A DNA stretch of 37,928 bases from Acidobacteriota bacterium (GCA_017883165.1 JADGOC010000020.1:1-37928); one strand, 5' to 3'; positions 1 to 37,928 are shown, counted from the stretch's first letter. Numbers and translations: made by a program. The notes: generated by a model from the sequence alone, not told the origin.

Positions 1-918
1 GATGCGGTCGTTCTTGGCGAGCATCAGCTGGTCGTTGAGGTGATTGAGCCGCTGCGCGACGATGTTGTTCTTGTCGTCGAGCGACATCGCGTTCTTCGTA
101 TCGCGATATTCGGCCAGCTGCCGTTCGCCGTCCTGGACCTTCTTCTGCTGGTTCTGGAGCTCTTTGTCCAGCCACTCGATCATGTTCTTGGTGGCTTGCG
201 TCTTGAGGTCGACGTTCTGCTGGACGTACTCGTCGACGAGCGTGTTCACGGCGAGCGCGGCAAAATTCGGATCCGTGCCCTGGAACGTCACGTCCACGAG
301 CCGGCTCGTGCGGACCGGATCGACCCCGACGCGGCTGATGAACGCCGACACCAGCGCCGATTCGTCGGGCGTTTCGTCGATGCGGGGCGTCTCGACCGGC
401 GGTGGCGCCGCGCCCGGCCTGACGATGCCGAAGACGCGCTTCCCGAGATCGCGGACGACCGACATCGGCGTCGTCGGCGGCGCGGCCGTGCCGTTGAACT
501 CCGGCACGTTCTCGAGGTGCAGTTTCTTCACCGCCTTGCGGCTCAGATCGCGTCCCTGAAGAATCTTGTATTGCGTGTTGTAATACGGCTCCGGATCCTC
601 GTAGTACGTGTTCTCGGCGCTGTTGACGCCGGGCACCGCCGTGGACCGCTCGTCGTCGATCTGCAGGCGCGCCTGCGCCTTGTAGATTTGAATCGACGTG
701 TAGCCTTGGATCATGACGCCGAGGCTGGTCAGGATGAAGACCGTCGTCGCGATGGCGCGATACCGATACAGGACGGCGAGGCGGTCGAGCAGATGGACAT
801 CGGACTCGATGGTGAACGCCGCGCCGCCGGGCCGAGGCTCACCCGTAGGCGCAGCAGCCGGCCCGGCACCCCGGCTCGGGGTGTTCTTGGTCGGCTGAGA
901 TCCGCTGCGTTCGTTCAT
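1..918 (-). CDS. Wzz/GumC-type polysaccharide chain-length protein (partial)
   Basis: The reading frame opens at ATG 918 and is still open at base 1, giving 306 N-terminal residues without a stop; the rest lies outside the window. After a proline/glycine-rich cytoplasmic lead of about 40 residues, one membrane segment (about residues 58-75) is followed by a periplasmic region with the motif YYEDPEPYYNTQYKIL, typical of GumC/Wzz proteins, and then by a long glutamine- and lysine-rich segment from about residue 250 that looks coiled-coil. Family knowledge: these inner-membrane proteins set chain length and export of exopolysaccharide, and the full protein often ends in a second membrane helix and sometimes a BY-kinase domain, neither visible here. 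It begins 24 bases after the stop of the secreted protein at 943-1512, so the two are probably cotranscribed. Family assignment is firm; the polysaccharide is unknown. Confidence 0.88.
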   Translation of the reverse strand, partial: MNERSGSQPTKNTPSRGAGPAAAPTGEPRPGGAAFTIESDVHLLDRLAVLYRYRAIATTVFILTSLGVMIQGYTSIQIYKAQARLQIDDERSTAVPGVNSAENTYYEDPEPYYNTQYKILQGRDLSRKAVKKLHLENVPEFNGTAAPPTTPMSVVRDLGKRVFGIVRPGAAPPPVETPRIDETPDESALVSAFISRVGVDPVRTSRLVDVTFQGTDPNFAALAVNTLVDEYVQQNVDLKTQATKNMIEWLDKELQNQQKKVQDGERQLAEYRDTKNAMSLDDKNNIVAQRLNHLNDQLMLAKNDRI

Positions 919-942
919 CGGAAGACGCGTCCTGCTCCAGCT

Positions 943-1512
943 CTAGCCGCCGCACGGCTCGCTCTTGCACGCGGTGACCGCTCGCGCGAGGACGCCCGAC
1001 GCCGCCGCCGCCGACGAGACCGCGATGGCCGAGGCCGCGGTGTGGCCCAACAGGCCGCCGAACGGCGGAATCCTGAACGGCAGCTTCACGATGGCCGACA
1101 CGGTGGCGCCCGCGTCGACGTTCAGAATCTGGCTCGCGGCCAGAATCATTTCATCGTTGCCCATCAGCTCGACGACGTAGCTACCGGGATCGACGCTGCG
1201 GAACGTGAAGAGGCCGGACTTGTCGGTGATCGTCGTGTCGACGATCCGTCCGAAGCGCACGTCGCGCAAACGCACCGTGCTGTCCGCCAGCACGCCGTTG
1301 GTCGAGGTGAGCGCGTTGCCCTGAATCGTGGTGAACACGTTGAGCCGCGTGTCTGGCAGGACGCGCGGCGCAGAACTCGACGATGTTTTCGTGGTAGCCG
1401 TCGTCCGCGCCACCCCCCTCGTGGTGGGCTGCTGAGCGGCCGCGCCGACGACACCAGACACGACGAGCGCTCCGACGATGGCGACCAGAACGCGCTGCAT
1501 GTTGAGCCTCAT
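943..1512 (-). CDS. Secreted carboxypeptidase-regulatory-like (Ig-fold) protein
   Basis: This 189-residue protein has a Sec signal peptide (about residues 1-27, with a VGAAAQQ cleavage region), a serine/threonine-rich linker and then one carboxypeptidase-regulatory-like beta-sandwich domain (about residues 58-120, motif TDKSGLFTFRSVDPGSYVVE). A hydrophobic, alanine-rich stretch near residues 150-175 could be a membrane anchor, and the tail has two cysteines. The start ATG at 1512 has GGAAG about six bases upstream; ATG 1500 is an in-frame alternative. Such domains are common in secreted and outer-membrane proteins of Acidobacteriota and usually mediate protein or sugar contacts. Lying just upstream of the Wzz/GumC gene, it may belong to the same exopolysaccharide export machinery; that role is inferred from position only. 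Confidence 0.75.
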   Translation of the reverse strand: MRLNMQRVLVAIVGALVVSGVVGAAAQQPTTRGVARTTATTKTSSSSAPRVLPDTRLNVFTTIQGNALTSTNGVLADSTVRLRDVRFGRIVDTTITDKSGLFTFRSVDPGSYVVELMGNDEMILAASQILNVDAGATVSAIVKLPFRIPPFGGLLGHTAASAIAVSSAAAASGVLARAVTACKSEPCGG

Positions 1513-1588
1513 TTGTACTTCCGTTTATCGGCTGAATCCCTCTCGAACAAGAGCCGTGTTACGGTCGAACTCTATATGACACTAAAGT

Positions 1589-1606
1589 CCTTTGAGGTAT
1601 TCAAGG
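1589..1606. promoter_or_regulatory. Imperfect inverted repeat upstream of exopolysaccharide genes
   Basis: The arms CCTTTGA and TCAAGG flank a five-base centre, with one unpaired base. The site lies about 80 bases upstream of the minus-strand start at 1512, in the divergent region between the exopolysaccharide genes and the DUF3810 gene. A TATAGA hexamer sits nearby on the minus strand (1571-1576), but no well-spaced -35 partner is visible. It may be a regulator site; the evidence is weak. Confidence 0.25.
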
Positions 1607-1706
1607 TAATGCTACCACGGCGAGATTGCCTCAACAAGAGAAGTCATGCGAAACGGAGGCCAGCCTGGGGAGAGGCCGCACGACATCCAGAACACCGTAA
1701 GTTACT

Positions 1707-1724
1707 GGTAAAATAGAGTTTACC
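1707..1724. promoter_or_regulatory. Perfect inverted repeat upstream of DUF3810 gene
   Basis: Six-base arms GGTAAA and TTTACC flank a six-base centre, and the left arm overlaps a plus-strand TAAAAT that could be a -10 element. It lies 56 bases upstream of the start at 1780. The position over a possible -10 suggests a repressor site, but no cognate regulator is adjacent. Confidence 0.3.
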
Positions 1725-1779
1725 TCATCCCGTCGCTGATCTCAAGCGGCCAGGATTCAGAGAGCGAAATCTGACAATC

Positions 1780-2829
1780 ATGACGCGAACCCAGGCGTGG
1801 CATGCCGCCGTCGTCGTGCTCGCCGCCGGCGCGGCGCTCGTCCCGACGCCCGCGGGGGTGGTGGAGCGCTTGTATTCAACGGGGGCGTATCCGATCGGGC
1901 AGCGCGTCCTGACGAGCGTTTCCAACCTCGTGCCGCTTGCGCTGCTCGACGTCCTGGTCGCGGTCGTCGTGGGTGGCTGGATCGCGGCGCTGGTGCGCGA
2001 CGTCGCACGGGCGCGCGGCGCCTGGCTGCGCGCCGCGGCCGCGATCGTCGCACGATCGGTCGCTGTCGCAGCGGTGCTGTACCTCGTCTTCCTGATCGTG
2101 TGGGGCCTCAACTATCGGCGCGTCCCCCTCGCGGACAAACTGCAGTTCCAATCGGGCGAGGTGTCTCCGGACGCCGCGCGCACGCTCGCGGTGTCGGCGG
2201 TCGAGCGCGCCAACGCGCTCTACGACCGCGCGCACGGCGACGGTGAACGCACCGAGCTGGCCGGCGCGTTCGCGCGGGCGCAACGCGATCTCGGCGGCGC
2301 CCGCCTCGCGGTGCCGGGCCGGCCCAAGTCCACGCTGTTTGATCTGTATTTCCGGCGTGCGGCGGTCGGGGGGATGACCGACCCGTATTTTCTCGAGACG
2401 CTCGTCTCCAGCGATCTCCTTCCGTTCGAGCGGCCTTTTGTTGTCGCGCACGAGTGGAGTCATCTCGCCGGGTACGCCGACGAGGGCGAAGCGAACTTCG
2501 TGGGATGGCTGACGTGCCTGCGCGGCAGCGACGGCGATCAGTACAGCGGCTGGCTCTTTCTGTACGGGGAAATCCTGGGCAGCGTGCGCGCGGCCGATCG
2601 CGCGGACATTGCGAGGCGGCTGGCGGCGGGGCCGCGGGCCGATCGCCGCGCGATCGCGGATCGCGTGCGCCGGCACGTCAACCCGCGCGTATCGGCGGCG
2701 GGATGGCGCGTCTACGATCGCTATCTGAAAGCGAACCGCGTCGAGGCGGGCACGGCCAGCTACGCCGAGGTCGTGCGCCTCGCGCTCGGCGTCCGCTTCG
2801 GGCCGGATTGGACGCCTCTTCGAAAGTGA
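1780..2829 (+). CDS. DUF3810 family membrane protein with zinc-metalloprotease motif
   Basis: The 349-residue protein begins with hydrophobic segments at about residues 8-22, 52-72 and 88-110, then a soluble part. Residues 224-228 read HEWSH, an HExxH zinc motif, and the following DEGEANF (234-240) could supply the third ligand and the conserved acidic residues. This arrangement and the FDLYFRRA block about 35 residues earlier match the DUF3810 family, whose function is unknown but which is built like a membrane-anchored gluzincin. The active site would face the periplasm if the N-terminal helices are arranged as usual, which cannot be proved here. The ATG at 1780 is weakly preceded by a GAGCG-like sequence. 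The gene stands alone, divergent from the exopolysaccharide genes and convergent with truA. Confidence 0.8.
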   Translation: MTRTQAWHAAVVVLAAGAALVPTPAGVVERLYSTGAYPIGQRVLTSVSNLVPLALLDVLVAVVVGGWIAALVRDVARARGAWLRAAAAIVARSVAVAAVLYLVFLIVWGLNYRRVPLADKLQFQSGEVSPDAARTLAVSAVERANALYDRAHGDGERTELAGAFARAQRDLGGARLAVPGRPKSTLFDLYFRRAAVGGMTDPYFLETLVSSDLLPFERPFVVAHEWSHLAGYADEGEANFVGWLTCLRGSDGDQYSGWLFLYGEILGSVRAADRADIARRLAAGPRADRRAIADRVRRHVNPRVSAAGWRVYDRYLKANRVEAGTASYAEVVRLALGVRFGPDWTPLRK

Positions 2830-2866
2830 GAACTCAAAGCGGAAAAGTCACAAGGGAAGGCATCGC

Positions 2867-3691
2867 TCAGCGTACCGGCGTCGCCGCGCGGAGCGTGGTG
2901 TCGCGCGGATCGCCTGTGTACGAGACGCGCGCGAGAAACAGGCCCGACGGCGGCGCGGTGAGGCGCGCCGGCGCCGCGGACGACTCGGTCAGGAACAGCG
3001 CCGCATCGGCCGGGTCGAGGCCGCCGCGGCCGATCTCGACGAGCACCCCGACGATGCGCCGCACCATCTTCCAGAGAAAATGCGATCCCTCGATGCCGAC
3101 GAGCACGAGATCACCCTCTTCGCCGATGTCGAGGCGGTCGACGAGCACCAGGGTCGACTTGTTCCCGCGCGTCTCGACCTCGTTCTGCAGGCCGTCCTGT
3201 CGGACGTCCTGCGCATCGCTCTTAGCGAAAGACTGGAAATCGCGCATGCCGACGAATGCGCGGGCCGCTTCCCGCATCCGCGCGAGATCGAGCGGTTCCT
3301 TCACCCACCAGACATAGTTCTTGGCGAAGGCGGTGCGCCGCCTCGCGATCTGATAGAGGTAGGTCCGCGATACCGCGTCGTGGCGCGCGTGAAAGCGGTG
3401 GGGAACGATTTTCGCGGCGCGCACGTTGATGTCGGCGGGAAGCTCGTCGTTCAGGCGCCGGCACAGCGAGTCGACCGGGAGATTCGTGCTGACGTCGAGG
3501 TGCGCGACCTGTGCGAGCGCGTGCACGCCCGCGTCGGTGCGGCCCGATCCGTACAGTTCGAAATCGGTCCGCCCGGTCGCCGTCCGGACCGCGCGATCGA
3601 TCTCGCCCTGCACGGTCCGCGCGTTCTTCTGAATCTGCCAGCCGCTGTACCGCGTGCCGGCGTACTCGATGGTCAACTTGAAGCGCGGCAT
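2867..3691 (-). CDS. truA: tRNA pseudouridine synthase A
   Basis: TruA converts uridines 38-40 in the anticodon stem of many tRNAs to pseudouridine; it is a cytoplasmic homodimer without cofactor. The 274-residue length is normal. The N-terminal IEYAGTRYSGWQ block and the catalytic block SGRTDAGVHA, with the nucleophilic aspartate at about residue 53, are both intact, as are the FHARHDAVSRTYLYQI block and the FLWKMVRRIVG block near the C-terminus. The start at ATG 3691 gives the expected MPRFKLTIEYAG N-terminus. It is divergent from the phosphatase gene and convergent with the DUF3810 gene, so it appears to be a single-gene unit. Identification is secure. Confidence 0.96.
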   Translation of the reverse strand: MPRFKLTIEYAGTRYSGWQIQKNARTVQGEIDRAVRTATGRTDFELYGSGRTDAGVHALAQVAHLDVSTNLPVDSLCRRLNDELPADINVRAAKIVPHRFHARHDAVSRTYLYQIARRRTAFAKNYVWWVKEPLDLARMREAARAFVGMRDFQSFAKSDAQDVRQDGLQNEVETRGNKSTLVLVDRLDIGEEGDLVLVGIEGSHFLWKMVRRIVGVLVEIGRGGLDPADAALFLTESSAAPARLTAPPSGLFLARVSYTGDPRDTTLRAATPVR

Positions 3692-3703
3692 TGTTGGTCG
3701 TCA

Positions 3704-3755
3704 GTCAGACGTCACAGGTCACCAGACTTGTGACGTCTGACTTGTGACGTGTGAC
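3704..3755. repeat. Triple TGTGACGTCTGAC-type intergenic repeat
   Basis: The 13-mer TGTGACGTCTGAC occurs at 3729-3741, its exact reverse complement at 3704-3716, and a one-mismatch copy at 3743-3755. They fill the space between divergent truA and the phosphatase gene. The inverted pair could fold into a hairpin or act as operator half-sites; it could also be a dispersed intergenic mini-repeat. Confidence 0.55.
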
Positions 3756-3761
3756 TACCAG

Positions 3762-3767
3762 TATACT
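3762..3767 (+). promoter_or_regulatory. Possible -10 box (TATACT) of the phosphatase gene
   Basis: TATACT ends 13 bases before the ATG at 3781, so transcription would begin only about six bases upstream of the start codon and the mRNA would be almost leaderless. That fits the absence of a ribosome-binding site. A TTGTGA at 3742-3747 is only 14 bases upstream, which is short for a -35 element. Confidence 0.35.
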
Positions 3768-3780
3768 GACGCCCAACTCC

Positions 3781-5397
3781 ATGGCTGCGCCGTCTACGTC
3801 CCGTCTCGTTGTCACCGACACGCTCGGCCGACGGATTGTCCCGCTCGACAAACCGCTCTTCACGATTGGACGCAGGAGCGAAACCGATCTCCGGCTGCCC
3901 GGCGCCGACATCTCGCGCGTCCACGCGGAGATCTCGGTCGAGCGCGGCGTCTGCACGATTCGCGATCGCGCTTCGCGGTTCGGGACCTTCGTCAACGGCG
4001 AGCGCACGAGCGAGCACGTGCTCGTGCACGGCGATCACATCCGCCTGGGGCGGTCCGGCGACACCGAGGTCACCTTCGTGGTGGACGACGAAGCGCCGTC
4101 GGTCGAGAAGAGCGCGGTGTCGGCGGCGACCGAGCTGCGCCAGATGGCGGCGCTGCTCGAAGGCCTGCGCGCGCTCGGGTCGGGCCGGGTGCTCGACGAG
4201 GTGCTGGCGCTGGTGCTCGACTCGGCGATCGACGTCACCGGCGCCGAGCGCGGGTTCATCATGCTCGCCAACCGCGACGTGCAGCTCGAGTTCAAGCTGG
4301 CGCGCGCGCGCGGACACGTCACGCTGCCGGGCCGCACGTTCGAGACGAGCCGGAAGATTCCCGAGAAGGTGTTCGCGACCGGCGAGCAGATGATCGTCGA
4401 GGATTTGCTCGACGGCGACCTCGCGCAACTCCACACGGGCACCGTCGCCCTGGGCATCCGCCACGTGTTGTGCACGCCGCTGCGCTTGGTCCGCTACGTC
4501 GAGCGGGCCGATCAGCGCGGCGCCGACGAGATGATCGGCGTCCTCTATCTCGACAGCCGCGAGCGCGGGGCGCTGAAATCGGCGTCGGCGCGCTCGGCGC
4601 TCGAGACGCTCAGCGCCGAGGCGGCGCTCGCGATCGAAAACGCGCGGTTGTACCGCGAAGCGCTCGACAAGGCGAAATTCGAGCAGGAGCTGAAGGTCGC
4701 GGCGGCCATCCAGCAGTCGCTGCTGCCGGCGTCGAACCGCGACGGCGCGTTCTTCACGACCTCCGCCGCGTCGGTGCCCTGCCGCGCGGTCGGCGGCGAC
4801 TTCTTCGACTACGTGGACCTGACGACCGGCGCCTTCGGGTTCATCCTCGGCGACGTGGCGGGAAAGGGATCGCCCGCCGCGCTCCTGGCGGCGGCCGTGC
4901 TCGGGATGTTCAGCTCGGAAGCCACGTACCAGAACAGCGCCGCGCCGCTCATCACGCGCCTCAACCACGGCCTCTTCCGCCGCGCGATCGAAGCCCGCTT
5001 CCTCACGACCTTCTACGGCATTCTCAGTCCCGACGGATCGTTCCTGTACTGCAACGCCGGACACAACCCGCCGTTTCTCGTCACCGCGAACGGTGTCCGC
5101 CGCCTCGAGACCGGCGGCGTCGTGCTCGGCCTCTTCGAACACGCGGTGTTCGACGAAGAGGCGCTCACGCTCCAACCCGGCGACTTCATCGTCGCCTTCA
5201 GCGACGGGGTGAGCGAAGCGATGAACGAAGCGGGCGACGAATTCAGCGACGAACGGCTGCTTGCGTGCGTCGAGTCGAGCCGCACGGCTTCTCCGCAAGT
5301 CGTGCTCGACGCCCTGTTGAAGGACGTCCGCGCCTTCTGCGGCGACGCGCCGCAGAGCGACGATGTGACGATCGTCATGGTTCGCTACGACGGCTGA
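3781..5397 (+). CDS. FHA-GAF-PP2C (SpoIIE-type) serine phosphatase
   Basis: The 538-residue cytoplasmic protein combines an FHA domain (about residues 10-95, with GRRSETDLRL and SRVHAEI, the phosphothreonine-binding loops), a GAF sensor domain (about 120-290), and a SpoIIE/RsbU-type PP2C phosphatase domain (about 320-535). The metal-binding aspartates are visible in GGDFFD, GDVAGKG and FSDGVSEA. Proteins of this design usually dephosphorylate anti-sigma antagonists or act in partner-switching, with the FHA domain docking onto phosphothreonine produced by a Ser/Thr kinase. No kinase or anti-sigma gene is nearby. I chose ATG 3781 because GTG 3751 would place a TATACT -10-like box inside the gene; GTG 3751 would add ten residues. 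Its 3' end overlaps the convergent small gene by 23 bases. Confidence 0.9.
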   Translation: MAAPSTSRLVVTDTLGRRIVPLDKPLFTIGRRSETDLRLPGADISRVHAEISVERGVCTIRDRASRFGTFVNGERTSEHVLVHGDHIRLGRSGDTEVTFVVDDEAPSVEKSAVSAATELRQMAALLEGLRALGSGRVLDEVLALVLDSAIDVTGAERGFIMLANRDVQLEFKLARARGHVTLPGRTFETSRKIPEKVFATGEQMIVEDLLDGDLAQLHTGTVALGIRHVLCTPLRLVRYVERADQRGADEMIGVLYLDSRERGALKSASARSALETLSAEAALAIENARLYREALDKAKFEQELKVAAAIQQSLLPASNRDGAFFTTSAASVPCRAVGGDFFDYVDLTTGAFGFILGDVAGKGSPAALLAAAVLGMFSSEATYQNSAAPLITRLNHGLFRRAIEARFLTTFYGILSPDGSFLYCNAGHNPPFLVTANGVRRLETGGVVLGLFEHAVFDEEALTLQPGDFIVAFSDGVSEAMNEAGDEFSDERLLACVESSRTASPQVVLDALLKDVRAFCGDAPQSDDVTIVMVRYDG

Positions 5398-5602
5398 CGC
5401 GCCGTCGATGCCAGCGCCGGACCGCGACGACGGTCCACGCGATTTCGACGACGCCGAACGGCCACGCGCCCTGAAGAAAGCCATACACAGAAGACGCCAC
5501 GCAGCCGCCCGCGAAGGCGGGCGTGTAAGCGGGTGAGCGATCCTCCAACGCGTAAAACACGAGCGTGGCGGTGACGGCGGCGAGACCGAATGCGTTGAGC
5601 AT
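5375..5602 (-). CDS. Small conserved membrane protein, YP-type ALE..AWPFG..E..W
   Basis: This 75-residue protein has two or three hydrophobic segments (about residues 3-18, 28-44 and 47-63) and a basic C-terminal tail. The pattern YALEDRSPAY, followed by GFLQGAWPFGVVE and WTVVAVRRW, resembles a small conserved membrane protein found next to unrelated genes in many high-GC bacteria; no function is known to me. The ribosome-binding site is weak. Its last 23 bases overlap the convergent phosphatase gene, which supports it only mildly, but the protein pattern makes it more convincing than a chance frame. Confidence 0.6.
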   Translation of the reverse strand: MLNAFGLAAVTATLVFYALEDRSPAYTPAFAGGCVASSVYGFLQGAWPFGVVEIAWTVVAVRRWHRRRVSRRSEP

Positions 5603-5661
5603 CGCGACAGAGCATAGGGTATTCGCGGCGGTCGAAACCGGCTATGCGTTGTCGGACTGAC

Positions 5662-5886
5662 CTACCCCGAGCACTGACGATCGGTCCGCCGCAGGCTCAA
5701 GAGAACGCAACCGATCGAGACGCCGAACAGGACTCCGAAAACGCCGTCGACCAGATTCTGCGCGACGGGGGCGGCCGGGTGGATGAGTAAATGCAAACCG
5801 TTGCCCAGCAGCAGGCACCAGAGGCCGATGGTTCTCATCGTGTTGCGGTCTTTGATTCGAGGGATCATGCTCTGCGCTCCATTCAT
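5662..5886 (-). CDS. Small two-helix membrane protein
   Basis: A 74-residue protein with two hydrophobic helices (about residues 18-34 and 43-65) and a short polar tail ending in RRTDRQCSG. The start ATG at 5886 comes two bases after the stop of the preceding small membrane protein, consistent with cotranscription; an internal ATG at 5868 has a GGAGC sequence ten bases upstream and is an alternative start. I do not recognise the family. With the two genes upstream it forms a compact XRE-regulator/membrane-protein operon, a layout often seen for autoregulated small membrane proteins. Confidence 0.5.
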   Translation of the reverse strand: MNGAQSMIPRIKDRNTMRTIGLWCLLLGNGLHLLIHPAAPVAQNLVDGVFGVLFGVSIGCVLLSLRRTDRQCSG

Positions 5887-5888
5887 GT

Positions 5889-6110
5889 TCAATCGGTCAC
5901 ACGGTACCAGATCAAGACGGCCAGCTTGACCACCGCAATCGTGACGCTGACGGCCAACAGGTCCCAGCTCCAGAGGTGGTCGACGTAAAAGCGGTACGTG
6001 AAGAGGCCGATGGCGACGACGCCGCCGGTCACACCGGCCACGCTGGTGGAGCGGAGGCGGTGGGTGAGGAAACGTTCGTCGATCGCCAGGCCGAGGACAG
6101 GGACCTTCAT
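5889..6110 (-). CDS. Small two-helix membrane protein next to XRE regulator
   Basis: A 73-residue protein with hydrophobic helices at about residues 24-40 and 50-68, a charged N-terminus and a short tail after WYRV. Its ATG overlaps the TGA of the XRE regulator gene by four bases (ATGA), which strongly suggests translational coupling. Small membrane proteins directly downstream of a lone Cro/CI-type regulator are a recurring arrangement in bacteria and archaea; in several cases the regulator represses the pair. The function is unknown. Confidence 0.65.
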   Translation of the reverse strand: MKVPVLGLAIDERFLTHRLRSTSVAGVTGGVVAIGLFTYRFYVDHLWSWDLLAVSVTIAVVKLAVLIWYRVTD

Positions 6111-6319
6111 GGTTCGATCTCCAGCGTAAAAATCTCGTCGGTGGAACAGGCGAACACCTGAGAGAAGGTGAGCGCCAGCAGCAGGCTCGGCACGTAGCGG
6201 TTGCGCTCGATGGAGTTGATGCTCTGCCGCGAGACGCCCACCGCGTCCGCGAGTTGCTGCTGCGTCCAGCCACGCTTGCTGCGAAACTCTTTGACCCGAT
6301 TCAGGACGTTGGGCGTCAT
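6107..6319 (-). CDS. XRE/Cro-CI family transcriptional regulator
   Basis: This 70-residue protein is one helix-turn-helix domain: FRSKRGWTQQQLADAVGVSR forms helices 1-3, and QSINSIERNRYVPSLLLAL provides the recognition helix and the rest of the fold. The end, CSTDEIFTLE, matches the compact YozG/YgzD-like regulators with no further domain. It is translationally coupled to a small membrane protein gene. A perfect palindrome (6327-6344) starts eight bases upstream of its start codon, so autorepression is likely. The target genes probably are this operon itself. Assignment as a DNA-binding protein is firm; the signal is unknown. Confidence 0.9.
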   Translation of the reverse strand: MTPNVLNRVKEFRSKRGWTQQQLADAVGVSRQSINSIERNRYVPSLLLALTFSQVFACSTDEIFTLEIEP

Positions 6320-6326
6320 GTCAAGC

Positions 6327-6344
6327 TAACTTTCCACTAAGTTA
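6327..6344. promoter_or_regulatory. Palindromic operator of the XRE regulator
   Basis: Arms TAACTT and AAGTTA flank a six-base centre, eight bases upstream of the regulator start. Direct copies of ATGTCAAG (6318-6325 and 6351-6358) bracket it; on the minus strand the outer copy supplies TTGACA, a perfect -35 hexamer, about 17 bases upstream of a poor -10. The palindrome would lie between the promoter boxes, as expected for an autorepressor site. Confidence 0.55.
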
Positions 6345-6443
6345 CGCTGAATGTCAAGTCGGCTTGTCTTTTGTTTTGGGGCAGCAGTCATGGGCTAAAG
6401 TGGGCGGGAATTTCCAGATCCCAGCTTCCAGCGGAAGATGAAG

Positions 6444-6539
6444 ATGACGAAGCCGGCGGTGACCGCGCTCATGGCGGCCGCGCTTCTGTCGATAGGAGGA
6501 CGCGCAGAGAACCGGCGCGTCGAGCTGGTCAAGAAGTAG
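6444..6539 (+). CDS. Possible small secreted peptide (31 residues)
   Basis: A short frame starting at ATG 6444, six bases after GGAAG, encodes a hydrophobic signal-like segment (VTALMAAALLSIGG) followed by a polar tail ending VELVKK. An ATG at 6438 would add two residues. It lies 34 bases upstream of the lipoprotein gene, in the same direction. It could be a small exported peptide, a remnant of a larger gene, or a chance frame; its signal-like composition is the only positive sign. Confidence 0.3.
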   Translation: MTKPAVTALMAAALLSIGGRAENRRVELVKK

Positions 6540-6573
6540 CGCGTGCCGGATGTGCCCCATTCGGGAGGAACAG

Positions 6574-7410
6574 ATGAGAGCGAAACGCGGAATCACAGTT
6601 GGCATCGTCGTGGTGTTGGGGCTCGCGGGATGTCTCGCGGTGCTTCGGGCGGCGGACGCCCTCCGGGATCTCGGCCTCAAGGAAGCCAACGCCAAGGAGA
6701 GTGTGATCGAAGCCATCAACAGCGGGAATGTGAACTGGTGGCCGGCGAGCAAGGCCTTCAAGGCGGCGGCGCCGGCCGTGCGGGCCGGGCTCGTCATGGG
6801 AGCGCTGACGTGGGCCAAGACCTACACCGAGTCGGCCGAGTTCACGACCGCCTACGAGAAGGTCAGGCAGACCCAGAAGCCCGAGGCACCGAAGCCGAAG
6901 TCAGTCGACGAGGAGATTGCCAAGCAACGGGCGCAGCTGGAGCAGGCGATCGCCGAGACGAAGAAGACGCTGGCGCAGCCTCCGGCCGGCGTCTCCCCCG
7001 AGATCGCCAAGGCGATCCGAGACGGGTCGGACATCGCCCTCAAGAGTCTGACCGCACAGCTTGCCGATCTGGATAAGCCCCAGACGAAAGCGATGCTGGG
7101 CCAGAGCGTCGAGTACGAGAACAAGAGTCGCCAGGACCAGTACCAGCGGAGCACGAAAGACTGGGAGACTCGCTATCCGATCGACCCGAAGCTGCTCGTC
7201 GTCAAACGCCTGCAGCACTTCCTCGATCAGAGCGCCGGGGTTGATTTTGGTGCGACGCTGGTGCCGTGCGGCAGCAAGAAGTGCTTCGCCGACAAGCCCT
7301 CCGAGCAGAAGCCGCAAAACTGGAAGCTGTGCTACAGGGCGGGCAAGGAGGCGGTGGACGCCGGCCGGGCATTCGCGACCACGTGGCTGGCCGAGCTGCA
7401 GAAGAAATAG
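6574..7410 (+). CDS. Predicted lipoprotein of unknown function
   Basis: The start ATG at 6574 follows a strong GGGAGGA at six bases' distance; an upstream ATG at 6550 lacks one. The 278-residue protein begins with basic residues and a hydrophobic helix ending in LAGC (cysteine near residue 20), which fits a lipobox, so it may be a lipid-anchored periplasmic or outer-membrane protein. The middle (about residues 105-130) is rich in Glu, Lys and Gln with a heptad-like pattern (DEEIAKQRAQLEQAIAETKK), suggesting a short coiled coil. Three cysteines near the C-terminus (CGSKKC and LCYRAG) could form a disulfide. I do not recognise the family. It is followed after 14 bases by the small membrane protein at 7425, so it may head that operon. 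Confidence 0.7.
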   Translation: MRAKRGITVGIVVVLGLAGCLAVLRAADALRDLGLKEANAKESVIEAINSGNVNWWPASKAFKAAAPAVRAGLVMGALTWAKTYTESAEFTTAYEKVRQTQKPEAPKPKSVDEEIAKQRAQLEQAIAETKKTLAQPPAGVSPEIAKAIRDGSDIALKSLTAQLADLDKPQTKAMLGQSVEYENKSRQDQYQRSTKDWETRYPIDPKLLVVKRLQHFLDQSAGVDFGATLVPCGSKKCFADKPSEQKPQNWKLCYRAGKEAVDAGRAFATTWLAELQKK

Positions 7411-7424
7411 GCAGGGACGACTTT

Positions 7425-7814
7425 ATGGAGCCGACTCGGTTTAACCTGCTCGTCGGCTGGACCAGTATGGTTGCGGGCGCGACTTCTGGCGCCGCGATCG
7501 GGCTGTTCTTCCACAACGAGAGCTGGATGGGCGGGTACGGGTCGTTCCGGCGCCGGATGGTGCGGCTTGGACACATCGCGTTCTTCGGGCTGGGCATCGT
7601 GAACGTGCTGTTTGCCCTCAGCCTCGCCGCCATCCCGGTCCCACCGTCCTATGGCCGCTTCGCTTCGAGTGGATTCGCGGTCGCGGTTGTCACCATGCCG
7701 ACCTGCTGCTTCCTCACGGCATGGCGTGAAGGTTTCAGGCATTTCTTCCCGATCCCGGTGCTCGCCGTACTCTGCGGCCTTGGGGGCCTGCTTGGAGGGT
7801 GGCTGCTGACATGA
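7425..7814 (+). CDS. Small four-helix membrane protein upstream of B12-radical SAM gene
   Basis: This 129-residue protein has about four membrane helices (residues 8-27, 47-68, 78-96 and 105-126). ATG 7425 has AGGGA nine bases upstream and follows the lipoprotein stop by 14 bases; an upstream open frame has no suitable start. Its TGA overlaps the ATG of the radical SAM gene (ATGA at 7811-7814), so the two are translationally coupled. A cysteine pair (TCC) lies in the third helix. The family is unknown to me. Being bound to a radical SAM gene suggests it supports the same membrane-associated process, possibly by presenting or moving a lipid-like substrate; that is inference. Confidence 0.7.
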   Translation: MEPTRFNLLVGWTSMVAGATSGAAIGLFFHNESWMGGYGSFRRRMVRLGHIAFFGLGIVNVLFALSLAAIPVPPSYGRFASSGFAVAVVTMPTCCFLTAWREGFRHFFPIPVLAVLCGLGGLLGGWLLT

Positions 7815-9151
7815 GACTGGGGCTGCTGGCGATGAGCGGCGTTCGCGCGCACAACCCGGAGCTCACAGCCCTTGGGCTCACGCTGCCAGGGTTTGTCGAG
7901 CGAAATCGTGTCATCGCGTCGTTGCCAAGCCTGGGCCTCCTGACGCTCGCGGGCGCGACACCGCACGATATCGACCTCGAGTACGTGGATGTCCCGGACG
8001 TCCTTCCGGCTCCCTGGCTGCCGCGGGAGTTCGATGCGGTTGCCGTGTCGAGCTTCAGTGCGCAGATCAAAGAGGCCTACGAACTGGCGGATCGATATCG
8101 CGAGGCGGGGACGAAAGTGATCCTCGGAGGTCTGCACGTCACGGCGTTGCCGCAGGAAGCGGCGGCGCACGCGGATGCGATTGTCTTAGGCGAAGGCGAG
8201 CCACTCTGGCCGCACGTCATCGATGATCTGCGGCACGGCCGGCTGGGTCAGGTCTACGACGCGCGTGGCCGCAGCTTCGACCTCGCTCAGGCGCCGATGC
8301 CGAAGTACGAGCTCCTGGACATCGACAAGTACAACCGCCTGACCGTCCAGACGCAGCGCGGCTGCCCGTTCGACTGCGAATTCTGCGCCGCCTCGATCCG
8401 GATTGCGCCCGGGTTCAAGGTGAAGCCCGTCGACAGAGTGATCAGCGAGGTGCGTCGCATCAAGACGTTGTGGTCCCGGCCGTTCATCGAGTTCGCCGAC
8501 GACAATTCGTTCGCCAACAAGGCGCATGGGCGCTGCCTCCTCCGCGCGCTCGCCGGCGAGCACATTCGTTGGTTCACGGAAACGGACGTGTCCATCGCAG
8601 GGGATACCGAATTGTTGTCGCTGATGCGCGATAGCGGTTGCGCGCAGGTGCTCATCGGGTTCGAAACGCCCGCGCGTGCGGCGCTGGAGGGGCTGGAGCG
8701 AAAAGCCAACTGGAAAGCGCGACAGCTCGATGGATATTACGCCGCCATCGACACGATCCAGTCGTTCGGCATCACCGTGAACGGCTGCTTCATTCTCGGG
8801 CTCGACGGCGCTGGGCCGGAGTCGTTCGACGACGTGCTGCACTTTGTGCGCGACAGCGGACTGTATGAAGTGCAGATCACCGTGCAGACAGCCTTTCCGG
8901 GCACGCCTCTGCATGAACGACTCCACCGGGAAGAGCGGATCCTTCAGGAGGCGGCGTGGGAGCTGTGCACGCTGTTCGACGTGAACTTCAGGCCATCGCG
9001 AATGAGCGTCGCCGAGCTCGAGCGGGGGCTGCGCGACCTGGCGCAGCAGCTTTACGGTGGGGACGCCGCAGCTGATCGCCAACGGCATTTCCGTGAGCGG
9101 CTCCAACGGCTTCGTAGAGGTGACCCGACAGAAACGGAGAGAAACACATGA
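7811..9151 (+). CDS. B12-binding domain radical SAM protein
   Basis: The 446-residue protein has an N-terminal Rossmann-like cobalamin-binding region (about residues 1-145, with PSLGLLTLAG and ILGGLHVTALP) and a radical SAM barrel from about 175 to 380. The cluster motif RGCPFDCEFC gives cysteines at 185, 189 and 192 that bind the [4Fe-4S] cluster for S-adenosylmethionine cleavage. No DxHxxG histidine is visible in the N-terminal domain, as is common for class B radical SAM enzymes that bind B12 base-off without it. Relatives include methylases such as the hopanoid 2-methylase HpnP and many uncharacterised enzymes that methylate or rearrange unactivated carbons. The substrate cannot be told from sequence. 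ATG 7811 overlaps the upstream stop, and the next gene starts by overlap at 9148, which makes a tightly coupled trio. Confidence 0.88.
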   Translation: MRLGLLAMSGVRAHNPELTALGLTLPGFVERNRVIASLPSLGLLTLAGATPHDIDLEYVDVPDVLPAPWLPREFDAVAVSSFSAQIKEAYELADRYREAGTKVILGGLHVTALPQEAAAHADAIVLGEGEPLWPHVIDDLRHGRLGQVYDARGRSFDLAQAPMPKYELLDIDKYNRLTVQTQRGCPFDCEFCAASIRIAPGFKVKPVDRVISEVRRIKTLWSRPFIEFADDNSFANKAHGRCLLRALAGEHIRWFTETDVSIAGDTELLSLMRDSGCAQVLIGFETPARAALEGLERKANWKARQLDGYYAAIDTIQSFGITVNGCFILGLDGAGPESFDDVLHFVRDSGLYEVQITVQTAFPGTPLHERLHREERILQEAAWELCTLFDVNFRPSRMSVAELERGLRDLAQQLYGGDAAADRQRHFRERLQRLRRGDPTETERNT

Positions 9152-9546
9152 GCAACGATTGGCGGAAGTGGCTGTTCTACGTCGCTGCGCTGTACGACGC
9201 GATGCTTGGTGTGGCGTTTGTCTTCTTCTGGCCCTGGATCTTTCGGCTGTTCGACGTGACGCCGCCCAACCACGCCGGCTATGTGCTGTTCCCGGCGCTT
9301 CTGCTGATCATCTTCGGATTCATGTTCCTGCGCATCGCCCATAATCCTGACGGCAATCGGGAACTGATCGTGTACGGCATCGGCCTGAAAGCCGCCTACA
9401 GCGGCCTCGTGTTCTGGTATCAGCTCAGGGGAGGCGTGCCCGGCATGTGGATTCCTTGGGCATGGATCGATGTGGTGTTCCTGATCCTCTTTGTTGTCGC
9501 CCGACGGCCGATCGCTGTCGGGTCGGCGCGCGGCGTCCACGTGTGA
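9148..9546 (+). CDS. Small four-helix membrane protein downstream of B12-radical SAM gene
   Basis: A 132-residue protein with four membrane helices (about residues 8-28, 42-62, 72-90 and 98-119). Its ATG overlaps the TGA of the radical SAM gene by four bases, and GGAGA lies just upstream. The N-terminus (SNDWRKWLFYVAALYD) and the aromatic-rich helices are typical of small conserved inner-membrane proteins, but I do not know a function for this family. It ends convergently with the homocysteine methyltransferase gene. Confidence 0.72.
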   Translation: MSNDWRKWLFYVAALYDAMLGVAFVFFWPWIFRLFDVTPPNHAGYVLFPALLLIIFGFMFLRIAHNPDGNRELIVYGIGLKAAYSGLVFWYQLRGGVPGMWIPWAWIDVVFLILFVVARRPIAVGSARGVHV

Positions 9547-9585
9547 TCGGCATCATCCATGTTTCGCGGCCAGCCGCCGCAGTGA

Positions 9586-10494
9586 TCAGAGAACGGTGGT
9601 CCGCTGGTCCACCACCCGTCGAAGCGCGCGGATGTGCTCCGGGCTCGTCCCGCAGCAGCCGCCGATGAGCGACACGCCAAGCTCCAGCAGCGTAGCGGCT
9701 TTCGCAGCCATGAAGTCAGGCTCTTCCGGATAGACCAGCGCGGCACCCCGTTGTTCGGGCAGGCCCGCGTTGGATTGAATGGCAATCGGTCGATCGCTGC
9801 AGGCGCGGAACTGCCGGGCGATGTCGATCATGATCTCGATGCCGTTGCCGCAGTTCGATCCCAGGATGTCGGCGCCTGCCTCGGTCAATCCTCGAACCGC
9901 CTGCTCGATCGACACGCCCATGACGGTGAAGAACCCGCGACACGTCTTGTCGAACGTCATCGTCGCCATGACGGGAACGTCTGGCGCGGCCGCGCGCGCC
10001 GCGCGCACGGCCAGCGCCGCTTCGGTCAGATCGGTCATGGTCTCGATGCAGATGAGATCCACGCCGGAGGCGCCGAGCGCGCGGATTTGACGCTCGAATC
10101 CTGCGGCGATGTCCGCCGGGTCCGCGTCCCCGTACGGCTTGAGCAGGTGCCCGCAGGGGCCGACCGACGCGGACACGTACGCACGATCGCCAACGGCACG
10201 CCTGACGGCTTCCACGGCCGCGCGGTTGACCGCCTCGGTCTGCCCATCGAGCCCGTACTGCCGCAGCCGCGCCGGCGATCCGCCGAAGGTGTTGGTGGTG
10301 ACGATCTCCGCGCCGGCGTCGAGATACTGACGCGCAATCTCCTCGAGCACCTCGCTTCGCGTCAGGTTGACCGTCTCCGGCGGCTCGCCCGGCTTCAGGC
10401 CGCGCGCCATCAACAGCGTTCCCCACGCGCCGTCGCCGACGATGACGTCGCCGGCCTTCAGTCGATCGAGCAGGTTGCGCATGTGCGTGGTCAT
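9586..10494 (-). CDS. Homocysteine S-methyltransferase family protein
   Basis: The 302-residue TIM-barrel protein matches the N-terminal homocysteine-binding module of methionine synthase and stand-alone homocysteine methyltransferases. DGAWGTLLMARG at the start, TTNTFGGSPARL near residue 65, SNCGNG near 215 and GGCCGTSPEHI near 280 contain the substrate loops and the three zinc-binding cysteines. It would move a methyl group onto homocysteine to make methionine. The methyl donor is probably the corrinoid protein encoded 24 bases upstream, because no methyltetrahydrofolate domain is present and the other cluster members are a methyltransferase and an activation protein. ATG 10494 is the start used; ATG 10482 is an alternative. 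It is the last gene of the four-gene cluster. Confidence 0.87.
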   Translation of the reverse strand: MTTHMRNLLDRLKAGDVIVGDGAWGTLLMARGLKPGEPPETVNLTRSEVLEEIARQYLDAGAEIVTTNTFGGSPARLRQYGLDGQTEAVNRAAVEAVRRAVGDRAYVSASVGPCGHLLKPYGDADPADIAAGFERQIRALGASGVDLICIETMTDLTEAALAVRAARAAAPDVPVMATMTFDKTCRGFFTVMGVSIEQAVRGLTEAGADILGSNCGNGIEIMIDIARQFRACSDRPIAIQSNAGLPEQRGAALVYPEEPDFMAAKAATLLELGVSLIGGCCGTSPEHIRALRRVVDQRTTVL

Positions 10495-10518
10495 CGCACG
10501 GCCAGGCCAGCCCGGCCG

Positions 10519-11151
10519 CTACTTCACCAAGGCGCGTACGCGTTCGACAGCGTTGGCCGCGTCGTAACCGTATCCATCCGCCCCGATCTCGCGCGCCCAG
10601 GCGTCCGAGACCGGCGCGCCGCCGACGATGACGCTGAGACGCCCGTTGAGCCCGCGCGCCCGCACCAACTCCACCACGGCCTTCATCACGGGCATCGTCG
10701 TCGTCAGCAACGCTGAGACGCCGATGACCGATGCGCCGTGCGCCTCGGCGGCGTCCACGAAGCGCTTGGCCGGTACGTCGCTACCCAGATCGATCACCTC
10801 GAACCCGGCTCCTTCGAGCATGATGCCGACGAGGTTCTTGCCGATGTCGTGGAGATCGCCCTGGACCGATCCGAGCACGACCCGGCCCGCCCTGGGCACG
10901 CCGTCGCGCGCGAGCAGCGGTTTCAGGAGATCGAGGCCGGCGTACATGGCGCGCGCGGCCAGCAGCACGTCGGGCAGAAAAATCTCGCGCAGCCGGAACT
11001 GCTCGCCGATCACGCTCATGCCGGCGAGGAGGGCGTTGTTGAGGATGTCGAGCGCGGGCACCTGCTGCTCGATCGCGTCGCGCACCAGATGCCCGACCCG
11101 ATCGTCTTCCCCCCGCTGCAGGCTTTCGGCAATCTCGGTCAGTACGGTCAC
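10519..11151 (-). CDS. Corrinoid (B12-binding) methyl-carrier protein
   Basis: The 210-residue protein has the helical cap domain (about residues 1-85) and Rossmann-like cobalamin domain (about 88-210) of methyl-accepting corrinoid proteins such as MtbC and MttC and the matching part of MetH. The motif GDLHDIGKN contains the DxHxxG histidine that coordinates cobalt, and GVSALLTTTM and VGGAPVS form the rest of the nucleotide-tail pocket. It should shuttle a methyl group on cobalt between the MttB-superfamily enzyme and an acceptor. The GTG start at 11151 is supported by GGGAG eight bases upstream. It lies between the activation-domain and homocysteine methyltransferase genes in one minus-strand unit. 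Confidence 0.92.
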   Translation of the reverse strand: MTVLTEIAESLQRGEDDRVGHLVRDAIEQQVPALDILNNALLAGMSVIGEQFRLREIFLPDVLLAARAMYAGLDLLKPLLARDGVPRAGRVVLGSVQGDLHDIGKNLVGIMLEGAGFEVIDLGSDVPAKRFVDAAEAHGASVIGVSALLTTTMPVMKAVVELVRARGLNGRLSVIVGGAPVSDAWAREIGADGYGYDAANAVERVRALVK

Positions 11152-11172
11152 GGGTCGTCTCCCATTATCGTT

Positions 11173-11880
11173 TCAACACCGACTCAACACCGACGCCATG
11201 CGGTCGCGACACTGTTTCTCCTGGCAGCGCTCGCAGAACGAATACGTCGGGTGGAATCTGTGAATATGGCCCGGGCCCACCACGAGCACGCCGGAAATCG
11301 ACTTGAGCGGCTGCATGAGGCAGCTCGCATTGAGCGTGATGCCGATCTCTTCGGGCCGCAAGAAGTCAAATAGCGCGCGTTGTCCGCTCACGTGCCACCC
11401 GCAGTAGCCCGGACTGTACGCCAGTACGCGCCAATCCGACGCGCCTCCCGTGGTCATCGAGACGTAGCGCGGACCGAGCAGGTCCGCGAGGTGATCGGCT
11501 GCCGCTGAGGCGATCGAATCGAGCATGCAGCCGAGCGCCAGATCGTGCCGAAGGAACAGCTCCCGGACCCTGACCGTCACGCGCGCGCCCACGGTTGCGG
11601 CCACCAGCGCGAGGTGGTCGGCGTTCGGGTAGATCGCTTCGAGCGGCGTCTCGTGCGGGTTGAGTCCCTCGCCGCGGTAGACGCCGGCGAATTCGCCAGC
11701 CGAGATCTCCGCGACGATCGCGCGCGGTTCGGCCAGGTCAAGGTACACCGCCGTCGCCGCGTCGAGCAGCGAGTCGATGTGCGCTGGCACGCGCTCGCCG
11801 GGCCGCATCCCCTGCAGCCGCAGGACCTCGGCGCGCGTGGGGGCCGACTCGTCGGGCGTCCATTCGACGCGCTGCCTCAT
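11173..11880 (-). CDS. Methionine-synthase activation-domain-like protein
   Basis: This 235-residue protein starts at ATG 11880, overlapping the stop of the methyltransferase gene (ATGA), which implies translational coupling. Its middle and C-terminal parts (GGASDWRVLAYSPGYCGWHVSGQ, shown here only in outline, and the LRPEEIGITLNASCLMQPLKS block) resemble the B12-dependent methionine synthase activation domain, which binds S-adenosylmethionine and remethylates oxidised cobalamin. The end carries CERCQEKQCRDRM, a cysteine pattern not needed by the MetH domain, possibly a metal or cluster site. In this cluster it would reactivate the corrinoid protein as RamA or the MetH C-domain does elsewhere. 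Role inferred from domain and context; the corrinoid partner is two bases-scale away in the same operon. Confidence 0.75.
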   Translation of the reverse strand: MRQRVEWTPDESAPTRAEVLRLQGMRPGERVPAHIDSLLDAATAVYLDLAEPRAIVAEISAGEFAGVYRGEGLNPHETPLEAIYPNADHLALVAATVGARVTVRVRELFLRHDLALGCMLDSIASAAADHLADLLGPRYVSMTTGGASDWRVLAYSPGYCGWHVSGQRALFDFLRPEEIGITLNASCLMQPLKSISGVLVVGPGHIHRFHPTYSFCERCQEKQCRDRMASVLSRC

Positions 11881-13337
11881 GTGGCGCGCTCCGGAAGCGC
11901 GTCCATGCCGTGCCGCCGCGCCTCGGCCTGCATGATCCGCGTCAGCTCGCCCGTGACGTCCGCGCTCAGCCCCGAGGGCTGGTACGCCGCGACGAGCCGC
12001 GCCACTTCGTGCCGTGCCCGCGCCCCGAGCGTCAGCGCCCCTTCTTCGAGCCATCGTGCGTGGTTGGCGCGATCGATCACCGGACCGGGGAACCCGATCT
12101 CTTCGCGCAGGTGGCGCCGCGTGTGCTTCGCGATGAGCAGGTGCTTCTCGCGCAGCAGCTCCTCGAAGATCGGACGGGCAGGGAAATCGTCTCTGGGCTC
12201 GATGCCACGCACCAGCCGCTTCGTCATCCCGCAAATCTCGTTGTCCACGACGAGTTTTTCCAGGCTCTGGCAGCTCTCGAAGTCGAGCATGCCCGGACCG
12301 GAGACGCTGTTGATGCCGGACAGCGCCGCGAGCGTCGCCCCCATGCCGGTCTCGAGCCCGGCCTGCGCGTCGAGTTGCTTGGCATCGCTCAGCGAGATGT
12401 ACGCCTGGGTCGGCAGGCCCAGGAAGTGGCCGATCTCGCTGTACGCGCAGTCCATCATCATCGTTTCGATCGCGCCCATGGGCGTCGTTTCGTAGCGGAT
12501 GTCGAAGATGGCCGGCGAGCCACCCCACAGGACCGGGGTCCCCGGCCGCGCGATCTGGCTGATCACGACGCCGCTCAGCGTTTCGGCGGTGTGCTGAACC
12601 AGCGACCCGACCAGGGTCACGGGCGACATGAAGCCCGAGAGCGGCATCGACACGAACTCGACGGGGACGGAGTAGCGCGCGCAATCGATCACGTTTTGGC
12701 TGGTGACGTCGCTCCACTTGATGGGCGCGGTCGGACAGCAGGAGAAAATCGCGAGCGGCTTCTCGGCGAGCGCCTGTTCGCTCCCGCGCACGGCGAGCTG
12801 CAGGTCCTTCATGACCTCGAACGCCTCGATCGTGAACGCCCCCGTCACGACCGGCTTCTCGCCGTAGAGCAGGCTCAGATAAAGGCGATAGGAGTCCGAG
12901 ATGCGGCTCGGCACGTCGGCGGGGATGAAGGCCGTGCTCTGCGACGCGATGTGCGGAAGGCCGCTCACGACCTTGACGTAGCGGATGTAGTCGGCGGTCG
13001 TCGGCTTCCGGATCGCGCCGGTCTCGCCGTCGAGGATGTTGATGGCCGCTGATCCGGGCGTGAAGTGGACCTGATCGCCGGAGAAATGATGCGTCTGGCG
13101 GCCGTGCACGTCGTACAGCTTGAAGCCGGCCGGCGCGCTCGCGATCGCACGATCGACGATCGATTCGTTCAAGAACGCACGCGCGGCGGCCTTGTCCACG
13201 CGCGCGCCATGCGCGTCGAGCATGTCGAGCAGGCCGGGGTTGTGGATCTCGACGCCGAGCGTGCACACAATGTCGCGCGCCTCGGACACGATGCGGTCGA
13301 TGAGCCCGTCGTCGAGCAGCCTGAGAGTTGGACGCAT
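11877..13337 (-). CDS. MttB-superfamily (non-pyrrolysine) corrinoid methyltransferase
   Basis: The 486-residue protein belongs to the trimethylamine methyltransferase (MttB) superfamily: TIM-barrel blocks HFTPGSAAINILDG, FSCCPTAPIKWS, VLWGGSPAIFDIRY and SGPGMLDFESCQSLEKLV are present and the length is typical. The frame contains no amber codon, so it is not a pyrrolysine enzyme and belongs with glycine-betaine-type members such as MtgB, which demethylate quaternary amines and pass the methyl group to a corrinoid protein. The substrate is not determined here. I chose ATG 13337 because AGGAGG lies eight bases upstream; an upstream in-frame start at 13397 lacks one. It leads a four-gene unit, followed by the activation protein (four-base overlap), the corrinoid protein and the homocysteine methyltransferase. 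Confidence 0.88.
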   Translation of the reverse strand: MRPTLRLLDDGLIDRIVSEARDIVCTLGVEIHNPGLLDMLDAHGARVDKAAARAFLNESIVDRAIASAPAGFKLYDVHGRQTHHFSGDQVHFTPGSAAINILDGETGAIRKPTTADYIRYVKVVSGLPHIASQSTAFIPADVPSRISDSYRLYLSLLYGEKPVVTGAFTIEAFEVMKDLQLAVRGSEQALAEKPLAIFSCCPTAPIKWSDVTSQNVIDCARYSVPVEFVSMPLSGFMSPVTLVGSLVQHTAETLSGVVISQIARPGTPVLWGGSPAIFDIRYETTPMGAIETMMMDCAYSEIGHFLGLPTQAYISLSDAKQLDAQAGLETGMGATLAALSGINSVSGPGMLDFESCQSLEKLVVDNEICGMTKRLVRGIEPRDDFPARPIFEELLREKHLLIAKHTRRHLREEIGFPGPVIDRANHARWLEEGALTLGARARHEVARLVAAYQPSGLSADVTGELTRIMQAEARRHGMDALPERAT

Positions 13338-13418
13338 GAAGGCGGCCTCCTGCGGTCTGGCACGCAGCCGCGATGGTTCCCCGGCCGATGATGTCACACC
13401 TCGCGCTGTTCGAAGGTC

Positions 13419-15929
13419 TCAGCCCTTACCCAGCGACAACGGCGGCCGAGAAACGAGGACGCTCGAGACGCCGAGATGACGCTCAATGACGTCGAAGAGC
13501 TCCTCGGGCTGAATGGGCTTCGATAGATACGCGTCCATCCCCGCCGCCAGGCAGCGTGCCTCGTCCCCTTGCATCACGTGTGCGGTCATCGCGATGATCG
13601 GAAGACGACATCCAGTCGTCTGTTCTCTTTCGCGAATGATGCCAGTGCACTCGAAGCCATCCATCTCCGGCATCTGGACGTCCATCAGCACACACCCGAA
13701 CCCGACACACGCCGCTTCATCCAGAATTGCGAGCGCCTCCCGCCCGTTGTTCGCCACCACAACCGTGTGCCCGCGCTTTTCGAGCAGACGCCTGGCCACC
13801 AACTGGTTGACGCGGTTGTCTTCAACGAGAAGAATGCGCCCGGTCTGGCGCGCTTCCCGCAGGGAGTGGCGCGTGACCAACGCCGACCGATCCCGGTCAG
13901 CAGACTGGACACCCAAGGCCAACAGGATCGCGCCGTGCAGTTCCGAGCGCTTGATGGGCTTAGCGAGGTAGGCGGCGACGCCCAACACCCGGCACCGGGC
14001 GGCATCACCCGGTTTGCCGGCGGAGGCCAGCAACACAACGGCGGCGCCTGCGGTGGCCGGATCATTCTTGATGGCCGCTGCCAAGGTGAAGCCATCCGCA
14101 TCGGGCATCTGGACGTCGGCCAGCACGAGACGGAAGGGCCTTCCCGATTCCTGGGCCACGTGCAGCGCGGCGAGCGCTTCGGGCGCGCTTGCCGCCCGCG
14201 TGGGGACCATGCGCCACGCGATGAGCATCTCTTCGAGCAGGCGCCGATTCGTGGCGTTGTCGTCGACGACGAGAACGGGCACGTCTCGCAGATCGACCGC
14301 GTCAGAAACCGCTAGGGCGGCGGGGGCGTTCACCAACGCGAACCTCGCGGTGAAATGGAAAGTGCTTCCCCTGCCGGCTTCACTCTCCACCCAGAGGCGC
14401 CCGCCCATCAACTGCACAAGCTGTGAGGCGATGGTCAGGCCAAGTCCGGTGCCGCCATACGTGCGCGTCACGGAGCCGTCGGCCTGCGTGAAGGCCTCGA
14501 AGATGCTCTCTTGATGGTCCAGAGGGATGCCGACGCCCGTGTCGCGGACAGAAAAGTGCAGCACGCCCTCTGGTGGTGTCGCCGCCTCCCTCGTCACGCG
14601 AAGAACGACCTCGCCCTGGTGGGTGAACTTGATGGCATTCCCGAGCAGGTTGACGAGAATCTGGCGCAGGCGTCCGGGGTCGGCTCGCAGCGTGTGCGGT
14701 ACGGACGCATCGACATCCACGATCAATTCGAGGCCCTTCTGGTGAGCCCTCAACGCAACGGTGTTCGCCGTCTCTCCGATGGCATCGCGGGGGTTGAAGT
14801 CGATCGGGTCGAGATCATATTTCCCCGCTTCCATCCTGGAGACGTCCAGGATGTCGTTGATGACGGTCAGTAGAGCGCCGGCGGACGATTTGACGATCTG
14901 CAAATACTCCCGCTGTTCGGACGTGAGCTCCGTGTCCAGCACGAGATCGGTCATCCCGATGACACCGTTCATCGGCGTCCGAATCTCGTGACTCATGTTC
15001 GCCAGGAACTCGCTCTTTGCCTGATTTGCGGCCTCGGCGGCATCTTTGGCCGTTCGCAGCTCCCGGTTCATCCGCTGAAACTGCACGGTCTGTGTGTGGG
15101 CGCGTTGCGCCAGGTAGACCGTCAACCCCAAGATCGTTGCCATCAAGCACCCGCCACCGAGCACGACGGCAGGTATGAGGGCGAACGGTGCCTGTCCCCC
15201 TCCGATTTGCGCTTGCCACACGACCACCGCGCCAGTGGTGCCTCCCATCGCTACGCTGATCGGCAACCAGCGCGGGGCGCCGGCCGAGTCCGCCTCGACG
15301 TGCCAGGCCAGCGCCATCATGCCGACCCCGAGGACCCAGAAGCCGACCGCCGTATGGAGCGCCTGACGTGTGAGGGTGCCCCAGGCGAAGGCATCGCTCG
15401 ACCCCAGCGCAAAACCCATGCTCGCCGCCATCCCAACCGCCGCGAGGATCGAACCGTTCAGACCCAACACAAGCGCGGACCGCTTCGATGGGATCCTGGG
15501 CACCATCACCAGCGCTATGGAACCCAGGACAAAGCAAATCGCGGTCGCCGGCGCCATGCGCCCGGGACTCGAGAGCTTGACGGTGATATAGGACGGCCCC
15601 AGGAGCTCGTCGATTCCGGCACTCACGCTGAAGACGTACTCGAAGATGGTGAGGAGACTCATGGCGCTGACCATTCCCGCGCACACGACGACCAGCCAAC
15701 GTCGGCTCCCGAGAGCGACCATGAGCAAAGCCAGACCGCACAGCAGAAAACACGCGGCAGTATTGCGCGTCATGGGAGGCAGTTGTGGCAGGAGCTGGAC
15801 CACCGCGGGGGTGTGAGAGAACCAGCCGGCCAGCACTGTCAGACCCAATGCGACGATGAACACTGCCGAGCCCGCCGCCAAGCGCGTCGGCCAAGATCTT
15901 AAATGGACTGTTTCAGTCACGTCACACAA
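13419..15929 (-). CDS. Hybrid sensor histidine kinase with two receiver domains
   Basis: The 836-residue protein has an N-terminal membrane region of about eight helices (residues 15-285), a HisKA domain with [13 protein letters not shown] (phospho-histidine near residue 314), an HATPase domain (about 425-535, with DTGVGIP and GTGLGLTI), and two receiver domains (about 560-675 and 705-825) whose phospho-acceptor aspartates lie in LADVQMPD and [11 protein letters not shown]. No HPt domain or DNA-binding domain is seen, so the phosphate would go to an outside partner. The start is uncertain: TTG 15929 or GTG 15920. It is 163 bases downstream of the quinone-oxidoreductase operon and in the same direction, but there is no direct evidence that it controls it. 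Confidence 0.92.
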
Positions 15930-16092
15930 CCGCGCACGACCGGCGATATCATCTCGAGCTTCGCCTCACTACAACCGTACAGCGTGTCCCATAAAGCCGG
16001 TAGTGGGTTTTTGCACACGTTTGCCCGTGGTGGCGATGACGTTTCCGTTTGTGAAGGAGCGCAACCCTGCGGTCGCTGTGGTTCGCGCGACG

Positions 16093-18753
16093 CTACCGTG
16101 CGGCGGTCGGCGCGGCCTGGGAGCGGCGAGAGAGCACGAACGCGGTGAGATCCGCGGCTTCGCCAGGTTCGAAGCGCGGCCACGGCAGATTGCGGGAGCG
16201 GAGCTCTTGGTCCATCTTCGGCGCGTGATCCCACATCGCGGCGATGATGGCGATCGGCTCGTCGAGGTCCGTGATCGTCGAGAGGTCGGGACCAATGCGC
16301 TTGCCCCCGCCTATCGAATGACAGGGTGAACATTTCTTGATGAAGAGTTCTCCGCCCCGATCGGGATTGCCCGACACGGTCGCGTAGTTGACGAAATACA
16401 GGTACGCGAGGATGTCCGCCATCTCCTGTCCGGAGAACGACACCCGCGGAATGTTCCGCCGCGCGAGCTCCGCGGTCATGCCCTGGCTGTGGTTCCACAT
16501 CAGTCCGGCGAGCGACGAGATGGAACCGACGAACTCCCGTCCGCGCCGGCCGAGGTCGGGGCCGCCATGGCCGCCGATGCCCGCGACGGCATGGCACTGG
16601 TCACAGCGCTTGCTGGCGAAGAGCTCCCGCCCGCGGCGGGGACTCCCCGGTTCGAAGTACACGCGTTCGTCGGTTGCGCCCCCGCTGCCGGCCTGGAGAA
16701 AGGCGAGCAGGTCACCCATTTCGCGTCCTTCGAACTTCGGCCACGCGATGCCCTGGCCGCGCATGACGGTGGCCATCTCGGCGCCGTGGTTCCACATCAC
16801 CTGCGCGAGAAAAATGGAGGAGAAGCGCCCCTTGTACCGTGACAGATCGGGCCCGGGCTTGTCCCACGCGCCGGCCCCGTGGCAGCGCGTGCACCCCTTC
16901 CCGGCGAACACCGCTTTCCCCGCCGCGGGATTGCCCGGCTGTCCGACCTCGGTGAGGTAGTAGCGATAGGCGGTGAGAAACGCGACGAGGTCCGCCATCT
17001 CACGGCTGGTCAGCGTGGGCGGCTGGATCTTCATGTCCAGCATCTTTTCCCGCATCACCGGCGCGTGATTCCAGAACGAGCCCGCCAGGTCCATGACCGT
17101 GCCGCGGAAGTGCAGACGGCCGAGGTCGGGTCCGACGCGCGTGGCGTTTCCCGCGAGGGCGTGGCAGCGCACGCAGCCCTTCTCGACAAACAGGAGCGCG
17201 CCGGTCGTCGGATTGTCCGGCAGCTCGATCGACAGCGTGATGTCGCGACCGGTGCGGCTCGGTTGCGCGCTCGCACGATCGGGCCGTCCGACCGCCGGCG
17301 CCGCCGGCCGTGTCTGCCCGAAGGCCACGGCGGATCCACCGACGACCAGGATCAACACGACGCCCAGCGTCGTCCGCGCGAGCCCGGGGACCGTGCGTGC
17401 CGGTCCGTGACCGGGCGGCAGGTGCAATCGTCCGACGGTGGCGGCTCCCGCCGGGTCGCCCGCAGCCTCGGACGTCTCGGCAGACAGCTCCCAGATCGAA
17501 ATGATCGGGAACAGTTTGGTGAAGCCCATGTAGAGTAGCGCGAAGGCGGCGAAGCAGCCCGCCATCAGCGACCACTCGACCCAGCTCGGTTTATATACGA
17601 ACGTGTGCACAGGCGCGCGCGGGTTCGAGAGCGACGGCACGACAATCGTGAAGCGCTCCAGCCACATGCCGATGTTGACCGAGATCGAGGCGATGAGCGT
17701 GCCGGCGATCGTCCGCGTGCGGTTGTTCGCGAGAATCGTGAACGGCACGATGAAGCAGAAGACGAGCATGGCCCAGAAGAGCGGCGCGAAGGGTCCGAAC
17801 AGCTTCGCGTTGAACACGTTCAGCTCGTTGGGCTCCTGCGCGTACCACGTCGTCAGATACTCGGCGAACGTGAAGTAGAGCCACAGGCACGCCATCACGA
17901 GCAGCAGGAGGCCGAGATTGTTGAAGTGCACCGGCTGCAGGTAGCGCTCGAGGCCATAGACCTTCCGCACGACCACCATGGCCGTGATGATCGCCGCGAT
18001 CCCAGAGAAGATCGCGCCGACGACGAAGTAGGGGCCGAAGATCGAGGAGTGCCACATCGGCTGGATCGTCATCCCAAAGACCCACGACACGACCGTGTGG
18101 ACCGACACCGCTACCGGGATGACCCCGATGGCCATGATCGAAATGGTCTTCTCCAGCCGATGCCACTGGTGTGGGGCGCCGGTCCAGCCGTTCGCGAGCC
18201 GCCCGTAGAACACGTGCCGCCAGCCGGTCGTGCGGTCGCGCAGCAGGGCGATGTCAGGAATCAGCGGCAGGTACAGGTAGATCGAGCTGCACATCAGATA
18301 GACGGTGATGCTCGACACGTCCCAGATGAGCGGCGATCGCAGATGCGGGTGCAGGATGACGTTCAAGGCCCGGTCGGGTCTGCCGAGATCGAGCAGGACG
18401 TTGCCGACGCCGAAGAACAGCACGAGCACCGTGATGACTTCGGCCATGCGCGTGATCGGACGCCGCCACTCCGCCTGCACGATTCGCAGGATCGCGGAGA
18501 TGAGCGTGCCGGCGTGCGAGACGCCGACGAAGAACACGAAATTCGTGATGTAGAGGCCCCAGTACACCGGGCGTCCCAGGTTCGTGGCGCCAAGACCGTG
18601 CGTGAGCTGCCACGTCCACGCGAACAGTGCCCACCCGACCACCGCGGCGAGCGCCATCGCCCACAGCCTGAAGCTGCGGCCGATGGTGAAGATCGGCGCG
18701 ATGATCTCGTCGTGAGACGCGTCGGCCGTCGATGCCGGGAGCGGTGCGTCCAT
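16093..18753 (-). CDS. NrfD-type membrane quinone subunit fused to four cytochrome c domains
   Basis: ATG 18753 starts one base after the ferredoxin stop, with GAAGGGG just upstream. The 886-residue protein has an NrfD/PsrC-like part of about ten membrane helices (residues 15-455), one more helix at about 470-490, then an exported region with four tandem cytochrome c domains. Haem motifs are CVRCH (527), CTRCH (621), CDQCH (717) and CSPCH (808), 91-96 residues apart. Each unit repeats a GPDL block, a W(N/D)H block and a Met/Phe-rich end, so they arose by internal duplication. Family knowledge: NrfD subunits exchange electrons with quinone and partner with a four-cluster ferredoxin, encoded just upstream. 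A fused tetraheme tail is not part of Qrc, ACIII or Nrf as I know them; it would give an electron exit wire at the periplasmic face. It is the last gene of the operon. Confidence 0.88.
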   Translation of the reverse strand: MDAPLPASTADASHDEIIAPIFTIGRSFRLWAMALAAVVGWALFAWTWQLTHGLGATNLGRPVYWGLYITNFVFFVGVSHAGTLISAILRIVQAEWRRPITRMAEVITVLVLFFGVGNVLLDLGRPDRALNVILHPHLRSPLIWDVSSITVYLMCSSIYLYLPLIPDIALLRDRTTGWRHVFYGRLANGWTGAPHQWHRLEKTISIMAIGVIPVAVSVHTVVSWVFGMTIQPMWHSSIFGPYFVVGAIFSGIAAIITAMVVVRKVYGLERYLQPVHFNNLGLLLLVMACLWLYFTFAEYLTTWYAQEPNELNVFNAKLFGPFAPLFWAMLVFCFIVPFTILANNRTRTIAGTLIASISVNIGMWLERFTIVVPSLSNPRAPVHTFVYKPSWVEWSLMAGCFAAFALLYMGFTKLFPIISIWELSAETSEAAGDPAGAATVGRLHLPPGHGPARTVPGLARTTLGVVLILVVGGSAVAFGQTRPAAPAVGRPDRASAQPSRTGRDITLSIELPDNPTTGALLFVEKGCVRCHALAGNATRVGPDLGRLHFRGTVMDLAGSFWNHAPVMREKMLDMKIQPPTLTSREMADLVAFLTAYRYYLTEVGQPGNPAAGKAVFAGKGCTRCHGAGAWDKPGPDLSRYKGRFSSIFLAQVMWNHGAEMATVMRGQGIAWPKFEGREMGDLLAFLQAGSGGATDERVYFEPGSPRRGRELFASKRCDQCHAVAGIGGHGGPDLGRRGREFVGSISSLAGLMWNHSQGMTAELARRNIPRVSFSGQEMADILAYLYFVNYATVSGNPDRGGELFIKKCSPCHSIGGGKRIGPDLSTITDLDEPIAIIAAMWDHAPKMDQELRSRNLPWPRFEPGEAADLTAFVLSRRSQAAPTAAR

Positions 18754-18754
18754 G

Positions 18755-19429
18755 CTATTCCCCTTCACGCAGGTAGATGACCTTCGGCTTGGTCCCCAGT
18801 TCTTCCATCCATCGAAACGCGCGCGCGCTGGCGGCCAGCGCCGCCACCTCGCTGTGCGGATCGTCGAGGTCGCCGAACACCATCGCTTCACCCGGACACG
18901 TTTGCACGCACGCCGGCACGTAGTCTTCCGGAGCCAGATCACGTCCCTCGGCCCGCGCGCGCTCGCGGGCCGCCATCAGACGGTGGTGGCAGAACGTGCA
19001 TTTCTCGACCACGCCCTTGGGCCGCACAGACACGTCGGGATTCATCATCGGCGTCATCGCGTCGGGCCACTCGGGCGTGGTCCAGTTGAACACCTTGACG
19101 GCATACGGGCACGCGTTCGTGCAATAGCGGCAGCCGATGCACCGGGGGTACACCTGCGCGACGATGCCCTCGGGGTTGAGATAGGTGGCGCTCGTCGGGC
19201 ACACGTCGGTGCACGGCGGACGATCGCAGTGCTGGCACATCAACGGCATCGCCGTGCCGGTCGCGCCTGGCGCGTCCGCGGCCACCAGCTGAATCCATGT
19301 CATCAACCGGCCCGCTTTCGTCGTCGTGGGCGTCGAGAACGAGACGTTGTTCTCGTGCTTGCACGCCACGACGCACGCCTGACAGGCGGTGCAGCGGTCG
19401 AGATCGATCACGAGGCCCCAGCGCGACAT
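18755..19429 (-). CDS. Four-cluster ferredoxin subunit (NrfC/DmsB/QrcC-like)
   Basis: The 224-residue protein carries four [4Fe-4S] motifs: CTACQACVVAC near residue 13, CQHCDRPPCTDVCP near 65, CIGCRYCTNACPY near 97, and a split fourth set (CTFCHH near 143 and CVQTCPG near 177). This is the standard electron-transfer subunit of the DmsB/NrfC/PsrB group. It should pass electrons between the molybdopterin-type subunit and the NrfD subunit. It has no signal peptide and would be exported together with the Tat-borne partner. In ACIII this domain is fused to the ActB chain; here, as in Qrc, it is separate. It starts ten bases after the stop of the upstream gene. Confidence 0.94.
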   Translation of the reverse strand: MSRWGLVIDLDRCTACQACVVACKHENNVSFSTPTTTKAGRLMTWIQLVAADAPGATGTAMPLMCQHCDRPPCTDVCPTSATYLNPEGIVAQVYPRCIGCRYCTNACPYAVKVFNWTTPEWPDAMTPMMNPDVSVRPKGVVEKCTFCHHRLMAARERARAEGRDLAPEDYVPACVQTCPGEAMVFGDLDDPHSEVAALAASARAFRWMEELGTKPKVIYLREGE

Positions 19430-19439
19430 CAGTTCTCCT

Positions 19440-21692
19440 CTACACTTGCGTGACGCGGACGTTCATCGGGCCGGTCGGATCGCTCCGCCCCCAGAGGCTG
19501 CGCACATCGGCCGTCATCAGCTGCGCCCAGCGCCCGCCGGGCTTGAGCGCCGGCACGTACGCCACTGCAACAGTGTCGAGCGGCATCCGCTCGACGACCA
19601 TTGCCACCGCGTCAATCGAGCCCGCGGCGGAGGTGATGCGAACCGGCGATCCCTGATCGAGACCCGCAGCTCGCGCGGTCTCGGGCGCAAGCTCCGCCCA
19701 GACACGCCAGGGGCTGCCCTCCGGCTGGCCGAGCAGTTCGAAGAGCACCGGCTGGTTCGGACTGCCCATCTGGTTGGCGCAGGCCGGCGTGAACAGGGTG
19801 AGCCGCAGCGGGAACTCGCGGGACGCCGCGGGCTGATCCGCCGCGCGCTGGAACGACGCGGGCACCACGGCCGGCTGCAATCCCCCGGCATTGGCGGCGG
19901 CCGCTTCGATCGGCATCGCCGGCGGCACCAACGTGAGACCACGCTGGGCGAGCCGCCGTCGGATTGCGCCGGAGGCGAAGAACGGGTCCATCCAGCCACC
20001 CGCGCGCAGGGCGGCCTCGCCGAACTCCTCGCGCGATGGGGCCGGCGCCACCCACCAGCCGCCGGTTTCGAGCTGCTGCACCCACTCGGTCTGAAACACG
20101 TTCGCGTACAACGTGCCGTGCCTCAGGCCCCACAAGCGATCCAGCTCCGCTTTGACGACATCGGCGTCGGCGCGCCACGCGTAGCCGGCGGCGACGTCGC
20201 CGCCGAGTTTCGCGGCCGTGGCGCCAAGCACGTCGACCAGACCGCGCGTGTCGAGACGCGCGACGGCCACCGGTTTCGCGCACGCGACTTTCTGCAGCGT
20301 GTCCGTGGTCGGCGGCGCGAGCGCGTGCCAGCTCTCGAGGGGGGTGTGCGTCGGCAGCAGGAGGTCGGCGACTGACGCCGCTTCGTCGAGGTACGGCGAG
20401 AAGCTGACGACGAAATCGCAGTGCTCGAACAGTGGCATCAGATCGTGAGGCGACGAGGCCGCGCGGAGCGGCGAGGCGTCGCGCAGGGCGACGACGGCGG
20501 GTGGCTTGGCGCCGCTGGCGAGGCGCGACAATTCCGAAGCGGCGCTGATCGGTTCGGGAGCGGTTCGGGCCACCGCGGATTCGTACACGCCGCCGGGGCG
20601 ATCCAGAGCGCCGACGAGTGCGTTCAGCGCCAGCACGGCGTCGACCAGATCGGGACGCGCATCGGCGGCCACCACGACGAGCGGCTGCGGCGTCGCGGCG
20701 AGCTCTCTGGCGAGGCGCAGCAACGTCACGACCGGCACGCCGGTGGCGACCGCCACGTTGTCCGGCGTGTACCGCGCCACGACTTCGCGCTCGAAGTCGG
20801 CGAGGTTTCCGCCGAGCTCAGCGAGAAGATCGCGATCGACACGGTCTTCGCGCAGCAGAACCGACGCGATGCCGTACGCCAGAAACGCCTGACGGTCGGC
20901 GGGTACCGGGAGCCACTCGTCCGCTTTTCGTGCCGTCAGCGATCGGCGGCCTTCGAGGTGCACGAAGCGGCCTCGCGAGCGGCCGCCGCCGCGCCTGAAC
21001 CGCCCGTAACTGCGCTGGGTCCAGACCGGTCCGAGCCAGTCCTCGACGAGAGGCGCACCGAACGAGAGCACGTAGGAGGCTCGCTCGACATCGAAGATCG
21101 GCTCGCCGCCGGCGCCAACGAGCGCGCCCATCCGTGGCGCGAGTCGCGCGCTCCCCGCGGCGAGCGTCCACGCGACGCGCGCGCCGAGCGGCGTCCAGAA
21201 CTGGGTCCACGCATCGGCGAGGGCGCCCTGCTCCTCGGCCGCCAGTGCCAGCACGCCGCGCCGGTCGGCTCGCGCGCGCCCGAGATGCGTGGTCAGGATC
21301 TGGATGGCGTCGGCCCAGGCGATCGGCTCGAAGCGTCCTTCCTCTCGGCGTCCCACGCGTCGCGCGGGACCGACGAGTCGATCGGGGTCGAAGTAGGCTT
21401 CGAGCGCCGCCTGGCCCTTGGCGCACAGGCGTCCTCGGGAGACGGGACAGACCGGATTCCCTTCGAGCTTCACGGGCGTGCGGTCCATCAGGCGCACACG
21501 GAGGCCGCAAGCGGCCGGGCATTCCCGGCAGACGCTGGTCGCCCACGTTTCGACTGCCTGCTCGTGCCAGGCCCCGGCGCGCTCGTCGGCCCGCGACAGC
21601 CACCGGCGCCCGACCTGGCCGAGCGTGATGCCCGCGACGGTCGCCCCGCCGTAGACGAGAAAATCTCGACGGTTGAATGATGTGGGGCTCAT
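19440..21692 (-). CDS. Molybdopterin-oxidoreductase-like, Tat-exported subunit (QrcB/ActB-like)
   Basis: ATG 21692 overlaps the TGA of the pentaheme gene (ATGA), giving 750 residues. The N-terminus has a Tat signal (NRRDFLVYGGATVAG), so the protein is exported folded. A [4Fe-4S] site follows, with CRECPAACG and the fourth cysteine in LCAKG. The rest has the molybdopterin oxidoreductase fold order, including the C-terminal dinucleotide-binding-like region near residues 640-750. In Qrc and ACIII the corresponding subunits lack molybdenum cofactor and only carry electrons; which applies here cannot be decided from sequence. Position between a pentaheme cytochrome and a ferredoxin/NrfD pair points to a quinone:cytochrome oxidoreductase rather than a reductase for a small molecule such as polysulfide or nitrate. 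Confidence 0.85.
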   Translation of the reverse strand: MSPTSFNRRDFLVYGGATVAGITLGQVGRRWLSRADERAGAWHEQAVETWATSVCRECPAACGLRVRLMDRTPVKLEGNPVCPVSRGRLCAKGQAALEAYFDPDRLVGPARRVGRREEGRFEPIAWADAIQILTTHLGRARADRRGVLALAAEEQGALADAWTQFWTPLGARVAWTLAAGSARLAPRMGALVGAGGEPIFDVERASYVLSFGAPLVEDWLGPVWTQRSYGRFRRGGGRSRGRFVHLEGRRSLTARKADEWLPVPADRQAFLAYGIASVLLREDRVDRDLLAELGGNLADFEREVVARYTPDNVAVATGVPVVTLLRLARELAATPQPLVVVAADARPDLVDAVLALNALVGALDRPGGVYESAVARTAPEPISAASELSRLASGAKPPAVVALRDASPLRAASSPHDLMPLFEHCDFVVSFSPYLDEAASVADLLLPTHTPLESWHALAPPTTDTLQKVACAKPVAVARLDTRGLVDVLGATAAKLGGDVAAGYAWRADADVVKAELDRLWGLRHGTLYANVFQTEWVQQLETGGWWVAPAPSREEFGEAALRAGGWMDPFFASGAIRRRLAQRGLTLVPPAMPIEAAAANAGGLQPAVVPASFQRAADQPAASREFPLRLTLFTPACANQMGSPNQPVLFELLGQPEGSPWRVWAELAPETARAAGLDQGSPVRITSAAGSIDAVAMVVERMPLDTVAVAYVPALKPGGRWAQLMTADVRSLWGRSDPTGPMNVRVTQV

Positions 21693-22162
21693 CGGTGACA
21701 CGCCGCGCAATCCTCGGAGGCGCCCTCACGATTGTGGCAGGCCAGACACGTCTTCATTTCGATCCGCACGGGAGCGACGCCGAGCGGAGCCATTCGCTCG
21801 CGCATCTTGCCGTGGCACGACTCGCAGTCGAGCTTCGCGAGCGTGACGTGCCGGCGATGCGAGAACATCACGTGATCGGGCACGTGCGTCACCTGGACCC
21901 ACGCGATCGGCGGCTCGCGCTGCGCGGTGCTGGCCATGGCGCGCCCCGGAATCGTCGAGTGGCATTTCGCGCACATCGCGGCGTTGGGAATCCCGGCATG
22001 CGCGGTGGTCGCGGCCCCGCGATGGCAGACCGTGCACGCGACCCCCTGGTGCTTCGCGTGGGGAAACGCGATCGGCTGCCGCACCGGCGAGGGCGGCAGC
22101 ACCACGATCCAGGCCGCGGCCACGAGTCCCGTCACGAGCGCCGCGCCAAAGTAGCGGAGCAT
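21689..22162 (-). CDS. Pentaheme cytochrome c (QrcA/ActA-like)
   Basis: This 157-residue protein has an N-terminal membrane anchor or signal helix (about residues 5-22) and five CxxCH motifs: CTVCH, CAKCH, CESCH, CLACH and CAACH. Histidines such as those in FPHAKH and FSHRRH are placed as distal ligands in the manner of class III multihaem cytochromes. ActA of alternative complex III carries five haems and QrcA six; both sit at the periplasmic side next to the molybdopterin-like subunit, which is also the order here. It starts one base after the preceding stop and overlaps the next gene by four bases, so expression of the complex is tightly coupled. Confidence 0.87.
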   Translation of the reverse strand: MLRYFGAALVTGLVAAAWIVVLPPSPVRQPIAFPHAKHQGVACTVCHRGAATTAHAGIPNAAMCAKCHSTIPGRAMASTAQREPPIAWVQVTHVPDHVMFSHRRHVTLAKLDCESCHGKMRERMAPLGVAPVRIEMKTCLACHNREGASEDCAACHR

Positions 22163-22163
22163 G

Positions 22164-22580
22164 TCAGAAGCCGGGCGTCTTGGGCTGACCCGCCATCTTC
22201 TTGTCGTAGAGGGCCTTCTTGCGGATCTTCGAGTCGTAGGTCACGAATTCGAAGATCTGCTTGCCCTCGTCCGCGCTGATGAGCGTCCCGGCCTTGCGCA
22301 TCATCCGCTTGACGTAGCGCTCCCACTCGTCATCGGTCGCGAACTCGCAGTTGATCGCGCGCGCCAGCGTGTGGCAGTTGGTGCACTTCTTGGCGAAAAG
22401 CTTGTACTTCGCCTGCATGTCGGGCGGGTACTTCGACACGTTGATCGTGGCCGGCCCTTTGTCGTACGCCAGGATGCGCGCGTCGACCGGCACCTCTTTG
22501 TCTTGTTCCTGGGCGATCGCGCGGACGAACCCGGCGAGCGCGATCACACTGAGCACGGCAGCGACGATTGCCCGTTTCAT
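22164..22580 (-). CDS. Monohaem cytochrome c
   Basis: ATG 22580 has GGAGG seven bases upstream and gives a clean Sec signal peptide (RAIVAAVLSVIALAGFVRAIA); an earlier in-frame start at 22643 lies inside the upstream gene. The mature part holds one CTNCH haem site, a WERYVKRMMRKAG block, and EGKQIFEFVTYDS, a pattern shared with small periplasmic cytochromes and with the C-terminal haem domain of some reaction-centre cytochromes. A sixth-ligand methionine is possible in KRMMRK. It probably ferries electrons between the pentaheme subunit and other carriers. Exact class uncertain. Confidence 0.82.
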   Translation of the reverse strand: MKRAIVAAVLSVIALAGFVRAIAQEQDKEVPVDARILAYDKGPATINVSKYPPDMQAKYKLFAKKCTNCHTLARAINCEFATDDEWERYVKRMMRKAGTLISADEGKQIFEFVTYDSKIRKKALYDKKMAGQPKTPGF

Positions 22581-22600
22581 GTCAGACCTCCAACGTCGGT

Positions 22601-23044
22601 TCAACGCCATTTCGATTTCTCCGTTTTCGGATAGAGGCTCCACAGGTACTCCACGAGATCGGCCACGTCGGCGTCGCTCATCTGCCCCGCCCAGCCGGGC
22701 ATGCGATACGGCGGGCGCGGGCCGTTCGGGTCTTTCTTGCCAACCGTGGCCAGCCCGTCGAGGATCTTCTTGCGCAGCTCGGGGCGCGTGTAGCCCTCCG
22801 CGACATACGTGATGCCCGGCACCTTGCCGTCGGTTTCGGCGTTCGGGTTCGAGAACCCGCCCTTCCCGTCCGGTCCATGGCAGATCGAGCAGCCGTAGCG
22901 CGCGTAGACCGCGTGGCCGCGCTCGATCGCGGAGGCGCCGACGACCTCCGGCGTTCGCACGGGCTGCGGCGCCGGCGATCGCATCGCGAGCCGGAGGCCG
23001 TAGCCAGCCAGCACCAGTGCGACCACCACAACGACACGTCTCAT
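22601..23044 (-). CDS. Class I monohaem cytochrome c, membrane-anchored
   Basis: The 147-residue protein has an uncleaved-looking N-terminal helix (RRVVVVVALVLAGYGLRLAM), one CSICHGPDGKG haem site near residue 52, and a PPYRMPGW segment near 113 that supplies the axial methionine, all standard for class I cytochromes. It is first in the six-gene operon. The 40-bp element at 23064-23103 starts only 20 bases upstream of its ATG. GGAG is present just two bases before the ATG, an unusually short spacing. It is a likely mobile carrier or docking cytochrome toward the outer-membrane pair. Confidence 0.88.
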   Translation of the reverse strand: MRRVVVVVALVLAGYGLRLAMRSPAPQPVRTPEVVGASAIERGHAVYARYGCSICHGPDGKGGFSNPNAETDGKVPGITYVAEGYTRPELRKKILDGLATVGKKDPNGPRPPYRMPGWAGQMSDADVADLVEYLWSLYPKTEKSKWR

Positions 23045-23063
23045 GGCTCCAAGTTAGGCGACG

Positions 23064-23103
23064 GAAATGAATTGACGGTGAAAGTCCGGTTAAAACGCGT
23101 TAA
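23064..23103 (-). promoter_or_regulatory. Shared 40-bp promoter/operator element, copy A
   Basis: Positions 23076-23103 are identical, base for base, to 27006-27033, and the flanking block 23064-23075 matches at 7 of 12. On the minus strand it contains TTAACGCGTTTTAAC, a direct repeat of TTAAC with a 10-bp period, the spacing used by OmpR-family regulators; it also holds the palindrome AACGCGTT. The second TTAACC and a TCATTT are 17 bases apart, where -35 and -10 would be, though TCATTT is a poor -10. It precedes the six-gene cytochrome/quinone oxidoreductase operon. Confidence 0.75.
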
Positions 23104-23150
23104 CCAAGCGTGGCGGAGTGGAGGCACAGAGACGTATGGCCACAGAGGCT

Positions 23151-23198
23151 CAGAGACACGGAGACACTCAAGAAATTCTCCGTGTCTCCGTGTCTCTG
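23151..23198. terminator. Strong 17-bp hairpin between the two cytochrome operons
   Basis: Arms 23151-23167 and 23182-23198 are perfectly complementary over 17 bp, with a 14-base loop. The core CAGAGACACGGAGACAC resembles the dispersed 'cacagagacacggagaca' repeats common in environmental genomes, and a degenerate partial copy lies at 23124-23148. It sits just after the stop of the outer-membrane barrel gene, so it could end that transcript or shield its mRNA. No U-tract follows, so it is not a standard intrinsic terminator. Confidence 0.6.
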
Positions 23199-23208
23199 TG
23201 GCTCTCTT

Positions 23209-25908
23209 CTAGAAGCTGAGGATGTAGGACACGCCGACGACATTCACCGTGTAGTTGAATGGCGTCTCGTTGCTCGGCAGCACGCCGGCGATCGTCCCGG
23301 CCCCGATTTGCATGCCGTCGTAGACCCAGTCGGACGCCTTCATGCGCAGGAAGGAATACGCCACACGCACCGACTGACGCTTGTCGATCGTGTATTTGCC
23401 ATTCAGGCGCACTTCGGCCGTGTCGGTGGTGACGGTCGGCAAGGGGCTGGCGGCGATGAACCAGGCCGCAATGGTCGTTGGCGCCGCCCCCGGACCGTCC
23501 AGGATGTTGTTGGCCCAGTTCCCGCCGCTCACGTTGTTGTCCGAGCGCGCCCGCGTCAGGACGAGATTGCCGGTCAAATCCAGCGCGCTGGCCTTCTTTC
23601 TCAGTCCGAACCCCACCGTGTGCACCTTGTCCAGCATGTCCGAGGACCAGTTCAGGCAGGGGTCCAACTTGTTGTTGTTGTTCCGTTGCTGCAACGTCGT
23701 GTAGCCGTCGCAGCTGTTTCCGGAGAGACCGACGACCCCGGGCTGACCGTTGGTCAGGGTAGCGCCGTTGCTGTTGGCCGTGTAGCTGTTGCCCGCCGTG
23801 ACGCCCCGCTGATCCTCATAGCTGTAGAACGCGTTGAGGCTCAGATCATCGCTGAGCGCGTACGTGCCATCGAGGTTCACGGCCCAGCCCCTGGCGTCCT
23901 GCACCCCGTACGTCGAGTTAGGGTAGTTGTCCTTGTTGTAATCCAACCCGCCGTGCAGCGACAGTTCATCGGTCGCCTGCCACTCGAGGGAGCTGCGGAC
24001 CTTGTTGCGATTGCGATCCGCCACGTAGTACCTGCGCATGCCCGGCAGTTCGCTGATTCGGTTGTTGTTGGCGTAGGCCGTGTTGGCCAGCGCGTTATTG
24101 CTCGGGAAGAACAGGTTCATGTTGCCGGTGGTGGCGGCGAAGCCGGCCTCGGGCCCCCATCCGGTCCACCCGTTCGCGTTCATGAAGGAGAGAGCGGTCC
24201 CGCCTCCCGTCGCCGTGGCGGGGCTGACGTTCGCGTAGGGGACCAGCGCCAGGAACGCATTCTCGTTGTAGCCTGGCGCCCTGCGCGCCGCGTACTCGTA
24301 GCCGACCCTGCCGGTGAGATCCTCACGGACGTTCGTCCGCCACTCGGCACGCAGAACATTGTCGTTGGTGGTGGGCGCATCGGCGCAGCTAATCCAGGCC
24401 CCGCTGCATTCACGGTCGATCTTCTGGAACTCGTAGGCCCCCTTGATCGACTGCCCCTTCGCCACGGCGTAATCGGCATCGAGGGTGACCTGATTGAGCT
24501 TCCGGCTATAGGCGCGGTTGGCGTTCGCGTTCTGCGCGAGCACGACGCCGAGCGGGTTGTTTGCACCGGCCAGGAAGTTGGCGTTGGCGCTTGGCGCTTC
24601 GCCGGCGTCAGCGTACTGGAAGATGTGCACCGACGTCCGGTTGTCGCGGTCGTCGTACTTGTACGCGGCGCTCAGATTCACTTTCTTCGCCGGCTTGGCC
24701 GTGAATTTCGCGTTGAACGCCGTGCTCACCACGAGCCCGTTCAATGAGCTCACCGGCACGACTGCCGTCGTGGCGTCGGTGAGGAACGCGTCGTTCTGCG
24801 TATTGCGCGCGTACGATCCGTTCGCCACCAGCTTGGTGGTGGACGACAGGTTCACGCCGGCCGTCACGTTGAACTGGTTGTAGTCGTTGCTCGGCGCGCT
24901 GCTCATGGTATTGACCGTGCCCGTTCCCGCGGGACCGGTCGCCCAGTTCTGCCACGACATGAACGGCACGTTGTTCTTGAAGAACGACCCGTAGTACCCA
25001 ACCTGCGCGAAACTCTTGGCGCGCCTGAAACTCAGGCTCGTGTTGATCTGATTGTGATCGTTGTCGATCACGTCCGGAATGACGGTGGAAATGTCGCCGC
25101 CCGTGCTTCTCGATATCGTCCCCATCGGCTTCAGGCCGTCCTTGTGCTCGGGCCGGAAGCTCGCGTCGACGCTCCAATGCGGGTTGAAGTTGTAGGAGAG
25201 GCCGAGGTCGTATCGGGTGCGCGTCGTGGAGAGGTTGACGTTGTGGAACGACGCGAGGTCGGCGTCCGCCGCGGCGTCGACTTGGGCCCGCTGCGCCGGG
25301 GTCGGCGTCAGCAACGCGCCCATCGTCGGCGAGTTCGTGGCGGTGCTGATGTACGGCGCATCGCCGATCGCCTTGATCAGGCCACGCGCGCTCACGGTGT
25401 TCACGGCGGTATTGCTGGTGCTGCTGCCGGCCACGGTCGGTACCAGCCACGTGCCGGGCAAGGTGAGGACATTGGACCCGGCGCCGTTGTAGGGCGTCTG
25501 GTAGCTGTCGGATCGGTTCCTCCGTATCTCGTCGAAGCCGGCATTGAGCCGGAACTTGCCCTGAGCGCCGACCTCGCCGTACAGACTGCGCGTCTGCAGG
25601 CCGAGATCGATGCCCTTGATGCGCCAGCGCAACGCGCTATCGCTGTCGAAGGCGCCGCCGCCGCGCCAATCGATATTGCCGATGACGAAGCCCCCCTGCT
25701 TCTGCAGCCCGTTGTATTCGCCGGCTTTGTACGAACCGTCACTGACGTCGCCGGCGCCGATCTCGGTCGTGCTGGTGGGCTTGGTCAGCTCCTGTCCGCT
25801 TTGCGCCACCGCATGGCCCGTGTAGGTCGCCAGCGCCATCGCGATGAGCGCGCCGCGTACGGCCGCCACCGAAGCCCGGGCGGTAAATCCATTCGTGTTC
25901 GTTGTCAT
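23209..25908 (-). CDS. MtrB/PioB-family outer-membrane beta-barrel
   Basis: The 899-residue protein has a signal peptide (about residues 10-35, ending HAVAQSG), GNIDWRGGGAFDSDSALRW near residue 80, many alternating-hydrophobic strands with Asn/Thr-rich turns, and a C-terminal VVGVSYILSF ending in Phe, as outer-membrane barrels do. It matches the decaheme-associated MtrB/PioB family, whose barrel holds the decaheme cytochrome inside the outer membrane. It is longer than Shewanella MtrB (about 700), perhaps from bigger surface loops; cysteine pairs near residues 490-500 and 745-765 may brace two of them. The N-terminal CxxC of MtrB is absent. The start at 25908 has GGGGA nine bases upstream and comes 24 bases after the decaheme cytochrome gene. 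Confidence 0.88.
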   Translation of the reverse strand: MTTNTNGFTARASVAAVRGALIAMALATYTGHAVAQSGQELTKPTSTTEIGAGDVSDGSYKAGEYNGLQKQGGFVIGNIDWRGGGAFDSDSALRWRIKGIDLGLQTRSLYGEVGAQGKFRLNAGFDEIRRNRSDSYQTPYNGAGSNVLTLPGTWLVPTVAGSSTSNTAVNTVSARGLIKAIGDAPYISTATNSPTMGALLTPTPAQRAQVDAAADADLASFHNVNLSTTRTRYDLGLSYNFNPHWSVDASFRPEHKDGLKPMGTISRSTGGDISTVIPDVIDNDHNQINTSLSFRRAKSFAQVGYYGSFFKNNVPFMSWQNWATGPAGTGTVNTMSSAPSNDYNQFNVTAGVNLSSTTKLVANGSYARNTQNDAFLTDATTAVVPVSSLNGLVVSTAFNAKFTAKPAKKVNLSAAYKYDDRDNRTSVHIFQYADAGEAPSANANFLAGANNPLGVVLAQNANANRAYSRKLNQVTLDADYAVAKGQSIKGAYEFQKIDRECSGAWISCADAPTTNDNVLRAEWRTNVREDLTGRVGYEYAARRAPGYNENAFLALVPYANVSPATATGGGTALSFMNANGWTGWGPEAGFAATTGNMNLFFPSNNALANTAYANNNRISELPGMRRYYVADRNRNKVRSSLEWQATDELSLHGGLDYNKDNYPNSTYGVQDARGWAVNLDGTYALSDDLSLNAFYSYEDQRGVTAGNSYTANSNGATLTNGQPGVVGLSGNSCDGYTTLQQRNNNNKLDPCLNWSSDMLDKVHTVGFGLRKKASALDLTGNLVLTRARSDNNVSGGNWANNILDGPGAAPTTIAAWFIAASPLPTVTTDTAEVRLNGKYTIDKRQSVRVAYSFLRMKASDWVYDGMQIGAGTIAGVLPSNETPFNYTVNVVGVSYILSF

Positions 25909-25932
25909 GGCACAGTCCCCGAATGAACGTAG

Positions 25933-26919
25933 TTAGCGCTGGAACTTCGCACCGGCCGGATGGTTCGATCCATGGATCAGCACGTGGCAGTTCAAGCAGG
26001 CCCGAGCGGCCGCTTGCGCACGCGGCGTGGCCGCTCCCGGCTGCAGCGTGCCGTTGACGGTCGTCACGTTGCCGCCCGCCAGATTGGCGCCGCTGTTGAT
26101 CTGCGCGCCATGGTCACCGCTGTGACACTCCTGGCAGAGCCACGGCGCGCGCGCCTTCAGCAGCGGCGCGTTGGTCGAGCCGTGCGGCGTGTGGCAGTTG
26201 GTGCAATCGTCGACGACGGGGGCGTGCTCCCAGAGGAAGGGGCCGCGCTTCTCCGCGTGGCAGGTGTAGCAGGTCTCGTTGACCGAGTTCTTGACGAGCA
26301 TCTTCGGCGCCGGCGACCCGTGCGGGTTGTGACAGTCCGAACACGCCATCTTGGCGGCGCTCGCCAGGCTGGTCACCGCCAGTGGATGGGTCGAGATGCG
26401 ACGCGTCTGCGCGCGCTGCGTCTTGTGGCACGTGAAGCACACTTCGGCCTGCGTCGCCTTGCTCAACACCTTCTGATCCGGCGCGTGAAGGTTGTGGCAC
26501 GTGGTGCAGGCCAGCCCTCGCGTCTGATGCTGACTGCCGGTCCAGTTCGCGCGCGGCAGCACGCTGCTCTCGTGACACTTCAGGCAGGCCGCGCTCCGCA
26601 CGTCCGCCGTGGAAATGTGCTTCGAGTTCGCGCCGAAGACGACGTCCGGGGTCTTGCCGGGATCGGTCCGGTGGTCGACGCTCGCCCCGTGGCAATCCTG
26701 GCAGCCTGGCGTGCGCGAGTCGGCCTTGTTGCCGTGGCGCGTTTGATAGATCGAGAGGAGCGGTGTTCGCCAGGACGCCCCGTGACAGGCGCTCGTGCAC
26801 ACGGCATCCTTGTCGAGGGCTGCCTTGACCGGTCCCGCCTGGCCAGCGGCCGCGGACGCCGCGGCTCCACAGCTGAGGACGAATACACACAAGCCTGCGA
26901 TCTGGTGCAAGCGCTTCAT
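25933..26919 (-). CDS. Decaheme cytochrome c (MtrA/DmsE/PioA-like)
   Basis: ATG 26919 lies seven bases after GGGGAG and begins a good signal peptide (KRLHQIAGLCVFVLSCGAAA); a start at 26982 would put 21 extra residues ahead of it. The mature protein has nine CxxCH sites (CQDCH, CLKCH, CTTCH, CFTCH, CSDCH, CYTCH, CTNCH, CQECH, CLNCH) plus an unusual first site CTSACH with three residues between the cysteines, ten in all. The count, the 328-residue length and the paired barrel gene match the MtrA/DmsE/PioA group, which forms the wire through the outer membrane. No outer-surface MtrC-type cytochrome is encoded in the window. Electrons may flow out (to minerals or other acceptors) or in. Confidence 0.92.
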   Translation of the reverse strand: MKRLHQIAGLCVFVLSCGAAASAAAGQAGPVKAALDKDAVCTSACHGASWRTPLLSIYQTRHGNKADSRTPGCQDCHGASVDHRTDPGKTPDVVFGANSKHISTADVRSAACLKCHESSVLPRANWTGSQHQTRGLACTTCHNLHAPDQKVLSKATQAEVCFTCHKTQRAQTRRISTHPLAVTSLASAAKMACSDCHNPHGSPAPKMLVKNSVNETCYTCHAEKRGPFLWEHAPVVDDCTNCHTPHGSTNAPLLKARAPWLCQECHSGDHGAQINSGANLAGGNVTTVNGTLQPGAATPRAQAAARACLNCHVLIHGSNHPAGAKFQR

Positions 26920-26993
26920 CTTTTGCTCCCCGGCTTCAGCCGGACGCGCGTCGGCTGCGAAGACACGCGTCATGCCTTTCACGATGAGCCTTG

Positions 26994-27033
26994 AAAATGA
27001 AGGAGCGGTGAAAGTCCGGTTAAAACGCGTTAA
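26994..27033 (-). promoter_or_regulatory. Shared 40-bp promoter/operator element, copy B
   Basis: This is the second copy of the element at 23064-23103; positions 27006-27033 are its perfect 28-bp part and the remaining 12 bases match at 7. Reading toward the decaheme gene it has TTAAC at a 10-bp repeat. It overlaps the last 14 bases of the sensor kinase gene including its stop, and lies about 75 bases upstream of the cytochrome ATG at 26919. Because it sits in coding sequence here yet in noncoding sequence at copy A, its conservation is best explained by a regulatory job. Confidence 0.75.
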
Positions 27034-28474
27034 TCGTCTGAGGCGGCGACGCGGGCGTCAGATCGGACGCGGCGGGAAGCGGCAGGAACACGGCAAACGT
27101 CGACCCCTGGTCGACCACGCTCGAGACTTCGATGCGGCCGCCGTGTGTCCGGACAATGTGGTCGGCAATCGCGAGCCCCAGGCCCGTGCCGCCGGTGTCG
27201 CGGGCGCGCGCCGGGTCGGCGCGATAGAAACGCTCGAAGATGTGGGGCAGATCCTCGGGCGATATTCCGCAGCCTTCGTCGACGAGGGCCACCACCGCCT
27301 CGGTGTCCAGCCGCCCGATCGTCATCTGAATCGTCGAGCCATCCGGCGAGTAGCGAACGGCGTTGTGCGCGAGGTTGAGCAGGGCGCGCCGCAGGTGCTG
27401 CGCGCTCCCGCTGACGGTGACCTCGGCGAGGACGTCGACCGAGACGACAATCTGTTTCGGCTCGGCGACCGCGCGCACGATCTCGCAGCACTCCCGGACG
27501 ACGAGGCCGAGGTCGACCGGCTCGGCGCGCTCGAACAGGTGTCCGGCATCGGCCAGCGCCAGCAGACGAAGGTCGCGTACCAGCGCCGAGAGCCGATCGA
27601 TGTCGGCGACGATCTCGCCGGCCAGCGCGCGATGCTCCGGCGCGCTCAGCTCGTCGCGCAGGCCGACGTCGAGCGCCGCGCGCATGGCCGCGATCGGCGT
27701 CTGCAGCTCGTGCGACGCGTCGGCGGCAAATCGCCGCGCGCCGTGCATCGAGGTCTCGAGGCGATCCAGCATGCCGTTCAGCGTGTCGACCAGGCGATCC
27801 AGCTCCTCGCTGCCGGTACGCACGTCGAGTCGCTCTTCGAGACGGCTGGCCTGGATGGCGCGCACGCGCCCAACGATCGCGTCGACCGGCCTGAGGGCAC
27901 GCCGCGCGATGAAGCTGCCGCCGTAGCTCGCCGCCGCGAGTACGAGCACGAACAGCACCAGCATGGTGGCGGCGAGCTGGCGCAGGATGGCGCGGTCCGG
28001 TTCGGTCGGCGCGGCCACCTGAACGACGAGCGGCGCGGCGCCGGTCCGCTCCACGAGCAGCGTCGCAAGCCTGAAGGTGTTGCCGGTCGAATCGTCGGCG
28101 CTCATCAGGCTGTCGCCGCCACGCGCCGCGCGGACAGCGGCCGCGTCGTCCACGCCGCGAAGCGGAGGAAACGTCGGTGATGTGTAGACCGGTGCGCCCG
28201 ATCGCGCGCGCACGATGAACGGCTCGTCGAGAAGACGCTGATCGTTGGCCAGCGCCAGGACCGGATCGAGCTCGAGCAGTCGCGGTTCCAGCACGGCCAC
28301 GAGATGCTGCGCGTGGATGTTCAGCTCCGCGTCGACCTCGCGGGACAACGTCGCCACGCGGATGAGGAACACGGAGGTCGCAAACGCCGCGAGGGCGCTG
28401 CCGAGCATCAACAGGTACCACAGCGTGAGCTGGGTACGAATGCTCCTAGGCTTGACGTGGATCGCGAAAGACAT
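27020..28474 (-). CDS. Sensor histidine kinase of the two-component pair
   Basis: The 484-residue protein has two membrane helices (about residues 15-40 and 167-188) around a periplasmic sensor of about 125 residues, then HAMP (about 190-245), HisKA with FAADASHELQTP (histidine 255), and HATPase (about 360-470, with NAVRYSPDG, EGCGISPED and GTGLGLAI). The layout resembles metal-responsive CusS-type kinases, but the sensor part has no obvious metal-binding cluster. ATG 28474 lies 29 bases inside the regulator gene, so the two are coupled; an upstream start at 28513 is possible. Its end overlaps the 40-bp element, and the decaheme gene follows directly. Confidence 0.92.
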   Translation of the reverse strand: MSFAIHVKPRSIRTQLTLWYLLMLGSALAAFATSVFLIRVATLSREVDAELNIHAQHLVAVLEPRLLELDPVLALANDQRLLDEPFIVRARSGAPVYTSPTFPPLRGVDDAAAVRAARGGDSLMSADDSTGNTFRLATLLVERTGAAPLVVQVAAPTEPDRAILRQLAATMLVLFVLVLAAASYGGSFIARRALRPVDAIVGRVRAIQASRLEERLDVRTGSEELDRLVDTLNGMLDRLETSMHGARRFAADASHELQTPIAAMRAALDVGLRDELSAPEHRALAGEIVADIDRLSALVRDLRLLALADAGHLFERAEPVDLGLVVRECCEIVRAVAEPKQIVVSVDVLAEVTVSGSAQHLRRALLNLAHNAVRYSPDGSTIQMTIGRLDTEAVVALVDEGCGISPEDLPHIFERFYRADPARARDTGGTGLGLAIADHIVRTHGGRIEVSSVVDQGSTFAVFLPLPAASDLTPASPPQTINAF

Positions 28475-29129
28475 AACCGACACCGCGGATGGCCTGGATG
28501 AGGCTCGGCTCACCGGAGACGTCGATCTTGTCGCGGAGATGCTTGACGTAGACGTCGACCACGTTGCTCGCGTGATCGAAGGTGAAATCCCACACGTGCT
28601 CCGCGATCATCGTCCGCGTCAGGACGGCGCCGGCACGCCGCATGAAATACTCGAGCAGCGCGTACTCTTTCGCCGTGACCGGGATCGCCCGTCCCGATCG
28701 GTGCACGGCGCGGGTCGACGGATCCATCTCGAGATCGCCGACGGTGAGGACGACGCGGGCGCCGCCGGCCTGCCGCCGCCGCTGGAGCGCGCGCAGACGC
28801 GCCGACAACTCGACCATCGCGAACGGCTTCACCAGGTAGTCGTCCGCGCCGGCGTCCAGGCCGCGCACGCGGTCCTCGAGCATGTCGCGCGCCGACAGGA
28901 TGATCACCGGCGTCTGCCGGCCCTCGCAGCGAAGCGTGCGGCACACGCTGAGGCCGTCGACCTTGGGAAGCATGAGGTCGAGCACGATCGCGTCGTACTC
29001 GTGGGTGCGGGCCAGTTCGAGCCCCTCGGCGCCGTCCGTGGCGATGTCCACGGAGAACGCTTCCTCGGACAGCGCTCGCCCGATGTAGCTCGCCATGCGT
29101 CGCTCGTCCTCGACGATCAGGACCCGCAC
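28446..29129 (-). CDS. OmpR-family response regulator
   Basis: GTG 29129 is preceded by AGGAGGAGG at a proper distance and gives 227 residues, the usual length. The receiver domain (about residues 1-120) has the acidic VEDE cluster and the phospho-acceptor aspartate 51 in VLDLMLP; the winged-helix domain (about 135-225) has ALLEYFMRRAG and the recognition segment VDVYVKHLRDKID. Members bind direct repeats of about 10-11 bp, and such a repeat lies in front of both cytochrome operons. It is 285 bases downstream of the transporter gene and translationally coupled with the kinase gene. Its regulon is inferred, not shown. Confidence 0.94.
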   Translation of the reverse strand: MRVLIVEDERRMASYIGRALSEEAFSVDIATDGAEGLELARTHEYDAIVLDLMLPKVDGLSVCRTLRCEGRQTPVIILSARDMLEDRVRGLDAGADDYLVKPFAMVELSARLRALQRRRQAGGARVVLTVGDLEMDPSTRAVHRSGRAIPVTAKEYALLEYFMRRAGAVLTRTMIAEHVWDFTFDHASNVVDVYVKHLRDKIDVSGEPSLIQAIRGVGYVFRDPRQA

Positions 29130-29223
29130 AGCACCTCCTCCTGGGAAACCGGTAGAGCGCGAAGCTCGAACGAACTGGTCATCGAGCAAGAGCCGTACCC
29201 CCGGCGGATCGTCATCTTCTCCA

Positions 29224-29266
29224 GCAATTCTGCCGGAATTGCGCAAGACTGCCGGAAATCCGGCAG
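29224..29266. promoter_or_regulatory. Paired CTGCCGGAA sites with palindromes upstream of the regulator
   Basis: CTGCCGGAA occurs at 29230-29238 and 29249-29257, 19 bases apart. Each sits in a larger inverted repeat: GCAATT/AATTGC at 29224-29242 and CTGCCGGA/TCCGGCAG at 29249-29266. They lie about 95-140 bases upstream of the response regulator start, on its presumed promoter side. The two-base loop of the second makes it a better protein site than a hairpin. Confidence 0.45.
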
Positions 29267-29414
29267 CCCTTCGCGGGGCCAGCTTCAGCCCTCCAGCCCG
29301 CCACTGCGGCGCCGACGATCCATTCCAGCGCTGACGGCTTGAACGACGCGAACCAGAGGATGAGGCCGGCGGCAGCAGGGAGCGTATACGTTAGTCGCTC
29401 GAGAGGCCGGAAAC

Positions 29415-30758
29415 TTACACAGGAGGGTTCATCCGTGCGTGATCGCGTCGATAGGGGCCGTACGCCGATCCATACAGCGCGGCCATCGCAATCCCGGCGA
29501 CGACCATGGTCAGCAACAGCGAGACGCCGACCATTTTTTCACTCTTGAAGACGTAGTCGTTCAGCGCCCCTGGCAGCAGCGGGCCCAGCGTGAGCCCGCA
29601 CAGGCTGTTGATGAAGATAAACAACGCCGACACCTGGCCGCGGACCTGATTAGGAAAGATCAATTGGAGCGACGCGAAGGACGGCCCGAGCGGCATCGCG
29701 AGAAAGAACAGCCCGGGCGCGATGATCAGCAATGTCATGAACGGCGTCGAGGCGAAGAGCGCGGCGGCGAACACAACCGCGGTGGCAACCCCCGCGAGCG
29801 ATCCGACCTTGAGCGGCGCTTCCCGGATGCCCGCCTGCTGCCACCGGTCGCAGAGATAGCCGCCGACGTACATCCCGGCCATGCCGGCGACCAGCACGAC
29901 GGCGCCGAGCGCGCGGCCCGTCTGGCCGGGCGTCCACCCGTAGACGCGCAGGAAGAACGTCGGCGCCCATGCCATGAACCCGTACGTGCCCATCGCCTGC
30001 CCGGCCGTGCCAAATGCCACGGCGGCCACCGATCGCCACCGCTGGCGGATCTCGGCGACGACCTCGGCGGCCCCGAGGCGCACCGCCTGGCCGCCCGCGT
30101 TCTGCAGCAGTCCGTGCCGCAGAGGCTCGCGCAGCGTCGACACCAGAAGCGCGACGACCACGCCGGGAGCACCGACGACGAAAAACGTGAAGCGCCAGGG
30201 CGCGATCAGGCCGATGACCGGCACGTGCATCGCCGGCCACTTCGTCACGATGTCGATGACGACGCCGCCCACGATCAGCGCCAGTCCGGATCCGAGGTAG
30301 ACGCCCATCGAGTACACACTGAGCGCCCGGCCGAGACGCTCGCGCGGGAAGCAGTCGCTGATGAGCGAGAAGGCGGCAGGCGAGAGCGTCGCCTCGCCGA
30401 CGCCCACACCCATCCGCGCCAGAAACAGGGTGGCAAAGCTCCCGGCCGCGCTGCAGCTTGCCGTGAACACGCTCCACAACAGCACGCCCGCCGAAATGAG
30501 GTTCCGGCGGCTGTGCCTGTCGGCGATGCGCCCGATGGGAATGCCCCACAGCGTGTAGAACACCGCGAAGGCGAGTCCCTGCAGGAGGCCAATCTGCGTG
30601 TCGCTGACGTGGAGATCGGATTTGATCGGTCGAACGAGGAGGCTGAGGATCTGCCGGTCGATGAACGACAGCGTGTAGCAGACCATCAGCACGAGGACGA
30701 CCCACCACGCGTACACCAGGCTCGGTCGCGCTGCCGGCGACGGTGCCGTCGGCGTCAT
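29415..30758 (-). CDS. MFS transporter, Spinster-like
   Basis: The 447-residue protein has about twelve membrane helices. The first helix reads VLMVCYTLSFIDRQILS, followed by VRPIKSDLHVSDTQIGLL and a GRIADRHSRRNL loop between helices 2 and 3, all typical of Spinster-type major facilitator proteins. These move organic acids, lipids or sugars in different species. Its ATG overlaps the stop of the E2 gene (ATGA), so it is made with a 2-oxoacid dehydrogenase; a plausible job is moving the substrate acid or a product, though nothing in the sequence fixes this. A large cytoplasmic loop lies between helices 6 and 7. Confidence 0.9.
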   Translation of the reverse strand: MTPTAPSPAARPSLVYAWWVVLVLMVCYTLSFIDRQILSLLVRPIKSDLHVSDTQIGLLQGLAFAVFYTLWGIPIGRIADRHSRRNLISAGVLLWSVFTASCSAAGSFATLFLARMGVGVGEATLSPAAFSLISDCFPRERLGRALSVYSMGVYLGSGLALIVGGVVIDIVTKWPAMHVPVIGLIAPWRFTFFVVGAPGVVVALLVSTLREPLRHGLLQNAGGQAVRLGAAEVVAEIRQRWRSVAAVAFGTAGQAMGTYGFMAWAPTFFLRVYGWTPGQTGRALGAVVLVAGMAGMYVGGYLCDRWQQAGIREAPLKVGSLAGVATAVVFAAALFASTPFMTLLIIAPGLFFLAMPLGPSFASLQLIFPNQVRGQVSALFIFINSLCGLTLGPLLPGALNDYVFKSEKMVGVSLLLTMVVAGIAMAALYGSAYGPYRRDHARMNPPV

Positions 30759-32038
30759 CGTGCGCCGGGATCACCGCGTCCGAGCCCGAGCTCCAACGCT
30801 TCCCGCATCTTCGCGAGGAACCGAAATGCGGTCATGCCGTTGGCGGCGCGGTGATCGTGGCTGAGCGCGAGCGTCATCATCGGCCGGATCGCGATGGCAT
30901 CGTCGATGACGACCGCCCGCTTGACGATGCCGGTCATGGCGAGAATCGCGACCTGGGGCTGCAGGATGAGCGGCGTGCCGCCGGTGCCGCCGAAGATGCC
31001 GGGATTGGTCAGCGTGAACGTGCCGCGCTCGAGATCGGCTGGCTGCAACTGCCGGGTGCGCGCACGTTCGGCCAGGCCGGCGATCGCGCGGGCGAGGCCC
31101 GCCAGCGAGAGCTCGTCGGCGCGCTGAACGACCGGGACGATGAGGTCGTCGTTGTCGCCGACCGCCACCGCGACGCCGAGGTTCACGTACGGCTTGAGCG
31201 CGAGCGCGTCACCGACAATCGACGCGTTCAGCTTTGGGAATGCCGCCAGCACACGCGTCAGCACGTGGGCGACGATCACGGTGTACGTCAACGGAGCGCC
31301 CACCTCATTCGCGACACGATCGCGGTCGCGAGCGATCCACGCGGCTGCCTGCGACATGTCGCACTCGGTGAACGACGTCACGTGCGGGCTGATTCGCGTC
31401 GTCCAGCTCATGCGCCGCGCGACCTGGCGCTGAATCGGTGACATCGGCACGATTTCGTCCTGCGGCGCCGGGGTGTACGCGAACTCGCGCGGGACCTCTC
31501 CGTCAGTCGTCGGCGCCAACCGGTTCGTCGCATCGCCGCCGCCGGCCGCGGCACCCTCGAGGTGGCGCCGCACATCTTGCTTGGTGATCCGGCCGCCGCG
31601 CCCGGAACCCGACACGTCGACAAGCGTATCGAGCGGCACGCCGCCGCGGCGCGCGCTCGCGAGCACCGCGGGGCTGAAGCTTCGGCCGCGTCCGGCCGCC
31701 GGCTGCTGATCCGCCGGCGCGTTGCGCCGCTCGAAGGTTACGGGCACGTGCGCGCCGCTGCCCTTGAAGTGGATCGCCGGCTCCCCGACGAGCGGTTCGA
31801 TCAGCGCGATCAGGCCGCCGACCGGGACGACGGTACCTTCGGGCGCGACGATCTGCCGGAGCACGCCGGCGCACGGCGCGGGCAGCTCCGTGTCGACCTT
31901 ATCGGTCGTGATTTCACACAGCGGCTCGTCGAGAGTGACGGCGGCGCCCGGAGCCTTCAGCCACCGGGCCACGGTGCCCTCGGTCAGCGACTCGCCCATC
32001 TGGGGCATCGTCACCTGGATGAAGTTCGGTTCGTCCAT
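30755..32038 (-). CDS. 2-oxoacid dehydrogenase E2 (dihydrolipoamide acyltransferase)
   Basis: The 427-residue protein has one lipoyl domain (lysine 47 in ITTDKVDTEL), a peripheral-subunit-binding domain (about residues 125-165), and the acyltransferase core (about 200-427). It moves the acyl group from lipoyl to CoA. The end of the core reads SHDHRAANG: histidine 396 is kept but the usual aspartate four residues later is Asn 400 (codon AAC). In the family the aspartate helps order the active site, so activity may be altered though not necessarily lost. The gene starts 12 bases after the E1 beta stop and ends in overlap with the transporter gene. No E3 gene is near; the housekeeping lipoamide dehydrogenase would serve. 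Confidence 0.93.
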   Translation of the reverse strand: MDEPNFIQVTMPQMGESLTEGTVARWLKAPGAAVTLDEPLCEITTDKVDTELPAPCAGVLRQIVAPEGTVVPVGGLIALIEPLVGEPAIHFKGSGAHVPVTFERRNAPADQQPAAGRGRSFSPAVLASARRGGVPLDTLVDVSGSGRGGRITKQDVRRHLEGAAAGGGDATNRLAPTTDGEVPREFAYTPAPQDEIVPMSPIQRQVARRMSWTTRISPHVTSFTECDMSQAAAWIARDRDRVANEVGAPLTYTVIVAHVLTRVLAAFPKLNASIVGDALALKPYVNLGVAVAVGDNDDLIVPVVQRADELSLAGLARAIAGLAERARTRQLQPADLERGTFTLTNPGIFGGTGGTPLILQPQVAILAMTGIVKRAVVIDDAIAIRPMMTLALSHDHRAANGMTAFRFLAKMREALELGLGRGDPGAR

Positions 32039-32050
32039 CGGTTTCCGGGC

Positions 32051-33022
32051 TCAGTACTCGAGGACATCAACGGCCGCACGGTAGATCTTGTCGGCGCTCG
32101 GCAGCACGGCATCCTCGAGCGGCGGCGAGAACGGAATGGGCACATCCATGCTGGCGACGCGGACGACGGGCGCATCGAGATCGTCGAAGGCTTCCTGCGC
32201 GATGATCGCGGCGACCTCGCCGCCGAAGCCGCCCGTCAGGTGCGCCTCGTACACGACGAGCGCGCGCGACGTCTTGCGGACGCTGTCGAGGAAGCACTTC
32301 TTGTCGAGCGGCACGAGCGTCCGCAGATCGATCACCTCGCATTCGGCGCCGTCCTTCGCGAGCCGCTCGGCGGCTGCGAGCGAGTCGTGGACCATGGCGC
32401 CATAGGTCACGATGGTCAGGTCGCGGCCTTCGCGCTTCACGTCCGCGCACCCCAACGGGATGACGTAGTCGTCGTCCGGGAGCTGCTCGCGGATCCGGCG
32501 ATACAGATGCTTGTGCTCGAAGTACATGACCGGGTTGTTGTCGCGAATCGCCGACTTCAGCAGACCCTTGGCATCGTAGGGCGTCGATGGCTGGACGACC
32601 TTCAGCCCTGGCACGTGCGTGAACCACGCTTCGGGGTTCTGGGAATGGAACGGTCCGCCGCGAAAGCCGCCGCCTGATGGACAGCGAAAGACCACCGGCA
32701 CGGGCGTGCCCCATCGGTAGTATGCCTTCGCCGCGAAGTTCACGATCTGGTCGAACGCGCACGTGACGAAGTCGGCGAACTGAAATTCGACGACGGGGCG
32801 GAATCCTTCGATGGCGGCGGCGCATGCCGCGCCGACGAAGCCGCTTTCGCTGATCGGCGTGTCGATCACGCGGTCGCTGCCGAACTCGTCGAGAAACCCC
32901 CTCGTGATCTTGAAGGCGCCGCCGAAGACGCCGATGTCTTCTCCGAGGAGAATGACACGGGAGTCCCGGCGCATTTCCTCGCGAAGCGCCTGAGAAATCG
33001 CGTCAAGGTAGGTCGTCGTCAT
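32051..33022 (-). CDS. 2-oxoacid dehydrogenase E1 beta subunit
   Basis: The 323-residue protein carries the pyrimidine-binding half of the thiamine diphosphate site (LGEDIGVFGGAFKIT, with the conserved Glu) and the C-terminal transketolase-like half. PFHSQNPEAWF and FEHKHLYRRI resemble branched-chain 2-oxoacid dehydrogenases more than pyruvate ones, so isoleucine/valine/leucine-derived acids are a reasonable guess. ATG 33022 has GGTGAG about nine bases upstream and the usual family N-terminus; ATG 33046 overlaps the E1 alpha stop (TGATG) and would add eight residues. It is made with E1 alpha as a heterotetramer. Confidence 0.92.
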   Translation of the reverse strand: MTTTYLDAISQALREEMRRDSRVILLGEDIGVFGGAFKITRGFLDEFGSDRVIDTPISESGFVGAACAAAIEGFRPVVEFQFADFVTCAFDQIVNFAAKAYYRWGTPVPVVFRCPSGGGFRGGPFHSQNPEAWFTHVPGLKVVQPSTPYDAKGLLKSAIRDNNPVMYFEHKHLYRRIREQLPDDDYVIPLGCADVKREGRDLTIVTYGAMVHDSLAAAERLAKDGAECEVIDLRTLVPLDKKCFLDSVRKTSRALVVYEAHLTGGFGGEVAAIIAQEAFDDLDAPVVRVASMDVPIPFSPPLEDAVLPSADKIYRAAVDVLEY

Positions 33023-33045
33023 ACCCATCGTCTCACCGGCAGCCA

Positions 33046-34074
33046 TCAGTCCGCGTACAGCCGCCAGGCGACCTTCTCCGGCGACGGGTAGGGCACGGAC
33101 TCGGCGTACTGCACGGCCTCTTCCACCAGGGCCGTGCATTCCGCGTCGATCGCAGACAGCTGATCGCTCGTCATTCCCCCGCCGTGCTGCAGGTAGTCGA
33201 TGTACATCCGAAGCGGATCGCGCCGCTCCCAGAACGCGCGAAGGCCGGCGGGGACGTAGCTCATGTCGTCGTGCTCGCCGTGGCCGCGCTGCCGGAACGT
33301 CTTGAACTCGACGAGGTACGGCCCAAGACCCTGACGCGCGTGCTCGATGGCCCGTCGTGCGACCCGGCGCACCTCGAAGATGTCGTTCCCGAACGCGATC
33401 TCACCTGGGATGTTGAACGCGGGGGCGCGATCCGCCACGTTCTTGACCGGCATCTCGTCGGACACGGGCGTGGAGTACGCGAAGCCGTTGTTCGCGACGA
33501 TGATGACGAGGGGCAGCTTGTGGATGGCCGCGAAGTTGATGCCCTCGTAGAAATCGCCAGGGCTCGTCGCGCCTTCACCCGTGAACGCGACGTAGACGCG
33601 CGGCTCGCGCCGCAGCTTGAACGCGAGCGCGTAGCCGGCGCCCGACGGGAGCCACGATCCCATCGGCGCGTTCGCGTACGGCGCGAGGCCGTACCGCTCG
33701 AGATCGGCGAGGAACAATCCGAGATCGCGGCCGTGCGACGGCGGCACGTCCTTGCCGAACCAGCGCGCCATAACGTGTTTCGGCTCGACGCCCCTGTAGA
33801 ACCACGCCGCCAGCTCGCGGGACACGGAGTTGAAGTAGTCGCGAGGCTGCATCACGCTGGCGACGCCGGTCGCGATCGCTTCCTGGCCGGTGCCGAGGTA
33901 CGCCGCGCCGAGAATGCCGCCCTGTCGATACAGCGCCGCGAGCTTCTGCTCGAACGTGCGGGTGAGCCGCATGACGCGGTACCACGTCAGGAGGTCCTCC
34001 CGCGCCACCAGTTCGACCGGCGCGATCGCCGTGCGATCCAGGGCGGGATCGAGGTAGATGGGCTCCGTGTGCAT
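33046..34074 (-). CDS. 2-oxoacid dehydrogenase E1 alpha subunit
   Basis: The 342-residue protein has the thiamine diphosphate motif: GEGATSPGD at residues 166-174 and the closing NN at 195-196. The GTGQEAIATG block (61-70), SREL block and the RGHGEHDD segment near 275 follow the family order for branched-chain and acetoin-type dehydrogenases. It decarboxylates the 2-oxoacid and loads the lipoyl arm of E2. ATG 34074 has no strong ribosome-binding site, but the residues just after it (HTEPIYLDP) are a sensible N-terminus. It is the first gene of a four-gene operon and is divergent from the metallopeptidase gene. Confidence 0.93.
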   Translation of the reverse strand: MHTEPIYLDPALDRTAIAPVELVAREDLLTWYRVMRLTRTFEQKLAALYRQGGILGAAYLGTGQEAIATGVASVMQPRDYFNSVSRELAAWFYRGVEPKHVMARWFGKDVPPSHGRDLGLFLADLERYGLAPYANAPMGSWLPSGAGYALAFKLRREPRVYVAFTGEGATSPGDFYEGINFAAIHKLPLVIIVANNGFAYSTPVSDEMPVKNVADRAPAFNIPGEIAFGNDIFEVRRVARRAIEHARQGLGPYLVEFKTFRQRGHGEHDDMSYVPAGLRAFWERRDPLRMYIDYLQHGGGMTSDQLSAIDAECTALVEEAVQYAESVPYPSPEKVAWRLYAD

Positions 34075-34161
34075 GTGATTCGGATGGTGACGCCGCGCGA
34101 TCCGCACATCGGCGCCGCCGATTCGCGCTAGTATATCGATACCGTACGGATAAACACGAGC
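34075..34161. promoter_or_regulatory. Divergent promoter region of E1 alpha and metallopeptidase genes
   Basis: This 87-base gap holds a minus-strand TATACT (-10 like) within GATATACTAG near 34128-34137, preceded by CCGTACGG and TATCGATA, two short perfect palindromes. A TGTTTA lies 15 bases upstream of TATACT and could be a weak -35. It is the only place for promoters of the two divergent genes. Confidence 0.4.
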
Positions 34162-35961
34162 GTGCATCCGATCACGAGCGTTGCCTTCCTCCTTCTTCTG
34201 GCGGCGAGTCCCGTCGCGCAACAGGACCAGCCACCAACGCCCAATCTCATCATCCTCTCGGATACAGGACAGCAGCACGACGGACGGCCCATCGTCGTGC
34301 GCGCGTCCCAACCCGAGCATCTGGCCGTTCTCACACGCGGGTACTCGGGACGCCTGTTGCGCCTGTATCGACTGGCGCAGCGCTACGCGCATCCGGAACG
34401 CGAGCGTCAACCCGCATACTTGCTGTTGTCCGACAATGAGGGCGGCTTTCCCCGATTCGGGTTCGAACTTGATGGCAAGGTCTACCCGGACACCGCCTAC
34501 GTCGATCTGCACCGGCGCAGCGATCTCTCGGGATGGGCTGGCGCGATGGATCAGATCTTTCCCCACGAGCTGCTGCACATCATCGTTAAGACGCTGGCCG
34601 GCGAGGCGCCGGACGGGCACGCGAGTCAGGTGCACGCGATCGCGGTGCAGACCGACCGCGTCACTGCGTTCAACGAAGGGTTCGCGGAGCACGGGCAGCT
34701 GATGGCGATCGACGCCGAGGACGGCGTGCCCGAGACGCACGCGCTGGCGACGGATATCGCCGCGCTCGATCGCGCCCGCGACCAGTTCGATGCTTACGGT
34801 CGCGCGATGACCGCGCGATGGTCGATCGCTCCCAAGGCGCGGATGACGTTCCCGATGTGGTTCAGTCACGCGGAACAGGCCATGCGCTATCACGCCGTGA
34901 AGGCAGATCTCTTCGCGCGCGAGGCGGATGTGCCGGATCGTCTCTACAGCAACCGGACGGCGTACGACGCGTATCTGATCGAGAACGTCATGCCCGGACG
35001 GCCCGACGGACCGCCGAAGTCCGCCGCGCGCATGCTCGCGAGCGAAGGGGTCGTCAGCGCGCTGTTCTATCGGCTCGTGAACGCGCCGCCGATCCGCAAC
35101 AGCGTCCGCGACGAGCCCTTCTATGCGCGATTCGGCGTGCTCCCGAGCGCGATCGACCCGCTCGACAACGCCTATCTGAAGGTCTTCGCCGCCATTCACG
35201 AGGGCCGCTACGACACCGGATCGGTGTTCGCGGCCTATGGCCGACTGTTTCCCGACGAGCGCGACGCCGTGGAGGAAGTCCGGCGCGAGACGATGCTCGG
35301 ACAGGACGAGCGGCCCGCACCGGAGTTGTGGCTGCTGAATGAGGCGTTCAAGGAGGGCACATCGCTCTTCGATCAGTATCGGGCCCTTCCGAGGGCGCAC
35401 GCGTTCGATCTCAACGCCGGCTCGCGGACCGATTTCGCGGCCATCCGCGGGGTGGGACCGCAGCTCGCGTCGGCCATCATCGCGGATGCCCCGTACACGT
35501 CGATTGACGATCTCCAGCGTGTGCAGGGCATGACGCCTGATCTCGTCGGAAGATTCCGCGAGATGAAACGCGCGATGGACGCCCCTCCCGCGCCAGGCAC
35601 GTCGAATGAAGGCGGGCTCACGCTGAAGCGGATCATGCTTCCGTACTTGTGGCGCGCGCTCGCGATCTGGGCGATCTGCGCGCTCGCGGCAGCCGCGCTG
35701 TATCGCGCGGCGCGGCGTCGGTCGTGGTGGCGCCTCCTGTTGAACGGCCTCGGTGCGGCGCTGGTCGGGCTCATCACGGGATGGACGCTCGACACGGGCA
35801 ACGGCCTGCTCGCGCTGGCCGTTCCCATCGCGCTATTCGGCGTGCCCGGCGCGATGCTCACGCTGTGGCGATCGCGCTCGCTGCGCGAAGCCGGCATGGT
35901 GATGGGCGCCTGGGTGCTGGCCAGCGTCGCAGCCGCTCTGGCCGTCCGGCCGCTCGGCTGA
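34162..35961 (+). CDS. Secreted gluzincin-like metallopeptidase with ComEA-type HhH domain and membrane tail
   Basis: The 599-residue protein starts at GTG 34162 with a signal peptide (about residues 1-20, ending SPVAQQ). HELLH at 135-139 and NEGFAEH at 171-177 form an HExxH...E zinc site, as in gluzincins. A helix-hairpin-helix pair follows at about 416-468 (DLNAGSRTDFAAIRGVG and SIDDLQRVQGM), like the DNA-binding ComEA domain. Four hydrophobic helices close the chain (about 490-595). I know no named family with this order. The active part would lie outside the cytoplasm, and the HhH domain next to the membrane might bind DNA or simply serve as a protein contact. It stands alone, convergent with the permease gene. 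Confidence 0.78.
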   Translation: MHPITSVAFLLLLAASPVAQQDQPPTPNLIILSDTGQQHDGRPIVVRASQPEHLAVLTRGYSGRLLRLYRLAQRYAHPERERQPAYLLLSDNEGGFPRFGFELDGKVYPDTAYVDLHRRSDLSGWAGAMDQIFPHELLHIIVKTLAGEAPDGHASQVHAIAVQTDRVTAFNEGFAEHGQLMAIDAEDGVPETHALATDIAALDRARDQFDAYGRAMTARWSIAPKARMTFPMWFSHAEQAMRYHAVKADLFAREADVPDRLYSNRTAYDAYLIENVMPGRPDGPPKSAARMLASEGVVSALFYRLVNAPPIRNSVRDEPFYARFGVLPSAIDPLDNAYLKVFAAIHEGRYDTGSVFAAYGRLFPDERDAVEEVRRETMLGQDERPAPELWLLNEAFKEGTSLFDQYRALPRAHAFDLNAGSRTDFAAIRGVGPQLASAIIADAPYTSIDDLQRVQGMTPDLVGRFREMKRAMDAPPAPGTSNEGGLTLKRIMLPYLWRALAIWAICALAAAALYRAARRRSWWRLLLNGLGAALVGLITGWTLDTGNGLLALAVPIALFGVPGAMLTLWRSRSLREAGMVMGAWVLASVAAALAVRPLG

Positions 35962-35987
35962 GTGGTGTCCCGCCATCGCCCGGTCTT

Positions 35988-37928
35988 CTATTCCTGTCGC
36001 AGCGCCTGGGTCGGATCGAGCGCCGCCGCCCGGCGCGCCGGCAGGTAGGTGGCCACGAGCGACACGAGTACCAGCAGTGCCGCCGTGCCCGCGAAGCTGA
36101 CGCCATCGGTGGCGCTGACCCCGATGAGCAGGCTCTTGAACAGCCGCGTGATCGCGAAGGCGCCGGCGAGCCCGAACGCCACGCCGGCCAGCGTGAGGGC
36201 GAGGCTCTGCTTCAGCACGAGCGTCGCGATGTCCAGCCGATTCGCGCCGAGCGCCATCCGCATGCCGATCTCCGGCGTCCGCTGCGCCACCGTCGCGGCG
36301 ACGACGCCGTAGAGCCCCACCATCGCCAGCAGCAGCGCCAGCGCGCCGAACGCGCCGAGCATGCCCGCGATGTTCCGCTGCAGGACGGTGGCGAGCTGAA
36401 GATGCTCGGCGATCGTCCGGATTTCGTAGAGCGGCACGTTCACGTCGAGCGCTCGCACGGCCTGCTGAACCGCCGAGACGATGGCGCCGGGGTTGCCGGC
36501 GGTCTTCACGAAGAGCACGGTATCCGCCTGATACCACTGCGGGCCGGAGATGTACAGATACGGGCGCGGCGTTTCCGTGATCCACGTGTACTTGCCGTCC
36601 CTGGCGACGCCGACGATCTCGACGGTGCGAGCACCCAGATGGATCCGTCCGCCGATCGGGCTGCGGCCGTCGAAGTACCGGCGCGCCAGCGTCTCGTTGA
36701 TGATGCCCACATCCGGCATACCGGGGGTGTCGCGATCGGTGAACTCGCGGCCTTCCACGAGCGCGATGCCCATCGTCCGCAAATAGTCCGAGCCGATCCG
36801 GCTGGAGTCGACGATGACCTGTTCGTTCGGCTGCGGCGTGTACCCGTCGATCCGCACGGCAATGTCGCCGATGCTCCAGAAGATCAGCGGCACGCGGCTG
36901 GCGAGCGTGGCCGCTTCGACGCCGGGGATCGTGCGGACGCGGGTCAGCAGGTCGCGGTAGAACGCGCGTCCGTGAGACTCGTCGTATCCCGACGGCGCCA
37001 GATCGATCGAGGCCAGCAGACCATTTCGAGTCGAGAAGCCCGGGTCGGCGGTCTGCGCGTTCCGCAGCGTCCGCATGAACAGGCTCGCCGAGACGAGGAG
37101 CACGAGCGAGCCCGCGACCTGCGCCATGACGAGGCCGCGACGCATCCGCGCGCGCGGGGGCGACGCGGTAACCGACGCCGTCGATGCTTTGAGCGCCGAC
37201 AGCATCGTCGATGCGGTGTGCTGCAGCGCCGGCGCGAGCCCGAAGGCCAGCGCACTGAGCGCCGTCACGATCATCGTGAACGCCAGAACCGGCGCGGTCA
37301 GCGGCGACTCGAGCACCAGAGGGATCGGCATCGGCGGCACGAGCGCGGTCATGAGGCTGCCGGTCCAGTACGCGATGAGGAGACCGGCCGCTCCTCCGGC
37401 AGCCGCGAGCAGCGCGCTCTCCGTGAGCAGTTGCTGCACCAGCCGGCGCCGGCTCGCGCCGAGCGCCAGCCGGACGGCGGTCTCGCGCTGGCGATCCACG
37501 GCGCGCGTCAGCAGCAGGTTGGCGACGTTCGCGCACGCGATCAGCAGGACGACAGCCGCGGACGCCATGGCCACGGTGAGGCCGGGCAGCATCGCGGCGC
37601 CGGATCGGCCGGGCGCCCGCCACATCTCATACAGGCGCACGGAACGGTCCTGGTCTTCAGCGTAGGTGGCCGCCAGGTTGCGGCCGATCACGTCGAGATC
37701 GGCTTGCACGCGCTCGATCGCGGCTCCACGCTTCAGCCTGACCATCGACTGCAGGAACGCCGAGCTGCGCGCCGTCAGACGATCTCCGGCCATGATCGCC
37801 GGCTGCATCATCATCGGCACCCAGAGATCCATGGAGAGGAATGGCTCGTTGCCGCGGAAGGCCGGGCCGGCGACACCGATGACCGTGAACGCGTGGCCGT
37901 TGAGCGTCACGATGCGGCCGAGCACGTT
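35988..37928 (-). CDS. MacB/FtsX-type ABC permease, acidobacterial orphan type (partial)
   Basis: The frame is open to the window edge at 37928 and ends at 35988, giving 646 codons of the C-terminal part; the start is outside. A MacB-like periplasmic domain (up to about residue 90) is followed by an FtsX helix bundle with ANVANLLLTRAVDRQRE and LALGASRRRLVQQLL, a second periplasmic domain (about 285-495), and a second FtsX bundle with MALGANRLDI near the end. This two-bundle design without an ATPase is the ADOP family, abundant in Acidobacteriota. Such proteins likely work in export or efflux with an ATPase made elsewhere; the substrate is unknown. No ABC ATPase gene is visible in the window. 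Confidence 0.9.
   Translation of the reverse strand, partial: NVLGRIVTLNGHAFTVIGVAGPAFRGNEPFLSMDLWVPMMMQPAIMAGDRLTARSSAFLQSMVRLKRGAAIERVQADLDVIGRNLAATYAEDQDRSVRLYEMWRAPGRSGAAMLPGLTVAMASAAVVLLIACANVANLLLTRAVDRQRETAVRLALGASRRRLVQQLLTESALLAAAGGAAGLLIAYWTGSLMTALVPPMPIPLVLESPLTAPVLAFTMIVTALSALAFGLAPALQHTASTMLSALKASTASVTASPPRARMRRGLVMAQVAGSLVLLVSASLFMRTLRNAQTADPGFSTRNGLLASIDLAPSGYDESHGRAFYRDLLTRVRTIPGVEAATLASRVPLIFWSIGDIAVRIDGYTPQPNEQVIVDSSRIGSDYLRTMGIALVEGREFTDRDTPGMPDVGIINETLARRYFDGRSPIGGRIHLGARTVEIVGVARDGKYTWITETPRPYLYISGPQWYQADTVLFVKTAGNPGAIVSAVQQAVRALDVNVPLYEIRTIAEHLQLATVLQRNIAGMLGAFGALALLLAMVGLYGVVAATVAQRTPEIGMRMALGANRLDIATLVLKQSLALTLAGVAFGLAGAFAITRLFKSLLIGVSATDGVSFAGTAALLVLVSLVATYLPARRAAALDPTQALRQE

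Follow-up and report, generated by a model that had tools for sequence, protein, structure and literature searches.

An ACIII/Qrc-like quinone module beside MtrAB in an Acidobacteriota genome: a candidate co-regulated path between the quinone pool and the cell surface

Among quinone-handling complexes, ACIII (ActABCDEF) and the menaquinone reductase QrcABCD come closest to one half of the gene island described here. Their MopB-like subunits, ActB and QrcB, have been described as cofactor-less (PMC6303296), and for ActC of R. marinus, a protein with both the N- and the C-terminus in the cytoplasm, 23 quinone-binding and proton-transfer residues have been listed (PMC8076601). In QrcC, Tyr113, located between cluster cysteines, is essential (PMC13059093). 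ActABCD-like genes accompanied by a four-haem ActE-like protein have also been reported in the candidate phylum MBNT15, where they were proposed to serve Fe(III) reduction (PMC9386147). In regard to the supply of electrons to MtrAB-type conduits, NetBCD of the Aeromonas Mtr system is a non-CymA inner-membrane quinol dehydrogenase encoded together with MtrCAB (PMC8805035), and the ImcH family (PMC6295460) is considered below as well.

The present locus joins an MtrAB pair with an ACIII/Qrc-like quinone module on one strand. As both halves sit behind one shared putative control sequence, the most likely explanation, and one that we consider fairly probable, is that they constitute a single co-regulated path linking the quinone pool with the cell surface in either direction.

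The island and its subunits

The window, i.e., the whole stretch of 37,928 nucleotides that was analysed, corresponds to C149, one of the 334 contigs of an assembly of 4.24 Mb, and has a GC content of 67%. Where close relatives of the module carry a name, they are MAGs of Acidobacteriota, many of which came from groundwater or soil, and the host is regarded as an uncultured soil or groundwater Acidobacterium. A plasmid search returned distant ferredoxins only, the best with about 43% identity. Every gene that the preliminary description had listed for 16093-29129 is present, all on the minus strand, and family models back each of them; the parts and their order, as read from the sequence, are given in Table 1. 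The hybrid kinase at 13419-15929 was considered as a further member of the island and rejected, since it is not kept beside the module in relatives.

Table 1. Genes and candidate regulatory features of the island (window coordinates)
Feature	Position	Strand	Remarks
Response regulator, OmpR/PhoB-type	28446..29129	-	PF00072, PF00486; nearest to heavy-metal CopR/CzcR/SilR subfamily, below cut-off
Membrane sensor histidine kinase, metal-type	27020..28513	-	HAMP, HisKA, HATPase_c; below subfamily cut-off
Box 1 (candidate regulatory), 5' of decahaem gene	26997..27033	-	27006-27033 identical to box 2 sequence
DmsE/MtrA-type decahaem cytochrome	25933..26919	-	9 CXXCH and one CX3CH; TIGR03508; MtrA-type structure match
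MtrB/PioB outer-membrane barrel	23209..25908	-	TIGR03509, PF11854
Strong hairpin between barrel gene and box 2	23143..23207	-	Predicted fold
Box 2 (candidate regulatory), 5' of quinone-module operon	23067..23103	-	23076-23103 identical to box 1 sequence
cytA1, monohaem class-I cytochrome c, N-terminal signal or anchor	22601..23044	-	PF00034; kept in relatives
cytA2, small monohaem cytochrome c	22164..22643	-	One CXXCH; kept in relatives
Pentahaem cytochrome, QrcA/ActA-like, membrane-anchored	21689..22162	-	Five CXXCH; NF041781; one predicted helix
QrcB/ActB-like MopB protein, Tat-type signal	19440..21710	-	FS0 cysteines kept, Mo ligand lost
Ferredoxin, QrcC/ActB-C-terminus-like	18755..19429	-	16 Cys for four clusters; CRYC Tyr
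ActC-like NrfD (about 17446-18753) fused to tetrahaem class-I cytochrome (about 16093-17280)	16093..18753	-	

The decahaem cytochrome passes the curated cut-off of TIGR03508 (261 bits against 192) and matches the MtrA-type structure 6r2q_A with an E value of 2e-63, and the barrel, the sole MtrB of the genome, scores 393 bits against TIGR03509 (cut-off 240) and 402 bits against PF11854 (cut-off 23). As to the 21 haem sites counted previously, 20 are CXXCH motifs and the remaining one is not: it is a CX3CH (CTSACH) and belongs to the first haem of the decahaem, for which eight of eight aligned relatives carry CXXCH, and the protein has ten haem sites when this one is included. The haem motifs are far above chance, with 9 CXXCH in the decahaem and 5 in the pentahaem against shuffled means of 0.09 and 0.04, respectively. 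The decahaem gene probably starts at the ATG at 26919, downstream of box 1, with the frame being open to 26982. It had been correctly noted that the window encodes no MtrC-type surface cytochrome, and no surface decahaem of this type was found beside MtrAB within it; matches to the MtrC domain elsewhere in the genome are weak. The two-component kinase reached 245 bits against TIGR01386 (cut-off 293) and the response regulator 260 bits against TIGR01387 (cut-off 279).

For the quinone module, the best NCBIfam matches were the Qrc profiles, whose equivalog cut-offs are 180 for QrcA, 440 for QrcB, 400 for QrcC and 570 for QrcD. The pentahaem (QrcA, NF041781, 68 bits), the MopB protein (QrcB, 244 bits) and the ferredoxin (QrcC, 271 bits) all stay below these values, and the NrfD part reaches only 49 bits against QrcD. 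The nearest solved structure for the NrfD part is the ACIII subunit ActC (6f0k_C, E 3e-71), and 20 of the 23 listed quinone/proton residues of ActC are identical in the phmmer alignment, in which two of the four quinone-site residues differ from ActC. The position of ActC Asp253 is occupied by Val, and that of His139 most likely by the Asp of LDLGRPD, resembling QrcD Asp120, when the multiple alignment is given preference over the gapped phmmer one. The fusion of NrfD with a cytochrome exists here as one open frame, seen only in this genome; in the relatives inspected, the two parts are separate neighbouring genes. Given the cytoplasmic location of both ActC ends and one extra predicted helix at the joint, the tetrahaem would be periplasmic. 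In the ferredoxin, the quinone-site Tyr is retained, lying in CRYC between two of the 16 cysteines. With respect to the small cytochromes, cytA2 is 57-74% identical to its counterparts in relatives, and its true start is probably inside the annotated frame.

The protein described earlier as molybdopterin-like and Tat-exported is indeed a MopB protein with a Tat-type signal, and its four FS0 cysteines (61, 64, 68 and 96) are kept, but the Mo ligand is lost. Ala184 aligns with Cys173, the Mo ligand of the polysulfide reductase PsrA, and no conserved Cys or Ser takes its place in the protein or in the relatives aligned, which makes a catalytic role as a molybdoenzyme improbable. This loss agrees with the cofactor-less nature of QrcB and ActB. 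The predicted structure, with a mean pLDDT of 67.5, presents the general molybdoenzyme fold only, superposes poorly overall and does not separate ActB/QrcB from PsrA.

A 28-bp element upstream of both halves

The same string is located 5' of the decahaem gene and 5' of cytA1, and its two copies agree at every position of a 28-bp stretch, with no such identity being expected by chance. The element, which was first noticed when the gene junctions were read and is absent from the preliminary description, represents the strongest evidence for one path. No other exact direct repeat of at least 20 bp exists in the window, and the 20-bp core of the element has no further match in the whole genome at up to three mismatches. 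The motif TTMACCGGAYTTTCAYN6YTCAT gives three close matches in the genome, with the one additional site placed before a second tetrahaem cytochrome gene on contig C139. Relatives carry the motif 5' of the decahaem gene and of the quinone operon, and also in front of a second MtrAB pair and of tetrahaem paralogues; in genome G016, a Cyc2-like gene follows it as well. Sites with at most one mismatch were present in seven of the 25 genomes searched, all seven module-bearing, and were absent from control genomes; in the same search, G038 and G047, which also bear the module, had no good box, an observation that speaks against one path. A motif model applied to 2.1 Mb of collected loci revealed one non-seed site, before cytA1 of G037, and the next match scored far lower.

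In aligned sites, the half-sites TTMAC, TTCAT and TTCAT follow each other at 11-bp steps, a spacing typical of OmpR/PhoB-type operators, which the element resembles in this respect. The response regulator of the island carries the DNA-binding domain PF00486, and judging from its proximity and domain type, it is presumably this neighbouring regulator that binds the box. The predicted fold of 23104-23208 amounts to -49 kcal/mol. Because the strong hairpin, a possible operon boundary according to this prediction, parts the barrel gene from box 2, the island is probably organized as two operons under one switch.

Linkage of the two halves in other genomes

In the close clade, defined by an NrfD of about 78-83% identity, MtrA and MtrB were found within 10 kb of the module in all seven readable loci, the window's included; three more loci, whose contigs are cut or too short for a judgement, were left out of this number. 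As the source genomes are related metagenome assemblies, the counts are not independent. In several of these loci, the two small cytochromes and the two-component pair are retained as well, and strand and gene order are rearranged between genomes. The barrels of G037 and G038 are just 22-25% identical to that of the window, and when 35 barrels were placed in a tree, the label "beside the module" had to change five times or more to fit the well-supported branches. This argues that the type of MtrAB was exchanged and the module nevertheless kept MtrAB company. MtrA or MtrB near the module was also observed in Terriglobia MAGs (L106, L117) and in Rokubacteria (L111, L127).

Outside the close clade, a different pattern emerged. 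At least 584 relatives of the module were confirmed, and from the neighbourhood of most of the best 80 of these, which span many phyla, MtrAB is missing. Of 50 genomes that bear the module and were picked outside the close clade, 36 gave no MtrB match, and 20 related modules of the order that lack the tetrahaem, some of them on short contigs, have no MtrB beside them. Conversely, MtrB is present in 89 of the 193 genomes of the window's class, and the module was found in none of 19 sampled MtrB regions of the class outside the known module loci. Since the module is mostly MtrAB-free across phyla and the MtrAB of the class mostly module-free, the quinone module is a portable unit. The co-occurrence check proposed in the preliminary description therefore gave two outcomes, with the halves together in the close clade and mostly apart outside of it, where the result goes against the single path by that description's own standard. 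The single path it had put forward accordingly gains from the shared 28-bp element, which is genome-specific and kept in relatives, and from a linkage that survives a barrel swap, and it loses from the lack of a general tie between module and MtrAB.

The related proposal that the quinone module replaces CymA has to be corrected. The alternative found beside MtrAB in the class is a larger, ImcH-like three-helix NapC-type protein, present in five of the 19 sampled regions, and no small NapC/NirT tetrahaem of the CymA type is located beside MtrAB in the window. NapC has one clear match in the genome, likewise a larger ImcH-like protein, on contig C87, together with an 11-haem cytochrome.

Electron path, rival readings and described systems

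In the single path that we favour, the two-component pair would presumably act on the shared box and switch on both the decahaem-barrel and the quinone-module operons. The quinone module would work as an ACIII/Qrc-type quinone:cytochrome c oxidoreductase, whose NrfD subunit would bind quinone near the periplasmic face and move protons. We infer that the subunits form a complex and that electrons travel through the ferredoxin with its four clusters, then through MopB and the pentahaem. From there, the small class-I cytochromes and the tethered tetrahaem could ferry them across the periplasm to the decahaem, which would conduct them through the barrel. On contig C106, a haem-copper oxidase gene is accompanied by another ActC-like gene, suggesting a separate aerobic branch.

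Within this reading, outward flow, with quinol being oxidised and an extracellular acceptor reduced, is somewhat favoured over inward flow, because the NrfD part is closest to ActC, which is of the quinol-oxidising type. Taken as an explanation of its own, the same island run inward is possible but rather doubtful. It would represent an uptake of the Mto/Pio type, in which electrons of Fe(II)/Mn(II) pass through barrel and decahaem to high-potential class-I cytochromes, and a reversed, pmf-driven ACIII-like complex reduces quinone. Room for such uptake is left by the class-I monohaem cytochromes, the missing MtrC-type protein, the metal-type two-component pair and Cyc2-like genes, one of them behind the same box in G016 and others elsewhere in the window's genome, although the label Cyc2-like relies on motif and length, with no Pfam or NCBIfam match. 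An Asp in the place of His139 is also found in QrcD, which reduces quinone, and points in the same direction. Because inward flow is a sub-case of the single path, our confidences in the path, in its inward form and in the next alternative overlap.

Alternatively, the two halves could be neighbours and not partners, with the module serving a general periplasmic cytochrome pool as another complex III and an ImcH-like protein feeding MtrAB. The frequency of MtrAB-free modules in most phyla and of ImcH-like proteins in MtrB regions of the class agree with this, as does the ImcH-like protein on C87, which, being encoded elsewhere in the genome, could feed MtrAB. However, a genome-specific box common to both halves and a linkage that outlasted the exchange of MtrAB types speak against mere neighbours, and we regard this explanation as unlikely. 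Finally, that the MopB protein reduces DMSO, arsenate or polysulfide in the DmsEF-DmsAB manner, as its presence and the DmsE-type family of the decahaem might suggest, is highly improbable, as Ala occupies the place of the Mo ligand, neither Cys nor Ser is conserved there, and the best match is QrcB, which has been described as cofactor-less (PMC6303296); a catalytic molybdoenzyme or DMSO reductase was rejected on the Mo ligand.

The single path can be set against described systems. The module shares with ACIII the pentahaem, MopB-like and ferredoxin parts, the ActC-like NrfD and, where ACIII has ActE, a class-I cytochrome. On the other hand, MopB and ferredoxin are separate genes in the island, the operon lacks ActD and ActF, a tetrahaem replaces the monohaem ActE, and the module adjoins MtrAB instead of an oxidase. 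The four-subunit plan, the best profile matches for three subunits, the Asp at the position of QrcD Asp120 and the Tyr between cluster cysteines are common to the island and QrcABCD. Nevertheless, all scores fall below the equivalog cut-offs, the NrfD is much closer to ActC than to QrcD, there are five haems in place of six, and the tetrahaem is additional. NetBCD, an NrfBCD-type set which to our knowledge contains neither a MopB-like subunit nor a tetrahaem, provides a precedent for quinone entry other than CymA. The ImcH family holds the quinone-entry place beside MtrAB in other loci of the class, but with a single NapC-type multihaem membrane protein and not an NrfD complex. The decahaem and the MtrB-type barrel, both above curated cut-offs, are those of the MtrCAB, MtoAB, PioAB and DmsEF conduits, yet the MtrAB of the island has no adjoining surface cytochrome, HiPIP, reductase gene or CymA. 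Likewise, the ACIII-like cluster of MBNT15 contains the ActABCD-like set and a tetrahaem ActE-like protein, but neither an MtrAB pair nor a shared regulatory box has been described with it (PMC9386147).

In the open-access papers searched, no ACIII/Qrc-like module was described that shares both its locus and its control with MtrAB. Both halves are of known kinds, and it is their dedicated pairing that seems to be undescribed so far. We give a little better than even chances to the more specific proposal that an ACIII-type, potentially electrogenic complex is the dedicated partner of MtrAB, within one two-component regulon with a private operator, and that this role was kept through the exchange of distantly related MtrAB types. 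If co-regulation is real, an ACIII-like partner of MtrAB would fill a gap for widespread soil and groundwater bacteria. Since NrfD subunits of the ACIII/Qrc type are tied to proton transfer, energy could then be conserved at the quinone step; the CymA step is not known to conserve any. If true, the island would add a further quinone-entry class for extracellular electron transfer to those of CymA, CbcL/MtoC, ImcH and NetBCD.

Further genes behind the regulatory motif

A genome-wide motif search placed the only copy of the regulatory motif besides those of the island upstream of a second tetrahaem cytochrome gene, whose product shows 61% identity to the island tetrahaem. In two relatives, G016 and G026, the motif lies upstream of TonB-receptor-like barrel genes. 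The gene after each barrel encodes a PF01070 protein that resembles FMN-dependent hydroxyacid dehydrogenases and has a Tat-like N-terminus; it could be a periplasmic electron donor belonging to the same regulon as the island. The island of G016 also holds a second decahaem-barrel pair, unrelated to the first and preceded by its own motif copy.

Features of the window, the own genome and relatives (L, locus; no prefix, window)
Feature	Genome:contig	Coordinates	Strand
Radical SAM protein, B12-binding domain, DUF4070 tail	window	7799-9151	+
Corrinoid methyl-transfer set	window	9586-13397	-
Hybrid histidine kinase, directly downstream of island	window	13419-15929	-
Decahaem	window	26919-25933	-
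Putative lipoyl E2, E1 beta and E1 alpha of a 2-oxoacid dehydrogenase, adjoining MFS transporter	window	30755-35400	-
Second tetrahaem cytochrome	own:C139	L046:9766-11158	
TonB-receptor-like barrel, then PF01070 gene	G016:C77	L216:2039-8661	
Same pair	G026:C28	L217	
Second decahaem-barrel pair	G016:C55	L039:10672-14087	
Cyc2-like	own:C111	L159:498-1751	
Cyc2-like	own:C192	L160:1480-2898	
Cyc2-like	G016:C55	L039:14949-16412	
Cyc2-like		L041:12142-13704	
11-haem cytochrome, ImcH-like NapC-type protein	own:C87	L161:5830-9399	

The window decahaem and flanking genes

The first haem site of the window decahaem reads CTSACH (CX3CH), with CXXCH in 8/8 aligned relatives, and may be either a real oddity or an assembly error. 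The hybrid histidine kinase beside the module is not conserved there in relatives. The corrinoid set comprises an MttB-like methyltransferase, a Met_synt_B12 activation-like domain, a B12-binding protein and a homocysteine S-methyltransferase. The MFS transporter was checked against Pfam, while the 2-oxoacid dehydrogenase set was assigned by eye.

Cyc2-like and ImcH-like proteins

The Cyc2-like proteins, whose gene lies within the island in two of the relatives, have a single CXXCH near the N-terminus and, after it, a stretch long enough for a barrel; they gave no match in Pfam or NCBIfam searches. The ImcH-like NapC-type protein, with five CXXCH, one CX3CH and three helices, would provide an alternative quinone entry in the own genome.
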